Source: Dictyoglomus sp. NZ13-RE01 (GTDB lineage: Bacteria > Dictyoglomota > Dictyoglomia > Dictyoglomales > Dictyoglomaceae). From it: a stretch of DNA of 64,000 nt. Every line of letters begins with the position of its first letter. Positions within the stretch are counted from its first letter, which is position 1. Under the pieces are notes generated by a model. The model was not told where the DNA came from. It saw nothing but the letters and a program-made list of their open reading frames with translations, and did not search any database. Positions 1-64,000 of this stretch are shown here, in pieces. The stretch lies in contig NIRF01000008.1 of assembly GCA_002878375.1 (NCBI GenBank), positions 25,272 through 89,271 on the forward strand, read 5' to 3'. The translations under genes and the position numbers were made by a program.

Positions 1-71
1 TTGAGTCAAGATTGTTTAGGGCAAGAGAAGAATTGAAGAAAAGATTGTCAAAGGAGCTTGTAGAGTTATGA
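1..71 (+). CDS. ECF sigma factor, C-terminal tail (partial)
   Basis: Only the last 22 codons are inside the window. The frame starting at base 3 reads ESRLFRAREELKKRL and ends in VEL-stop. This is the usual end of the sigma region 4.2 helix, where a basic RLFRAREELK stretch follows the recognition helix in RpoE-type factors. Its TGA (69-71) overlaps the ATG of the next gene, an anti-sigma factor, as expected for a translationally coupled sigma/anti-sigma pair. The identification rests on this short tail and the neighbour, so the subgroup cannot be given. Confidence 0.75.
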   Translation, partial: ESRLFRAREELKKRLSKELVEL

Positions 72-502
72 ACTGCAAAACTGCAAGAAAGCTAATCTCT
101 GCTTATATAGATGGTGAATTGGGTTCTAAAGAGAAGAGAGAGTTAGAACTCCATCTAAGTACATGTATTTATTGCAGAAAAGAATTAGAAAGTACTAAGA
201 AGTTGATAAAGGTTTTACATTCTATCCCTAAAATTGAGCCCTCTTCTAACTTCTCTGATAAGGTGTGGTATAAGCTTCAACAGGAAGATCTAAATGGTAG
301 AAATAATTTTAAAAGGCTTTTGGTATTAGTAGGCTTAAGTATAGCCATAGTAATTATGTTTTTATTAGGTCAGATTCCATTTATGAGAGAAGAAAATAAT
401 TATACCTATGATATCCAAACTTTTTATGAATTACACGGTAAATTTGGAAGAACATCAACCTTTGAGGAGAACGTAGTAGACTACGTATTATACCAGAAAT
501 GA
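68..502 (+). CDS. Anti-sigma factor with zinc-finger (zf-HC2) domain
   Basis: 144 residues. The N-terminal 45 residues form a putative zinc-finger anti-sigma domain: Cys3 and the HLSTCIYC motif (His-x3-Cys-x2-Cys, about residues 29-36). A single membrane helix rich in Leu, Val and Ile lies around residues 80-101, followed by a roughly 40-residue outer part. This layout is typical of membrane-bound factors that hold an ECF sigma at the membrane until a signal frees it. The start ATG overlaps the stop of the sigma gene, and its own stop overlaps the start of the RseB-like gene, so the three form one operon. The partner is inferred from position. Confidence 0.85.
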   Translation: MNCKTARKLISAYIDGELGSKEKRELELHLSTCIYCRKELESTKKLIKVLHSIPKIEPSSNFSDKVWYKLQQEDLNGRNNFKRLLVLVGLSIAIVIMFLLGQIPFMREENNYTYDIQTFYELHGKFGRTSTFEENVVDYVLYQK

Positions 503-1443
503 TCAAAAAAATTATCATTTTATCTATAATTTTGTCATTTACCCTTTCTGTCTCTACCTTTGATATTTTAAAAGATACACTGGAAAATGAAGGAAGAATT
601 CCCTTCCAAGGCATAGAAGTAACCATGTTTTATAACGAGAAAAATTTTCCAGAAATCTTAGTCTCAAAGGTGATTTATGGAGGAAATTACAGATTTAGAA
701 GGGAATACATTGCTCCTCCCTTTTTCTTAGGTAGAGTAACTATAGATGATGGTGTTAGAAAGTATGAATATGAGCCAATTTTAAATAGACTGAGAATTTC
801 TCCTACAAACTTTATTACAGATCCCCAGGATATAAAAAAAAGGATTGAGCTTATTAAGAAAAATTATAATACTATTGATTTAGGCTATGAGAATATGTTG
901 GATAGAAAAACTATTATAGTATCATTAATATCAAAATATACCAATAAAAAGGCTTTACAGCTATGGATTGATATAGAGAAAAATTATATCCTAAGAAAAG
1001 ATAAATATAATAGTGAAGGAAGACTTGTTTCAAGAACTTTCTATTCAGAAATAAAGTATGAAAACAATAGTTTGCCAGACCACTTATTTAAGCCAGATCC
1101 CACCTGGAAACCCCAGAAGGTGATAGATGAGTCAAACCTTAGGGAGATAGGATTGAAAGAGAGTGATTTTTCGCCAGAACTTCCTTTAGGTTACGTCTTA
1201 GATAAAGTCTACATTATTCTGAAGCGAGATGATATTATATTTTACTCCCGATACACCGATGGACTTAATACTGTTTCTTTGTTTAAATCAAATGTCCCTA
1301 TAGCAAAGGATAAAGATGTAAAAATTGAAGATTCTTTTCTGTGGAAGACAGTTTTTTGGCATGACCAAAGGTGGAGCTATGTTTTGATTGGAGATATTCC
1401 TTCTAATAAGTTGGAAGAGTTTCTAAAAAAAATATCTCCTTAA
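499..1443 (+). CDS. RseB/MucB-like envelope protein of the sigma operon
   Basis: 314 residues with an N-terminal signal peptide (KKIIILSIILSFTLSVS). The body has the LolA/RseB-like pattern: a beta-rich region with FQGIEVTMFY, a YRREY-like segment, then DDGVRKYEYEP and LRISPTNF, and a C-terminal half with a predicted regulatory domain. In known systems RseB binds the outer part of the anti-sigma factor and tunes its cleavage. The ATG (499) overlaps the anti-sigma stop, which supports that role here. Family assignment comes from overall pattern and context rather than a strict motif. The 3' end overlaps the convergent glycosylase gene by 41 bases. Confidence 0.7.
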   Translation: MIKKIIILSIILSFTLSVSTFDILKDTLENEGRIPFQGIEVTMFYNEKNFPEILVSKVIYGGNYRFRREYIAPPFFLGRVTIDDGVRKYEYEPILNRLRISPTNFITDPQDIKKRIELIKKNYNTIDLGYENMLDRKTIIVSLISKYTNKKALQLWIDIEKNYILRKDKYNSEGRLVSRTFYSEIKYENNSLPDHLFKPDPTWKPQKVIDESNLREIGLKESDFSPELPLGYVLDKVYIILKRDDIIFYSRYTDGLNTVSLFKSNVPIAKDKDVKIEDSFLWKTVFWHDQRWSYVLIGDIPSNKLEEFLKKISP

Positions 1444-2056
1444 GAAAGCAATTTCCTTCACACTTTCTACAACGCTCCTTTGCATGTCTTACTAAAAGAG
1501 CATGATATTCATTGAATAATTGATAAATAGGGAATAAAGATTTTTGGAAAAGATTCTGCCATTCATCATAACTATCTACCTTAGGGGTTAAAGAGAGGCA
1601 GGTAAAAATATTTCTTGTATATTTATCAATTACGAAGATGGGTCTATTGAAAGCATATAGGATAATGGAGTCCACTGTTTCTTTTCCTAATCCCTTTATC
1701 ATAAGGAGTTTTTTCCTCAAATTTAAGGTGGACTCAAGATTCATCTTCTCCAATTTCCCTTCATAATTCTCAAATAGGAAATTGAGAAAATTTTTAATTC
1801 TTTCCGCTTTTATTTTATAAAAACCTGAGGATCTAATTAATGTTTCTAATTTATTTACATCAATTTTATAAAGTTCTTCAGGAGAAAGAATGTTTTCTTT
1901 TTTTAAATTATTTATGGCTTTTTCTACATTATTCCAGTTGGTGTTTTGAGTAAGAATAGCACCTATTATTACCTCAAAGGGAGAGTCTGCAGGCCACCAA
2001 TACTGAGGTCCATATTTATCAAATAATACTTTAAAAATTTCCTCTATTTTGCTCAA
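1403..2056 (-). CDS. Endonuclease III-related DNA glycosylase (COG2231/MagIII-like)
   Basis: 217 residues, HhH-GPD superfamily. The helix-hairpin-helix is MIKGLGKETVDSIILYAF (about residues 117-134), followed by the catalytic aspartate in VIDKYTRNIF. The C-terminus has EYHALLVRHAKERCRKCEGNC, close to COG2231 proteins. The hairpin reads GLGKETVDSI rather than the GVGRKTA of true Nth, and only three closely spaced cysteines remain of the usual four of the iron-sulphur loop. Both features resemble MagIII 3-methyladenine glycosylases, so alkylated-base excision is more likely than thymine-glycol excision. The start is TTG, overlapping the purH stop (TTGA), so it is coupled to purH. Confidence 0.75.
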   Translation of the reverse strand: MSKIEEIFKVLFDKYGPQYWWPADSPFEVIIGAILTQNTNWNNVEKAINNLKKENILSPEELYKIDVNKLETLIRSSGFYKIKAERIKNFLNFLFENYEGKLEKMNLESTLNLRKKLLMIKGLGKETVDSIILYAFNRPIFVIDKYTRNIFTCLSLTPKVDSYDEWQNLFQKSLFPIYQLFNEYHALLVRHAKERCRKCEGNCFLKEIFFLETLPTY

Positions 2057-3549
2057 TGTCTGAAATGTCTTTGAGGTATCATTACTAGTATAATACCTAA
2101 CTCTTCTGCCTTTTGAATTACCTCAGGATCCCTGATAGAGCCTGCAGGTTGAATTATTGCTTTTATTCCATATTTACCTGCAAGCTCAATGGAGTCTGGA
2201 AAGGGGAAAAAGGCATCAGATGCAAGGTAGGCGGATTTTGCTTTTTCCCCTGCTTGTTCTAATGCGATTTTAACAGCATTTACTCTATTCATTTGTCCTG
2301 CCCCTATTCCTATGGTTTGCTTATTCTTACTAACCACAATAGCATTTGATTTAGTATGTTTTACTACTTTGAGGGCAAATAAAAGTTCTTCCAAATCCTT
2401 TTCGTCAGGCTTGTGAGAGGTTTTTACTTCATACTCAGTAAATAGAATATCATTGTAGTCCTGAACTAAAAAGCCATAGGTCAAGCTTCTTATTTCCCAA
2501 GGATTTTTATTACTGTCCTCATTACTTATCAGCAGTCTCAAATTTTTCTTTTTATTTAATATATTTAGAGCTTTCTCGGTATAGCCCTTTGCAATTATTA
2601 CTTCAAAGAAATGTTTACTCATTTCATTAGCACAATCCTCATCTACAATAAAGTTACATGCGATTATTCCACCATAGGCTGAAACAGGATCTCCATCAAA
2701 AGCCTTGAGAAATGCTTCCTTTCCATTTTCTCCTTCTGCAACTCCGCAAGGGTTATTATGTTTTATTATAGCGCATGCAGTATTGGAAAATTCCAATATT
2801 AAACGCCAAGCGGAGTCTATATCTAATAGGTTATTGTATGAAAGCTCTTTTCCATGGATTTTTGTCCAGGGTAATTTTTGGTGTGGCAATAGATAATATA
2901 CAGCTTTTTGTTGTGGATTTTCTCCATATCTTAGATCCATTTCTTTCTTCAAAACTATCTCCATATTATCACTAAATTGGTTACTTAAGTATTTAGTTAT
3001 GGCTTGATCATAATAGCTTGTATAAGAGAAGGCTTTGATTGCTAATTTCTTTCTAAATTCAATATCTACAGAATTTTCTTTTATTCTTTTGATTACCTCC
3101 TCATAATCTAAAGGATCACAAACCACTAAAACATGAGGAAAGTTTTTTGCACCTGCTCGAAGGAGAGAAACTCCACCAATATCAATATTTTCTAATGCTA
3201 TTTCCAAGGTTGTATCTTCCTTTTTTATTACATCAGAAAAAGGATAGAGATTGCATACTACAATATCAATTAAGGGTATGTTATTTTTTTTAAGCTCTTC
3301 TAAGTCTTCTTTTTTATCTCTTCTTGCCAGGATTCCTGCAAAAATTTTGGGATGTAATGTTTTTACTCTTCCTCCGATTAATTCTGAGAAACCTGTAAAT
3401 TCAGAAACCTCTTGAATGGGTATATTTTCTTTTCTAATTTCTTTTGCTGTTGATGAGGTCCCTATTAAATTATATCCTAAAGAATGTAGTTCCTTGGCAA
3501 AATTTGTAATTCCTTCCTTATTATATACACTGAGTAGTGCAAAAGGCAT
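2053..3549 (-). CDS. purH: Bifunctional AICAR transformylase/IMP cyclohydrolase
   Basis: 498 residues, full length for PurH. The N-terminal IMP cyclohydrolase domain (about 1-190, MGS-like fold) opens with ALLSVYNKEGI and contains GGRVKTLHPKI. The C-terminal transformylase domain holds the AICAR transformylase signature KHNNPCG and ends in QRHFRH. It catalyses the last two steps of purine synthesis, formylating AICAR and closing the ring to IMP. A clear ribosome site (GAGAGGTGG) precedes the ATG. It lies between the bifunctional nuclease gene and the glycosylase gene on the same strand, with 11 bases and a 4-base overlap respectively. Confidence 0.97.
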   Translation of the reverse strand: MPFALLSVYNKEGITNFAKELHSLGYNLIGTSSTAKEIRKENIPIQEVSEFTGFSELIGGRVKTLHPKIFAGILARRDKKEDLEELKKNNIPLIDIVVCNLYPFSDVIKKEDTTLEIALENIDIGGVSLLRAGAKNFPHVLVVCDPLDYEEVIKRIKENSVDIEFRKKLAIKAFSYTSYYDQAITKYLSNQFSDNMEIVLKKEMDLRYGENPQQKAVYYLLPHQKLPWTKIHGKELSYNNLLDIDSAWRLILEFSNTACAIIKHNNPCGVAEGENGKEAFLKAFDGDPVSAYGGIIACNFIVDEDCANEMSKHFFEVIIAKGYTEKALNILNKKKNLRLLISNEDSNKNPWEIRSLTYGFLVQDYNDILFTEYEVKTSHKPDEKDLEELLFALKVVKHTKSNAIVVSKNKQTIGIGAGQMNRVNAVKIALEQAGEKAKSAYLASDAFFPFPDSIELAGKYGIKAIIQPAGSIRDPEVIQKAEELGIILVMIPQRHFRH

Positions 3550-3560
3550 ACTCCACCTCT

Positions 3561-4034
3561 CTACTGTTTTTTAAATTCATCAGGATTAATATCTTCTAAG
3601 AATTTTTCCAACTCTTCATCACTTGAGTATTCCTCTATTATACCAGCCTCATCAAAAACTTTGGATTCCACGTAAATTGGAGACTTTGTTCTTAATGCAA
3701 TGGCCATAGCATCGCTTGGTCTTGAATCAATCTCTATTACTTTATCTCCATTTTCTAAAAAAATTGTGGCATAAAATGTTCCCTCAATCAAGCTATGGAT
3801 GACTATCTTTTGCACTTTAATATTTAGATTATCTAATATGTTTTTTATTAGATCATGGGTTAGAGGACGTGGTGTTACTACACTTTCTAATGCAAGGGCT
3901 ATAGAGTTTGCTTCAAAAGGTCCAATCCATATAGGAAGAAGTTTTTTTCCTTCTTTCTTTTCTTTTAAAATTACTACGAATTGATTAGTTTGGGGATCTA
4001 AATTTAATCCTGATATATAAGCCTCAAGCATCAT
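3561..4034 (-). CDS. Bifunctional nuclease family protein (DUF151)
   Basis: 157 residues, matching the DUF151/BFN family along its length: VVILKEKKEGKKLLPIWIGP, EANSIALALE, TPRPLTHDL and the hallmark SRPSDAMAIALRT, then an acidic tail. Thermotoga and plant homologues show nuclease activity in vitro; the cellular role is unclear. A GTG at 4043 is possible, but the GAGGGTG ribosome site sits six bases before the ATG-ATG pair at 4034, so that start is chosen. It heads the group leading to purH. Confidence 0.88.
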   Translation of the reverse strand: MMLEAYISGLNLDPQTNQFVVILKEKKEGKKLLPIWIGPFEANSIALALESVVTPRPLTHDLIKNILDNLNIKVQKIVIHSLIEGTFYATIFLENGDKVIEIDSRPSDAMAIALRTKSPIYVESKVFDEAGIIEEYSSDEELEKFLEDINPDEFKKQ

Positions 4035-4096
4035 GAAAATCACCCTCTTTTGTTTTTTAATTTAATCTTACCCCAAATTTTTAGGTTTGTAAATTG

Positions 4097-4105
4097 TGTT
4101 ATAAT
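4097..4105 (+). promoter_or_regulatory. Extended -10 promoter; probable leaderless start of the EamA gene
   Basis: TGT followed by a perfect TATAAT lies only seven bases before the ATG at 4113. Transcription would start at or next to the A of the start codon, and there is no ribosome site, so the message should be leaderless. No good -35 hexamer is seen, which fits an extended -10 element. Confidence 0.6.
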
Positions 4106-4112
4106 AAAGCCT

Positions 4113-4997
4113 ATGCATAAAAATGAGTTAAAAGGAACTTTAGTTCTCATATTAGTAACCCTTATATGGGGTACTACTTTTTCTATGTCTAAAATTTCTC
4201 TTAAGTATCTTTCTCCTTTCTCTCTCCTTTTTCTAAGATTTACTCTTAGTACAATTTCTCTTTTTCTGTATCTTCTTATAACCTCAAGAAATTCTATAAA
4301 AATAAATCTTCCAAGCCTTATTTTAGGGATTATTAATTTTCTTGCTATAGCCTTTCAAACTTTTGGTCTTAGATATACATCTGCTACAAAGACCGCATTT
4401 ATAACAGGAATTTCTGTTTTGCTTGTCCCCTTTGGAGAATTCTTTCTGCTAAAAAATAAGATACAAAAAAATATTTTGGTTGCAGTAGTTTTAGCTTTTC
4501 TTGGTCTTATTTTTCTAACTGTTGATATTAGAGAATTAAAGGGAATAAATATTGGTGATTTTTTGGTTTTTTTATGTGCAATCTTTTATGCACTGCAAAT
4601 TATATTAATTTCCTATTTTGTTCATAAAGGGGATATTGGAAATCTGGCTTTTGGTCAAATTTTTATAACCGCTCTTTTTGCATTCTTTTTTTCTATTCCA
4701 GATTTAATTCACCTTTCTATTACAAATATTTCAAAGATTATTTTGCCAGTATCATATTTAGGGATTGTAGCTACAACTCTTACCATAACTTTGCAATTTG
4801 TTGGTCAAAAGTTTTTATCTCCTACCCGATCTGCAATCATTTATAACTTAGAGCCTGTTTTTGCCTATATGTTTGCCAACATATTTTTAGGAGAAACATT
4901 AAGTTTATGGCAGGGAGTAGGAGCAATTTTAATTGTTATTGCCCTTTTTATCTCCCTGCCAGACTTTCCTATCCTAAATAGGAAGAGAAAGGTATAA
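4113..4997 (+). CDS. EamA/DMT-family transporter
   Basis: 294 residues from the ATG at 4113. About ten hydrophobic helices form two repeated EamA halves; the first begins LVLILVTLIWGTTFSMSKIS and the second contains GDFLVFLCAIFYALQIIL. A late motif, SAIIYNLEPVFAYMFA, is typical of drug/metabolite exporters of the YdcZ/RhaT-like superfamily. The substrate cannot be told from sequence. An upstream in-frame ATG at 4050 would add 21 residues lying over the promoter region and is rejected. The gene ends inside the convergent ribU gene (29-base overlap). Confidence 0.88.
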   Translation: MHKNELKGTLVLILVTLIWGTTFSMSKISLKYLSPFSLLFLRFTLSTISLFLYLLITSRNSIKINLPSLILGIINFLAIAFQTFGLRYTSATKTAFITGISVLLVPFGEFFLLKNKIQKNILVAVVLAFLGLIFLTVDIRELKGINIGDFLVFLCAIFYALQIILISYFVHKGDIGNLAFGQIFITALFAFFFSIPDLIHLSITNISKIILPVSYLGIVATTLTITLQFVGQKFLSPTRSAIIYNLEPVFAYMFANIFLGETLSLWQGVGAILIVIALFISLPDFPILNRKRKV

Positions 4998-5490
4998 CCT
5001 TGGCTAATAAGTAAGTTATTAAGGAATTAATTCCTGCCTTTATTAAATTAAAAGGAATTATAACAGGAATAATTAGGGCTAAAACATCTTTAACGGGAAC
5101 TCCCAGATATATAGGTGTAAATATTATATTTGCAATGGACATGACAATAGCCATAAATATGGTACCTAAGATTAATGGAATTTCTAACCTTTTTACCTTT
5201 TCAAAGGTAACTCCTGCTACACTTATGAGGGTTCCAGAGGCAAGAAAATGCATTAGAGCGCCTATAGGTCCTCCCTGTCCTGTAATAAAAGCCATGAGAA
5301 TTGCTACAATTAATGTTGCTAACAATCCGAAAGGAGTTCCTATATATAGAGCAATAATTAGTAATGGAATATCTCCTGGATCATATAAAAGATATGGGGC
5401 TTGAGGAATGATGGGAAAATATATTGATAAAGATAGAATTAGGGATATTGCAGTTAATACACCTGCTGTTACCAACTTTTTGGTACCCAT
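4969..5490 (-). CDS. ribU: ECF transporter S component, riboflavin-type (RibU)
   Basis: 173 residues with about six membrane helices. The pattern matches riboflavin S components: IYFPIIPQAPYLLYDPGDIP early (residues 24-43) and GQGGPIGALMHFLASG in the middle. It would bind riboflavin and take it up together with a shared ECF energising module, which is not in this window. The assignment is strengthened by an FMN riboswitch and terminator directly upstream on the same strand. A good ribosome site (GGGAGGTAA) precedes the ATG. Confidence 0.9.
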   Translation of the reverse strand: MGTKKLVTAGVLTAISLILSLSIYFPIIPQAPYLLYDPGDIPLLIIALYIGTPFGLLATLIVAILMAFITGQGGPIGALMHFLASGTLISVAGVTFEKVKRLEIPLILGTIFMAIVMSIANIIFTPIYLGVPVKDVLALIIPVIIPFNLIKAGINSLITYLLAKVIPFSSYLG

Positions 5491-5520
5491 TTATATTACC
5501 TCCCTTTTTATAATTTTTTA

Positions 5521-5555
5521 TACAAAATAAAAAGCCCCAAGTTTTACCTTGGGGC
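5521..5555 (-). terminator. Riboswitch-controlled intrinsic terminator before ribU
   Basis: On the minus strand an 8-bp GC-rich stem (GCCCCAAG paired with CTTGGGGC, 5534-5555) is followed by TTTTTATTTTG. It sits between the FMN aptamer and ribU, the expected position for an expression platform that stops transcription when FMN is bound. Confidence 0.85.
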
Positions 5556-5576
5556 AGTTTTTGACAAAAAAATAAC

Positions 5577-5731
5577 ATACCTTCTCCCATCCGGACTATA
5601 CCGTCGGCTCTGGAATCTCACCAGATCTGCAAGGCTAAAGCCTTGCTCGCAGGCTTAGGTGCTAATATATTAGCACCATCACTGCCGGTCGGGAATTGAG
5701 GATTTCTCCTCTCACCCTGCCCCGAAGGTAT
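5577..5731 (-). promoter_or_regulatory. FMN riboswitch (RFN element)
   Basis: The minus strand shows the conserved RFN core: it opens ATACCTTCGGGGCAGGGTG, contains AATTCCCGACCGGC and ends GTCCGGATGGGAGAAGGTAT. The outer P1 helix pairs ATACCTTC with GAAGGTAT (5724-5731 with 5577-5584). One variable arm is a near-perfect hairpin, GGTGCTAATATATTAGCACC. It precedes ribU and its terminator, so it should repress riboflavin uptake when FMN is plentiful. Confidence 0.95.
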
Positions 5732-5747
5732 CTTTGTTTTTACTTAT

Positions 5748-6638
5748 TTACTTGTCTAAGGAAAGCTCTGAGGGGTAAGCTAATACCCCAATAGTGCCAG
5801 GTCCGCTATGTACACTAAGGGCTGCACCTAATTTTGAAATTATAACATCTTTTACTGTAAAATGTTTTAGAATTTCATTCTTTAAATTTTCAAGCTCATC
5901 AAGGGCGTTTGCATATACTAAAGCAATATTTAACGAATTTTTCTCTTTAAAAAAGTTTTGCATATGCTCTACAATCTTTTGGTAAGCTTTTAATCTTCCC
6001 ATAGCCTTATCTAAGGCATAGAGTACTCCATCTTCGTCAATAGAAATGATGGGATTGATCTTTAAAGCTTCAGCTAAAAGAAGTTTTGCCTTTCCTATTC
6101 TTCCGCCAGCTGCTAAATACTTTAAAGTATCGTTAGTAAAAGAGTGGAAAAAACTCTTCCTTATTTCTTTTAAATGCTCAATGGTTTCAGATAGGTTCCA
6201 TCCTTTTAGAGAGGCTTTTGCCGCTTCTAATGCCAAGAGACCTGTTCCTAAGGATACACTCTTTGAGTCAAAAACTTCAATTTTTGCCTCAGGATATTCA
6301 CTGGCTAATATGTTTTTGGCAGTTGTTGCAGATTGGTAAGCACCACTTCCCCAAGAAGTAATGTGAATACTAAGAATGTTTTTCCCTTTTTCAATTATTT
6401 TTTTAAATGCCTCATAATATTCTCCAACCCCTGGACATGCAGTCTTAGGAAGGTGGTTAAGATTATTTTTTAAATAATCCCAGATACTTTCAGGCTCTAT
6501 ATCAATTCCTTCTTTATATTCCTTATCATTCATATGTATGTAGTAGGGTATTACATTTACTTCATATTCTTTTGCCAAATCCTCTGGTATATCTGATGTG
6601 GTATCAGTAACCACCTCAAAACCTTTCTCCTTACTCAT
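5748..6638 (-). CDS. DegV family fatty-acid-binding protein
   Basis: 296 residues from the ATG at 6638, which has GGAGG seven bases upstream; an earlier in-frame ATG (6692) lies on the promoter and is rejected. DegV landmarks are VTDTTSDIP at the N-terminus, ITSWGSGAYQSA and FDSKSVSLGTGLL in the middle, TLKYLAAGGRIGKAK, and the final VHSGPGTIGVLAYP. Members bind a fatty acid between two domains; FakB proteins present it to the FakA kinase. No fakA is seen here. It has its own consensus promoter (6664-6692). Confidence 0.92.
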   Translation of the reverse strand: MSKEKGFEVVTDTTSDIPEDLAKEYEVNVIPYYIHMNDKEYKEGIDIEPESIWDYLKNNLNHLPKTACPGVGEYYEAFKKIIEKGKNILSIHITSWGSGAYQSATTAKNILASEYPEAKIEVFDSKSVSLGTGLLALEAAKASLKGWNLSETIEHLKEIRKSFFHSFTNDTLKYLAAGGRIGKAKLLLAEALKINPIISIDEDGVLYALDKAMGRLKAYQKIVEHMQNFFKEKNSLNIALVYANALDELENLKNEILKHFTVKDVIISKLGAALSVHSGPGTIGVLAYPSELSLDK

Positions 6639-6663
6639 TTGAATCCTCCAAAACAATTTTCTA

Positions 6664-6692
6664 ATTATACTATTTTGGTGGAGACAAGTCAA
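6664..6692 (-). promoter_or_regulatory. Sigma-70 promoter for the DegV gene
   Basis: On the minus strand, TTGACT (6692-6687), a 17-base spacer and a perfect TATAAT (6669-6664). Transcription should start near 6657, giving a short leader that carries the GGAGG ribosome site. Confidence 0.8.
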
Positions 6693-6707
6693 AATTATAA
6701 GCCTAAA

Positions 6708-7010
6708 TTAAAATTTTTCTATTGTATTTGCAATATTTTCTATGAGATCTTTTACTTCAGGATGGCTTAATTGGTAGTAAACTGATCTTCCCTTTCTTTT
6801 AGTCTTTAATATCCTGAGCCTCTTTAATAGAGAAAGATGCTGTGATAAGTTAGGCTGTCTTACTTCTAATGCTTTCATAAGCTCAGTAACCGAAAGGGGA
6901 TTTTCTGAAAGTTGCAGAATAATCTTCAAGCGAAGGGGGTGGGCTAACGTATTTAGAAAGTCTGTTATATTTTGTAATTGTTCTTCTGTAAACTCAATTT
7001 TTTTATCCAT
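6708..7010 (-). CDS. ArsR-family winged-helix regulator
   Basis: 100 residues, nearly all one winged helix-turn-helix: LNTLAHPLRLKIILQL, then SVTELMKALEVRQPNLSQHL as the recognition region and a wing GRSVYYQLSHPEV. No metal-binding cysteine motif (such as ELCVCDL) is present, so it is not an obvious metal sensor. The ribosome site (AAAGGAGGGAGG) is strong. It lies upstream of the DegV gene but that gene has its own promoter; the target is unknown, possibly its own operon. Confidence 0.9.
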   Translation of the reverse strand: MDKKIEFTEEQLQNITDFLNTLAHPLRLKIILQLSENPLSVTELMKALEVRQPNLSQHLSLLKRLRILKTKRKGRSVYYQLSHPEVKDLIENIANTIEKF

Positions 7011-7107
7011 CGATCCCTCCCTCCTTTCTTTAAAGTTTTTATATATTTTAACATAAAAAATAAAGCTTGTTATAATAAAAATAAAATATAATAATAGGTA
7101 AAATAGA

Positions 7108-7136
7108 TTGACAATAAGTTTAATATTTTCTATAGT
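7108..7136 (+). promoter_or_regulatory. Sigma-70 promoter of the ffh-comM operon
   Basis: TTGACA (7108-7113), a 17-base spacer and TATAGT (7131-7136). The predicted start near 7143 leaves about 27 bases before the ffh ATG at 7170, including an AGAGGG ribosome site. No other strong promoter was seen up to comM, where genes overlap or lie close together. Confidence 0.8.
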
Positions 7137-7169
7137 ATGCTAAGGTAAAAAAAGATAAAGAGGGAAAAT

Positions 7170-8477
7170 ATGTTTGAGAATTTATCGGAGCGTCTCCAAA
7201 ATATATTTAATAGATTAAGAGGGAAGGGCTTGCTCTCTGAAAAGGATGTAGAAGAAGCCCTAAGAGAGATCCGTCAAGCTCTTCTCGAGGCGGATGTTCA
7301 TTATAAAGTTGTTAAAGACTTGCTAAATAAGGTAAAGGAAAAGGCTTTAAAGGAAGAAGTCCTAAAGAGTGTTACACCTTTCCAACAAATTCTCAAAATC
7401 TTATATTATGAATTGACAGAATTATTAGGTAGAGAAAGGATTGGACTTCAATTTGGAAACGAAAAGCCATCTCTCATATTTCTTGTAGGATTGCAAGGTG
7501 CTGGAAAGACTACAACCTGTGCAAAGCTGGCTTATAAGCTTAGCCAGGAACAGAAAAAGGTTATGCTTGTAGCAGGAGATACCTTTAGACCTGCAGCAGC
7601 AAAACAGTTGGAGATTTTAGGGGAGAAAATAAAGGTTCCTGTATTCAAAGAGGGAAAAACTCCAGAAGAGATAATAAGGAATGCAATACTTTCTGGAAAA
7701 GAAAGATTGATGGATGTTTTAATTGTGGACACTACAGGAAGACTCCATGTTGATGAGGAAATGATGCAGGAACTTGAAGATTTAGTTAATAAATTCAAGC
7801 CATCAGAGGTTCTTTTGGTTCTTGATGGTATGACAGGACAAGACGCAGTAAATGTGGCAGAAAAGTTTAAAGAAAGAATTCCAATAACAGGAATTATTCT
7901 TACAAAGCTCGATGGAGATGCAAGAGGTGGCGCTGCTTTGTCTGTTAGAGCTGTTACAGGAAAACCTATAAAGTTTATAGGAGTAGGAGAGAAGATTGAA
8001 AATTTAGAATACTTTTATCCAGAAAGACTCGCTGGAAGAATTCTTGGAATGGGTGATATAGCCACATTAGTAGAGAAGATTGAAACAAGTATTAATTTAG
8101 AAAAGCAGGCTAAATTAGAGGAGAAAATAAAAAAGGCAAAATTTGATTTGGAAGATTTCTATGAACAGCTTAAAGAAATTAGAAAAGTAGGTACTTTAGA
8201 ACAAATATTGGACATGCTTCCAGGATTTCCAAAAAAGGATATAAGACCAGACTTGGATGAAAAAGAAATAAAAAGATTCTTAGCTATTATTGAATCAATG
8301 ACTCCTGAGGAGAGGAGAAATCCCTCTATAATTAATGGAAGTAGAAAATTAAGGATAGCAAAAGGTAGTGGTACTAAGGTGCAGGACGTAAATAGATTAT
8401 TAAAGCAGTATTTTCAGACATTGGAACTTATTAAACAGTTTTCTAAGGGAAGAAGAAACATCTTCCCATTTATGTAG
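7170..8477 (+). CDS. ffh: Signal recognition particle protein Ffh
   Basis: 435 residues. N domain (1-90), then the GTPase G domain with GLQGAGKTTTCAKLA, GDTFRPAAAKQL, DTTGR and TKLDGDARGG, and a C-terminal M domain (about 330-435) containing MLPGFPKK and TPEERRNP. It binds signal peptides and 4.5S RNA and delivers ribosomes to FtsY. The M domain lacks a long methionine-rich tail and ends in FPFM. It leads the operon, 28 bases before rpsP. Confidence 0.98.
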   Translation: MFENLSERLQNIFNRLRGKGLLSEKDVEEALREIRQALLEADVHYKVVKDLLNKVKEKALKEEVLKSVTPFQQILKILYYELTELLGRERIGLQFGNEKPSLIFLVGLQGAGKTTTCAKLAYKLSQEQKKVMLVAGDTFRPAAAKQLEILGEKIKVPVFKEGKTPEEIIRNAILSGKERLMDVLIVDTTGRLHVDEEMMQELEDLVNKFKPSEVLLVLDGMTGQDAVNVAEKFKERIPITGIILTKLDGDARGGAALSVRAVTGKPIKFIGVGEKIENLEYFYPERLAGRILGMGDIATLVEKIETSINLEKQAKLEEKIKKAKFDLEDFYEQLKEIRKVGTLEQILDMLPGFPKKDIRPDLDEKEIKRFLAIIESMTPEERRNPSIINGSRKLRIAKGSGTKVQDVNRLLKQYFQTLELIKQFSKGRRNIFPFM

Positions 8478-8505
8478 AAAAATTAGAAAGGAGGTGAAAT
8501 AAAGA

Positions 8506-8748
8506 ATGGTAAAAATACGTCTTACAAGAGTTGGTGCAAAAAATAAGCCAGCATATAGAATAATAGCTATCGATAGCAAAAAGCCAAGAGATGGAAAACA
8601 TTTAGAAATTTTGGGATTTTATGATCCTAAGACACAGCCTGAAACTATAAAAGTAAAAGAAGAAAGAATTAAGTATTGGTTAAGTGTTGGCGCTCAGCCA
8701 TCAGAGTCTGTAGAGAAAATATTAAGAAAAGTTGGTGTCCTTAATTAG
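8506..8748 (+). CDS. rpsP: Ribosomal protein bS16
   Basis: 80 residues, typical bS16: VKIRLTRVGAKNKPAYRI at the start, then DSKKPRDGKHLEILGFYDP and the VGAQPSESV segment near the end. It has a strong AGGAGGTGA ribosome site. The order ffh-rpsP-KH-rimM-trmD-rplS is a widely conserved bacterial cluster. Confidence 0.98.
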   Translation: MVKIRLTRVGAKNKPAYRIIAIDSKKPRDGKHLEILGFYDPKTQPETIKVKEERIKYWLSVGAQPSESVEKILRKVGVLN

Positions 8749-8806
8749 TTTTTTGGGCAATTTGTGAATTTTTGCTTAAAGAATTTTAAAGGGGGATTTG
8801 GTTTTA

Positions 8807-9037
8807 ATGAAAGAGCTTTTGGAATACATTATTAAGGCGATAGTTCAGCATCCTGAGGAGGTTGAGGTAAGAGAGGTAGAAGGGACAAAATCTGTTATTT
8901 TAGAAGTAAAAGTGGCGCCAGAAGATAGAGGGAGAGTTATTGGAAAACAAGGACAAACGGTAAAAGCTCTTCAGACTATTGTAAGAGTTGCAGGGTTAAA
9001 GAAAGGTAAAAAGGTGGTTATTGAAGTATTACAATAA
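8807..9037 (+). CDS. khpA: KH-domain RNA-binding protein KhpA
   Basis: 76 residues, essentially a single KH domain with the RVIGKQGQTVKALQTIV loop (GxxG variant GKQG). KhpA homologues bind RNA and work with KhpB in cell-wall and division control. The ATG at 8807 is chosen because AAAGGGGGA lies at normal spacing before it; a TTG at 8798 is too close. Only one base separates its stop from the rimM start. Confidence 0.93.
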   Translation: MKELLEYIIKAIVQHPEEVEVREVEGTKSVILEVKVAPEDRGRVIGKQGQTVKALQTIVRVAGLKKGKKVVIEVLQ

Positions 9038-9038
9038 G

Positions 9039-9554
9039 ATGGCTCCAAAAAGATTGGTAAGAATAGCAAAATTTGGTGAGCCTTTTGGAATTAGAGGGGG
9101 AATTAAGGTTTGGTCCTTTTTTGACTTTATATATGCTCTCAAGAAAGGACAAAGGTTATATATTTCAGAAGGAGATACAGAATTTGTGAAAAGAGAAGTA
9201 ATATTAGAAGAGGTTAGAGAGCATAATAAAGGATATGTTTTATATTTTGAAGAATTTAAGGATAGGACAAGTGTAGAAAAAATAAGAGGGAATTGGTTAC
9301 TTTTAGAAGAAGATTTATTGCCTCCTCTACCAGAGGGATATTTTTATTCATACCAAATAATAGGATTACAGGTATACAATACTAAGGGGGATTTTTTAGG
9401 GGTTGTTAGAGAAATTATTGAGACAGGAAGCAATGATGTGTTTGTTGTAGAAAGTGATGAAGGGGAAATGCTTCTTCCTTTTATAAGGGATATAATTAGA
9501 GAAGTTAATATTCCTGAAGGGAAAATAGTTGTAGAAATGTTAGAAGAATTATGA
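9039..9554 (+). CDS. rimM: 16S rRNA processing protein RimM
   Basis: 172 residues. The N-terminal RimM domain has [21 protein letters not shown], and the C-terminal PRC-barrel has [19 protein letters not shown] and [12 protein letters not shown]. It assists maturation of the 30S head. The ATG at 9039 directly follows the khpA stop; an upstream TTG (9021) inside khpA is less likely. Its stop overlaps the trmD start (ATGA). Confidence 0.96.
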
Positions 9555-10333
9555 GAATAGATATAATAACAATATTTCCTGAATTTTTTAATGGACCATT
9601 TAACATTAGCTTAGTTAAAAAAGCTATAGAAAAGGGTATTGTTCAAATTTTTATACATAATCTGAGAGATTTTACCGATGATAAACATAGAAAAGTGGAT
9701 GACTATCCTTATGGGGGCGGTTCTGGGATGGTAATGAAACCAGAACCCATATTTAGAGCGGTTAGGGCTCTGAAAAGAGAGGAAAGTGAGGTAATACTAC
9801 TTTCCCCCCAAGGGGAGGTTTTTACCCAAAGAATAGCGGAAGAATTATCAAGAAAAGAACATCTAATCTTTATATGTGGTAGATATGAAGGAGTTGATGA
9901 AAGAGTGAAGACAATAATTACAAAAGAGATATCAATAGGAGACTATATACTAAGTGGTGGAGAGATCCCTGCATTAGTTGTGACAGATGCCATTATAAGG
10001 CTTTTGCCAGGAGTTGTAGGAGACCCTAATTCAATAAAGGAAGAATCCTTTCAGGATGGGTTATTAGAATATCCCCATTATACCCATCCAAGAGAATTTG
10101 AAGGCTTGAAAGTTCCAGAGATTCTTCTCTCTGGAGATCATGAAAAAATTAGAAGATGGAGAAGAAAAGAATCACTGAAAAGGACCCTTTTAAGAAGACC
10201 CGATCTTTTAGAAAGGGCATCTTTAACTAAGGAGGATTTTGAGTTATTAAAAGAAATAAGGAAAGAATTAGGAAAGGAGGTAGACTATGGATTTAATTAT
10301 TCAGAATGTAGAAAAGGAAATGATGAAAAATAA
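9551..10333 (+). CDS. trmD: tRNA (guanine37-N1)-methyltransferase
   Basis: 260 residues. Motifs of the SPOUT family TrmD are clear: IITIFPEFF at the start, [43 protein letters not shown] and [11 protein letters not shown], forming the knot that binds S-adenosylmethionine. It methylates G37 next to the anticodon and prevents frameshifting. The last 47 bases overlap the beginning of rplS, giving a C-terminal tail ([11 protein letters not shown]) that is probably not essential. Confidence 0.98.
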
Positions 10334-10640
10334 AGAACTTCCAGAAATCTGGCCTGGTGATACTGTAAGAGTTCACTATAGGATTGTTGAAGGAGATAAA
10401 GAAAGAATTCAGGTATTTGAGGGAGTAGTAATTGCAAAGAAACATGGAGGTATAAGAGAAACTATTACTGTAAGAAAGGTAGTTCAAGGTGTAGGCGTGG
10501 AAAGAATATTTCCTCTTTACTCACCTCTTGTAGAAAAGATCGAAGTTGTTAGAAGAGGAAAGGTAAGAAGAGCAAAATTGTACTACTTAAGAGGCTTAAC
10601 TGGTAAGAAGGCAAAGATTGCTGAGAAGGTGGAAGAATGA
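10287..10640 (+). CDS. rplS: Ribosomal protein bL19
   Basis: 117 residues: [20 protein letters not shown], then [19 protein letters not shown] and [13 protein letters not shown], all standard bL19 elements. The ATG at 10287 has AAAGGAGGT seven bases upstream, although that site and the start lie inside trmD. A second ATG at 10323 lacks such a site. The stop overlaps the lepB start (ATGA). Confidence 0.97.
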
Positions 10641-11221
10641 GAGAAAAAATTGATACCGCTATTCTTTGGGTAAAAGACAAGATAGCTTTTATTCTTGCAA
10701 AAAGACAAGAGTTAAAAGGGAAAGAGTGGTATGAGTTTGTAGAGACTGTAGTTTTTGCATTCATATTAGCTTTCTTAATAAAAAGTTTTATATTGCAGAT
10801 CTCTTATATACCTACAGGTTCTATGATCCCCACTTTGAATGAGGGAGAAGCAGTTTTGGTTGTTAGAATTCCATATTATTTTAGAGAACCAAGAAGAGGA
10901 GAAATTATTGTTTTTAAGTATCCTTTAGACCCATCAAAAGAATATGTAAAAAGATTAATAGGACTTCCAGGAGATAGAGTAGAGATTAAAAACGGTGAGG
11001 TTTATGTAAATGGGCAAAAGCTCGTAGAAGATTATGTAAAAAGAAAGAGTGATGATAATTACGGTCCTATTACTGTTCCTAAGGATAGTTACTTTGTATT
11101 GGGAGATAATAGACCTGTAAGTGTAGATAGTAGATATTGGGGGTTTGTGCCAAAGAAAAACCTTGTGGGAAAGGCAATATTACTATTATGGCCTCCCCAA
11201 AAAATTCACATAGTCCAATAG
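10637..11221 (+). CDS. lepB: Signal peptidase I
   Basis: 194 residues, with one membrane helix (about 36-54, [18 protein letters not shown]). The catalytic serine is in PTGSMIPTL (Ser62) and the general base in [12 protein letters not shown] (Lys105); [16 protein letters not shown] is the conserved late box. It removes signal peptides on the outer face of the membrane. Its 3' end overlaps rnhB by 34 bases. Confidence 0.97.
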
Positions 11222-11796
11222 AGACAGAATTACAGCTTTGGCAAAAATATAAATATGTGGCAGGGGTTGATGAAGCTGGAAGAGGATGTTTAGCAGGACC
11301 TGTTTTTGCCGGAGCTGTAATTCTTCCTCCCTTTTCTTCTCTTCCTTTAAAAGACTCAAAAAGTCTAACACCCTCAGAAAGGAAAAGGCTTTTTCTTCTA
11401 ATTAAGAAAGAGGCTGTGGCATGGGGATATGGATATGCAGAAGTAGAAGAGATAGAAGAACTTGGTATATTACAAGCATCTCTTTTGGCTATGAAAAGAG
11501 CCATATTAAACTTGCCAATTACTCCTGAGATTGTTATTGTGGATGGAAATAAAACTATACCTGATCTTTCTATTCCTCAAATAGCTGTTGTTAAAGCGGA
11601 TAAATATTGCAAAACAGTATCTGGAGCATCAATTGTGGCAAAGGTATTAAGGGATGATCTCATGGAAAAAATTGATGAAGAATATCCCCTATATGGATTT
11701 AAGAGGCATAAAGGTTATCCAACTAAGGAGCATAAAAAAAATATTTTAACTTATGGACCTTGTGAAATTCATAGGAAAAATTTCAAATTACTGTGA
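11188..11796 (+). CDS. rnhB: Ribonuclease HII
   Basis: 202 residues from the ATG at 11188. The DEDD active site is seen in GVDEAGRGCLAGPV (Asp28, Glu29), VIVDGNK and VVKADKYC, with SGASIVAKV between. It removes ribonucleotides and RNA primers from DNA. A longer in-frame start at 11137 would lie deeper inside lepB and adds unconserved residues, so it is not used. The ribosome site is weak, suggesting coupling to lepB translation. Confidence 0.95.
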   Translation: MASPKNSHSPIETELQLWQKYKYVAGVDEAGRGCLAGPVFAGAVILPPFSSLPLKDSKSLTPSERKRLFLLIKKEAVAWGYGYAEVEEIEELGILQASLLAMKRAILNLPITPEIVIVDGNKTIPDLSIPQIAVVKADKYCKTVSGASIVAKVLRDDLMEKIDEEYPLYGFKRHKGYPTKEHKKNILTYGPCEIHRKNFKLL

Positions 11797-12149
11797 ATAA
11801 AAAAGAGTTGGGAAAAATAGGAGAGGATTTTGCTGAGAATTATTTTAAGAATAAAGGCTTCTTAATTAGTGCAAGAAACTTCAGAACACCCTTTGGAGAG
11901 ATAGATCTAATAGCGGAAAAAAAGAATATAATCATTTTTGTTGAGGTAAAAACACGAAGGACTATGGATTTTGGAGCCCCAATTGAGGCAGTTGACAATA
12001 AAAAACAGGAGAAGATTAGATTTATTGCAAACTATTATTTATCTAAATTTGGAAAAAAGAACTTATTAGTAAGGTTTGATGTTTTCTCTATTATTTTGGA
12101 TGAGAATAATAAAATTATGAAATGGGAGCATATAGAAAATGCTTTCTAA
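11793..12149 (+). CDS. YraN/UPF0102 family putative endonuclease
   Basis: 118 residues with the family's restriction-endonuclease-like core: GKIGEDFAENYF, ARNFRTPFGEIDLIA (Asp) and IIFVEVKTRR (Glu-x-Lys), a PD-(D/E)xK arrangement. It starts with GTG overlapping the rnhB stop. The biochemical role of YraN is not settled; neighbourhood with rnhB and comM is common. Confidence 0.93.
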   Translation: MNKKELGKIGEDFAENYFKNKGFLISARNFRTPFGEIDLIAEKKNIIIFVEVKTRRTMDFGAPIEAVDNKKQEKIRFIANYYLSKFGKKNLLVRFDVFSIILDENNKIMKWEHIENAF

Positions 12150-13653
12150 GGTATTTTCAGGAGTTCTTGTGGGATTAAATTGTTTCAAGGTAGAAGTAGA
12201 GGTTGATTTGGCATCTGGGGTTCCAAGCTTTAATATTGTAGGTCTTGCAGAACAAGCAATACAAGAAGCTAAAGAAAGGGTTAGATCCGCTATAAAAAAT
12301 AGTAATCTTGAATTTCCATTAAAAAGAATAACAGTTAATCTTGCTCCTGCAGATCTTAGAAAAGATAGTTCACTTTTAGATCTTCCCATTGCAATTGGCA
12401 TATTATCTGCGGAGATGAATATAAACTATAATTTTGAAGAAGTGGCTTTTTTAGGAGAGCTTGCATTAGACGGAAGAATTAGGAAAGGTAAAGGACTTTT
12501 ACCTTTGGTATATGGATTGAAAAATAAAGGTTTTAAGAAAGTATTTATTCCAAAGGAGAATGCTCCTGAATGTAGCTTAATAGAAGGATTAGAGATTCTT
12601 CCTGTTGAAAATCTAACTCAGGTACTAAACTTTTTAAGTGGAGAAGCTTTTTTACAGCCATTGGAATTTAATATGCCAAGCTATAAGCCCATTTTTGATA
12701 ATGATATTTCTTTGGTAAAGGGGCAAGAAGTGGCAAAAAGAGTTTTAGAAATTTCTGCTGCTGGTGGACATAATTTGCTCCTTGTTGGTCCTCCTGGTAC
12801 TGGAAAAACGTTGCTCGCAAAATCCCTTCCCTCTATTCTTCCTCCATTAACCTATGATGAGGCTTTTGAAGTAACTCAAATTTACAGTATAGCAGGTCTT
12901 TTAGAGGATGAATTTCTTATACAGAAGAGACCTTTTAGAAGTCCCCACCATACGATTTCCTATGCAGGTCTAATAGGTGGGGGTTCAACCCCGCAGGTAG
13001 GTGAGGTAAGTTTAGCTCACCGAGGAGTACTTTTCTTAGATGAACTTCCTGAATTTAGAAGAGATGTCTTAGAGGCATTAAGACAACCCTTAGAAGAAGG
13101 AAAGGTTATAATTTCACGTTCTAAATATACAGTATCTTATCCGGCTCAGTTTATATTAGTCTCCGCTATGAACCCCTGTAAGTGTGGGTATTTATGGGAT
13201 AATGAAAAGGATTGTACTTGTTCCCCTTATGAGATAAAAAGTTATTGGCATAAGGTATCTGGTCCTCTTCTTGATAGATTTGACTTGAGAATATATGTAA
13301 GAAGAGTAGAAAAAGAAAAAATTTTCCAAGATGTAAGTGGAGAAACTTCAGATAAAGTTAGGGCAAGGGTTGAAATGGCTCGAAAAATTCAAGAAGAGAG
13401 ATATAAAAAGGAAAAGATATATACAAACTCTCAGCTAAACCCAAAACTTATAAAAAAATATTGTCCTCTAACCCCTGATGTCAAAAATTACCTTGAAAAT
13501 ATAGTTGAAAAAATGAAAATCTCATTAAGAGGGCTGGATAGGATAATTAAAGTATCAAGAACAATTGCGGATTTGGAAGGAAGTGAACAAATAAAATTGG
13601 AGCATATTGCAGAGGCAGTATCCTATAGAGGTTTTGAGGAGTTTGTTATTTAG
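12139..13653 (+). CDS. comM: ComM/YifB-family Mg-chelatase-like AAA ATPase
   Basis: 504 residues. The N-terminal Lon-like substrate domain (1-170) contains DLASGVPSFNIVGLAEQ and LAPADLRKDSS. The AAA core has Walker A GPPGTGKTLLA, FRSPHHTISYAGLIGGGS and Walker B VLFLDELPEF. A CKCGYL...CTC zinc-like cysteine cluster follows, typical of this family. ComM is a branch-migration helicase used in natural transformation. It overlaps yraN by 11 bases and is the last gene before the terminator. Confidence 0.95.
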   Translation: MLSKVFSGVLVGLNCFKVEVEVDLASGVPSFNIVGLAEQAIQEAKERVRSAIKNSNLEFPLKRITVNLAPADLRKDSSLLDLPIAIGILSAEMNINYNFEEVAFLGELALDGRIRKGKGLLPLVYGLKNKGFKKVFIPKENAPECSLIEGLEILPVENLTQVLNFLSGEAFLQPLEFNMPSYKPIFDNDISLVKGQEVAKRVLEISAAGGHNLLLVGPPGTGKTLLAKSLPSILPPLTYDEAFEVTQIYSIAGLLEDEFLIQKRPFRSPHHTISYAGLIGGGSTPQVGEVSLAHRGVLFLDELPEFRRDVLEALRQPLEEGKVIISRSKYTVSYPAQFILVSAMNPCKCGYLWDNEKDCTCSPYEIKSYWHKVSGPLLDRFDLRIYVRRVEKEKIFQDVSGETSDKVRARVEMARKIQEERYKKEKIYTNSQLNPKLIKKYCPLTPDVKNYLENIVEKMKISLRGLDRIIKVSRTIADLEGSEQIKLEHIAEAVSYRGFEEFVI

Positions 13654-13655
13654 GT

Positions 13656-13700
13656 GATGAGTGACGCGTTATGGGTGACGCGTAACGAGTGACTGGTAAC
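13656..13700. repeat. GC-rich short repeats after comM
   Basis: The element GTGACGCGT occurs twice, AGTGAC twice, and CGTTA is mirrored by TAACG around TGGGTGACGCG. The stretch is far richer in G and C than its surroundings and lies between the comM stop and the terminator. It codes for nothing visible. It could be a decayed tandem-repeat or mobile remnant. Confidence 0.5.
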
Positions 13701-13705
13701 AATTA

Positions 13706-13741
13706 GGGAGCAGGGAGAAAATCCTTGCTCCCTTTTTTTTG
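13706..13741 (+). terminator. Intrinsic terminator of the ffh-comM operon
   Basis: An 11-bp stem (GGGAGCAGGGA with TCCTTGCTCCC, one G-T pair) with loop GAAAA, followed by eight or more T. It ends the long operon. Confidence 0.93.
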
Positions 13742-13851
13742 TTTATAAATTGATTTTTCAAAAAAATTAAAATGAGGGTCAGAATTTGACACTTTGAGTT
13801 TTTATACTTAAGGGTGGAAAATAATTTAATTTTAATTGGGAGGTGAGGGAA

Positions 13852-15327
13852 ATGAAAAAGGTATTTTATTTAATCTCCATTTTAGTATTATTTTCTCTTT
13901 TTATTTCAGGATGTGCATCAAAGCCAGAAAAGATAGTTTTTGTTTCTCAGCCTGCTAACAATTCTTATGTGCCAGGATCAGGTTTAGTGGAAGTTTCTGC
14001 AAGGTTAAAAGAGGGAGTAAATGTAGCAAAAATAGAATTTTATGTAGATGGGGCAAAAATTGGGGAAGATTTTTATTCTCCATATAGCTCTCTATAGGAT
14101 ACCAGTTATCTAAAACATGGTTCATCCCATATTGTGGAAGTAAGAGCTATAGATGGTAAAGGGAATATATTAGATAGAGATTCTGTAACTTGTTTTATCA
14201 ATGTGGAATGGACTATAATCATGTATCTTGATGGACATAATAATCTGGCAAGTTGTATTCAGCAAGATATTGATTATATAAAAAGCTTTTCAAACACATC
14301 AGGAGTAAATATTGTTATTCTTGCAGGTCCATATCAGTATCTTGCTACTTCATACCTATATTACTGCCATAATGGAAAACTTGATACTTTATTTTCTGGT
14401 GCCGTAAACTTTGGATATGCTGAAAACTTACGAATTTTAGTCTCTTATGCCCTCTCAAACTTTCCTGCTAAAAAATATTTGATGGTTATTGAGGATCATG
14501 GGAGTGGATGGAAAAGTAAATCACAAGGTAATATAGATCGGGATATTTGTTTTGATGAACTATATAATAATAATTCTCTCACTATGCCAGAGCTTAGAGA
14601 GGGTTTGAGCTCTGGTCTTTTGGGAAAGAAAATTGACCTTCTTTATCTTGATGCTTGTTTAATGGGAAATATTGAAGTTGCCTATGAGCTTAAGGATGTT
14701 GCTAAATATTTAATTTTCTCTGAGACTACAGCATATGGTCCAACAAGATGGGATTTAATCTTGAGTTTTCTTCTCTCAAACGCAACTTGCGATCCTATTT
14801 CTCTCGGAATTAAAATCATTGATATATACTACAATAACAATTCTAATAATAATAAGATCACTATGTCTTTAGTAGACTTAAGCAATGTAAGTTCCATTGT
14901 GTCAGAGCTTTACTATTTTGCTACTTATCTTAAAAATTGTTTACCTAATTCAGCTCAAGCTATCATGAACCTGAGGAATGTAACTCCATCCTTTGCCCCC
15001 GGCAACAATTATGAATATATGGATCTATACTGCTTTTCTGCTCTTGTGAAAAATAACACTTCTTATTCTGATCTACAATATTCAGCGGAAAATCTCATGA
15101 ATAAAATACAAAGTGCAGTAATTTATAATAGGTACATTGATTACACTCTTCTTGGAGGGCTTTCCATATGGTTCCCATATGTGGTAAATGACTGGAATTT
15201 AGGACTTACAAAATATGCAGATCTTTTATTTACTAAAAGTAGCGGTGGACTTGCATGGGCAGATTTTCTTTATAATGAGTTTTACTATTATTACAATACT
15301 TCACCAAATAAACTGTCTCTAAATTGA
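13852..15327 (+). pseudogene. Clostripain-family (C11) cysteine peptidase lipoprotein, interrupted by one TAG
   Basis: Lipoprotein signal peptide ending in the lipobox ISGC (Cys24 from the ATG at 13852, which has GGGAGGTGA upstream). An Ig-like domain follows (YVPGSGLVEVSARL, KIEFYVDG, SPYSSL). At 14095-14097 an in-frame TAG occurs, but the same frame continues at once with DTSYLKHGSSHIVEVRAIDG, the expected rest of the Ig domain, where family members usually have Trp (TGG). The peptidase domain then carries the catalytic His (VIEDHGSGW) and Cys (LYLDACLMGNIEVAYEL). Apart from the stop the gene looks intact. It may be a recent nonsense mutation, a read-through site or a sequencing error. Confidence 0.85.
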
Positions 15328-15351
15328 TTTAGTTTTAAAGGTATCCCCCTC

Positions 15352-15380
15352 TTTACATGGTTTAAAATATATGGTAATAT
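15352..15380 (+). promoter_or_regulatory. Sigma-70 promoter of the ilv-leu operon
   Basis: TTTACA (15352-15357), a 17-base spacer and TAATAT (15375-15380). Predicted transcription start near 15387, just ahead of the T-box leader. Confidence 0.75.
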
Positions 15381-15386
15381 AGCAAA

Positions 15387-15668
15387 CTAAATAAGTGGTC
15401 AATGGCGAGGAAGAGGAGTAGTACTTAGGCGATTACCTTACAGAGAGCCAGGGGTTGGTGGAACCTGGTGGTATAGCCTAAGGAACTCGCCTCGGAGCTG
15501 AAAGTTCGAAGGCGAAAGAAGGCATAAAGCCTTCTTTTTTGCTATGTAGAACTTTTCGTATTTCCTGCGTTAAAGGAAAGAGTGGTCCTGAAAAACTTGG
15601 ACCGATGAAGGTGGTACCGTGGGAAGCTTCTCACCCTTTTTATTAGGTTGAGAAGCTTTTATTTTAAG
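15387..15668 (+). promoter_or_regulatory. T-box leader, leucine specifier
   Basis: Stem I shows CGAGG (15406-15410) paired with CCTCG (15490-15494), the AGAGAGCCAGG/CCTGGTGG platform and TAGGC paired with GCCTA. The specifier position in GGAACTCGCC reads CTC (15486-15488), a leucine codon. The T-box itself is AAGGTGGTACCGTGGG (15608-15623); its TGGT bulge would pair with an ACCA tRNA end, consistent with tRNA-Leu. Uncharged tRNA-Leu should block the downstream terminator and switch on the operon. Confidence 0.88.
15624..15668 (+). terminator. T-box-controlled terminator
   Basis: AAGCTTCTCACCCT (15624-15637) pairs with AGGTTGAGAAGCTT (15645-15658), one mismatch, followed by TTATTTT. The left arm adjoins the T-box sequence, so the antiterminator and terminator exclude each other. 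Confidence 0.88.
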
Positions 15669-15685
15669 AAGGGAGGTAAAAGCTT

Positions 15686-17356
15686 ATGGAGATGACAGTA
15701 GCTCAAGCTATAGTAAGATTTCTGGAGGAGGAAGGGGTAAAAATTGTATTTGGATATCCTGGAGGAGCTGTTATAACATTTTACGACGCTTTATACAATT
15801 CCTCTATAAAACATGTATTGGTAAGGCACGAACAAGGTGCCGCTCATGCTGCTGATGGCTATGCGAGAGCAAGTGGAAAATTAGGTGTGTGTATAGCAAC
15901 TTCTGGACCAGGAGCTACAAATTTAGTAACAGGGCTTGCTACTGCATTTATGGATTCTTCTCCTGTATTGGCAATTACTGGTCAAGTGAGAACATCTGCA
16001 CTTGGTAAGGATTCATTCCAAGAGGCAGATACTACAGGTATCACAATGCCAATAACAAAACATAATTATCTTGTAAAAAATCCTGAGGAAGTCTTGAGAG
16101 TATTTAAGGAGGCAATTTTTATAGCAACTACCGGAAGAAAGGGACCAGTTTTAATAGATATTCCTGCAGATATTTTTGCTGCAAAAATAAATTACCAATA
16201 TCCTAAGGATGTTAATTTACCTGGATTTAAACCAACTTTTGAACCTCACCCACTGCAAATTAAGAAAGCAGTGAACCTAATAAAGGAATCAAAAAGACCA
16301 GTAATTTTTGCTGGTGGGGGAATAATTGCTTCTGAAGCCAGTGAAGAATTAATTAAATTTGCAGAAAAGATAAACGCTCCTGTAGTTACAAGTCTTATGG
16401 GTAAGGGAGCAATACCTGAGGATCATCCATTATATTGTGGATTTATTGGTATGCATGGTGCTGCTTATGCCAACTTCACAATAAATAAAAGTGATTTAAT
16501 AATAGCTATTGGTGTAAGATTTAGCGATAGGTCTACAGGAAAGATTGATACCTTTGCTCCAGAGGCTAAAATCATACACATTGATATAGATCCTGCAGAA
16601 ATTGGGGAAAATACTACTCCTGATGTTCCAATTGTGGGAGACGCAAAAATAACTTTGCAAAGACTATACAATGAGGTTGATCCAAAGGAAAATCCAGAAT
16701 GGTGGAAACAGATAAATGAATGGAAAGAGAAGTATCCATTAAGATATAGAAGGAAAGAAAATGTTATTCAGCCCCAATACGTAATTGAGAAGATTTATGA
16801 AATTACAAAGGGAGAAGCTATTATTGTCACAGAGGTTGGACAAAATCAGATGTGGGCAGCACAGTATTATAAAGTGAAGAAACCAAGACAGTTTATTACA
16901 TCTGGTGGTTTAGGTACTATGGGGTTTGGTCTTCCAGCAGCAATAGGGGCAAAGCTGGCAAGACCTAATGATATAGTAATTGATATAGCAGGTGATGGAA
17001 GTATTCAAATGAATATTCAGGAGCTTGCAACTGCTGTAACTGAGAAATTGCCAATAAAAATATTCATATTAAACAATAGTTGTCTTGGTATGGTAAGGCA
17101 GTGGCAAGAGCTCTTTTATAATAAAAGATATGCTTGTACTCTCTTTGATTTTCATCCTGATTTTGTAAAACTTGCTGAAGCATACAGTGCCTATGGAAGA
17201 AGAGTAGAAAAGGTTGAAGAGGTAGAAAGTGCTATTGAATGGGCTTTAGAGAAAAATGATGCTCCTGTAATTATAGATTTTATGGTTGAGAGAGAAGAAA
17301 ATGTATTTCCAATGGTGCCAGCTGGAGGCTCTATAGATAAGATGATGATTGATTAA
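15686..17356 (+). CDS. ilvB: Acetolactate synthase, catalytic subunit
   Basis: 556 residues, a thiamine-diphosphate enzyme. The activating glutamate is in VRHEQGAAHAADGYARASG, a middle FAD-type domain follows, and the ThDP/metal motif begins IAGDGSIQMNIQELA and ends FILNN. It condenses two pyruvates, or pyruvate and 2-oxobutyrate, in valine/leucine and isoleucine synthesis. Start ATG after GGGAGGT. ilvN follows after 18 bases. Confidence 0.97.
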   Translation: MEMTVAQAIVRFLEEEGVKIVFGYPGGAVITFYDALYNSSIKHVLVRHEQGAAHAADGYARASGKLGVCIATSGPGATNLVTGLATAFMDSSPVLAITGQVRTSALGKDSFQEADTTGITMPITKHNYLVKNPEEVLRVFKEAIFIATTGRKGPVLIDIPADIFAAKINYQYPKDVNLPGFKPTFEPHPLQIKKAVNLIKESKRPVIFAGGGIIASEASEELIKFAEKINAPVVTSLMGKGAIPEDHPLYCGFIGMHGAAYANFTINKSDLIIAIGVRFSDRSTGKIDTFAPEAKIIHIDIDPAEIGENTTPDVPIVGDAKITLQRLYNEVDPKENPEWWKQINEWKEKYPLRYRRKENVIQPQYVIEKIYEITKGEAIIVTEVGQNQMWAAQYYKVKKPRQFITSGGLGTMGFGLPAAIGAKLARPNDIVIDIAGDGSIQMNIQELATAVTEKLPIKIFILNNSCLGMVRQWQELFYNKRYACTLFDFHPDFVKLAEAYSAYGRRVEKVEEVESAIEWALEKNDAPVIIDFMVEREENVFPMVPAGGSIDKMMID

Positions 17357-17374
17357 CGAGGAGGTGTTACAGTA

Positions 17375-17866
17375 ATGAAACATACTCTCTCCATTTTAGT
17401 AGAGAACAAACCCGGAGTATTAGCAAGAGTAGCAGGACTATTTAGTAGAAGGGGTTACAATATTGAAAGTTTGGCTGTAAATACTACAGAATCTCCTAAT
17501 ATATCAAGGATAACCTTGGTTGTTGATGGAGATGAAAAAGTTTTAGAGCAGATCACGAAACAATTATATAAGCTTATTGTAGTATTGAAGGTTAATGATT
17601 ATACAGATACTCCTGTGGTTGAAAGAGAATTAGCTTTAATTAGGGTAAATTCAGATAGTAATACAAGAAGAGCTATTATAGATTTAGTAGAGATATTTAG
17701 AGCGAGCATAGTTGATGTTAGTGAAAAAGACCTTGTTATAGAGGTTACTGGTGATAGTGAAAAGATAGATGCTTTTATAAAAAATTTGGAGCCCTATGGA
17801 ATTAAAGAGATGGTGCGAACAGGAAAGATTGTGATGGCAAGAGGAATGAGATTAAATAATAAATAA
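17375..17866 (+). CDS. ilvN: Acetolactate synthase, regulatory subunit
   Basis: 163 residues. An N-terminal ACT domain ([30 protein letters not shown]) precedes the ALS_ss C-terminal domain ([11 protein letters not shown]). It confers valine feedback and raises IlvB activity. GAGGAGGTG ribosome site before the ATG. Full length for the short ilvN form. Confidence 0.96.
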
Positions 17867-17882
17867 TAAGGAGGATGGAAAA

Positions 17883-18878
17883 ATGGCAAAGGTATATTAT
17901 GATTCTGATGTTAATATGGATGTTTTAAAGGGTAAGACAATAGCTGTTCTTGGATATGGGAGTCAGGGAAGAGCTCACTCAAATAATTTAAAGGATAGTG
18001 GTCTAAAGGTTATATTAGGACTTAGACCAAATGGAGAGTCCTGGAAAAGAGCCATTGAGGAAGGTATGGAGGTGTACGATGTAGAGACTGCAGTTCAAAG
18101 GGCGGATATCATTATGTTTCTTCTTCCAGATACAGAACAACCTAAGTTATACAAAGAGAAGGTTGCTCCTTATCTGAAACCAAACCAGGCATTGGGATTT
18201 GCACATGGATTTAATATCCATTTTTCCCAGATTGTTCCGCCTCCTTTTGTAGATGTGTTTATGGTAGCTCCAAAAGGACCTGGTCCTCTTGTAAGGGATT
18301 TGTATAAAGAGGGTAAGGGAGTACCTGCCCTTTTTGCAGTGCATCAGGACTATACTAAGACCTGTAGAGATATAGCTCTTGCCTACTCCAAAGGAATAGG
18401 GGCAACAAGAGCAGGAGTTTTGGAAACTACTTTTAAAGAGGAGACTGAGACAGATCTTTTTGGGGAACAGGTAGTCCTTTGTGGGGGAGTTACCGCTCTT
18501 ATTAAGGCAGGTTTTGAAACCTTAGTTAATGCGGGATATCAGCCTGAGGTTGCCTATTTTGAATGTCTTCATGAGCTTAAACTGATTGTAGACTTAATAA
18601 ACCAGGGTGGCATTACCTTTATGAGAAAAGCAGTTAGTGATACAGCAAAGTATGGTGATATAACAAGAGGTCCAAGGATAATAAATGACTCTGTAAAGAA
18701 AGAAATGCAAAAAATTCTCCAAGAGATACAGGATGGAGTTTTTGCCAGAGAATGGATCTTAGAGAATCAAGTAGGAAGACCTGTATTTAATGCACTATTA
18801 AAGAAAGATGAGGAGCATCTCATAGAGAAAGTGGGTAAAGTTTTGAGAAAGATGATGCCCTGGTTAAAGAGCGAGTAA
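17883..18878 (+). CDS. ilvC: Ketol-acid reductoisomerase, class I
   Basis: 331 residues, the class I length. Rossmann fold with [19 protein letters not shown] and [18 protein letters not shown] and [12 protein letters not shown] are standard; the C-terminal knotted domain has [13 protein letters not shown]. It converts acetolactate or acetohydroxybutyrate to the dihydroxy acids. Ribosome site AAGGAGG. Confidence 0.98.
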
Positions 18879-18891
18879 AGGGGGTACCTTT

Positions 18892-20409
18892 ATGGAAAGA
18901 ATTTATATTTTTGATACAACCTTAAGAGACGGAGAACAAACTCCAGGGGTAAGCTTGAATGTAGAAGAAAAATTGGAGATAGCAAAACAGTTAGCGAAGC
19001 TAAATGTAGATATAATAGAGGCAGGATTTCCCATAGCATCTCCTGGAGAGTTTAATGCTGTAAAAACTATTGCGGAAAAGGTAAAGGGACCAGTTATTGC
19101 TGGTCTTTCCCGAGCAGTACAACAAGATATTGATACTGCTTGGGAAGCCTTAAAAAATGCAGAATCTCCCAGGATACATACCTTTATTGCTACTTCAAAT
19201 ATCCATATGGAGAAGAAGTTAAAGAAGACAAAGGAAGAAGTATTAGAGCAAGCTGTATGGGCAGTAAAGTATGCAAAAAAATATTGTAGTGATGTGGAAT
19301 TTTCACCAGAAGATGCCACAAGGAGTGATTTTGATTTCTTATGTAAAGTATTAACAGAGGTTATAAAGGCTGGTGCAACAGTTATAAATATTCCAGATAC
19401 TGTAGGCTATGCCTTACCATGGGAATTTGGAGAGCTTATTAAAAAATTAATGGAGAATGTGGAAAATATAGATAAGGTCATTGTTAGTGTTCATTGTCAT
19501 AATGATTTAGGTCTTGCTGTTGCAAATTCCCTTTCTGCAATTGTAAATGGTGCGAGACAAGTTGAATGTACTATAAATGGTTTGGGAGAGAGGGCAGGTA
19601 ATGCAGCATTAGAAGAAATAGTTATGGCATTAAAGGTAAGGAAAATTGGAAAGGATACAAATATAAACACAAGAGAGATATATAGGACGAGTAAACTGGT
19701 GAGTGCCTTAACTGGAGTTATGATTCAACCAAATAAAGCTATTGTAGGGGATAATGCCTTTGCTCATGAATCAGGCATACATCAGCATGGAGTAATACAA
19801 GATCCATCTACATACGAAATAATGAATCCAACAACCATTGGGCTACCTCAGAGTAGAATTGTATTAGGTAAGCACTCTGGAAGACATGCCTTTGAAAAGA
19901 GATTAGAAGAACTTGGATATAAATTGACAAAGGAAGAGATAGATGAGGCGTTCAAAAGATTTAAAGAGCTTGCAGATAAAAAGAAAGAGATAACCGATAA
20001 AGATATAGAGGCAATTATAACAAATGGATTTGTTAAAGAGTCAGATAAATTAATATTAAAACACTTACAGGTTGTAAGTGGTGTAGGGATAGTGCCTACA
20101 GCTACAGTAATATTAGAAAAAAATAATGAAGAGGTACACAGTGTGGAAACAGGGAATGGTCCTGTAGACGCTGTATATAAAGCTATAGCAAAGGCGGTAA
20201 ATATTGAACATAGTCTTGTTGATTTTACTTTGCACTCTATAACATCAGGAACTGATGCGTTAGGAGAAGCAATTGTAAAAATATCCGACAAAAAAGGAAC
20301 CCTTTATACTGGGAGAGCAACAAGTACAGATGTTATAGAAGCAAGTGCAAAAGCTTATGTTAAAGCATTAAACAATTTACTTACTGCAGAGGAAGGGAGT
20401 GAAAATTAG
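18892..20409 (+). CDS. leuA: 2-isopropylmalate synthase
   Basis: 505 residues. The HMGL-like TIM barrel begins with [34 protein letters not shown] carries the metal histidines. [11 protein letters not shown] marks the linker, and the C-terminal LeuA dimerisation domain (about 370-500) gives leucine feedback. It commits 2-oxoisovalerate to leucine. The TAG overlaps the leuC GTG by one base. Confidence 0.96.
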
Positions 20410-21686
20410 TGGGTTATACTATCACAGAAAAAATTCTTTTAAAACATAGTAATAATAAAGAAATTGCACCAAATGATTTGATATTTGTGAAATTAGACTT
20501 CATCTTAGCAAATGATATAACTGCTCCTCTTGCAATTAAAGAATTTAAAAAGATAGGAGTTAAAAGGGTCTTTGATACTGAGAGAATTGCATTAGTCCCA
20601 GATCACTCTACTCCAAATAAAGATATAAAGTCCGCCCAACAATCAAAAGAGATGAGAGAATTTGCAAGAGAGCAGGGCATAAAATACTATTATGAAGTTG
20701 GAAGAGTTGGAATAGAGCATGCATTACTTCCAGAAGAGGGGTTAACTCTTCCAGGAGATTGCATAATTGGGGCGGATTCTCATACATGCACCTATGGAGC
20801 TTTAGGAGCTTTTTCTACAGGTGTAGGTAGTACAGACTTAGCATATGCCATGGCTTTTGGAGAAATATGGTTAAAAGTTCCTGAATCTCTTAAATTTGTA
20901 TACTATGGAAAATTGCCGAAGTGGGTTGGAGGGAAAGATCTAATTCTTTACACTATTGGAAAGATTGGGGTTGATGGTGCAAGATATATGGCAATGGAAT
21001 TTACAGGAGAAGTTATAAAAAATCTTCCTATGTCTGATAGACTCACTATGTGTAATATGGCGATTGAAGCGGGAGCAAAAAATGGAATCATTGAGCCCGA
21101 TGAGATTACATTAGAATATATTAAGCCAAGGGCTAAAAGAGGTTACGAGCTTTTTTATAGTGATAAAGATGCAAATTATAAAGAAGTTTATGAGTGGGAT
21201 GTTTCTAATTTGGAGCCAATGGTAGCTTTTCCTCATCTACCCAGTAATGTTTATCCAGTTTCAGAAGCAGTAAATAAAAATATCACTTTAGATCAAGTTT
21301 ATATTGGTTCATGTACAAATGGGAGATTAGAAGATTTAAGAATAGCTGCAAAAATATTGAAGGGACATAAAGTGAATCCAAATTTAAGACTCATAATAAC
21401 TCCTGCAACCCCAAACATTTATATGCAAGCTTTGAAAGAAGGCTTAATAGAGATATTCTTATCTGCAGGAGCCACTATTACTCCTCCCAGTTGTGGACCA
21501 TGTCTTGGTGGACACTTAGGTGTACTTGCAGAAGGTGAAAGGGCTTTAAGTACTACAAATAGAAATTTTGTTGGAAGAATGGGGCATCCAAAAAGTGAAG
21601 TTTATTTAGCAAATCCAGCGGTTGCTGCAGCATCTGCCATCTTAGGAAGGATTGCAGCTCCCTGGGAAGTGGAGGTGAAAGAATAA
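20409..21686 (+). CDS. leuC: 3-isopropylmalate dehydratase, large subunit (archaeal-type, LeuC)
   Basis: 425 residues, the shorter homoaconitase-like LeuC form also used by archaea. Motifs: [43 protein letters not shown] and [13 protein letters not shown]; the three cysteines bind a 4Fe-4S cluster. This type often accepts both isopropylmalate and citramalate, which suits an operon that also has cimA. Starts with GTG overlapping the leuA stop. Confidence 0.93.
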
Positions 21687-22189
21687 TGATTTTTGAAGGA
21701 AAAGCCATAAAGTATGGAGATAATATTGATACGGATGTAATAATTCCTGCAAGATACTTAAATACAACTGATCCAAAGGAGCTTGCAGAACACTGCATGG
21801 AGGATTTAGACCCTCATTTTAAGGAGAAAGTAAAAGAAAAAAATATATTGGTAGTGGGAGAGAATTTTGGGTGTGGATCTTCAAGAGAACATGCTCCAAT
21901 CGCAATAAAGGCAAGTGGGATTAATTGTATAATAGCTAAATCTTTTGCAAGAATTTTTTATAGAAATGCTATTAATATTGGACTACCGATAATAGAGCTT
22001 CCTGAGGCTGTAGATAAGATAAAGGAAGGAGATGTATTAAAGATTGATTTCACAGAAGGAGTTGTAGAAAACCTGACCACAGGTGAAAAGTTTAAAACTA
22101 AGCCATTTCCACCATTAATACAGGAGATAATAAATAAAGGTGGTTTAATTAATTTTGCTATAGAAAAAGCAAGAGGTGAAGGTTTATGA
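21686..22189 (+). CDS. leuD: 3-isopropylmalate dehydratase, small subunit
   Basis: 167 residues, the swivelling domain partner of LeuC. Motifs [19 protein letters not shown] and [19 protein letters not shown] are diagnostic. Start overlaps the leuC stop by one base (TAATG), and its stop overlaps leuB (ATGA), consistent with equal expression of the two subunits. Confidence 0.97.
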
Positions 22190-23286
22190 GTTATAGGATT
22201 GCAGTTCTTCCTGGAGATGGAATTGGTCCTGAGGTTGTTAGGCAAAGTGTAAAAGTGTTAAAAACCATAGAAAAAGTTTTTGGTCATAAATTTGAAATTG
22301 AGTATGGGTTAGTTGGGGGCTCCGCCATTGATGAGAAAGGAGTTCCACTCCCTGAGGAAACATTTAGGTTGTGTGAAGAGAGTGATGCCATTTTATTGGG
22401 TGCAGTAGGAGGTCCAAAGTGGGATAATCTACCTTCCCATCTAAGACCTGAGCAGGCTCTTTTAGGACTTCGAGGGGGTTTAAAGTTATACGCTAATATA
22501 AGACCTATAAAAACTTATAAGACTTTAATCTTTAGCTCACCTTTAAAGCCTGAATTATTAGAAAGTGTAGATTTTGTTATTGTAAGAGAATTGACAGGAG
22601 GACTTTATTTTGGAAAACCAAAGGAAAGATATGAGAAGGATGGAAAAATTTATGCAGTTGATACTATGCTTTATTCAGAGGATGAAATAAGAAGGATTGC
22701 TAAGATTGCTTTTGAAATAGCAAAGAATAGAAATAAAAAGGTAACATCAGTAGATAAAGCAAATATTTTAGAAACATCAAGACTTTGGAGAGAGATTGTA
22801 GAGAATGTGGCTAAAGATTATCCTGATGTAAAATTGGAGCATATGTATGTAGATAACTGCTCTATGCAGATTGTTAAGTATCCAAAGCAATTTGATGTTA
22901 TTCTTACAGAGAACACCTTTGGTGATATTTTAAGTGATGAAGCGTCAGTTATAACAGGCTCTATTGGTATGCTTCCGTCTGCAAGCCTTGGAGAGGATTC
23001 AAAAGGTCTTTATGAGCCTATTCATGGCACGGCACCTGATATTGCAGGTAAAAATATTGCTAATCCATTAGGGACCATTCTTTCTACCGCCTTCCTTCTG
23101 AGGTATTCACTACATTTGGAAGAGCCTGCAAAGAAAATTGAGGAGGCAGTTGAAAAAATTTTAGAAAAAGGTTATTTCACTATGGACCTATACCAAGGCA
23201 ATCCCTATGCAAAAAAGCTGGTTTCCACTGAAGAGATAGGGGATTTAGTAGTTGAATATATTGAGAGAGGTGATTTAAGTGAGTAA
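22186..23286 (+). CDS. leuB: 3-isopropylmalate dehydrogenase
   Basis: 366 residues. [14 protein letters not shown] at the start, [45 protein letters not shown] and the NAD-binding [18 protein letters not shown]. It oxidises isopropylmalate to 2-oxoisocaproate and, in the citramalate route, methylmalate to 2-oxobutyrate. Overlaps cimA by eight bases. Confidence 0.97.
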
Positions 23287-24868
23287 GATCTACATATATG
23301 ATACTACTCTTAGGGATGGAGCACAGAGCGAGAGAATTTCCTTTTCTTTAGAAGATAAAATTAGAATAGCGGAAAAGTTAGATGAGTTTGGAGTTGATTA
23401 TATAGAAGGTGGTTGGCCTGGCTCCAATCCAAAGGACTTAAACTTCTTCAAAAGGATAAAAGAAGTTCCATTAAAACATGCAAAGATAACTGCTTTTGGG
23501 AGTACTCGTAGAGTGAAAAATGCTCCAGAGGATGATCCAAATTTGAAATCTCTTCTTGATAGTGATACTCCTGTAGTAACTATTTTTGGTAAATCTTGGG
23601 ACTTTCATGTAACTGAAATTCTTAAAACAACTTTAGATAATAACTTGCAAATTATCTATGATTCTATTAAATATTTGAAGGCTCATAATAAAGAAGTTAT
23701 TTATGATGCAGAACATTTCTTTGATGGATATAAATCTGATCCTTCTTATGCTATAGCAACACTTGAATCTGCAGTAGAAGGCGGAGCGGATTGGATAGTG
23801 CTTGCGGATACAAACGGTGGAAGCCTTCCTTGGGAAATACAAGAAGCTATAAGAAAGGTGAAAGAAAAGATAAAGGTGCCTATAGGCATACATACTCATA
23901 ATGATTCTGAGCTTGCAGTGGCAAACTCAATAGTAGCAGTAATGGAGGGAGCAACTCAGGTCCAAGGTACTATAAATGGATATGGAGAAAGATGTGGAAA
24001 TGCAAATCTTTGCTCCATAATCCCTATTCTTCAATTGAAGATGGGATTTACTGTAATTCCTGAAGAGAATTTGGCAAAATTAACAGAACTTTCCCATTGG
24101 GTTTCTGAAGTAGCTAATCTTCCTCCAGAACCGTGGGCTCCCTTTGTTGGTAGAAGTGCTTTTGCCCATAAAGGTGGAGTACATGTTAATGCTATCCTAA
24201 AGAATCCAAGATCTTATGAGCATATAAATCCAGAAAAGGTAGGAAATAAGAGAAGAATTTTGGTATCTGAGCTTTCAGGTACAAGTACTATTGTTTCAAA
24301 GGCAAAGGAGTTTAATATTGATATTGATAGAGAATCTCCTCTTGCAAAAATTATATTAGATAAAGTAACTGAATTAGAGAATGAAGGATATTACTTTGAG
24401 GGAGCAGAAGCCTCCTTTGAACTTCTTGTTAGAAAGACTCTTGGGGAAGAGATAAAACTATTTGACTTAATAGGATTAAGAGTAATTGTGGAAAAGATAG
24501 GAGAACATGGAGAAACTACTACTGAAGCTACTTTAAAATTGAAAGTAAAGGATGAGATTGTGCATGTTGCTGCGGAAGGGAATGGTCCTGTAAATGCTTT
24601 AGATTCTGCCTTAAGAAAAGCTCTAGCCCAATTCTATCCAAAATTAAAGGATATTCAGCTTTCAGACTTTAAAGTAAGGGTCATAAATGGAACCAGTGGA
24701 ACTGGTGCAAAGGTAAGAGTGCTTATAGACTCTACGGATGTAAGTGGTAAGAATTGGAGCACAGTAGGAGTATCAACGAATATTATTGAGGCAAGCTGGA
24801 AGGCTCTTGTAGAAAGCTTAGAATATGGATTATTGGTAGAGAAAGAGGATCAGGAAAGCACCTGGTAA
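23279..24868 (+). CDS. cimA: (R)-citramalate synthase
   Basis: 529 residues. [19 protein letters not shown] separates it from LeuA (which has GEQTPG); [15 protein letters not shown] bears the metal histidines; [12 protein letters not shown] and a C-terminal regulatory domain (about 390-520) follow. It joins pyruvate and acetyl-CoA to citramalate, entering isoleucine synthesis without threonine deaminase. GTG start inside leuB. Last gene of the operon; ilvD and a transaminase are not in the window. Confidence 0.94.
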
Positions 24869-24870
24869 TT

Positions 24871-25929
24871 TTACTTTTCCGTCTCTAAGATTTGTCTTCC
24901 AAAGGCAATTACTAATACAAAAAAGGAGATTAGCATTACAAAAGAGGTAGAGAGGATAAAGGAGGGGGATCCTTCTTCCACGCCAAGGGATATTCTTAGT
25001 GATCTTCCCACATAATAGAGGGGTAAAAATTTGGCAAAGGTTTTGAGATAGTTTGGAAGAAAGTCCAAAGGGAAATATACGCCTGAAAAGAAAAGCATTA
25101 TATTAAGTATCAGATTTCCTACATTGTTTGCTGTATTTGGTTCTTTAAAAATGGCTGTTAAGAAAATCCCGATTGCCATCATTCCAAGTATGGTAGATAT
25201 AGTAGTAATTATATAAAGGGTCCAATTTATGGAAAAGTTAATACTGAATATGAGTTGTGAGGCTAATAATACAAGGGTTGCGGAAAATAATATAGCAAGT
25301 AGGTTTCCTAAAATTATTCCTGAGATAAAAATAAAAGGATTTACAGGGGTTATGGCAAATCTTTTTAAAATTCCAGCCCTTTTATAGAATCCAAAAAGGG
25401 CTATCATAGTAAATATGGCGGAAGATAGCGAGAAACTAATAACACCGGGAATAGAGTATCCCAGACTTGTAATCCTCCTTTTTCCTACATCTATTTTTTC
25501 CTCCTCTATCTCGATACTCTTTTTTAATCCTGCGGTTCTTATGGAATAGTAGGAGGAGAGAACATCTCCGATGGTCCTTAAAAAGGGTTTTTGCTGAAAA
25601 CTTGTGAAACTTAGGAAAATTTTGAACTTATTATCTTGTAATATAACTCCACAATCAGTCTTACCTTTCAATGTATAGTTTTTTACTTCTTCTAAATCTT
25701 TACAAAAAACAATCTCAAGCTCCGACATCTCACTAAAAACATCTGCAACTTCTTTTTGGCTTTCTAATAAGGCTACCTTTATTTTTTCTACCTTCTCATC
25801 ACTACCACCAAAAACAAAGCCAAAAATGATGACAAATATTATAGGTAGGAGGAATGCAAAGATGAATGTAAATCTATCTCTATAAAAGCTTTTAAATCTA
25901 TATAAGAAAATATTAAAAAAGGACCTCAT
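24871..25929 (-). CDS. ABC-2 type transporter permease
   Basis: 352 residues: an N-terminal membrane helix (FTFIFAFLLPIIFVIIFGFVFGG trimmed at about residues 19-41), a roughly 100-residue outside domain, then five helices, and the ABC-2 signature region with FFSGVYFPLDFLPNYLKTFAKFLP. It overlaps the other permease by one base. With its two neighbours it forms an exporter of unknown substrate. Confidence 0.88.
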   Translation of the reverse strand: MRSFFNIFLYRFKSFYRDRFTFIFAFLLPIIFVIIFGFVFGGSDEKVEKIKVALLESQKEVADVFSEMSELEIVFCKDLEEVKNYTLKGKTDCGVILQDNKFKIFLSFTSFQQKPFLRTIGDVLSSYYSIRTAGLKKSIEIEEEKIDVGKRRITSLGYSIPGVISFSLSSAIFTMIALFGFYKRAGILKRFAITPVNPFIFISGIILGNLLAILFSATLVLLASQLIFSINFSINWTLYIITTISTILGMMAIGIFLTAIFKEPNTANNVGNLILNIMLFFSGVYFPLDFLPNYLKTFAKFLPLYYVGRSLRISLGVEEGSPSFILSTSFVMLISFFVLVIAFGRQILETEK

Positions 25930-27086
25930 TAGAACTCTATTCTCCTAAACTTTAATATAGCAATTGTTAAGAAAAATATACCAAATAAGAGAGGCAAAAG
26001 AATACATACATAGGCAGGATATGGCGATGCAAGAACTCCTAAGGAATCTCTTATGCCAGCAGAAAGATAAGTAATAGGATTAATTAGAACGAACCAGTAG
26101 ATAAACCAGGGCACATCAAAGACTGGAAAATATATGCCTCCTAAAAATTGCAAGGGGAATTGGACAATTTGGGCAATAACATTGGCGGAATTTGCATTTT
26201 TTGCCATGGACGCAGAGAAGAAACCAAGAGAGGATAAGGTAAATATTGAAAGCAAAATATAACCTATAAATGGAATAGAAAGGGGGTTTATGTAGCTTTT
26301 AAAAATAAACTTACAGAATATACTCAGAGAAAAAACCTGGATTAATATTATGTATAGGCGAGAGAGAAAGAAGGAAAGGAAAAATTGCAAAGGATTAAGA
26401 GGAGATAGATATATTCTCTTAAAAATTTTACTTTCTTTATACCATGCAATTTCAACTCCAATCCCAAATATAGAGGTTAAAGTAATTGCATATATGATAG
26501 TTCCAGGAAAGATAAAATCTATATAGGAAAAGGTGTTTTTTGTGCCTACAATTTCGCTTTCTACCTCATACTCCTTAATAGGTCTTATTCTTTTTGCAAA
26601 TTCTAAATTCATTCTTTGAAAAATATTTTTTAATATTAATGCGGTTGTTTCAGAAGATGCATTATGGTTTAAAGAATAAATTTTTATTTTTGCAGGAGAA
26701 GAAAGACCAAAAAATTGAAACATGGAATTTGCTAACATTAAATTATCAAAGTTTTCAGGAATTTCCAATATAGCGTGAGTTTTCCCATCCTTTAAATCTC
26801 TTATTAATTTATCTCTTAAGGAGTAGTCCTTAAAAACTTTAAGATTAAAGATTTTATTCTCTCCTTTACTAATCCCTAATAAAACATCCTCAATAATATT
26901 TGAAAATGTACCATCTTGCTTAAGAAGATAAAGATTAAAATTTATTCTTTCCACTTTGTAGAAGGAGGAAAAGATAAGATTAAGCATGGTAAGAAGAATA
27001 ATTGGAAAGGCAATTATCCAAAAAAGATATGATTTTTCTCTTATTGTTGATTTAAAAAAATAAATAGATGCTTGTAAGACCTTCAT
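25929..27086 (-). CDS. ABC-2 type transporter permease
   Basis: 385 residues with the same plan as the next gene: one N-terminal helix, a long outside domain (about 45-185), then five to six helices ending in LNPITYLSAGIRDSLGV, the ABC-2 motif. Two different permease halves with one ATPase suggest a heterodimeric channel, as in drug, antibiotic or lipid exporters. Overlaps the ATPase gene by four bases. Confidence 0.88.
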   Translation of the reverse strand: MKVLQASIYFFKSTIREKSYLFWIIAFPIILLTMLNLIFSSFYKVERINFNLYLLKQDGTFSNIIEDVLLGISKGENKIFNLKVFKDYSLRDKLIRDLKDGKTHAILEIPENFDNLMLANSMFQFFGLSSPAKIKIYSLNHNASSETTALILKNIFQRMNLEFAKRIRPIKEYEVESEIVGTKNTFSYIDFIFPGTIIYAITLTSIFGIGVEIAWYKESKIFKRIYLSPLNPLQFFLSFFLSRLYIILIQVFSLSIFCKFIFKSYINPLSIPFIGYILLSIFTLSSLGFFSASMAKNANSANVIAQIVQFPLQFLGGIYFPVFDVPWFIYWFVLINPITYLSAGIRDSLGVLASPYPAYVCILLPLLFGIFFLTIAILKFRRIEF

Positions 27087-28012
27087 TCTTCTCTTAACTG
27101 TCTACCTGTAAGTGTTAAAAATACATCCTCTAAGTTTGGCTGTCTAATGACCTCGTTTTTAAGCTGAATAGAATTTTCTTTAGCAACCTTTAATAAAATT
27201 TCTATGGTATTAAGTACATTATCGGTTTTTATTATTAATTTATTCTTTTTCGGGTTAAATATATAGTTTACTTTATTTTCCTTTAAATCATTTAGAAATT
27301 TCTCATTGTCTTCTGCCTCAACCTCAACTACACTTTCTCCACCAATCTCTCTAATTAAATCCATAGGAGTTCCTTCTTTAATAATTTTTCCATGATCCAT
27401 TATACATACCCAATCGGATAAAAATTCTGCCTCTTCCATGTAATGGGTTGTTAATACTATAGTTTTACCTCTCCTTTTAAGCTCCTGAAGGAGACTCCAT
27501 ATGCTTCTTCTTGCTTGGGGATCAAGCCCTGTGGTGGGCTCATCTAAAAAAAGAAGTAATGGATCATTAATTAGGGCAAGACCAATAACTAATCTCTGTT
27601 TTTGCCCTCCTGAAAGTTTTTCTATATAAGTATTTTCTTTTTCTTTCAATGACACAAATTCCAAAACCTCATTAATATCCAATCCCTTTTTATATAAACT
27701 TCTAAATAATTTTAGGGTTTCTCTTATAGTAAGATGAGGAATAAGATTTGTTTCTTGAAGGGATACCCCTATATTTTCTTTATGTTTATCCTCAATTTTT
27801 GAAACAGATTCTCCAAAAATGGTGATCTTTCCGCTATCTGGTGTTCTTAAACCCTCTATTATTTCAAGAGTTGTTGTCTTTCCAGCACCGTTTGGTCCAA
27901 GAAGAGTAAATATAGAGCCTTGTTTGATTTTGAAGCTAATACCATCAACGGCGGTAATGTTTCCGTAAGTTTTTCTTAAATTTTCTACTTCCACAATGAA
28001 TTTGTAATTCAT
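27083..28012 (-). CDS. ABC transporter ATP-binding protein
   Basis: 309 residues. Walker A LLGPNGAGKTTTLEIIEG, Q-loop GVSLQETN, signature LSGGQKQRLVIG, Walker B LLFLDEPTTGLD and the switch His in LTTHYMEEAE. A C-terminal DUF4162-like region (about 215-305) follows, typical of CcmA/DrrA-type export ATPases. No ribosome site precedes the ATG; an extended -10 box lies only seven bases away, so the message is probably leaderless. First gene of the operon. Confidence 0.93.
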   Translation of the reverse strand: MNYKFIVEVENLRKTYGNITAVDGISFKIKQGSIFTLLGPNGAGKTTTLEIIEGLRTPDSGKITIFGESVSKIEDKHKENIGVSLQETNLIPHLTIRETLKLFRSLYKKGLDINEVLEFVSLKEKENTYIEKLSGGQKQRLVIGLALINDPLLLFLDEPTTGLDPQARRSIWSLLQELKRRGKTIVLTTHYMEEAEFLSDWVCIMDHGKIIKEGTPMDLIREIGGESVVEVEAEDNEKFLNDLKENKVNYIFNPKKNKLIIKTDNVLNTIEILLKVAKENSIQLKNEVIRQPNLEDVFLTLTGRQLREE

Positions 28013-28019
28013 GGAAAAA

Positions 28020-28048
28020 ATTATAACATAAAGCTATTGATTTTTTAA
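28020..28048 (-). promoter_or_regulatory. Extended -10 promoter of the ABC exporter operon
   Basis: On the minus strand, TGT plus TATAAT (28025-28020) ends seven bases before the ATG at 28012, predicting a leaderless transcript. A poor -35 (TTAAAA, 28048-28043) is possible. It overlaps the divergent tRNA promoter. Confidence 0.6.
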
Positions 28049-28065
28049 ATGGGTTTGTATATAAT
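28037..28065 (+). promoter_or_regulatory. Promoter of tRNA-Asn
   Basis: TTGATT (28037-28042), a 17-base spacer and TATAAT (28060-28065). The start would lie about eight bases before the mature tRNA. Confidence 0.75.
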
Positions 28066-28079
28066 TTTATCAAAATCGC

Positions 28080-28154
28080 TCCTCGGTAGCTCAACGGTAG
28101 AGCGGCCGGCTGTTAACCGGCGGGTTGCAGGTTCGAATCCTGCCCGAGGAGCCA
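28080..28154 (+). tRNA. tRNA-Asn (anticodon GTT)
   Basis: A full cloverleaf can be drawn: acceptor TCCTCGG/CCGAGGA, D arm GCTC/GAGC, anticodon stem GCCGG/CCGGC with loop CTGTTAA, T arm GCAGG/CCTGC with loop TTCGAAT, discriminator G and an encoded CCA. The gene is much richer in GC than its flanks, as expected for a thermophile. Confidence 0.97.
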
Positions 28155-28399
28155 TTTTTATTGTTGATTCAATCTCCTTAAATGCTTTCTTCTAACTTAT
28201 TCTCACAGGAGAAAATAAATTCCACCCCCCCCAACCTGAAGAGGAATTTTTTCCTTTGCTATATTATATATGTTATTTGATGTTAAACGATGATAAACTA
28301 TGGTAGTTTAAATTGTAGTTTAAAAAGAAATAACAGAGTGATAATCGGACTTCCTTTCAGAGGAAGGACTAATTTATATTTAGATGGGAGGCGTGGTAA

Positions 28400-28887
28400 A
28401 TGAAAATACTTGTCGCTTATTACACAAGGGACGGTCATACCAGGCAGGTTGCTCAACGAATTGCTGAGTCTCTTGGGGCTGATCTTGACGAGGTAATTGA
28501 TAAAAAGAAAAGAAATGGTATTTTGGGCTTTCTCATCGCTGGCTACGATGCAACAAGAGGTAAAACAACAGAAATACTCTTTGAGAAAGACCCTACGGAT
28601 TACGCGATCTTGTGATCGTTGGAACTCCCGTATGGAACGGGCGAGTGACACCAGCGATAAGAACTTATCTCCTCGTAAATAGGGAGAAAATCAAAAAAAC
28701 TGCGTTTTTTGCAACCTACGCTGCTGGAGGTGGTATATGCTTAGAGCAAATGAGCAAGATATACAACAAAGAAGTTATCACTTATGGACTCATAATAAGA
28801 AAAAAATTAGAAGACGAGACCAATCATTTTATTGAAACCTTTATCATTCATTGTATAAGTTCTGCTGAAAAAATAAGCCCCGAATAA
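28400..28887 (+). pseudogene. Flavodoxin-like protein, frameshifted
   Basis: The first 71 codons give the flavodoxin FMN-phosphate loop (MKILVAYYTRDGHTRQVAQR) up to EKDPTDYAIL and a stop. A second frame continues without loss: VIVGTPVWNGRVTPAIRTYL, then FFATYAAGGG, the next FMN loops. The break is at TACGCGATC near 28603, where removing one CG pair restores D-Y-D-L-V-I-V-G. A two-base duplication is therefore the simplest cause. Ribosome site GGGAGG. The base composition is visibly less AT-rich than the backbone. The C-terminal end overlaps the opposite gene and may not be original. Confidence 0.85.
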
Positions 28888-29840
28888 AGGTGTTGAACGC
28901 CCATCAAAAGTCCTCTTTCATCAAAAGATGCTCGGAAGCATTCTTGACCCTTAAAATAAACAACGGTGTCTACTCCATACATTCCTTGCTCGTTTTTCCA
29001 GACTAAGCCTATCTCTGGTATCTGCAGGATAACATCTTTTTTCAAAAGAGATGGGTGTATGTAGAACGGACCAAATGAAGGCACACCCATAGATTCTGTG
29101 GGCGTAGACATGCCAGAAGTACTCTGTAATATCGAGTATCTGGCAACCCTTCCCTGGACATTTGAGAGTCGATAGCTCGAACTTCCAGCAAGATTAGTGA
29201 ATCCGTACATAGATGTGTAAATGTTGTAAGTGTGGCTTTCTCTGGCAACAGGCGGAAATTCTTTTATATTTGGCCATTCAATGTAGAAATGCTTCACATT
29301 TTGACTCATAACTACAGCGGAACCTTCCCGTTGTTTTACGAGAACCTGGACTCTCTGAACGAGTCCTTCGTTCGATATCCAAAAATCTTGAGAAGAAACA
29401 TTATATGCTATGCCCAGCCAAATGGAGTTTTCGGAGACACGTCCTCCTCTCACTACAATGCCTTGCTTGGCATACATATCAGATTTCTTAAGTAAATCTT
29501 GGACTGCATTGGGATGGATGAAAACAAAAAGAGGCATAACTTTGAAAGGCTGAAAGGTTATCTGATAAGTAGAAGGTGAGACAAGAACGATGAACTCTAT
29601 ACCGTACACAGTGTTTTTTTCTATATCCGTAACAATATCGATCCTGAATCCTTTTCCAGATGCGGCACTTGCGCCCCCACCAGATTGAGTACCGCCTTCA
29701 TGTTGATAGACCACCACAAGACCTGGCTTGACCCAATTAGGAACCGGGTAGTTTTGTGGAAGAAGGAGTGAAGGATCTACTTGAGCCAAGCTGGAGACTA
29801 CTGCTAATACAAGAAAGATTAAAATAGCACGCAGTCTCAT
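28848..29840 (-). CDS. Secreted protein of unknown function
   Basis: 330 residues with a clear signal peptide (LRAILIFLVLAVVSSLAQ). The rest is beta-rich with few cysteines and includes a glycine/serine stretch (GGTQSGGGASAASGKG, about 52-67). I recognise no domain. The gene has a good ribosome site (AAGGGGGA) and codon use with more C and G than the neighbours, like the flavodoxin remnant beside it, suggesting both came together from another genome, possibly of the Thermotogales type (inference only). Likely a periplasmic or envelope protein. Confidence 0.7.
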   Translation of the reverse strand: MRLRAILIFLVLAVVSSLAQVDPSLLLPQNYPVPNWVKPGLVVVYQHEGGTQSGGGASAASGKGFRIDIVTDIEKNTVYGIEFIVLVSPSTYQITFQPFKVMPLFVFIHPNAVQDLLKKSDMYAKQGIVVRGGRVSENSIWLGIAYNVSSQDFWISNEGLVQRVQVLVKQREGSAVVMSQNVKHFYIEWPNIKEFPPVARESHTYNIYTSMYGFTNLAGSSSYRLSNVQGRVARYSILQSTSGMSTPTESMGVPSFGPFYIHPSLLKKDVILQIPEIGLVWKNEQGMYGVDTVVYFKGQECFRASFDERGLLMGVQHLYSGLIFSAELIQ

Positions 29841-30135
29841 TGTTTTTCCCCCTTTTAACTTTTATTTTAAATCCCAAAAATTATTATTTGTATATATTAT
29901 ATCACGTTTTACCACATACTGCTCCCCTTAAAATTGAACAATTAAATATCTAAACGAGAAAAGTGTATGTCATTATAAACGTAATTATATCAGCGGTGTG
30001 TATATAAACGAGTTATATTAATTAAGACAAAAGGGGTTGGCAAAAGAAGAATAAAAAACACCATTTTTTTATATTTGACTTTAAATTAAAAACATGTTTT
30101 AATAAAACAAAATATGATATTTAGGAATTTAGTAA

Positions 30136-31032
30136 TTGAGAAATAAAAGCTTAAAAGATACTATTTTTTTGGAGTATATTTACAGTTTCTGCGGTTTTAC
30201 TTATCATATTCTCTTTACTCATTACCGCAGTAGTCTATAGAACAGGTATTAATAACGCAACAGCCATAATTAGGCAGAGAAATCTTGCTATGAAAAATTA
30301 CATTCTTTGGTATTTTATGCCACTTAGAAGAACTGTTGAGGTATTTTCTGAAAATCCCATTATTAAAAAAGGTACTACACTAACAAAAGAAGAAAGGAAG
30401 GAGATTCTTAATCTCTATAGAGTTGCTAAGGATATTCTACCTAATATAAATTATGTTTATTCAGGTTATGAGGATAAAACATTATTAATCAATAATTACA
30501 AACCTCCGTTGAAGAGTCGAATATTCAGCTTGAGATTCTATCTACCACTGCCTCTCTTACTGAATTATTCAATAGAAGAAAGCTTGTTCAAGAGCTTGAG
30601 AGAGAAAAACTTAGGACAGAAAGATACAAATCTAATGCATCTATAATCATATTTGATATAGATCATTTCAAAGAAATAAATGATACATATGGGCATGAGG
30701 AAGGAGATATAGTTCTTAAAGAGGTTGGAGAAATTGTAAAGTCAACCATTAGAAAGACAGACTTTTTAGGTAGATGGGGAGGGGATGAATTTATCATTCT
30801 TCTTCCAGAAACAGATTTAAAATCCGCTGTTTCAATAGCAGAAAAAATAAGAAAATCTATAGAAGAACATACTTTTGGTGGTGGTAGACATATAACTGTA
30901 AGTATGGGAGTTGCAACTTTTACAGAAGAATTAAGCCTTAAGGAAACTATAAAGCAGGCGGATGACATGCTTTACATGGCAAAACAAAAGGGAAGAAATA
31001 GGGTAGAATATCCCCATGATGATGAAAAATAG
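30136..31032 (+). pseudogene. Membrane-anchored GGDEF (diguanylate cyclase) protein, decayed
   Basis: The remains read in three frames. A TTG at 30136 opens RNKSLKDTIF, then a run of seven T shifts the frame into a membrane helix (FTVSAVLLIIFSLLITAVVY) and a sensor-like part up to NNYKPP. Near 30505 the frame changes again to TSVEESNIQLEIL, entering the cyclase domain: LTELFNRRKL, FDIDHFKEINDTYGHEEGD, RWGGDEFIIL and ADDMLYMAKQKGRN. The GGDEF site is intact, but the usual TDSLTGLFNRR reads TASLTELFNRR. The sensor region is short, so part was probably deleted. It ends one base from the convergent DUF499 gene. Confidence 0.85.
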
Positions 31033-31033
31033 A

Positions 31034-33571
31034 TTAGTTTAATTTTTCTTCAATGATTTCAATCCTTGCTTGTCTAAATGCTTCTAATATATTATTCTCA
31101 TAATAAAATTTATCTATCTCTCCACCACTTGCCTCAAATATAATTTCTACTTCAAGATTAGAAAAAGACTTTTTTAATAGATTTATAATTCTTATAATTT
31201 GAGAAGTTTCTCCTTTTTTTGGGTCAATCTTTAATTTTAGATGCAAACTTTTTAATTTATATTCTGGGTTTACATTAACTTCTATTGTTCCAGTAGGCTC
31301 ATGAACGCTAATCCCCTTTCCATCTTCAGGGGATTTAGTTTTTTCTTTTCCCTCTTCCGTACTTTTTTCTTTTTTACAAAGCTCTGGTTTAATAATTACT
31401 TCGCTTTCTTCAAACTCTATTTTTACATCTTCTACACATACAATTTCTCCATAATTAATATATCCAAAACCAAAAAGTCCTTTTTTAACTCCCTCCATTA
31501 TTCCCTCTTTTAGAGCATCTCTTGAAAGCAGGCGAGTTTCTCCAGGAGTTGTAAGAAAGGTATTATAAAGATTTTTTATGGGAATATAATCTTTATCTGA
31601 AAGATATTTTTCTTTAATTACCACAGGAGATATTTTTTCAAGAATTTCACCCTGACTCCTTAAATACTCATATACCTCATTATTTAATTGGTTTTCATGT
31701 ATATTGGGTATTCCCATATTAAATTCTTTAAAGCCATTTTTATCAGGCACAAATAATTTTCTATAATATTTTCTTAATTCTTCATACTCTCTTCTTTCAA
31801 GTTCTTTAAGTTTTCTTGTGATTTCTTCCCTTTGTCTATGGGATAAGTTCAAAGATTTATCACTCTCAATCTCTTTAGTAGCAATAAGTTTTCTTAAAAA
31901 GTTTTGGAAGCTTTCTTTTTGTCCATCATCGGAGCATAAAAATATTAATGTATTTCTATAAACCCTTGGAGATTCTCCACAATTTTCAAGAAATTCCTTA
32001 TCTGGTCTTTCCTTGTTTAATATTGCAAGCTTTAATTCAGGAGTATCTGGAATATCCTTTGAAAATTTAGGATGTAAGTAAATTTTTAGCTTTTGAGAAC
32101 CTACCGAATATTTCTGCAAAATCTCTCTTTCCTTCTCATATATTTTAGACTCAGGTACATTTTCTTCCCTTGAAAGCATAATTTTATTTAAATTTGGCTG
32201 GTTAGTGAAGAATAGACCATCATCGGAGAGGTAAAAAAGTTTTTCTCTTAAGTTATTTATCACTGTATCTATAATGGAGCTTTCAAATTCTGGTGATGCA
32301 TTGCAAAGCTTAAGCTCTTTTGTTGTTGTTCCCCTTTCTCCTTTACCAGAAAAAGAAAGCATAAAAATAGCTGTGCTAATAACGGTTCCAAGTTTATATG
32401 GAGCATATGAAGTGCCAATACTTTCATCAACCTTTTTTGCTCCTGCATTTTTTGATGTTATATCCTGGGCAATAATACTATCCCACTCTTGTCCAATATG
32501 GGCTATAAGCTCTCTTCTTATTACATCATTGCTAAGATCAAAATCACCAAGACGAATGAATGGTATTTTTGTATCTTTAAGGCTATAAATTACCTGAGAA
32601 AGTAATCTTAAAACACCTCTTGTTCTCTGAAAAGTTGGAAATGAGCCCCATCTCTTGTAGAGCACATCAATAACCTCTGGTTTAAATGGATAGCTTTTTA
32701 AAAATCTTTCTCTATATTCAGAAATTTCATTCTCCGATAAAATTTTTTCATTCCTTGCATAGTCTATAAATTCATCTACTATTTTTTGTGCTTCTTCTTC
32801 ATCTATTCTATTGAAGAGTCTTGCTCTAATCACATATTCTATTTCCTCATCGCTTACTGGAGTATATATATTTTCTGTTCGTCCAGTGATCTTTTGGAGT
32901 TGCTGATATATTTTTTCTGTATTTTCGTCATAGTGTTCTATATTACTTGATGGTAATGTAAAAACAAATAGGGAATTTCCTACAGTTGAAACGGCTCCTG
33001 TTAGTTCCTGAATAAAAGCAAGAGTTTGGGCGGACAAATTTGAATCACCAATCTTTATTCCTCCTGCCTTTGTCACATATTCCAATATTTCATCCATAAG
33101 GATGAGGGCAGGGGAGTTTTTGGATAAAAGTTCTATTAATTTTTCTTTTCCTGGTGCTATATCGCCCTTTGTTATTACCACTTCTCCTGTAAGCTGTCTT
33201 TCCAATTCTTCCCATAATTTTTTCTCCTTTGGATCAAAGGCTGTTCCATCAATAACTACAACCTTTGCATTCCATTCCTTAGATCTATGGTAAAGGGCTA
33301 TAAGGGTATGGGTTTTTCCTCCTCCAAAGGGGGTTTGTAGCTGAATAACTGCTCTATCGCTTTTCCCTTCAAGTCTTTCTTTTGCAATATTTAAAATATT
33401 TTTTAATCCATTGGTTACATAAGTTCTTCTAAAAAATAGGTTAGGATTCATATAATCAATGGGAGCTTTGCCACTTGCTACCTGCCATAGGTCTGCAGCA
33501 AATACTTCCATGTTAAGTTTTCCTTGAATTATGTCATCATGAGGTAATGCAATTTGAATAAATGATTTCAT
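31034..33571 (-). CDS. DUF499 family ATPase
   Basis: 845 residues. P-loop QTPFGGGKTHTLIALYHRS near residue 83, followed by a Walker-B-like LILMDEILEYV (about 155-165). A mixed central part and a charged linker (KKEKSTEEGKEKTKSPEDGK) precede a C-terminal domain with predicted beta strands. DUF499 proteins are large ATPases found next to DUF1156 methyltransferases in defence islands, which is exactly the arrangement here. A GTG at 33580 directly abuts the ribosome site GGAGGGTG; the ATG at 33571 has normal spacing and is chosen. Last gene of the operon. Confidence 0.85.
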   Translation of the reverse strand: MKSFIQIALPHDDIIQGKLNMEVFAADLWQVASGKAPIDYMNPNLFFRRTYVTNGLKNILNIAKERLEGKSDRAVIQLQTPFGGGKTHTLIALYHRSKEWNAKVVVIDGTAFDPKEKKLWEELERQLTGEVVITKGDIAPGKEKLIELLSKNSPALILMDEILEYVTKAGGIKIGDSNLSAQTLAFIQELTGAVSTVGNSLFVFTLPSSNIEHYDENTEKIYQQLQKITGRTENIYTPVSDEEIEYVIRARLFNRIDEEEAQKIVDEFIDYARNEKILSENEISEYRERFLKSYPFKPEVIDVLYKRWGSFPTFQRTRGVLRLLSQVIYSLKDTKIPFIRLGDFDLSNDVIRRELIAHIGQEWDSIIAQDITSKNAGAKKVDESIGTSYAPYKLGTVISTAIFMLSFSGKGERGTTTKELKLCNASPEFESSIIDTVINNLREKLFYLSDDGLFFTNQPNLNKIMLSREENVPESKIYEKEREILQKYSVGSQKLKIYLHPKFSKDIPDTPELKLAILNKERPDKEFLENCGESPRVYRNTLIFLCSDDGQKESFQNFLRKLIATKEIESDKSLNLSHRQREEITRKLKELERREYEELRKYYRKLFVPDKNGFKEFNMGIPNIHENQLNNEVYEYLRSQGEILEKISPVVIKEKYLSDKDYIPIKNLYNTFLTTPGETRLLSRDALKEGIMEGVKKGLFGFGYINYGEIVCVEDVKIEFEESEVIIKPELCKKEKSTEEGKEKTKSPEDGKGISVHEPTGTIEVNVNPEYKLKSLHLKLKIDPKKGETSQIIRIINLLKKSFSNLEVEIIFEASGGEIDKFYYENNILEAFRQARIEIIEEKLN

Positions 33572-33591
33572 TCTTCTCACCCTCCAAATTT

Positions 33592-36318
33592 TTAATCTTC
33601 AAATAGGCTCCTTTGCTCAATGGTACCTTTTATTTCTTCTCTTAATCTTTCTCTTCCACTTAAAAATCCATCAAGAAGCCTTTTTTCTTTGCTGTCACTT
33701 GGTAAGGTTTCAGATATTGCTTGAGCCACTCTATAAAATGCATCTCTCATTCCATATCCTGTATCTTTTAAAATCTCCTTCATCTTCTCCTTTTTTCCAT
33801 CTTTCCAAAGTAATAAAACTTTGTGGAGAACATCTATCATATCTTCTGTATTTTCAAGCTCCTTCAAATCCCTATCTTGTGGTCCAAGTACTATTATAAA
33901 TTCTTTTTGTTTTTTAATAAATCCCTTATTCCAAAACTTCTCAAGATCAACCCCTATTGAACTTGCAAGCTTTCTTGCATCGTCAAACTCTACCTTTGCC
34001 TCTTTATAAGTCCATCGCCAAAGTAAATAAAATCTTGTAAGAGGTGAAAGTTCTCCAGAGATACCATCATGAAGAATTTTTTTCACTGTGTAATCGGTAA
34101 CAACCTCTCTAATATAATCTATTAATTTTTCTGCACTAATTTCATTTCCTTCATAATCCATAACCTTTTTGTATTTTGCAAAAATCTCAATAGCAGAGCC
34201 AATTCCTGCCACAAAATAATCTGCACCACCTATACCTTCCTCCCATAGTTTTTCAAGTTTTTTAGGTACATAATTTTTTATTTCCTCTTTTACTTCATTA
34301 AACCATCCTATCTCTTTCCTTTCCATTTTCCTGCAGATAAAATATATAGATGAAGCTAAAGCGGCAGATTCTTTTGCCCTTAATCTTGCCTTCATTTCTG
34401 TATCAATAGGCCATGAGGCTGTAGGAACAAGTCCAGATTCAATAAGGGAGTTTATTAATGTTTCCCAGCCAGAAGCTGATTTATGAGCATATACAATTAT
34501 TGCTATGCCATTTGGTTTTAGAACCCTTGCTATCTCTCTAAATGCTTTTTTAAGCATATCCTCAAAAAATTTTTTACCTGCTTCAAAGCCACCTTTTTGG
34601 TGAGAATAAGCTACAATTTCCTTTGATTTGGGAGTAAGTGGAGTAATAAAAAGGTCTGGATATAAATCTCCAATGCTTCTTTTTAACCATACATAGAAGA
34701 AATCAGAAAGATAAGAGTAAGGCACATTATCATAATAGGGTGGATCTGTGAAAACTGCATCAAAATAGTTATCTGGATATGGAAGCTCTGTTGCAGATGC
34801 TTGAGTAACAAGAGGAATATAAAGTTTTCCATAGTTTTCTACTGGAGGAATTTGGGAGAGGTTTTCTAATGTAGTAATTATATAACTATATTGTTTCTCC
34901 CATCCCTGAACTCCATCTATAACATTTGTTTCAGCATAATCCCAAACCATTCCTAAGGCTTGACGGCCAAATGTATGTTCCTGTTTCTCTGCAATATTAT
35001 TCCAAATCGATAAAATAGAGTTTCTATCTGCCAACCTATTTACACCTAACCCCAAATAGCTTACCACAGCTTTTGCATACTCTTTATCATATCCTTCCTC
35101 AATCATCTTTTTGTAAGCAAGTCTTACTTTTTCTGTAAATGTAATTAGAGCCAGCTTTTGTCTGGAATTAAAAAGATCACCATAAGAGTTTAATTCATAA
35201 TTACGAACAGAAAATGCTCTTTCTGCTCCTCGACCTTTGCCTTCTGGAGTTGGTTCATCCGGCACAGGGTCAATTCCCCATTCCTCCATAAGCTTTTGTC
35301 TTTTTTCCTCCAAATAAATTTCCGCTTGCTTGAAAATTTCCATATCTTTTTCCATTGCAATTCTATATCTTTTACCTTCAGCACCGGGCTTATGCAAGAC
35401 TACTGCAACCATTCTTTGCCCTGCTTTTCCTTCTTTAAAAAGCTTCCTTGTTGTATCATCATTAATTACACTGCCACATACAGGACACACCACTACTGCC
35501 CTTGAAACAGTGCCTTTTTCTGGGTCAAAATCTGGGGGCATTTCTTCATATCCATCTCCAACTATTTTAAACTTTACTTCTTTCCCCTCAACAAAAGGAT
35601 AAAGAGAAACTTTTTTATTATCCTTCTTTGCAAGCCAAAATTGGCGCATTAATGGTATCTCCGCATTACATGTAGGATTTTGGCATGGGATAGTGCGAGC
35701 CCATATATATCCCACAGGAATATCTCCATTTTCATCTATGGGATAAAATTTTCCAATCTCTTCCTTTGCAGACTCCAACACCCAATTTCCCCACTTTTTA
35801 ACATCCTCAAGAAGGGGGTTTTTCGTCTCAGACTCCAGTAAACTATGCTCATTTTTAATCTCTCTTGGTCTTCCATATTTTTGTGGGTATTCAAGGGTAC
35901 ATTTTAAAATGAGAACTGCAACAGGATTGTACTCTACAGCGTGAACCTCACATCCAAGTCTTAATGCTTCAAGGGGAATAGAACCACCACCCGAGAAAGG
36001 ATCAAGGACTTTTGGGGGTTTTCCACCATTTGCCTCCAAAATATCTTTTCTTGCCTTTTCAATTATATGCTTATTTAAAGAATTTTCCCACTTTGAAAGG
36101 TTAACGATAAATTGATTAATTTTGTCCCACTCTGTTCTGTCTTCTTGAGCAGGTATTAATGCGGAATAGTTTGTTGCTCTTGATGAAGCAAGAGGTCTTC
36201 GAGCCCACCAAATATGTAATGTTGATATGTGCCCATGTCTTATATTTTTCTCCTTTGCAGATATCTCACTTACCTCTTTCACAGGAAAACTATCTTCTAT
36301 AAATCTTTTATCCTTCAT
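33592..36318 (-). CDS. DUF1156 DNA methyltransferase (N6-adenine/N4-cytosine type)
   Basis: 908 residues. The DUF1156 start ([20 protein letters not shown]) is followed by the AdoMet motif [19 protein letters not shown] and the catalytic DPPY ([20 protein letters not shown], about 535-555). Between them, zinc-ribbon cysteines appear ([18 protein letters not shown]). Such enzymes methylate an exocyclic amino group in DNA. The ATG at 36318 overlaps the helicase stop (ATGA), which decides the start over the ATG at 36327. Probably the modification subunit of the three-gene system. Confidence 0.9.
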
Positions 36319-39300
36319 GCTCTCCATACCTCTTCCGATTTATTTTTCCATTCTTCCAAGGGTATAATATATCTTACCACACCAATTTCTTCCAGTGGTA
36401 AAAGATTTATGGCAGGATTTTTAATGATTGTTAAAACAGGATTTGTTTTTATATTAGATACTATATATAAATAATATTGGTCTTTGAAATTTTTTGCTTT
36501 AAACCATTCGTTTTGAGTTAGGGCTACGTCTCCCTCTTCAGCTCTTGCCTTAACCTCTATGTATCTTACTTCTCCTGTCTTTTCATCCTTTGATCTTATA
36601 TCATATCCAAGATTTTCCTTTGACACATCTTCAGGAGTTCTACCACATTCCCTTTCATATCTCATAGCTATCTCCATCCCAATTTTTTCAATCTCTTCAT
36701 TTTCTACCATTGCATCTTTCATTGGCACCACCTTTATCACTGTTAAAAGCTCCGGTTTTGTCATAGATAAATTTTGTTCCTGTTCTATCTCTTTTTCTAA
36801 ATCCTCTCTTGCATTTTTATATTTTTCCAAAAGTTCTTTTTTATTTCTTATAGGTAAATCTACTTTTTCTCCCTTATCAAGTCTATCGTAAAGTTCTGCT
36901 AATTCTTCGTTTAATTTATCAATAAAATAATTAAGTGATTTTAAACCATATTTCCTTTTTATTTCTGCCTGTCTTTTTCTCTCCTGAGCTATCTCCTCTT
37001 TATATTTTTCTACTGCATAAATAGCACGACCTATTAATTTATTCTCCTCTACTATATATTCAGAAGGGTTTGATTTTTCAGGTGACAAATCCCAAATAAT
37101 AGTAGGATTTATTTCTCTTACACTATTTCCATCATCATAAAGGGCAAATATTTTTCTTCCTGCAATCTCCCCTTTTGCATCTTTTATCTCTCCTATGTAA
37201 AACCAGATGTATCCATTTAGTTTTCCAGATGGATCTTTGAATACTGCTCCTCTTTTAGCCTCCAATTGGTAATTCCTAATAATCCATTCTAATAAAGCTT
37301 CTAATAATGGATGTCCAAAGGAGATAAACTCTGCATCTTGATTTCTAAAGGCTATATCTTTATCAAAGGTTGCTTTTGGATAGCTTCTACTTAATTTACC
37401 ATACATTTTTTGAAAATTAATATCGTCATTAAAATTTATAAGAGGGGTTGAAAATACATCTTCAATGGCTATAAACTCTTTCTTAGTATCTTTAATTTTC
37501 CCTTTAATATCCGAATTTGTGTATGCCTTTCTAAAGAAAGCTTCAACATATTCAGGTACAAGTTTATTTTCTTTTGCCTTTTCATTCATTTCTTTTATCC
37601 TTGTGTAATCAATAAATCTTGTGGCAAGGCTTTCTCCCAAGATCTCTTTTATTTCAGAGATATATTTCTCATCAGGTTTTATATCTAATTCCTTTAAGAT
37701 TTCATCCATACTTTTAGCATTCATCACTGCATCAACTATAAGTTGGTATAGATTTTTATCTTTAAATATCTCACCAATTACATCAAAGATCCTGTCACTT
37801 CCAAGCTTTTCTCTTATCTCATCTAATTTATCAAGTAATTTAGAAAGCACCTTTCCTTCTCTTGTATCATCCGCCACAAGATTAAAAATATAAACATCTT
37901 TTTGCTGACCATATCTATGGATTCTTCCCATTCTCTGTTCAAGCCTATTTGGGGTCCAAGGTATATCATAATTTATCATTATATGGCAAAATTGCAGGTT
38001 TATTCCTTCTCCTGCAGCTTCTGTGGCTACCATTATATCAGTATAGTCTTTGAAATTCTTCTCCTCTTCAATTCTTTTTTCCATATTCATTCCGCCATGT
38101 ATGAAGTTTACCTTATATCCCCAGCTCTTTATTTTTTCCACTAAATATTCAAGAGTATCCTTAAATTCAGTAAATATTAATATTCTGGGTTTTCCATCCA
38201 TCTCCTTAATTTTCTTAAAGCCTTCTTCAATTGCCTTTTTAAGCTCTTTAATTTTTACCTCCTCTTCAGATTGCAATACCTCTTTTGCTTTATTAATAAG
38301 TCTTTCTAAGGTCTTTATTTCCTTTTTTAGCTCATCCATATTTTTTGCCAATGTGATTTGTTCCCACTCTTCTTCCTTTTTCATTCTTTCTTCCTCAGCC
38401 ATATCTTCATATTCTTCTATATCAATTTCTTCCTCTGGTACTCTTTTTAGCTCTTCCTCTTTTGAGATCTTTTCCAATCTGTTTTTTCTTCTTTCCAAGG
38501 ATCTTAAAAGGGCATAGACACTTGATGCCATTCTTCTTTGAAGAAGTACAAGGGCAAAGGCAACATTCCTTCTTCTATCCATTTCAATTGCTTTATTGTA
38601 TTGTTCTACTACATATTTTGTGACCTCGTTATAAAGTTCCTTTTCTTTATCTGAAAGCTGAAATTTTATCGTTTTTGGAAATCTTCTTGTGAATATGGGT
38701 TTTCCCTCAAAATTCTTAAGATCCTCTTTTAGTCTTCTAATAAAAAGGGGATTATCCTTATTCTTTAAGGATTCTTCTATCATCTCTTTTGTTGCAAAAA
38801 ATCCTGGCATGAGAAGATCTAAAAAGAGTCTAAAATTTTCTGGATCTCCTTTATGGGGTGTAGCAGTTAAAAAGAGAAGATGATCTGAATTTGCGGATAA
38901 GACCTCTCCTAATTTGTAACGTTGAGTTTTTTGGGTTTTTTCTCCATATTTATATGCTGAGAGTTTATGGGCTTCATCCACGATAACCAAATCCCAATGG
39001 ACTATGCTTAATGAGGTGAGTATATCTTTTTGTTTTGCAAAATCCATAGATGCTATTATTTGTTTTTCTCTTTCCCATGGATTTTCACCGAACAAATTAT
39101 TAAAACTATTTCTGTCTACAACTACAAAGGTTTCATTAAATTTTTCCTTAAGCTCTCTTTTCCATTGATCTACTAAATGACCAGGCACAATTAAAAGAAT
39201 TCTATTAATAAGTCCTCTTAACTTTAGCTCTTTTAGAACAAGTCCTGCCATTATGGTTTTTCCTGCACCAGGGTCATCCGCAATTAAAAATCTGATACGA

Positions 39301-39641
39301 GGTTGTTTCAAAACATAGCCATAGACTGCCTCAATCTGGAAGGGTAGGGGTTCAATTTTGGATACATTCATAGCAAGAAGAGGATCAAAAAGAGATGCAT
39401 ATTTAAAGCGCGTTGCTTCTATCAAAAGGAAAGTTTTCTCAGGGTCCGAAGAAAAATCCAATGCGGTCTCAATTACTTTTATCCTATTTAAGTCCTCTTT
39501 TGGGATTAATCCCTCTACGAATTGTTTAGAATTTACTCCAATACCTACAATACGTATATAATCGTTTATAAATTCAACTTTTTCTAATTTCACAGGTTCA
39601 TTCCAAAAATCTCCTATAATCGTTTTACCCTCTTCAATCAC
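36315..39641 (-). CDS. SNF2-family helicase fused to a DUF3883 nuclease-like domain
   Basis: 1108 residues. Helicase motifs: [20 protein letters not shown] (I), [10 protein letters not shown] (II), [10 protein letters not shown] (III), then in the second lobe [30 protein letters not shown] (V) and [18 protein letters not shown] (VI). A coiled coil of Glu/Lys lies around 380-480. The last 120 residues are DUF3883: [21 protein letters not shown] gives Asp and Glu-x-Lys, a PD-(D/E)xK-like site. It may translocate along DNA and cut. GTG start with GGGGAGGTG upstream. First gene of the helicase-methyltransferase-ATPase operon. Confidence 0.9.
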
Positions 39642-39729
39642 TTAGTGCACCTCCCCAAAAAATTTAAATCACAAAAATTTTGTTTGCCTATTTTAATGCT
39701 TCATCAAAATGGGAAAGAACATCCAATCT

Positions 39730-39798
39730 TCATAGTGGAAAAGAATTTTCCCTCAATTGATATAAATCTCCGAGGTTTTTCTCCTTTTTAATACCCAT
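39730..39798 (-). CDS. Possible 22-residue peptide upstream of the helicase operon
   Basis: ATG at 39798 follows AAGGAGAG at normal spacing and a TATAAT further upstream; the frame encodes a Lys/Glu-rich peptide starting MGIKKEKNLGDLYQL and ending SFPL. In a neighbouring frame the sequence goes on as HYEDWMFFPILMKH, so this may be the broken start of a lost gene rather than a leader peptide. Confidence 0.3.
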   Translation of the reverse strand: MGIKKEKNLGDLYQLRENSFPL

Positions 39799-39828
39799 AA
39801 AGTGCTCTCCTTTTAATTTCTAACTTGC

Positions 39829-39857
39829 ATTATAATAAAGCATAAAAATATATGCAA
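39829..39857 (-). promoter_or_regulatory. Candidate promoter of the helicase operon
   Basis: A perfect TATAAT on the minus strand (39834-39829) with a weak TTGCAT 17 bases upstream. It would give a leader of about 180 bases before the helicase GTG. It lies back to back with the first CRISPR leader copy. Confidence 0.4.
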
Positions 39858-39872
39858 GGAAAAAAGATAATC

Positions 39873-40094
39873 GTGATATAATATTTTCAAAAATTGCACC
39901 TTAGAAAAAAAGAATGGAGAGGATTATCCGAGGATGCGTGAGGCCACTACTCTCATGCGGGTTTGAGATAAATTTTTATGACAAAAAATGGGGTAAAAAT
40001 ATCAAAAACTGTGGGTAAAAATTGGGACAAAAAATGGGGATTACGTAAAATTGGTTTTGCAGGGCGCATGAAATCTTTCTTCCAGAAACCCGCA
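39873..40094 (+). repeat. CRISPR leader, copy 1
   Basis: A 222-base AT-rich sequence directly before the first repeat. It has an extended -10 box (TGA-TATAAT, 39874-39882) and a hairpin (GCGTGAG with CTCATGC). It is repeated at 40225 at an exact offset of 352 bases; including the following repeat I count 13 differences in 258 bases by hand, with no gaps. Confidence 0.75.
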
Positions 40095-40203
40095 GTCAAA
40101 ATGATTCCCGGAATAATACGGGATTGAAACTTATCACCTGCTCCTCAATCACAATCGTCGATCCTACTGTCAAAATAATTTGTGTAGTAATAGGATGGAA
40201 AAG
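40095..40203 (+). CRISPR. One-spacer CRISPR unit behind leader copy 1
   Basis: A 36-base repeat (40095-40130, beginning GTCAAAATGATTCCCGG and ending GGGATTGAAAC), a 38-base spacer (40131-40168) and a degraded terminal repeat from 40169 that keeps GTCAAAATAATT and then diverges. Terminal decay fits the leader-distal end, so transcription should be on the plus strand. Confidence 0.8.
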
Positions 40204-40224
40204 ATAAAAATTTTAAAATCAAAT

Positions 40225-40446
40225 GTGATATAATATTTTCAAAAGTTGCACCTTAGAAAAAAGGAATGGAGAGGATTATCCGAGGATGCATGAGGTCACT
40301 ACTCTCATGCGGGTTTGAGATAATTTTTTATTGCAAAAAATGGTGTAAAAATATCAAAAATTGGGGGTAAAAATTGGGACAAAAAATGGGGATTACGCAA
40401 AACTGGTTTTGCAGGGCGCATGAAATCTTTCTTCCAGAAACCCGCA
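40225..40446 (+). repeat. CRISPR leader, copy 2
   Basis: Second copy of the leader, with TGA-TATAAT at 40226-40234 and the inverted repeat GCATGAG...CTCATGC (40288-40294, 40304-40310) now perfectly paired. It directly precedes the longer array. Confidence 0.75.
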
Positions 40447-40702
40447 GTCAAAATAATTCCCGGAATAATACGGGATTGAAACAGAAAAACAAACACTTTT
40501 TTCATACTCTTACCTCCTTGTCAAAATAATTCCCGGAATAATACGGGATTGAAACCCTTTAGAAAACCAATAACAAATAGAGCAATTAATCCGTCAAAAT
40601 AATTCCCGGAATAATACGGGATTGAAAGATAATGAAATACTTATTAACACTTAACATGCTAACACCGTCAAAATAATTCCCGGAATGATACGGGATTGAA
40701 AG
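40447..40702 (+). CRISPR. CRISPR array with four repeats and three spacers
   Basis: Repeats of 36 bases at 40447, 40520, 40593 and 40667; spacers of 37, 37 and 38 bases. The repeat begins GTCAAAATAATTCCCGG, contains a TCCCG/CGGGA stem with an 8-base loop and ends ATTGAAAC, the 8-base tag usual for Cas6-processed type I and III systems. The last two repeats end in G instead of C, and the last also has GATA for AATA, marking the distal end. No cas genes are present in the window. Confidence 0.95.
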
Positions 40703-40739
40703 TTAAATTAGTAAGTTATTTAAAATAGGGGGGTTAGAA

Positions 40740-41736
40740 ATGGAGGGAAAATAAAAGTTGTTTATCTTAAGGGTACACCTTATGAAATGGGATACCAACA
40801 TGGAAGGACTTTACAGCAGGAAATAAAATACTTGGAAAGAAATTTAGGTAAACTTTTTGAAAATTACGAAAGAATTTGGGGAAGATTTGCTCTATACTTG
40901 TTTGAAGTTTTGAGTATAATTTTGAAAAGGAACATACCCCAGCAATTCCAAGAAGAAATCAGAAGTATAGCTGATGGTTCTGGAGTTAGTTACAGGTTTA
41001 TTTGTTTAATTAATTTGATTGAAGAGCTTGGAGAGATTTTCTACTTTTTGAAATCGCCCTTTTGCTCCTGTTTTGTAGCAAGAGATACCCCTTTCTCTCA
41101 GTAGGATGGCCTGGCATTGTGGGAGTGTTAACAGGAATTTCCCAAAGATTTGATCTAATTGTGCTTTCTTCTCCAGCTAAATCAAGGGTTTTCAGTAGAA
41201 TTCCTCAAGAAATATCCATACGCCAAACCATTCAATATGCCTCAAATCTTAAAGATGGAGTAGAAAAAATTATCTCAACACCCACAATAATAGGAAGAAA
41301 TTTAGTTTTTGTATCTAAGGATGATGCGGTAGTAGTAGAGATTAGTTCTCAAAAAAGTGCACTTAGAACTTTTGAAGATGGGGATATCATTGTTACAAAT
41401 CATTATGAGATAGAAGAAATGCAAAAAGAGCAGGGAGATTATTACGGTTCTAAATATGTACCGGATGATTTTTATCATTTAGCAATGACAAAAGATGGAA
41501 GCAAAGAAAGATATGCAAAAATGAGGGCTCTTTTGAATAATCCTGTTGATTTTGAAAAAGCAAAGCAAATTCTAAGTTCTGTATCAAATATTGGCACAGT
41601 CCAAAGTGTAATAGCGATTCCCAAAAAGGGAGATTTTTGGATAGCCAATAATGGAAATCAAACTCCCGTTACAAATAGAGAATGGATTAACTTCTCTATA
41701 AAGGACCTTTTAAGTAATTGCACCTTCAATTCTTAA
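40740..41736 (+). pseudogene. Ntn-hydrolase/acyl-CoA:6-APA acyltransferase-like (C45) protein, broken
   Basis: The ATG at 40740, behind AGGGGGG, loses frame within five codons at an A run. The frame then reads VVYLKGTPYEMGYQHGR, an N-terminal motif of the family, on to the nucleophile region (FCSCFVARD) and a stop at 41104. A second frame resumes at FLSVGWPGIVGVLTG and runs to the end (IIGRNLVFVSKDDAVVVEIS, EGDIIVTNHYE-like). About 30 residues normally found between the nucleophile and WPG are missing. At least one indel and one internal deletion make a functional enzyme unlikely. Confidence 0.8.
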
Positions 41737-41919
41737 AGATGCTGGTGAATGATTTATTATAGTAAAATTAAGTAGGATAAAAATTAATATGAGTAAGTTG
41801 AAATAGTCCTCACTTTTTTATTATAATATCTTAGTACTTTGCTAAAAAATTTTGTCTTTGTCTAAAGTAAGAATGATTGGTGTATGTATTTGAATGTAAT
41901 TTTGTTACAAACTCTATAT

Positions 41920-41965
41920 AAAAGCGGTACTCTCTATAAACCTAAATAAGAGAGTACCGCTTTTT
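41920..41965. terminator. Strong bidirectional terminator
   Basis: AAAAGCGGTACTCTCT is mirrored by AGAGAGTACCGCTTTTT, a perfect 12-bp core extended by A-T pairs around a 13-base loop. It separates the broken plus-strand hydrolase gene from the minus-strand RING-like gene. The 180 bases before it show no gene. Confidence 0.9.
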
Positions 41966-41992
41966 GATGTTAAATTCTACAAACTCTATTTT

Positions 41993-42160
41993 TTATCTTA
42001 GCGGTTGTTTGCAAATTGGGCAGGTATCCATTGGACTTCCAAAGAATAATCCTTCTGTTGAATGTACACAGTCGTAACAAATAAAATGCCCATTACTGCA
42101 AGTTTTTCCTCCTTCAACATCCTTTTCTTTTCCACATGCATCACAAATACGTTTTGGCAT
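41993..42160 (-). CDS. Small RING-like zinc-binding protein
   Basis: 55 residues, with a strong ribosome site (AAAGGAGGG) six bases before the ATG. Eight metal ligands are spaced C6-x2-C9-x11-C21-x3-H25-x2-C28-x2-C31-x15-C47-x2-C50, which satisfies the C3HC4 RING consensus. Key segments are ICDACGKEK, TCSNGHFICYDCVH and DTCPICKQPLR. In eukaryotes such folds bind E2 enzymes; in bacteria a structural or nucleic-acid role is equally possible. No E1/E2-like gene was recognised nearby. It ends 28 bases from the terminator. The reading frame is certain; the RING fold is inferred from spacing alone. Confidence 0.7.
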   Translation of the reverse strand: MPKRICDACGKEKDVEGGKTCSNGHFICYDCVHSTEGLFFGSPMDTCPICKQPLR

Positions 42161-42296
42161 ATTCAACCCTCCTTTCTAAAGTTTTAATAAATTAAATTTA
42201 ATAACAATAGGAAACATCTTTTTAACTTTGTTTGCTAAAACCAAGTAGAGAAATTTTTCAGATATATTCATTTTATATTTTTTCCATTTTTTATTA

Positions 42297-43363
42297 CTAA
42301 TGTCTAAATATTTCTGCTTTAGCATTACCTAAACATCTGTTATTTCTTATTATAGGGTTTGTTGTATGCTCATATATAATGCCAACTTTGCCATTTAGGA
42401 AGCATACATTGTCTTCCAGTAGTGGACAAGATTGTCCTGCAACCATAATACCAGCATTCTCCATTTTCTACACACTCATTTTTTCTCGCTTCCCCTTTAG
42501 TATTATCTCCAAAAAATACCTATTTCACCATTCTGCCAACATCTATTATTTTCTAAAACTACCACGGCTTCATCATATATGCCTATTCCACCAGTTTTAT
42601 TTTTAACATAAATATTTTTACGAACTGTTCCTTTAGAATTACCTATGAAAGTAATCCCTACTTGGTTATTCCAAAATATGTTATCCTCTATAATCACCTC
42701 AGCATTCTCACTTGCAGCAACACCAACATCAATATCGTAAAATTTGCAGTCTCTTACTACTCCCCTTGTCTCCTCTAAAAGGAATAATCCAGTAACATTT
42801 TTAGCACCCGTAAATGCACATGATTGTATTTCAAATGTAGAATCAGATGCCAAAATAATGTCTGGATTTACATCATTTTTAACATAGCTAGTATATTCAA
42901 AACATATATTCCTAATAGTAACGTGAACATTATCATCAATGCTAAAAATTTGGATAAGGTGTTCATTTTCTTCACTTCCAATATATGAAATACGTGTTTT
43001 ATCTATCCCTTCTCCTTCCAGTGTAAGTGACTTAGTTATTTGGAGCGGTTTATCAAATTTGTAAAGTCCTGCTTGTAATCGGATAACAGAGCCCGGTGGA
43101 GCATTTTCAATCTCTTTTATTAAAGCATCCACATCTCTTTGCTCGGTAGGAACAGGTAATGGGGTAAACATATTCCAGTTCATTGGTGTTAACTGTTGCT
43201 TAAGCAGATCTAATTTTTGAGGATTTTTAGTTTTGGATTGTGCAAGGTTTAAAATCCACTTTATAATTGCTCTAACTATTTTGAATAAAATTACTAATGT
43301 ACCGTAAAAAAGTTAGAATACTATTTTTAGTAATGTCCACATCATACTAATTATCTCGTCCAA
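42297..43363 (-). pseudogene. Membrane-anchored right-handed beta-helix protein, decayed
   Basis: A likely TTG start at 43363 follows GAGAGGTGG. Nine codons later comes MMWTLLKIVF and an in-frame TAA (43315-43313), after which the same frame goes on through a membrane helix (TLVILFKIVRAIIKWIL) into a 220-residue parallel beta-helix: GSVIRLQAGLYKF, EGEGIDKTRISYIG, FEIQSCAFTG, RGVVRDCKFYDIDVG and further N/I-rich turns. Two more frameshifts (near a T6 run at 42517 and about 42460) are needed to follow the repeats to IIRNNRCLGNAKAEIFRH. The fold is that of NosD/pectate-lyase-like proteins. A short functional version starting at 43183 cannot be excluded. Confidence 0.75.
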
Positions 43364-43595
43364 ATTATCCACCTCTCAGTTTGAATTTATTTTTGACTCC
43401 TTAGTTATAAATAAAATATAAGCTTAGACATTGGGCTGTGTTTAATATAGGGATTTTTATATAAATCTTGATGTTATCGTGAGTTCGAAAAATAGTTGCG
43501 AAAATTTTTAGATTAATACTCTATCTATTATTAAAATATTATTAACACTAATTTAAGTATATCTCAAAAAGTTTTCTTTGCCAAGTATAAAATGG

Positions 43596-44005
43596 GAGAC
43601 TGTTTGAAAATTTACAAAAGAAGGAAATAAGCTAAAATAATGAAGTATGAGGATGAGAATGATAGATATTAATGTTTTTCTTAATTTTTCAAAAGAATAT
43701 TTTAAAAAGAAAGAAATAGAGAAGAAAAAAGAAAGGAGGAAAAGAGGAAGACCCAAAATTTACCCTGATCATCTCATTCTTACCTTACTCTTTATTAAAA
43801 GTATCAAGGGGATACTCTTACAGAGAGTTAGAAGAAATTTTAAGGAAATGTGAGGGAGATATTTAGAATTGAAAGTGTATTTGTTAATATAATGCAAGCA
43901 TTAGGGAGTTATGAGCCTACAAGGATAGAAAAGTTATTTTCACTCTTTTCTTTAAGCTTTTAAGAAATTAGATCCTATCTTTTTGTAGATTTTTCAAACA
44001 GTCTC
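43596..44005 (+). mobile_element. Internally deleted insertion sequence with 15-bp inverted repeats
   Basis: GAGACTGTTTGAAAA (43596-43610) recurs exactly inverted at 43991-44005, with looser matching beyond. Between them lies a transposase N-terminal fragment from 43647: it contains KRGRPKIYPDHLILTLLFIKS and, after a frameshift near 43805, GYSYRELEEILRKCEGD, typical of IS4-like DDE transposases, then stops. About 410 bases remain, so the element cannot move by itself. The 230 bases to its left hold no gene I can see. Confidence 0.8.
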
Positions 44006-44019
44006 GCCTTTAACACCTC

Positions 44020-44049
44020 TTGACAAAAATTTTGATAGTGAGTTATAAA
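44020..44049 (+). promoter_or_regulatory. Promoter of the zinc-ribbon/kinase operon
   Basis: TTGACA (44020-44025), an 18-base spacer and TATAAA (44044-44049), 15 bases outside the IS inverted repeat. Predicted start near 44056; the ribosome site AAGGGGGG precedes the ATG at 44084. Confidence 0.75.
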
Positions 44050-44083
44050 ATAGATAGTAAGTAAATAAGGGGGGTTTTTTTAA

Positions 44084-44935
44084 ATGAGTGAATTATTTAA
44101 GCAATATGGGGGTAAAACTCAAGAAAGCTCCAGTGCTGAAGAGGTACTGATATGTCCTCATTGTGGAGCAGAAAACGAAGAAGGAGCGAAATATTGTGCA
44201 GAATGTGGTAAACCTCTCAATCCAGTCAAACAATGTCCCCATTGTAAATCAACAGTACCAGCAGATGCAGACATTTGTGAAGTATGTGGGGCATGGCTTT
44301 TGGAGGGGCGATGCAAATTTTGCTATGCACCTTTAGAGGAGGGAGCCAAATTCTGTTCTGTTTGTGGGAATCCAGTAGAAGGAATAATATGTCCCCAATG
44401 TGGGAATCTAAGCTATTTTGATTTTTGTAAACATTGTGGAATTCCATTAACGAAGCAAGCACATGAAGCGATTGAGCAATTAAGGAATTCAGAGGAATTC
44501 CAAGCCATATTAAGGGGCATATCAGAGCAAACCATAGATGAGACGGACGATGAGAAAGAACTAAAGAAGATGAAAGAGTACAAAGAGAGGTTACAGAAAA
44601 GCGATTCTACTCAATTACAAAAATCCTCACAGATATTTAATTCAGGGACAGACGAACTAATTCAAGGAGTGGATAAAGCGGAGAGATCTCAAGAGGAGCT
44701 AAATAAACTTTTTGAGAAATTACAGCAGAAAGAATTCAAGAACAATCAAGAGGCGAGGAGATTTTTTGGGGCATTAAAAGTTCTGTTACCCACAATAAAG
44801 CGAAACCCAATAGGGTGGCGTTGTAATGCGTATGGGGTAGTACATCCAGAAGGGCCCCAAGGTTGTTCAGCTCCTGGGCATGGAGGGGAGTGGTTATTTG
44901 AGACTATAACTACAATTGAGGAAGTGGAAATATGA
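44084..44935 (+). CDS. Multi-zinc-ribbon protein of unknown function
   Basis: 283 residues. The first 125 hold a string of zinc ribbons: CPHCGAENEEGAKYCAECG, CPHCKSTVPADADICEVCG, CKFCYAPLEEGAKFCSVCG and CPQCGNLSYFDFCKHCG, i.e. four C-x2-C...C-x2-C units. A charged, coiled-coil-like middle (about 130-235) follows. The last 50 residues have a separate Cys/His cluster (GWRCNAYGVVHP, GCSAPGHGGEW). The stop overlaps the kinase start (ATGA), so the two are co-translated. The ribbons could bind DNA, RNA or protein; a sensor or scaffold for the kinase is a reasonable guess. Confidence 0.8.
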   Translation: MSELFKQYGGKTQESSSAEEVLICPHCGAENEEGAKYCAECGKPLNPVKQCPHCKSTVPADADICEVCGAWLLEGRCKFCYAPLEEGAKFCSVCGNPVEGIICPQCGNLSYFDFCKHCGIPLTKQAHEAIEQLRNSEEFQAILRGISEQTIDETDDEKELKKMKEYKERLQKSDSTQLQKSSQIFNSGTDELIQGVDKAERSQEELNKLFEKLQQKEFKNNQEARRFFGALKVLLPTIKRNPIGWRCNAYGVVHPEGPQGCSAPGHGGEWLFETITTIEEVEI

Positions 44936-47085
44936 GTAAAGAGGATATGAATAAAGAAGAGACGATACGTTCAGTTAATGGTGAGATAATATCCTCAGGG
45001 GTAGATCGAACAGAGAGGGACAGTGGAGGGATAATATCATCAGGGGTAGGACAAAATCTAGCTCCTACAATCTCATTAAATGAAATAGTTATTAATGGGG
45101 AGCGATACATAATCACACAGCAATTAGCCACTTCTGGGGAAGCAGAAGTTTTTCTAGCGAAGAGAGGGAATGATGAATATGTAATAAAGCTATACTATCC
45201 AAGTTTTATGCCGAAGAAAGAGATAATAGAGAAGCTAAAAGGGCTAACACATCCAGATATTATATCTATTATTGATTATGGGTGGTATCAAAACAGATTT
45301 GTTGAGGTAATGGAGTATGCGAGGGGTGGTTCCTTATACGAAAAGATTCCGATAAAAGACCCAAAATTTTTAAAGCAAATAGTGAAAGAAGTAGTAAATG
45401 CGCTTGAATTTTGTCACAGTAGAGGGATAATTCATCGAGACTTAAAACCACAAAACATATTTTTCCGAGATTCAAGTCAGAGGGATATAGTGATAGGAGA
45501 TTTTGGAATATCAAGTGTTTTGGATGAAGGTTATTCGAAGCGCTTAACAGGGCAAGCGAGGACACTAACCTATGCAGCGCCTGAGCTTTTTCAGAGCATA
45601 AGAGGAAAGACAGTAATAGACAAAGAGGTAGACTATTACTCCTTAGGGATTACACTAATTCACTTATGGAGTGGGGAAGAACCATTTAAAGACTTAGGTG
45701 AATATGGAGTTATGAGGATGAAGATGGAGGGGCGAGTAGAGATACCTGAAGACATGCCGAATGAATTCAAGACCTTGGTAAAGGGATTATTAGTAGTAAA
45801 TCCAGCGAAGAGGTGGGGGTATAAAGAAGTTCAGAAGTGGTTAAACGGGGAAGTTGTACCGGTGGAGTATGAAGTTATAAAAGAGTATCCACCATTCATA
45901 TTTGGGAAAGTAGGGAATGAGGAGTTAGTAGCGACTGATCCAGAGAGCTTAGCGGATTTAATGGAGAAGTATGAAGAGCTTGGGAAGCGACATTTATATA
46001 GGAGAGCAATATCTGAGTGGTTAAAGAACAAGAACCAATATTTATACACGGCGATTGAGAGTATAATAGAGGAGGAATATCCGAGGGATCAGAGGGCTGG
46101 ATTAATAAAAGCGATCTATGTTTTAGACTCAGGGAGAGGATTTAAGGGGGTAGATGGAAATAGGTATAGTACACCTGAAGAGATAGCGAAATGTTTAGAG
46201 GAGAATTTTTCGTATTATGAAGAGGAGTTAAAGAAAGAGACAGCGGAGTTATACTTATACTTGGAGGCGAGGGGTTATAAAGGAGAGGCGGACAAATTTA
46301 GGAAGCTTTTCAAGAATGCGCCTTCTGGAGCTGCTTTAAATACTCTTATTCTTTCTCTTGAGGGTGAAGATTTGCTAATAATAGATATTAATGACCCTAA
46401 AACTTGGTATAAAAAGGGGATTGAATTTTACGATCTTGGTAAATATGAAAGAGCTATAAAATGTTTTGATGAAGCAATAAAATTGAGAAATGGAGACTTC
46501 CCAGATGCTTGGTATAACAAAGGTCTTGCATTTTATGCTCTTGGCAGGTTTGACGAGGCGATAAAATGTTATGATGAAGTTATAAAATTGAGAAAAGGAG
46601 ATTTTCCAGAGTTTTGGTATAACAAAGGTAATGCACTTTCAAAGCTTGGCAAGTTTAAAGAGGCGATAGAGTGTTTTGATAAAGCGATAAAGTTGGGAAA
46701 AAGAGATGATCCAGATGCTTGGTATAACAAAGGGAATGCATTTTATGCTCTTGGCAGGTTTGACGAGGCGATAAAATGTTATGATGAAGCAATAAAATTG
46801 AGAAAAGGAGACTTCCCAGATGCTTGGAATAACAAAGGTAATGCATTTTATGCTCTTGGCAAGTTTGGAGAGGCGATCAAGTGTTTTGATGAAGTGATAA
46901 AATTGAGAAAAGGAAATGATCCAGAAGCTTGGTTTAACAAAGGAAATGCACTTTATTATCTTTTCAGGTTTGAAGAAGCGATCAAATGTTATGATGAGGC
47001 TATAAGATTGAGAAATGGGGACTATTCAGAAGCTTTGGAGGCAAAAAATCGTGCGCTTTCAATACTCAATAAGTGGAAAAAGTAA
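44932..47085 (+). CDS. Ser/Thr protein kinase with C-terminal TPR array
   Basis: 717 residues. After a 55-residue N-terminal segment with an internal repeat (IISSGV twice), the kinase domain runs to about 310: a glycine loop with changed spacing (LATSGEAEVFLAK), lysine in YVIKLYY (Lys86), catalytic HRDLKPQN (168-175), metal site GDFG (189-192) and AAPEL. All catalytic residues are present. No membrane helix or PASTA domain is seen, so it is cytoplasmic. A middle region of unknown fold (310-485) precedes six 35-residue TPRs (487-696). It uses GCG and GAG codons more than the BREX genes facing it. Confidence 0.92.
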   Translation: MSKEDMNKEETIRSVNGEIISSGVDRTERDSGGIISSGVGQNLAPTISLNEIVINGERYIITQQLATSGEAEVFLAKRGNDEYVIKLYYPSFMPKKEIIEKLKGLTHPDIISIIDYGWYQNRFVEVMEYARGGSLYEKIPIKDPKFLKQIVKEVVNALEFCHSRGIIHRDLKPQNIFFRDSSQRDIVIGDFGISSVLDEGYSKRLTGQARTLTYAAPELFQSIRGKTVIDKEVDYYSLGITLIHLWSGEEPFKDLGEYGVMRMKMEGRVEIPEDMPNEFKTLVKGLLVVNPAKRWGYKEVQKWLNGEVVPVEYEVIKEYPPFIFGKVGNEELVATDPESLADLMEKYEELGKRHLYRRAISEWLKNKNQYLYTAIESIIEEEYPRDQRAGLIKAIYVLDSGRGFKGVDGNRYSTPEEIAKCLEENFSYYEEELKKETAELYLYLEARGYKGEADKFRKLFKNAPSGAALNTLILSLEGEDLLIIDINDPKTWYKKGIEFYDLGKYERAIKCFDEAIKLRNGDFPDAWYNKGLAFYALGRFDEAIKCYDEVIKLRKGDFPEFWYNKGNALSKLGKFKEAIECFDKAIKLGKRDDPDAWYNKGNAFYALGRFDEAIKCYDEAIKLRKGDFPDAWNNKGNAFYALGKFGEAIKCFDEVIKLRKGNDPEAWFNKGNALYYLFRFEEAIKCYDEAIRLRNGDYSEALEAKNRALSILNKWKK
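46390..47019 (+). repeat. Six tandem 105-bp TPR-coding repeats
   Basis: Six units of 105 bases with the pattern DAWYNKGNAFYALGRFDEAI. Repeats 2 and 4 are almost identical over long stretches, indicating recent amplification or gene conversion. The same unit occurs again, isolated, near 47540. Confidence 0.9.
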
Positions 47086-47090
47086 TTCCT

Positions 47091-47118
47091 CTAACTTTTC
47101 CTAAATTCTAAAATTTTA
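47091..47118 (-). pseudogene. Remnant of a second sigma-factor 3' end
   Basis: On the minus strand the frame reads KILEFRKS-stop, matching the real sigma factor end (KIIDFRKC-stop at 47805-47778). The surrounding bases 47084-47118 and 47771-47805 are alike with only a few differences. The kinase gene thus once met a sigma gene end here too. Confidence 0.6.
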
Positions 47119-47395
47119 GGGCTGCGGAATAACATGGTATCCCCTTAGATAAGATTCTAACCTTTTTGAAAATAATTCGTCGAGGATAACAAGGAAAATT
47201 TCTTTACTTAATAATCTCCCAGGGAGTCTTGTTTTCTTTGTAGCTATTCTTCCTGATAGCATTAAACCAAAGAATATATGTATGTGCTTTTGGAAGTAAC
47301 GCGGAAGAAGAATTAAATCTCTCCAGCTCATAAAACTCAACTTCTATTAGATTTTTATACTTTTTCTGTAGTATTTTGAATAAGAATACCATAAA
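47116..47395 (-). mobile_element. Transposase (integrase-core) C-terminal fragment, frameshifted
   Basis: Two frames together give the end of an rve-type transposase: YELERFNSSSALLPKAHTY and FNAIRKNSYKENKTPWEI, then after a shift near 47205 LLSKEIFLVILDELFSKRLE and GYHVIPQP. The N-terminal catalytic part is missing. It separates the two copies of the kinase/sigma junction and may have taken part in the rearrangement. Bases 47396-47536 hold no gene I can identify. Confidence 0.55.
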
Positions 47396-47536
47396 ATTGA
47401 GAGGTGCTATGTTCTTTTTTTACTCCTTTCCTTTAATACTTAGATTATTTTCTATGAAATCTAATAGCAATTTCTTTTCTCCTACTCTAATAACTTTAAT
47501 ATCCATTGGGGGATACCATCTCCCTTCCGTGTTCCA

Positions 47537-47781
47537 CAGGCAAGGTACTTTATGCTCTTGGCAGGTTTGAAGAGGCGATAGAATGTTATGATAAAGCAAT
47601 AGAACTGAGTAAGGGAAAATTTTACTCAGCTTTTTCTGGTAAAGCCTTTGCACTTTGCAAACTTGGTAAGTTTGATGAGGTTTCAGAATTTTTAAATGAG
47701 GCTTCAAAATTCTTAACTAAATGGACTATAGATGTCATAAAGCTTTTAATTTTAGTATTTCATAATAGAGAAATCCTCTAA
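47537..47781 (+). pseudogene. Orphan TPR fragment, duplicate of the kinase 3' end
   Basis: Begins abruptly with KVLYALGRFEEAIECYDKAIELSKG, one TPR like those of the kinase, followed by a half-matching second unit (SAFSGKAFALCKLGKFDE) and a short tail. It lacks a kinase domain and ribosome site. Its stop overlaps the end of the sigma gene, as the kinase stop does with the sigma remnant. Best read as a truncated copy of a kinase-TPR gene. Confidence 0.7.
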
Positions 47782-48701
47782 CATTTCCTAAAGTCTATAA
47801 TTTTATTTCTCGATTTTGGATGTCGAAGTCTTCTTAGGGCTTTTTCTTCTATTTGTCTTATTCTTTCTCTTGTTAGATTAAATAATTTTCCTACGTCTTC
47901 TAAGGTTCTTTCTATTCCATCCTCTAAGCCATATCTTAGTTTTAAGATTTCCTTTTGTCTATCAGAAAGGGTATCAATAAGTTCTCCTAAGATTTCTTTT
48001 AAATTTTGTTTTTCTAAAAATTCCCAAATATCATCTGTGTCATCACATAAAATATCTTGAAGGCACGAATCATCATCAATATCTTTCCTAATACATAGCG
48101 AGTTTAAAGTTTCGTATTCTTCTTCAGAAAATTCGCATACGGGAACATCATAAGGAATAAATTTAAAATTATAGGTTTTCTGCTTTTCTAAATAATGAAC
48201 GGGAATTCTTATGAGATGTGAATTTTCATCTATTGCTCGTGAAATGCATTGTTTTATCCACCATACTGCGTAGGTTGAAAATTTATTTCCTTTTTTCCAA
48301 TCGAATCTTTCAACAGCTTTTATAAGTCCAATGTACCCTTCCTGAATTAGATCTTCAAAATCTAAGCCTCTTCCCACATATTTCTTTGCTACGGAGTGGA
48401 CTAACTTTAAATTGCACAGTATAACTTCTTCTCTGGCTTTCTTATCTCCCTGTTCTATCCTTTGAAATAGTTCCTTTTCTTTTTTTGGATTTAATACCTT
48501 ATATTTAGATATCTCCTTTAGATGAATGTCTAAAATATCTATATATTCTTTGTAATCTTTTTTTATGCTCGGCTTAGATTTTGGGGCTGGTTCCTCTGTT
48601 TCTTCTTTTTCTGATAGATCTATTCCCTTTTCTTTTAGAAATTCATCCAATTCTCTTATTAATTCTTCCTCTTCAAGCTTTCTTATTAAATCCTCAAACA
48701 T
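47778..48701 (-). CDS. RpoD-like sigma-70 factor at the end of the BREX operon
   Basis: 307 residues. After an acidic N-terminal 50 residues come regions 1.2-2.4: NLKLVHSVAKKYVGRGLDFE, LIQEGYIGLIKAVERFDW, FSTYAVWWIKQCISRAI and LIRIPVHY. Region 3 is short and unusual (YDVPVCEFSEEEYETLNSLC). Region 4 is close to housekeeping sigma: LSDRQKEILKLRYGLEDG, RTLEDVGKLFNLTRERIRQI and ALRRLRHPKSR. It should recognise near-standard promoters. Region 1.1 is absent, so it is an alternative (group 2) factor. It starts seven bases after the brxL stop with no clear ribosome site, hence is probably coupled to brxL. Confidence 0.9.
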   Translation of the reverse strand: MFEDLIRKLEEEELIRELDEFLKEKGIDLSEKEETEEPAPKSKPSIKKDYKEYIDILDIHLKEISKYKVLNPKKEKELFQRIEQGDKKAREEVILCNLKLVHSVAKKYVGRGLDFEDLIQEGYIGLIKAVERFDWKKGNKFSTYAVWWIKQCISRAIDENSHLIRIPVHYLEKQKTYNFKFIPYDVPVCEFSEEEYETLNSLCIRKDIDDDSCLQDILCDDTDDIWEFLEKQNLKEILGELIDTLSDRQKEILKLRYGLEDGIERTLEDVGKLFNLTRERIRQIEEKALRRLRHPKSRNKIIDFRKC

Positions 48702-48708
48702 CTTAGTT

Positions 48709-50157
48709 TTAAAATTTTTTAATCTTTATCTCTGGAAGTTTATCTTTGTACTCTGGGTCAATAAGATGGATTTGCTTCCTTATTATTCCTCTTTTTTCAA
48801 TGGCAGGATTTAAGCAATATATTTCAAATTCTTCCTTATTTATTTCTGATACATCATTTACATGAGGAAAGAGAAGCTTTAGATAAGCAGTGGCTAACCT
48901 TTTTATAGCGTTTGTATCTCTTGTGTCGGCTTTTGGTTCAACTTCTACCAATTCATTCACAAACAAAGAATATTCGGAATGATTTCTTAAGGAATGAAGA
49001 ACCTCTGAAAAGTATTCTACATTTAAGGCATAACCTGTAACCTTCATGCTTTCATTGATTCTTGGCAATTTCCATCCCTCATTAAATCCATGAAACCTAT
49101 CTAAAAGGGCAGATTCTTTGAAAAACTCAGGTAGTTCACTAAAATAAAATTGATTGATAGGTCTAAAGTCTTCTGTAAGAGGTATATTCCCAAGAAGCAT
49201 TAATCCAGCCTCTGATGTGCCTAAGATGTTTCCTATTTTAAATGTTCCTGACTCAAGATAACTTTTTAAAGCCCCACTTAATTCTTCCTCGTTGGAGAAT
49301 TTTATTGTCTGTATCTCATCTAATGCAACAAAGTCATACCTTGTTATATAGCCAAAGGTATTTCTTGCCATATCATAAAACATTTTTGCTCTTGAAACAT
49401 TGCCACCACTAATACACCATCCATATTTACTTAGATTATTAAATATGTATGATTTTCCAGTACTTTTTGGTGAGAGTTCTATCATGTTTAGTCTTGGCTC
49501 AACAAAGATTAAGAGACGTGATAAAAAAGAAAGTTTTTGCTCTAAGCTATCAAATCCTGCTGGATTATACTCCATTGACTTAATAAGTAGATCAATCCAC
49601 TCCTCGAGGGTAAATTCTTTTCTTCCCTCTCTAAAATACTCAAAATCTATATCATAGGGTTTAAATGGTTTATAATCTACTATCGCAATATATCCCAAGT
49701 TAAATTCTGAGGCTTCTGGTGGTACATATAATAGAGAGAAAACTCCCCAAACTTCTCCACCAACAAGATTTTTATGCTTCTCGATTACAAATTTTTCAAC
49801 AATACCCTCATTAAGTGAAATGCCAAGATCAGGAATCGAAAACCTTATAAGGTTTTTTTTGACATCTGGTTCTATAAGTACTCTTGCTAATATCTTTTTT
49901 TCAGTTTTTGTAGATATTAACTCTCCTTTTAGTTTTTTAGCATCTTCTTTTTGAGGGATAAATTTTTCTAAAAAGCTTAGAAGTCCAGTTTTATCTATTG
50001 TTCCATCCTCATCAGTGAATTTTTGTACAAGCCAGTCCTTAATGAAAGATGGTATATTTTTTCCACTAAAAACACTATATATTTCTCTGCTCTTGTAGAC
50101 AGATTCATTTGGAAAAACCCTTCTTATTTTTAAGTCTAAACTTTCTTTTTCTTTCAT
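48709..50157 (-). CDS. brxL: BREX Lon-like protein BrxL
   Basis: 482 residues, the short BrxL form. The AAA site is in IELSPKSTGKSYIFNNLSKYG, followed by CISGGNVSRAKMFYDM and DFVALDEIQTIKF (Walker B), and the GTSEAGLMLLGNIPL stretch; LLDRFHGFNEGWKLPRI is conserved in the family. The far C-terminal region (LNPAIEKRGIIRKQI) keeps part of the Lon-like tail, but a clear Ser-Lys protease pair was not identified. BrxL is a DNA-binding ring protein needed for phage exclusion. ATGA overlap with pglZ. Confidence 0.9.
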   Translation of the reverse strand: MKEKESLDLKIRRVFPNESVYKSREIYSVFSGKNIPSFIKDWLVQKFTDEDGTIDKTGLLSFLEKFIPQKEDAKKLKGELISTKTEKKILARVLIEPDVKKNLIRFSIPDLGISLNEGIVEKFVIEKHKNLVGGEVWGVFSLLYVPPEASEFNLGYIAIVDYKPFKPYDIDFEYFREGRKEFTLEEWIDLLIKSMEYNPAGFDSLEQKLSFLSRLLIFVEPRLNMIELSPKSTGKSYIFNNLSKYGWCISGGNVSRAKMFYDMARNTFGYITRYDFVALDEIQTIKFSNEEELSGALKSYLESGTFKIGNILGTSEAGLMLLGNIPLTEDFRPINQFYFSELPEFFKESALLDRFHGFNEGWKLPRINESMKVTGYALNVEYFSEVLHSLRNHSEYSLFVNELVEVEPKADTRDTNAIKRLATAYLKLLFPHVNDVSEINKEEFEIYCLNPAIEKRGIIRKQIHLIDPEYKDKLPEIKIKKF

Positions 50158-52481
50158 AAAATATCCCTTTCTTTCATACCTCCAATAATATTTATTTCAA
50201 ATGGCTTCTCAAACTCCCCAATCTTTATTTTTATTGAAAGATTGCCTACCTTTATATTTTCTAATTTTATGCTATAAATATCGCTTTCCTTATTGTAGTT
50301 CATTTCGTATAATCTTCCTGAGTATTCTATTTTTACTTTTACTTTAGGTTTTGGTTTGATTTTTACTTCTAATATTGGATTTCTGATACTTATATCTGTT
50401 TTTAGTATATGAACTTCAAATTTTTCCCTTTTGACTAATTTTTTAGAGGCATGTATAAGAGGGACTAATATTTCCTCTGGTGTAGCTCCTCCATGTACTT
50501 CTCTTTTTGGTACATCACTTAAAGAAGCATATTTTAATGTAATAATATATTTATGTTCTTTTCCTTCCTTATCTTTGGAGGTATGCAAAAAGAAGTCTTC
50601 ATCTTCAATAAAATTTTTTTCTGATGTAATCTCCATATATCTTCCTTCATGCTCTGCGTCCTCAAAATTATATCTTTTAAATTTATTGAATTGATAGCTT
50701 GCAAAGGGTGTGAAACCATGATCAGAAAATATGATGAGGTCATCACCAAAGCTTGATACTTTTTTAACTATGTTTTTTATTATTTCTATTTCTTCTATTA
50801 TATTTTCTGGATACTTGTATATATTTTGATCATGAAGATATTTATCCAGATCATTTATTGATTCATCTGCATCTAACTTGTTAAACTTTGTTATAGAGGG
50901 TAGTTCCGAGGTTCCTATATATACTTGAGTGGTATATCCCTCTTCTTTTAACAGCCTTAAAAATAGGTTTAGAAACTCTAATCCTAATCCATCAATAAAA
51001 ATCTTTTTGCTTTCTTGATTTTTCTCTATTTCTTTAAAATAAATATTCTCTAATTTATCAAAGGAGAAATACCAGTTGTAAAAAGACTTGCTGTTATTAT
51101 TCTTTTCATTCAATATGGAGATGTGCCTATCTGAAATAGAATTTCTAAGCCTTGAAGCTCTATATTCATTGAAATATTCAATAATCCAATTATTTTGCTC
51201 ATTGATATTTTCAAAATGTAATTCTTCTAAATAATAGCTTAGTTCTGGATAGATATTTGATAAATCATAAATATGGTCTAAATTTTTTATTATCCACTTC
51301 TTCTCAAATTTAGATATTCCAACTAAATATTTATATGTTACATCGATAGGTAATTTTTCTATTTCTTCTTCCAATCTCTCATCAATGAATTTTGGCACTT
51401 CCTCATTAATTTTACTGTAATAATTTCTCAAAAGGCTTCTTCTTTCATTTAAAAGTTTCGAAGTAGGGGTATTTATTGAAAATATCTTCAACCAGTAATC
51501 TGTAATTAAGGAATTCTTAGAAAACTCTTTAATATCTTTTAGGACGAAGGATGTATATGTATCGTTAAATTCATAGTTATTTAGAATATACCATTTCAGA
51601 ATCCAACGAGAAAATTCATCTCCATGATGCCATAAGTATAATGTATCTTCTAATTTGAGAGTTTTAATATTTAATACGACTTCTGCAAGCTCATTAAAAT
51701 TTGATTTTTTTGTACTAAACTTGTCAAATAACTGCTTCCAAAAACGGTCCTCTGTCTCTTCATACTCAATGGGAACTTTAATATTCCATACCTTTTCAAT
51801 ATATTCCTTAATATTTTCTATCTTTATGAAGTCGAAGGTTTCATCTGGAACTACCTTGTCAGCAAAATAATAAATAATATCTGAGCATGAAATTAGTGTA
51901 CTTGGTATTTCGCGCTTTTTCCATAAATTCAAATAGTCTTTTGTATTTCTTATATTAGCATCTTCTAAATTGAAATTTACAAGATATATTTTAACCTTAT
52001 CCTTCTCCGGGTCATTTATTATCCATAAAGGGTCCCACTCAAATCTTCTATGATATTTGTTCAAAAAGGCATTTTCTATTCTGTTTCTCATACCTATTAA
52101 TGGAATATATATTCTTCTATTTCTTTCAGGGCTTCCCTCAATCTCTAATAGGAAATTAATAAAAGAGTAAAGTTCATTATCACTAAAAAATCGCAAAAAC
52201 TCAGAAATACCAAGAATTATAAAATCATTTTGTGTATCTAAATTTTTTATTAGGTTGTAAATGTTTGATTGGGTTAGCCATCTATCCTCATTTTCATCGA
52301 GGAGAATATCACCTATGCTTATTACATTAGCTTTGTTGTTAAGTTTATTTATTAACTCATGTAGTAATTTATAATTACTCAGCATTATTAGTCTGGTAGG
52401 AAAGCGAATACTATATGTATTTCTTGAAACTCTATCCTTATTTAAATATTCTATTAATTCATCGAGATTTCCAAATATCAT
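50154..52481 (-). CDS. pglZ: BREX alkaline-phosphatase-like protein PglZ
   Basis: 775 residues. The N-terminal 450 residues are AT-rich helical sequence. The PglZ core starts with KKIFIDGLGLEFLNLFLRL (metal Asp), continues with DLIIFSDHGFTPFAS (Asp-His) and closes with VPKREVHGGATPEEILVPLI, all hallmarks of the domain. A beta-sandwich-like tail (about 670-770) follows. PglZ is present in every BREX type. Two bases separate it from brxC. Confidence 0.92.
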   Translation of the reverse strand: MIFGNLDELIEYLNKDRVSRNTYSIRFPTRLIMLSNYKLLHELINKLNNKANVISIGDILLDENEDRWLTQSNIYNLIKNLDTQNDFIILGISEFLRFFSDNELYSFINFLLEIEGSPERNRRIYIPLIGMRNRIENAFLNKYHRRFEWDPLWIINDPEKDKVKIYLVNFNLEDANIRNTKDYLNLWKKREIPSTLISCSDIIYYFADKVVPDETFDFIKIENIKEYIEKVWNIKVPIEYEETEDRFWKQLFDKFSTKKSNFNELAEVVLNIKTLKLEDTLYLWHHGDEFSRWILKWYILNNYEFNDTYTSFVLKDIKEFSKNSLITDYWLKIFSINTPTSKLLNERRSLLRNYYSKINEEVPKFIDERLEEEIEKLPIDVTYKYLVGISKFEKKWIIKNLDHIYDLSNIYPELSYYLEELHFENINEQNNWIIEYFNEYRASRLRNSISDRHISILNEKNNNSKSFYNWYFSFDKLENIYFKEIEKNQESKKIFIDGLGLEFLNLFLRLLKEEGYTTQVYIGTSELPSITKFNKLDADESINDLDKYLHDQNIYKYPENIIEEIEIIKNIVKKVSSFGDDLIIFSDHGFTPFASYQFNKFKRYNFEDAEHEGRYMEITSEKNFIEDEDFFLHTSKDKEGKEHKYIITLKYASLSDVPKREVHGGATPEEILVPLIHASKKLVKREKFEVHILKTDISIRNPILEVKIKPKPKVKVKIEYSGRLYEMNYNKESDIYSIKLENIKVGNLSIKIKIGEFEKPFEINIIGGMKERDIL

Positions 52482-52483
52482 TC

Positions 52484-55400
52484 TTAATCTAACATCCTTT
52501 CAATGAATTCACAGATAGAAGGATTTTCATCTATTAGTTTTATAAGAATTTCCTTTAGATCTTTATTGGTTGATCTTATCTTATTTTTTATATTTTCTTT
52601 CCTTTTTGCGTTTACCATATCTTTATATTTTTTACTATTTTTGTGGATATAATTTTCTACAGTCTGCTTATTCAAGTGTAGCTCCTCTATTTTCATATTT
52701 AAACGAATATCTTCGATTATATTTTCAAATATATTTTCTTCTAAGTCTTCATCTCTTATATCAAGTGTCTTTACAATGAATTCTCTGTAATTGCTTCTTG
52801 CTCTATTTTCATCAAATATCATTTCTATGCCATCCTTATTTCTCTCAAATAAATTTAGCATCTCTTGATAAAAATCTATGTTTTCATCCATATAATTGCT
52901 ATTTAGATAAGTGATTAGTTTGTAGATTATTTCATTAATGTCTTGATTATTTTTATGACTAAAACTCCAGAATGGGTAATTAAGTTTTATTATTGAATTT
53001 ATTATCTTGTTCTTGAGATCTTTAAAATTATTTACATGTTCAATATTAAAAATCTTTTCAATAAATTTTGAGTACTTATATTTGATTATGCAATCTCTTA
53101 AGTCTTTTTCATCCCAATAATACGGTTCTTTCTCAATATTTTTTTGAATAAATAATAACAAGGCATCAATATTATCTATTATGTCACCAAAATCTAAGCT
53201 TTTAAGAAAGCTTTCCATTACTATTTTAGTATATTCTTTTTTTAGATTGCTTTTTAATAATGTTCCCTGTGATTTTAATTCATCTTTTAATTTTTCAATA
53301 ATCTCTTCCGATAGTTTGGCTTCAGTGTCTAAGAATTCTTTTAAATCAATAATAATTTTCTTAATTTGATCATTAAATATATAACTGAATAACCATAAGG
53401 GAGATTTTATGTCATTATTTATTTTTTCTTTAATCTTATTTTTTACTGATTTAAGATCTGATACATTTTCTAATTCAAAAATATTAGCTAATATATTTAC
53501 TAACTCTGTTTCAAGTAACTCCTTTTTCCTCAAATTTTTCCAATCGGAAATTTTTACTAATAATTTGTTTTCATCAGAGAATGCAAGTTCTTCCTGAAAG
53601 TTCTTATTTAGAAAATTTATTAATTGGTCCCATTCTTCTTTATTTATTAAGCCAACTTTTTCTTGTAGCCAATTTTTAAATCCTTCTTCTAATTTATCGG
53701 GTTTCAATATTAATTTTAAATCTGTCTTATAATTTTTGAAAAAGGCATTAATTTTTTTTATATCTTCCGGTTTAAGCTCATCCTTAATTGATATCAAAAG
53801 TTGAATTAATTTTAGAAAAAAGTCTTTAGTTTCATCATTTATACTACTTTGAATATATTTTATGCTCCATAGTGGAAATTTTCCTTTGTTGATAATCCAT
53901 TCTTTTACTCCATATATTGTCTGCTTTAAACCTTCACTGGTTTGAATTTCAAAGAGTTCTCTTAATATATCTTCTAATTCTTTTTCTTCTGGAATACCAA
54001 GTCTTATCTTCAAGTTTTCTTCATCTTTTCCCTCGATTATGTATTTCATTAGAGAAATTACTTTTTCTTTTAATTTTATAGCATCAATTATTTTTTCTTT
54101 GCTCGGTTCATACAACTTGTTTACAAAAGGTCTTAATGTGAAGGAAATTAATGCGGACCCTATTATACTGGGATAAATACCAAATGGAGGTTTGAAAATA
54201 AAATCAAGCGCTTCTGATAAATAGAAAGTTCTTCCTTCCTTTTCCTTTATCTTTCTTTCCACTTCTCTGAAGAGTCTAACAGTAGGATGATTTGGATCTA
54301 TAGTTTCTTTTATTAGTAAACCATCATTGACAATATATTCTCCGTTATTTGTTTTTAAGAGAGTAAGAACAGATTTATAAAGCTGGCTTTTTGCTCTATC
54401 TTCTAAATCATTACGATCAGATGATAGTAAGAATATTTCTACTGTTTTTTCTGAAATTTGTTTTTTCCATATATTTTCATTAGAGAGAAGCCCTTCAATA
54501 TTTTCAGGACCAAATGTAAATATTTCTTTTGATATTTCTCTGTTTATAACATCTTTAAAGTTATTAAAATTTGCAATTCTTTGTTTAGTTAAATAATATA
54601 TTTTTACATTTCCTGTTTCAATTCTTTCAAGCCATTTATTAACAATACTTTCTATATATTTATAATTTCTTTCTTTCTCTTCACTAAAGCCATGTCTATC
54701 TGCAACTTTATATCTTGCAAAGTATTCAATCAAATCATTGAAATATTTTTCTCCAAGGGCTTCATGACAGATAATGAAAACTTTATTTTTAAACATTTCT
54801 TCGTTTTTCGTAATTATGCTATTTATAACATTTTCTGCTGTTTTAATTTCATCTTCAAATTTTGGTAAGAAAATTACGAGATGGATAGAGAATTGATAGT
54901 GAAATGCATTTTTAATTTTTTTCTCTATCTCATATGGATTTAATTTCGGATCTAATAGTAATAACTCTACAGGGCGTAAAATACCACTTTCAAATAGGTC
55001 TTTAAATTTATCTTCATAATTTATAGTAAGGCGTGAAAAAACATTTAATATATTATATTCTATTTCCTTTTTGAAATTTTCTTTTTCCATTATAACTTCA
55101 TTTTGTGGTAATGGTGTTACAGAGATAAGGAAAAGATTATCAGGGGTTTTTGGAATATAACCTTGTTTATTGATATAATTTAAAACATCTTTTAAATATC
55201 TTTCATAAGGTGTTCCTATAAACATTCTCTTTATATTTTCTTCAGATGGAGTATAAAGATCATTTCTTGCACTACTACTAACGGATAGAAAAGAGTTTAG
55301 AATATTCAATAAAAGAATTCCTTTATATATAGATTCATAGGCTTTTCCAAGCTTTTTTAGATCATTTAAATATCTTTCTTTTTCTAAAACATTTTTAAGT

Positions 55401-56728
55401 TTATTTTCTGGATTTCTTATAAATTCTTCGTGAAAATAGTCCCATATGTAATCAGCTGTTAAAAAATAGTGTGTACCTAAGGAATCTTTTAAAGGATATT
55501 CTTTAATAAACTTAACAAATCCTTTTTCTTCATCGTTAAAAAAACTAAATATACTTCTTTGCGAAGAACCAATATATTCTGCAAGTTTGAATGTAATATA
55601 AGCAGTATATGGATGTATAGGAAAAATATTCTTTATAGATTCCTTTTGTTTATATATTTCTGAGGTTTTATTGTCTGAGAGTTCGGAAATTAGATTATTT
55701 ATATTATCACCACTATATACCTCGTCTCTTAGTTCCTTCCATTTTAGAAAATCTTTTTTATTTATAATTTTTGACATGATACGATATGTTGTAATTTCTT
55801 CCATTTTATATTCATGATATTTAAATCTTCCTAATATTTTTTCAAAATCTTCATTTGAGTATTGAGATTGGGATGGGCTTCTATGGCTTACTATAAAGAG
55901 ATACACATTACTATGGGGGGTTTTCTCCGCTATATTTTGAAAAATACTAAGTAACACATTGCTATTAGGAAGGTCAAAAATTGATGTAAATTCATCCCAA
56001 TATATGCACATTCCTGAAATTGTTTCATCGTATTTTCTAACTTCATTTATAACATCTTCAAGCCAATTTTCTATAGAGGTTAGAGAGACTAAATATTTAA
56101 AATTTTTTTCAAAGGCTTGTAAAACATCAATATTTTCTGATTTTAATTCTTTTAATAATTCTTCTTTATTCTTAACTAAAATTTTTAAGTCATGATGGAT
56201 ATTTATAAACTCGTTCCAATTATAAAGTGGGTCATTCTCGATTGCGTCTATGTATTTATCAAATTCACTTTTTATATTTATTTCTATATTCTCCTTTATA
56301 AGAGCTTTTTTAACAGCTGTTTCTATAGTCAATGATAAACTTTTTACATCAAAAACAGTAGATATATTCTTCAACGTCACTGGAAATATGCGATTTTTCA
56401 ATCTGTAATTTTTTAATCTCTCTCTTATCTTAGAATCATCAATATTATTTACAAAGTCCTCAATTTCTTCGTAAGGGTCCCAAAGAAGATGCTTTATCAC
56501 TCCAGTAGCATGACTTTTACCTGTTCCATATCTTCCTTGAACAAATATAGATTTTTTCTCTGCTGGATTTTGAGACTCTAAGGAATCAAGAAACTTCTCT
56601 AAAAGAATTTTAAAGTCATCTGTGGGTATAAATTGTTTCCAGTAATTTTTAGCTTCATTTTCAATATCGTAAACAGGATAAAATTCTTCAAATACATCTA
56701 AATAATCTATATACTTTTCTTCTATCAT
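52484..56728 (-). CDS. brxC: BREX P-loop ATPase BrxC/PglY
   Basis: 1414 residues, the typical giant size. Walker A in VQGRYGTGKSHATGVIKHLL (about 63-82), Walker-B-like GMCIYWDEFTSIFDL near 240. The remaining 1100 residues are largely helical and very rich in Ile, Lys, Asn and Glu. BrxC is the large ATPase core of BREX complexes. The stop and start codons of neighbours abut (brxP end at 56729). Confidence 0.92.
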   Translation of the reverse strand: MIEEKYIDYLDVFEEFYPVYDIENEAKNYWKQFIPTDDFKILLEKFLDSLESQNPAEKKSIFVQGRYGTGKSHATGVIKHLLWDPYEEIEDFVNNIDDSKIRERLKNYRLKNRIFPVTLKNISTVFDVKSLSLTIETAVKKALIKENIEINIKSEFDKYIDAIENDPLYNWNEFINIHHDLKILVKNKEELLKELKSENIDVLQAFEKNFKYLVSLTSIENWLEDVINEVRKYDETISGMCIYWDEFTSIFDLPNSNVLLSIFQNIAEKTPHSNVYLFIVSHRSPSQSQYSNEDFEKILGRFKYHEYKMEEITTYRIMSKIINKKDFLKWKELRDEVYSGDNINNLISELSDNKTSEIYKQKESIKNIFPIHPYTAYITFKLAEYIGSSQRSIFSFFNDEEKGFVKFIKEYPLKDSLGTHYFLTADYIWDYFHEEFIRNPENKLKNVLEKERYLNDLKKLGKAYESIYKGILLLNILNSFLSVSSSARNDLYTPSEENIKRMFIGTPYERYLKDVLNYINKQGYIPKTPDNLFLISVTPLPQNEVIMEKENFKKEIEYNILNVFSRLTINYEDKFKDLFESGILRPVELLLLDPKLNPYEIEKKIKNAFHYQFSIHLVIFLPKFEDEIKTAENVINSIITKNEEMFKNKVFIICHEALGEKYFNDLIEYFARYKVADRHGFSEEKERNYKYIESIVNKWLERIETGNVKIYYLTKQRIANFNNFKDVINREISKEIFTFGPENIEGLLSNENIWKKQISEKTVEIFLLSSDRNDLEDRAKSQLYKSVLTLLKTNNGEYIVNDGLLIKETIDPNHPTVRLFREVERKIKEKEGRTFYLSEALDFIFKPPFGIYPSIIGSALISFTLRPFVNKLYEPSKEKIIDAIKLKEKVISLMKYIIEGKDEENLKIRLGIPEEKELEDILRELFEIQTSEGLKQTIYGVKEWIINKGKFPLWSIKYIQSSINDETKDFFLKLIQLLISIKDELKPEDIKKINAFFKNYKTDLKLILKPDKLEEGFKNWLQEKVGLINKEEWDQLINFLNKNFQEELAFSDENKLLVKISDWKNLRKKELLETELVNILANIFELENVSDLKSVKNKIKEKINNDIKSPLWLFSYIFNDQIKKIIIDLKEFLDTEAKLSEEIIEKLKDELKSQGTLLKSNLKKEYTKIVMESFLKSLDFGDIIDNIDALLLFIQKNIEKEPYYWDEKDLRDCIIKYKYSKFIEKIFNIEHVNNFKDLKNKIINSIIKLNYPFWSFSHKNNQDINEIIYKLITYLNSNYMDENIDFYQEMLNLFERNKDGIEMIFDENRARSNYREFIVKTLDIRDEDLEENIFENIIEDIRLNMKIEELHLNKQTVENYIHKNSKKYKDMVNAKRKENIKNKIRSTNKDLKEILIKLIDENPSICEFIERMLD

Positions 56729-59092
56729 CTAATTTTCCCTCCCCATTATATCATTCAATAAGGCAACATAATCTTTTATTTCTTCAGAAAGGCTAATATT
56801 ATCTAAATCTGCAATTATATCAACGTGAATAAGATCTCTATATTTATTATTTAACCAACGTAAATTATTTTCTAAGGCTTCTCGGGAAATTCCAAAAAGC
56901 AAATAGGGACTTCCATCTTTATTGGTATCTTTATAAAGCTCTGATACAGTGAATTTATACCTTTTTTTGAAAATAGCATATCTATATAGGGAATATAAAA
57001 TTGCTATAGGATGAATGTCATCAGTGCCCATTTTTTTTACAATTCTCAATCTTCCATTTTTTTCAATATAGCCTATCTTCAATGTATTACCAAGTGGACT
57101 ACTTTCAAAAGTATTTAATAAGGAAATAATTCCACCATAGGCAGTTTTGAAAGAAATTTCAAAATCTTTCATTACTAACTTTGTTAAACTTTTAGAAGTG
57201 TGACTTGTATACCATGGAATTTTATTTAAATACCATCTAACTACAGGAGAATTATAAAATAGGTTTATCCAGATTATTTGCCAGGATAGTGTTGAGATAA
57301 ATATGGAATGTTTTTTTAGAATATTAGTAAGAGGTGATATTATTTTTTCTTTTCTTTGATGAATTAAGAGTTCTGAATCAATAAGCCAATTTATCATTGC
57401 GGGATATTGTCTATTTCCTAATGTGTTTCGTGTAAACCATTCTTCTGGATTTGCAAAAAAAGATTTTAACCATTCACTCCTCATTCCAAAAGTTAAATAT
57501 CTACCAAAACCTTGAGCTTCACCCATTTTATTACTACTCCTTTCTGAAGAATCTAATGATTTAGCTAATAAACATCCATTAGAAACAAAATTAACACAAT
57601 TTAAGCAGTTTTTACATAAATTAGTATTTATTTTTACATTTGGAAGAACTTTTAATGCCCCTGTTTTACATTCTGCTTCACATGCACCACAATGAATGCA
57701 ATATGCGGTTTTATATGCTATTTTTTTGATTGTATTTATTATATTAACATCATCATTTTCAACAATTATTTCTGTATAATTATCTGATAAATATAGTTTT
57801 ATATCTGTGATAAAATCGTTAAATTTCAATTCTCCTATATAGGTATTTTGATTTTTTCTAATATTGATAATCTTAAAAACTTTTAACCATTCTAATATAT
57901 TTTCTCTCGGATTAAACATGATTATTTTAAAATTTTTATTCTCCTTTATAAATTCGACTCTTATATTATTTTCAACACCATCTCCACCTGCTCTTTTTTT
58001 CCAGTTTCCCGATATAATGTACTTTTTACGTTCTTCTTCATCATGAAGTCCTAAAGAAGTAAGATGGTTGCCTATTATATCTATATATACATTTGCTATA
58101 TCAGGAAATATACTTCTAATTATGTATTCCGACCAAGATGATCCGAAAGGACATATACTACATCCGACTCTATTTAAACCATATCTATATCCTTTATTTA
58201 AGGGTAAAGAACGAGAATATATGTATATGAATGTCTCTGTTAAATTCCAATCTCGAATTACTTCAGCATTTATTTGTGTTAAATGTTTTACTTCTTCTGC
58301 TACTCTGCTATATCCACTTCTTCTTGTGCTTTCTTCAGCTCTTACACCATCAAAAACTAAAATTTTCAAATTCTGTTTTTCTGGATTTAATCTTCTTAAG
58401 AATCTTACTTGGGGAGATGTTTTATATACAGAACAACACCAACGGATTATTCTACTTGGGGGTCCAAATATTTTCCATAAATCATAGGAATGTTGCTCAT
58501 TTCTGACGATGAAGAATTTTAATGTAGGATATATTTTTGAGTAGTATTCTTTTGTTTTCTCAAATATTTCGTAAGTAGGTGGAATTTCCATAGTAGTATC
58601 AGTAAAAATAACCATAAATTCATCAGGAGGGATAGTCCTACTTACAAGATCTAAAACAACTTGAGAATCCTTTCCACCACTATAAGAAACAATAAAATAA
58701 TCTACTTTATCCTTATATTTATTATAAACTTCATTGATGAAATCTATGGCTTCATTTTCTATTGTTTTTAGAGCTTCTTTATTGTTTTCAATCAATAATT
58801 CTAAATTTATTGGTTCAAGTTTTAAATTTTTACCATTTTCAGTAAGTTTTATTTTTGGTTCTTCATATATATTTCCTCCTCTAACTTCAGCTACTAATTC
58901 TCCTTTATAAAAATATCTTCTTCCTATATTCCAAAGAAGTGGTTCTTGGCTCTGGGGATAATCCCAGTATTTATTAAATCCTAAAAGATCTAATTCTTCA
59001 TAGAATACTGGACGGGGAGGAATAATTTCATTTTCTGAGGATGTAACTAATAATACTCCACCTGATTTTTTATCCCACTCTACTTTATACAT
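56729..59092 (-). CDS. brxP: BrxP: PAPS-reductase-like protein with ferredoxin domain
   Basis: 787 residues. The PP-loop VSYSGGKDSQVVLDLV (Ser138-Ser143 core) and ARIIRWCCSVYKTSP-like, GVRAEESTRRSGYSR and GCSICPFGSSW elements mark the adenosine-phosphosulfate reductase/DndC-like family. A two-cluster ferredoxin part (CIHCGACEAEC about 463-473; CKNCLNCVNFVSNGC about 490-504) follows. The last 270 residues are helical and unassigned. This gene defines BREX type 4 and replaces the PglX methyltransferase. By analogy with DndC it may handle sulfur. First gene of the operon; AGAGGT precedes the ATG. Confidence 0.88.
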   Translation of the reverse strand: MYKVEWDKKSGGVLLVTSSENEIIPPRPVFYEELDLLGFNKYWDYPQSQEPLLWNIGRRYFYKGELVAEVRGGNIYEEPKIKLTENGKNLKLEPINLELLIENNKEALKTIENEAIDFINEVYNKYKDKVDYFIVSYSGGKDSQVVLDLVSRTIPPDEFMVIFTDTTMEIPPTYEIFEKTKEYYSKIYPTLKFFIVRNEQHSYDLWKIFGPPSRIIRWCCSVYKTSPQVRFLRRLNPEKQNLKILVFDGVRAEESTRRSGYSRVAEEVKHLTQINAEVIRDWNLTETFIYIYSRSLPLNKGYRYGLNRVGCSICPFGSSWSEYIIRSIFPDIANVYIDIIGNHLTSLGLHDEEERKKYIISGNWKKRAGGDGVENNIRVEFIKENKNFKIIMFNPRENILEWLKVFKIINIRKNQNTYIGELKFNDFITDIKLYLSDNYTEIIVENDDVNIINTIKKIAYKTAYCIHCGACEAECKTGALKVLPNVKINTNLCKNCLNCVNFVSNGCLLAKSLDSSERSSNKMGEAQGFGRYLTFGMRSEWLKSFFANPEEWFTRNTLGNRQYPAMINWLIDSELLIHQRKEKIISPLTNILKKHSIFISTLSWQIIWINLFYNSPVVRWYLNKIPWYTSHTSKSLTKLVMKDFEISFKTAYGGIISLLNTFESSPLGNTLKIGYIEKNGRLRIVKKMGTDDIHPIAILYSLYRYAIFKKRYKFTVSELYKDTNKDGSPYLLFGISREALENNLRWLNNKYRDLIHVDIIADLDNISLSEEIKDYVALLNDIMGREN

Positions 59093-59124
59093 GTTTTACC
59101 TCTAAATATTAATTTTATAATAAA

Positions 59125-59133
59125 ATTATATCA
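59125..59133 (-). promoter_or_regulatory. Extended -10 promoter of the BREX operon
   Basis: On the minus strand TGA-TATAAT (59133-59125), about 32 bases before the brxP ATG; no convincing -35. The leader would be short and carry AGAGGT. No operator palindrome is evident. Confidence 0.55.
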
Positions 59134-59219
59134 AAATTTTAAATTCACTTCTATTAAGATTATAATTGCCTACAGTGTCAAAAACTGTCCCTTTACTTTT
59201 TTTGTTCCTCACCAAAACT

Positions 59220-59228
59220 TGGTATAAT
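59220..59228 (+). promoter_or_regulatory. Extended -10 promoter, probable leaderless start
   Basis: TGG-TATAAT ends eight bases before the ATG at 59237 and no ribosome site is present, so the transcript is probably leaderless. A weak TTGTTC lies 15 bases upstream of the -10. Confidence 0.55.
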
Positions 59229-59236
59229 ATAAAGCT

Positions 59237-59686
59237 ATGAATGTAATTGTAAAAGTGTTTTTGCTTTCTATGACGCCAATAGGAGAGTGTAGGGTGTCTA
59301 TACCATTTGGTATATATAATGGGCTTTCACCCTTTGAGGCTTTTGTTATTAGCTTTTTAGGAAATACTTTGATGGGGATATTAATTTACTGGGCTATTGA
59401 TCTTTTAAAAAATATTATTTTGAACAGAGATCCTTTTAAAAATCCTTATGAAAAGTTTGTAAAAAGCAAGCTTAATAAACTCAAGATATATTCCCTGGGT
59501 GTTACCTTTTCCCTTGCAATTTTTATAGGAATGCCCCCTCCAGGGACAGGGGCTTTTACTGGAGCAATTTTATCAAAAGTTTTGGGCTTAAATTTTAAAC
59601 AGGCTTTTTTGGCAATATCTTCTGGTGTTTTTATTGCTTCAACAATAGTAACTTTTCTTACTTTATCTTCTAAGGCTGTCTTTTAA
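59237..59686 (+). CDS. Small multidrug-export family membrane protein (COG2426)
   Basis: 149 residues with about four membrane helices. The start (TPIGECRVSIPFGIYNG) and the later IFIGMPPPGTGAFTGAILSKVLGL are the family's conserved loops. The export role is a database label that rests on little experiment. The gene stands alone between the BREX promoter and the convergent MMPL accessory gene. Confidence 0.85.
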   Translation: MNVIVKVFLLSMTPIGECRVSIPFGIYNGLSPFEAFVISFLGNTLMGILIYWAIDLLKNIILNRDPFKNPYEKFVKSKLNKLKIYSLGVTFSLAIFIGMPPPGTGAFTGAILSKVLGLNFKQAFLAISSGVFIASTIVTFLTLSSKAVF

Positions 59687-59689
59687 GTT

Positions 59690-61036
59690 TTACTTTATCT
59701 CTTCAATTCTATAATAAAATCTTACCACAGATTTTGCTCCTTCAATTTTACCTGCAAAGTTGTAATCTTCCAACTTCTTTTCCCAAGATTTTATTTTCTC
59801 CTCTCCTTTTTGAAGAGTGTTTAGATTTTCCTTTAACTTTCCTGAGACTTTTTTAATCTCCTTTTCAGTATCTACAAGACCTGGAATTTTCTTTCCTTCA
59901 ATCTCTCCTCCATAAAGCATAATATTTAAGAGCTCTTCAATTTTTTGTATTCCTTCTAAGGATGTGGTTAGCATGCTCATAGCCTTTTGACTTTGGAAGG
60001 ATAGATCTTTTAGAAAATCACCAATCTCTTTTGCATCATCAGAAAACCTGCTTTCTTCTATTTCTTTTTTAACATTCTCCGCCATATTTAATGCGGTTTG
60101 CCAATCTTTATCTTCTTTATCCTCCGCCTTATTTTTAATAAATTCATAGAGTTTTGAAAAGTTTTGAGGATAATTTTTTATATTTCGAGACAGTAGATAG
60201 GCTTTATTTTGATAGCTAACAAGAGTAAAGGGAAGAGTTAAGAATTCTTGGGGTATTGATGGGGTTTGTTTTTCAAAACCCTCTAATATTCCTTTGAGGA
60301 TCTTCTGATGAGCCTGATTTAGTAGTAGAAATCCCTCTAATCCATCTGAAAAATTTTTTATCTGGTCTTTTATAGATAGATCTACAGGAGGGATGGAGGG
60401 AAGAGCTGTAAAGGTAAAGGCTGGAACCTTTAATTTTTTCCCACTTATTAATAGCTTTATTTCTCCCTTAGGAATAGGATATGTAATTCCTGTAAGTCTT
60501 ACAGTTTTTCCAAGGACCATAACCATGAAGTCTTCTAGATTTTTGAGAACAAAATCATCTGCAGAAAATTCACAGGACATTACAACCCTAAAAGGTAAAT
60601 CCTCTAAGGTTTTTATATTTACATCTATCTCCAAATCTCCAGATTTTCCTACAAAGCTTTCTGGCTTTGCAATTTTTCCGTTGTATTTATATGTAATAGA
60701 AAATTCTAAGGGTAGTTTTTTGTTCAATGTGCCTGTTAGATAAATATTTTTGTGCCCTTGAGCATTACCTTGAATTATTATCTTTCCTTGTGATACACTT
60801 ACCTTTGTATCCTCATTGTATAATCTTATATCTTTTAAATATTTTCCATCTTTAACAATAGAAAAATTGCCATTTCCATTTATCTCAATCCAGTTTACAA
60901 GATCCACTTTTTTAACTTTTCCATCATAATTTAAAAGTACATATATACTTTCATCATTTTTAGTACTTATAATTGAAGATGCACTAATATTTATTAATAG
61001 TAAAAGAAAAATAATTAATATGATTCCTTTCTTCAT
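59690..61036 (-). CDS. Secreted accessory protein of the MMPL transporter (YhgE-like N-terminal region)
   Basis: 448 residues with a signal peptide (KKGIILIIFLLLLINISAS). The first half is beta-rich (LPLEFSITYKYNGKI), resembling the outside part of YhgE/Pip-type proteins; the second half is a long coiled coil (about 225-430, VDTEKEIKKVSGKLKENL). No C-terminal membrane helix is seen. The ATG overlaps the transporter stop by four bases, so the two are made together. It may form a periplasmic adaptor. Function is inferred only from this pairing. Confidence 0.65.
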   Translation of the reverse strand: MKKGIILIIFLLLLINISASSIISTKNDESIYVLLNYDGKVKKVDLVNWIEINGNGNFSIVKDGKYLKDIRLYNEDTKVSVSQGKIIIQGNAQGHKNIYLTGTLNKKLPLEFSITYKYNGKIAKPESFVGKSGDLEIDVNIKTLEDLPFRVVMSCEFSADDFVLKNLEDFMVMVLGKTVRLTGITYPIPKGEIKLLISGKKLKVPAFTFTALPSIPPVDLSIKDQIKNFSDGLEGFLLLNQAHQKILKGILEGFEKQTPSIPQEFLTLPFTLVSYQNKAYLLSRNIKNYPQNFSKLYEFIKNKAEDKEDKDWQTALNMAENVKKEIEESRFSDDAKEIGDFLKDLSFQSQKAMSMLTTSLEGIQKIEELLNIMLYGGEIEGKKIPGLVDTEKEIKKVSGKLKENLNTLQKGEEKIKSWEKKLEDYNFAGKIEGAKSVVRFYYRIEEIK

Positions 61037-63087
61037 TTTCTTGCCTCCTTTCTAATAAATCCAAATTTTTCAATGAGGGTATCTACAGTGGTAAGCAATG
61101 GAACTACAAAAAGAGTTACTAATATCACGCTTATTATAGCACCTCTACTTACAAGCATGGCAAGATTTTTAGCCATAAAAATGTCTGAGAAGAGTCCTAC
61201 AGGAAGGGAGATTAAAAACATTGTTCCTGCACTATTGATAATACTATTCATACCTTCAAAGGCAAACTTTGCACAAGAAAATCTATCGAGACCTTTTCTT
61301 TTCGCCTCCAGATATCTTGAGGTTAGAAGTACTGCATAGTCTATGGTGGCACCCAATTGAATAGCTCCTATGAAAAGATTTGAGGAGAAGAATATAAATC
61401 CATAAGTAATATAGTCTATGAAGAGATTAATAGTAATAGCCATTTCTATGGTAAATACAAGGAGAACAGGAATGGGAATAGATAAAAAGGAGAGAGCAAT
61501 TATTAAGAATATAGAGATTATTGAGATAATATTTACTCTATTTAAATCCGTTGAGGTTACATTCTTAAGATCATAATTTAGAACAGGGGTTCCAGTAATT
61601 TTTACATTAAAATTCTCTTCAAGCTTCTTTCTAAGTTCTTTAACAAAATTGTAGGATTCGGAAGTGCCATACTCCAAGTTTGTGTCAATAGAGATATATG
61701 AAAGTTCACCTTTAAAGAAGCTTTCTCTTACTTCTGATGGAACCATATAGGGGGGAAGCAATGGATCTACCATGTCGTAATATCCCATCATACCTGATAC
61801 ATGAGGATCATTTTTCAAAATTTTTGTTATCTTTTGCCAGTTTAGTGGATCTTCTTCTCCTACTATGAATATAGTAGATCTCTTATTAAATATATCCTCT
61901 AACTTTCTCTGCCCTACAATAGAAGGCACGTTTTCTGGAAGTCCCCTCAAAATTTTGTAATCCATAGGAAACTTAGGAATTATAAAGAGGGAGATGGCAC
62001 ATATGATAAATAAGGCAAGAATAATATGTCTTCTTCTTAATAGGAAGTTTGAAAGCTTTTCTCCTGAAATTCTAAGTACCCATCTTTTCGCATGGTACCA
62101 TTTTTTATGAAAATGGTAGAAGAGTACCGGAAGTAGAGTTATAGAAAGTAGGAAGGAAATAATAACACCTCTCATAAGAATAAATCCTAAGTCTTTTCCA
62201 AGCCCAAATTTCATAAGAGTCATAGCCCAAAAGCCAGCGAAAGTGGTGCCTGCGCTCGCAATTATACTTATGGCTGTAGTTCTTACTGCTTCCCATCCTG
62301 CCTCTTCTTTATTTCTTCTTTCGGACTCTTCTTCATATCTATGATATAGAAAAATGGCATAATCCATAGTAACTCCCATCTGAAGTATGCCTACTATCAT
62401 TCTTGAGATAAAACTTATCTCTTGTTTGAAAAGAACAGATAATGCGGTGTTTATCAATATTGCTAAGAATATATTGAAATAGATAATTAGGGGAACATAC
62501 ATTGATGGGAATATTAAGAATAAGAATGCAATTACAAGAATACTTCCAATTAGTAAGTATTTTGCAGTTTCTTGCTGAGTAATCTTACTTAGGTCTTGGG
62601 ATATAGCTACATTTCCCGTAAAATAGCTTCCCTTTGGAAGAATCCTTTTTATCTCCTTTACAGCCTTTTCAGTAGTTGGACTTTGGGAAGATTCTCTAAA
62701 GTCTATTTTTATAAATGTATATCCATCCTTTATAAATTTTTCCTTTACATTTTTATCCCAGAAGTAATCAGGAAGAAAAATATCTTGAAAGTCTGATATC
62801 CATGATACCTTTGAGACTCCTTCTATTTTTGATATCTCCTTTTTTAATTTATCTACCTCTTCAGCATCCTTAAAAGGAAGTAATATGTAGGCTTCTTCAC
62901 CTAATTTAAAAACATTTCTCAAGATATTTAGAGCTTTTACAGAGGAAAGGTCCTTAGGTAGAAGAGAGTATAAATCATAATTAACTTTTAAGAATGAGTT
63001 CAGATAAAGGGAAAGAATAAAAACTATGATAGCTAAAATAAGAATAAGTCTTGAATGTCTAAAGGCAAAAAAGTATAGCTCCCTCAT
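61033..63087 (-). CDS. MMPL/RND-superfamily transporter
   Basis: 684 residues with about twelve membrane helices in two halves. Each half has an outside domain and the SSD-like helix pair: ISRMIVGILQMGVTMDYAIF in the first, NLFIGAIQLGATIDYAVLL in the second, both carrying the conserved Asp-Tyr-Ala of proton-driven RND/MMPL proteins. Probably exports a lipid-like or toxic compound. Ribosome site GGAAGG; four bases after tetR. Confidence 0.92.
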   Translation of the reverse strand: MRELYFFAFRHSRLILILAIIVFILSLYLNSFLKVNYDLYSLLPKDLSSVKALNILRNVFKLGEEAYILLPFKDAEEVDKLKKEISKIEGVSKVSWISDFQDIFLPDYFWDKNVKEKFIKDGYTFIKIDFRESSQSPTTEKAVKEIKRILPKGSYFTGNVAISQDLSKITQQETAKYLLIGSILVIAFLFLIFPSMYVPLIIYFNIFLAILINTALSVLFKQEISFISRMIVGILQMGVTMDYAIFLYHRYEEESERRNKEEAGWEAVRTTAISIIASAGTTFAGFWAMTLMKFGLGKDLGFILMRGVIISFLLSITLLPVLFYHFHKKWYHAKRWVLRISGEKLSNFLLRRRHIILALFIICAISLFIIPKFPMDYKILRGLPENVPSIVGQRKLEDIFNKRSTIFIVGEEDPLNWQKITKILKNDPHVSGMMGYYDMVDPLLPPYMVPSEVRESFFKGELSYISIDTNLEYGTSESYNFVKELRKKLEENFNVKITGTPVLNYDLKNVTSTDLNRVNIISIISIFLIIALSFLSIPIPVLLVFTIEMAITINLFIDYITYGFIFFSSNLFIGAIQLGATIDYAVLLTSRYLEAKRKGLDRFSCAKFAFEGMNSIINSAGTMFLISLPVGLFSDIFMAKNLAMLVSRGAIISVILVTLFVVPLLTTVDTLIEKFGFIRKEARK

Positions 63088-63091
63088 CCTT

Positions 63092-63682
63092 TCACCTTCC
63101 TTCGATGGACGAATTTAATATTTTTTCAGTGAGAGCATAAATGGTGTTTAAAATTTCTTGAATATCTTTTGGCTTTTGGTTTTCTGAATTTTGGTGCAAT
63201 ATTCCATAAACTCCATATAAGATAAAAGTGGCTATTTTTTTACTATCAATATTTTTATCCTTCTTAAACTTATCAATAAGTTCAGAGAAAGGTTGTATAA
63301 GCCCATCAAGAATTTTGAAGGCAATCTTTACTCTCAAAGGAAAGTATTGGGGAGTAAAATAAATGTGAGAAATAGATTTAAGATCTTCAAAAGCCTTTAT
63401 AACCTCATTTACTATGTTATTATATTTTTCAGATAGAGAAAGATTTTCATCTTGGAAGATTTTAGAAAGTTTCTGTATATAATTTTCCACATAATACTGT
63501 ATTGCGGACTCAAAAATCTCCTCCTTTGATGAGAAGTAGTAATAAAACATACCAGGTGAACCCTTAACTTCCCTTAGTATATCCCTAATGGAAGTTTTTT
63601 CATACCCTTTATCAAGAAAAAGTTTAAGGGCTGTCTCAATCAGCTCTTTTTTTCTAATATCTGGCTCTTTACTAATCCTCAT
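63092..63682 (-). CDS. TetR-family repressor
   Basis: 196 residues. The N-terminal helix-turn-helix is typical: ELIETALKLFLDKGYEKTSI, then GMFYYYFSSKEEIFESAI. The ligand-binding part (50-190) is helical and unassigned. The ATG at 63682 is chosen because the longer in-frame start (63757) lies beyond the operator palindrome; the ribosome site GGAG is only two bases away, so initiation may be weak. Likely controls itself and the two downstream transporter genes. Confidence 0.9.
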   Translation of the reverse strand: MRISKEPDIRKKELIETALKLFLDKGYEKTSIRDILREVKGSPGMFYYYFSSKEEIFESAIQYYVENYIQKLSKIFQDENLSLSEKYNNIVNEVIKAFEDLKSISHIYFTPQYFPLRVKIAFKILDGLIQPFSELIDKFKKDKNIDSKKIATFILYGVYGILHQNSENQKPKDIQEILNTIYALTEKILNSSIEGR

Positions 63683-63696
63683 TTCATTTCTCCAAA

Positions 63697-63717
63697 ATAG
63701 AACGAACGTCGTTCTAT
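63697..63717 (-). promoter_or_regulatory. Perfect palindromic operator before tetR
   Basis: ATAGAACGA, spacer ACG, TCGTTCTAT: nine bases exactly mirrored, 15 bases upstream of the tetR ATG. Size and place suit a TetR dimer site. Confidence 0.75.
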
Positions 63718-63800
63718 AGACAGGATGAATTTTATCAAAAAAATTAGTGGGAGTCAAAATGAAATGTTAATAATATCACCTAACTGATCTGTAATCATTT

Positions 63801-63995
63801 TTAATCACCCCCAATCATAAGCACAATTCTTCCTTTCTTGCTTATCTTTAACCTCAATCTTAATATCTCAATTATTCTTAAGGCAAAATTTATGAAGCTT
63901 ATTATTCCTCTCTTTAATTCCTCTTTTAATAACTTTATTCTATGCTCTCCCTTCTCTATTTTTGATGTTAAGTAAATAACTAACAATGCTCCCAT
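63801..63995 (-). CDS. Unknown small or partial protein at the window edge
   Basis: 64 codons from an ATG at 63995, but the frame is open to the window edge, so it may be the end of a longer gene. The product is basic and Leu/Ile-rich (IKLLKEELKRGIISFINFAL) with a C-terminus KKGRIVLMIGGD. I recognise no family. Codon use is like the neighbours, which favours a real gene. Confidence 0.4.
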   Translation of the reverse strand: MGALLVIYLTSKIEKGEHRIKLLKEELKRGIISFINFALRIIEILRLRLKISKKGRIVLMIGGD

Positions 63996-64000
63996 AAATA

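What the first reader, a model, noticed from the sequence alone, without database searches (positions are those of the whole stretch)
47778..59092. Type 4 BREX operon ending in its own RpoD-like sigma factor
Seen: brxP, brxC, pglZ and brxL lie on one strand with gaps of 0-2 bases or overlaps, and a sigma-70 gene follows seven bases after brxL. Known: as I recall the original BREX classification (Goldfarb et al. 2015), a PAPS-reductase-like gene with brxC, pglZ and brxL defines type 4. I know of no BREX type with a sigma factor as a core part. Inference: the sigma factor may be made only when the operon is read and could switch on defence or lysogeny genes, or act as a phage-promoter decoy.
Basis: partly seen in the sequence, partly recalled or inferred. 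Interest (0 to 1): 0.78.

Follow-up and report, generated by a model that had tools for sequence, protein, structure and literature searches.

The report
BREX-4 defence operon with built-in sigma
A bacterial anti-phage operon (BREX type 4) ends in its own RNA-polymerase sigma factor; in a small group of heat-loving bacteria this pairing is conserved, and the sigma carries a defence-specific tag at its front end that was kept even when the rest of it was swapped for the host's own sigma.

Summary
brxP, brxC, pglZ and brxL lie on the minus strand with gaps of 0, 2 and -4 bases, and a 307-aa sigma-70 gene starts 7 bases after brxL. The system is type 4 by curated models. The sigma is not part of BREX-4 in general: none of 52 other BREX-4 loci with at least 1.2 kb after brxL has one. 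It belongs to a narrow variant. The window's family carries brxL-linked sigma genes or remnants in six of seven genomes, usually behind an additional Mrr_N winged-helix protein. An unrelated genome (G052) has the same order. Three things lift this above a chance neighbour. (1) The Mrr_N protein and the sigma share an N-terminal acidic helix. (2) In G052 the sigma keeps that BREX-sigma N-terminus, but its resolved body is a 92-97% identical copy of G052's own rpoD. (3) This clade's BrxC has three copies of a C-terminal helical unit, against one in other BREX-4. My reading is a BREX-dedicated sigma-70, held by its N-terminal helix and reading housekeeping-type promoters. The docking partner and regulon are inferred, not shown. 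In the window the sigma lacks domain 3; in G004 only the N-helix and region 4 remain. No paper I found reports a BREX sigma.

The parts
56729..59092 (-). brxP: PAPS-reductase domain, ferredoxin-like Cys cluster and fused DUF4007-type C-terminus
   Evidence: PDLC02510 E 3e-290; PAPS_reduct; alignment
52484..56728 (-). brxC: AAA+ ATPase, long form (1414 aa)
   Evidence: PDLC02477 E 7e-241; lengths compared
52658..53521 (-). brxC residues about 1070-1357: second and third copies of a ~145-aa helical unit, present only in the long-BrxC clade
   Evidence: insert; hhalign 98.5-98.7%; clade, SH-aLRT 99; helical model, pLDDT 85.6
50154..52481 (-). pglZ, BREX-4 type
   Evidence: NF033445 544 bits, cut-off 140
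48709..50157 (-). brxL (short type-4 form, N-terminal plus ATPase domains)
   Evidence: PF13337, PF20442, TIGR02688 over cut-off
47778..48701 (-). sigma-70 gene: regions 1.2, 2 and 4; sigma-3 domain deleted; N-terminal helix
   Evidence: model (helix 3-24)
48624..48683 (-). sigma residues 7-26, N-terminal helix motif (RKLEEEELIRELDEFLKEKG) shared with the Mrr_N protein of relatives

Best explanation
This is a lineage-specific BREX-4 variant with a dedicated sigma-70 factor as its last gene. Shown: the operon; conservation of the brxL-sigma pairing; the N-terminal helix shared by the sigma and the Mrr_N winged-helix protein; in G052, the BREX-sigma N-terminus fused to a near-copy of that host's RpoD; extra helical units in this clade's BrxC. 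Inferred: the N-terminal helix docks both proteins on a BREX component, with the extra BrxC units as the best candidate. The sigma body binds the host RNA polymerase and recognises ordinary -35/-10 promoters, so it must match the host. The BREX complex holds the sigma and releases it when it engages foreign DNA. This keeps the BREX operon, and perhaps other defence genes, transcribed when the phage has disabled or diverted the primary RpoD.
For: Operon and families. Linkage in G001 and G006 (intact), G004 (sigma-4 only), and remnants in G002 and G003. Linkage in unrelated G052. N-helix sharing between sigma and Mrr_N: 0 of 2000 shuffles in 6 of 7 cross-tests, 5 of 2000 in the other. G052 N-terminus matches the family's BREX sigmas (0-1 of 5000 shuffles) but not its own RpoD (2408 of 5000), while the body is the host's rpoD: 97% over 317 bp, exact 141-bp contig joins, 92% at the 3' end. 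Triplicated BrxC unit only in this clade. Recognition residues match RpoD. dN/dS of sigma G001/G006 is 0.45. The window and G001 sigmas are still 60% identical.
Against: No partner for the helix was tested. The helix resembles the last helix of sigma region 1.1 of a Coprothermobacter RpoD (window sigma 0 of 3000 shuffles), so it could bind RNA polymerase instead of BREX. Coprothermobacter has the long BrxC but no sigma, and its brxL-following protein does not share the helix significantly. The window sigma has lost domain 3, and G004 has lost regions 2-3 (there brxP is broken). dN/dS of 0.45 is only moderately below 1 and the synonymous distance is small.
Confidence: 0.4

Rival explanations
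1. RNA-polymerase tether: the protein is not mainly an initiation factor but links BREX (through the N-helix) to RNA polymerase (through sigma-4), so that BREX inspects or attacks DNA being transcribed.
For: G004 keeps only the N-helix, sigma finger and sigma-4 in an open 171-aa frame. The window has lost sigma-3. N-helix and region 4 are the parts present in all four aligned proteins. The Mrr_N protein has the same helix on another DNA-binding domain.
Against: G001 and G006 keep all of sigma-2/3/4, and window and G006 keep the promoter-melting aromatic residues. The G004 operon has a broken brxP, so its truncated sigma may simply be decaying.
Confidence: 0.2
2. Plain extra sigma: a group-2 sigma that simply drives its own operon or a few genes. 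The N-helix is a leftover of region 1.1 without a BREX partner.
For: Recognition residues equal those of RpoD. The window N-terminus resembles the region-1.1 end of Coprothermobacter RpoD.
Against: The same helix sits on the Mrr_N protein, and in G052 it is kept in front of a complete region 1.1, which a mere leftover would not explain.
Confidence: 0.2
3. Passenger: a captured rpoD copy that travels with the operon and is decaying (loss of domain 3 in the window, of 2 and 3 in G004, remnants in G002 and G003).
For: Decayed forms in three of seven family genomes.
Against: It is broken where BREX is broken and intact where BREX genes are intact (window, G001). It has been kept at 60% identity, and a body replacement with a conserved N-terminus in G052 is not expected of a passenger.
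Confidence: 0.15

Closest known systems
BREX type 4 (brxPCZL, phosphorothioation-based; PMC11931770, PMC12839542 section 34)
   Same: brxP with PAPS-reductase and DUF4007, brxC, pglZ type 4, brxL in the standard order
   Different: Ends in a sigma-70 gene; BrxC has three instead of one C-terminal helical unit; relatives add an Mrr_N protein. The type-4 section of the 457-taxon survey lists neither, and full-text searches of the paper found no sigma factor gene and no Mrr.
MZA system with sigma factor MzaA (as described in PMC9523054)
   Same: An anti-phage operon with a sigma-70 family member
   Different: MzaA is about 700 aa with other domains; the window sigma scores 238.6 against a cut-off of 800 and none of the mzaBCDE partners is in the operon.
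Group-1/2 sigma-70 (RpoD/RpoS type)
   Same: Regions 1.2, 2 and 4; housekeeping recognition residues
   Different: No sigma-3 domain in the window, no full region 1.1, and a BREX-specific N-terminus; below the RpoD equivalog cut-off (220 against 354 bits).

Membership tests
BREX type 4 | BrxP (PAPS reductase plus DUF4007) | tested here: met
BREX type 4 | PglZ of type 4 | tested here: met
   NF033445 544 bits, cut-off 140
BREX type 4 | BrxC and BrxL present, same operon | tested here: met
BREX type 4 | No PglX methyltransferase in the operon | tested here: met
   No further gene between brxP and sigma
BREX type 4 | DNA phosphorothioation and phage exclusion | not testable with these tools
   needs chemistry and infection assays
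Sigma-70, group 1/2 | Regions 1.2, 2 and 4 | tested here: met
   Pfam over cut-off
Sigma-70, group 1/2 | Region 3 domain | tested here: not met
   ~37-residue gap in the window; present in G001/G006 (weak Pfam r3 matches)
Primary RpoD | RpoD equivalog score; essential single copy | tested here: not met
   220 bits against 354; the real RpoD lies elsewhere
MZA (MzaA) | MzaA equivalog score | tested here: not met
   238.6 against 800

The most novel reading that the evidence does not exclude
A defence complex that holds a sigma factor (and a winged-helix regulator) on itself through a shared N-terminal helix and uses it to control or follow host transcription during infection. The sigma's body is exchangeable and is taken from each new host's RpoD.
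Probability: 0.35. Interest if true: 0.85.

Novelty: new variant of a known kind. Interest (0 to 1): 0.66.

Why it matters
BREX is one of the commonest defence systems, yet how it senses phage and how its expression is controlled are open questions. A BREX operon with its own sigma-70, tagged by a helix shared with a co-encoded DNA-binding protein, links a phosphorothioation-type defence directly to host transcription. The G052 chimaera makes a clear prediction: the sigma must fit the host's RNA polymerase while the tag must fit BREX. This can be tested with simple pull-downs and in vitro transcription using thermostable proteins.

Tried and rejected
Viral contigs: none encodes a relative of this BrxP. 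Phage origin of the sigma: in the phage collection the best matches are at most 45% identical and the top rows are short unannotated fragments, so this is not supported. Plasmids: only the Mrr_N domain matches, weakly. Promoter scan: no excess over shuffles. Coprothermobacter brxL-following proteins looked by eye as if they carried the same N-helix; the shuffle test did not support it (308-690 of 2000), so I dropped that claim. The BrxC C-terminal model has no PDB match (best E 0.77). The sigma model is poor overall (pLDDT 53.5) and only supports the N-helix and the sigma-2/sigma-4 domains. Host RpoD as direct parent of the family's BREX sigma: the tree puts them apart (BREX sigmas one clade 100/99), but branches are long and the join to Coprothermobacter RpoD may be long-branch attraction. 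BrxL was not found in the genomes of L101 and L108, so those could not be scored.

Full report
OBSERVATION. On the minus strand the window has brxP 56729-59092, brxC 52484-56728, pglZ 50154-52481, brxL 48709-50157 and a sigma-70 gene 47778-48701. The gaps are 0, 2, -4 and 7 bases. Curated models confirm type 4: BREX_PglZ_4 (544 bits, cut-off 140), TIGR02688 BrxL (521 bits, cut-off 329), PADLOC BrxP and BrxC. The sigma has regions 1.2, 2 and 4 over Pfam cut-offs. The genome's primary RpoD is a different gene. The seven bases between brxL and sigma leave no room for a terminator. A promoter scan shows no excess over shuffles.

HOW GENERAL IS THE PAIRING? A scan of about 85,000 species genomes with a BrxP alignment gave 80 BREX-4 loci. 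Sixty-two contain brxL and 52 of these hold at least 1.2 kb beyond it. None of the 52 has a sigma gene. The pairing is therefore not a property of BREX-4 as such.

IT IS CONSERVED IN A SMALL CLADE. In the window's own family (seven genomes) six carry the sigma or its remnant with BREX genes. G001: brxL is split over two contigs, followed by a 203-aa protein and a 332-aa sigma at gaps of 3 and 8 bases. G006: the same order, with one in-frame stop in the middle gene. G004: brxC, pglZ, brxL and the middle gene are open, brxP is broken, and the sigma is reduced to a 171-aa frame holding the N-terminus, the sigma finger and region 4. G003 and G002: only fragments, still side by side. G005 gives no sigma match at all, not even rpoD, so it is uninformative. 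The middle gene has an Mrr_N winged-helix domain (Pfam E 2e-11) behind a coiled-coil-like stretch.

AN UNRELATED GENOME HAS THE SAME ARRANGEMENT. G052 (different family; related to the window's genome only at domain level in the tool's listing) has brxL, an Mrr_N protein of 210 aa and the first 160 residues of a sigma before its contig ends. That contig end and the end of the dnaG-rpoD contig both overlap a third contig by exactly 141 bases and are 97% identical over 317 bases. The third contig carries the genuine rpoD with the neighbours seen at the rpoD locus of the related genome G071. A fourth contig end carries a region-4 piece 92% identical to rpoD with a different tail. The resolved parts of the BREX-linked sigma of G052 are therefore a near-copy of that host's own RpoD. 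That the fourth contig end belongs to the same gene is an inference from the assembly. The first 45 residues are different: they match the family's BREX sigmas (0 and 1 of 5000 shuffles reach the score) and not the genuine RpoD of G052 (2408 of 5000). In the BrxC tree G052 lies inside the window's family. The simplest reading is a transfer of the operon followed by replacement of the sigma body from the new host's rpoD, with the BREX-specific N-terminus kept. This is inference; independent capture is also possible.

THE N-TERMINAL HELIX. The sigma proteins and the Mrr_N proteins share an acidic N-terminal helix motif, roughly EEEL(F/I)xx(I/L)(D/E)E(F/I)LK. Profiles from one class recognise the other better than all of 2000 shuffles in six of seven tests and better than all but five in the seventh; among 1851 N-termini from all loci the top cross-hit is the G052 partner. 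A structure prediction of the window sigma shows a helix at residues 3-24 (low overall confidence). The helix may descend from the last helix of sigma region 1.1: the window N-terminus aligns to that part of Coprothermobacter RpoD (0 of 3000 shuffles). In G052 it sits in front of a complete region 1.1, so it is not simply region 1.1.

BrxC IS ALTERED IN THE SAME CLADE. BrxC is 1383-1428 aa in the window, G001, G004, G052 and two Coprothermobacter species (the G004 frame is 1399 aa), but 1118-1210 aa in the other full-length loci of the scan. The extra ~260 residues are two further copies of a ~145-aa helical unit that is single in the short form (hhalign 98.5-98.7%; helical model with pLDDT 85.6; no PDB match). 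The long form is one clade (SH-aLRT 99). Because it is one clade, its co-occurrence with the sigma is one evolutionary association, not many. Coprothermobacter has the long BrxC without a sigma. Two further Coprothermobacteraceae genomes seen later have BrxC frames of about 1291 aa (G065; no sigma after brxL) and 1405 aa (G063; divergent, contig ends before brxL); neither aligns well over the extra units.

SIGMA ANATOMY AND LIKELY ACTION. The -35 recognition helix TRERIRQIE is identical to that of host RpoD, and the -10 region keeps the melting aromatics in the window and G006. The window sigma has lost the sigma-3 domain, which G001, G006 and the G002 fragment keep. Sigma factors with only domains 2 and 4 are functional in general (established knowledge of ECF sigmas). 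I conclude that the protein most likely forms holoenzyme and reads housekeeping-type promoters, and that the N-helix ties it to BREX. The partner, the release step and the benefit (keeping defence genes transcribed when the phage disables RpoD) are inference. The tether reading is supported by the G004 protein, which cannot act as a normal sigma.

COMPARISON WITH THE LITERATURE. The type-4 section of the 2026 survey of 457 BREX-4 taxa lists BrxP, DUF4007, BrxC, PglZ, BrxL, a cysteine desulfurase and a small zinc-finger protein, and full-text searches of that paper found no sigma factor gene, no Mrr and no Dictyoglomus. A full-text search for Dictyoglomus with BREX found no paper; that the family is Dictyoglomus-like is my own inference from genome size and gene content. 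The only defence-linked sigma I found is MzaA, which is a different protein (PMC9523054).

LIMITS. No interaction, transcription or infection data exist. The G052 gene is split by assembly. Conservation rests on a handful of genomes. dN/dS between G001 and G006 (0.45; brxL part 0.63) is suggestive only.

Noticed in passing
window 31034-39641 (-): A complete Hma defence cassette: HmaA helicase (36315-39641), HmaB DNA methylase (33592-36327), HmaC ATPase (31034-33580) by PADLOC; the helicase has a NO VEIN C-terminal domain.
   Followed up: partly
window 44084-47085 (+): Double zinc-ribbon protein followed by a Ser/Thr kinase with TPR repeats, convergent with the sigma gene; PADLOC matches look like generic kinase similarity.
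   Followed up: partly
L123:12407-12922: G004 encodes an open 171-aa frame with the BREX-sigma N-helix and sigma region 4 only; regions 2 and 3 are missing.
   Followed up: yes
L117, L118, L119: Relatives have a second, stand-alone DUF4007-type gene between brxP and brxC that the window lacks.
   Followed up: no
L112:21194-21733, L118:5201-5743: Coprothermobacter encodes an unknown acidic 179-180 aa protein directly after brxL in place of Mrr_N and sigma.
   Followed up: partly
G000:C8:24833-25276, left edge of the window: Another, divergent sigma-70-type gene ends right at the window's left border.
   Followed up: no
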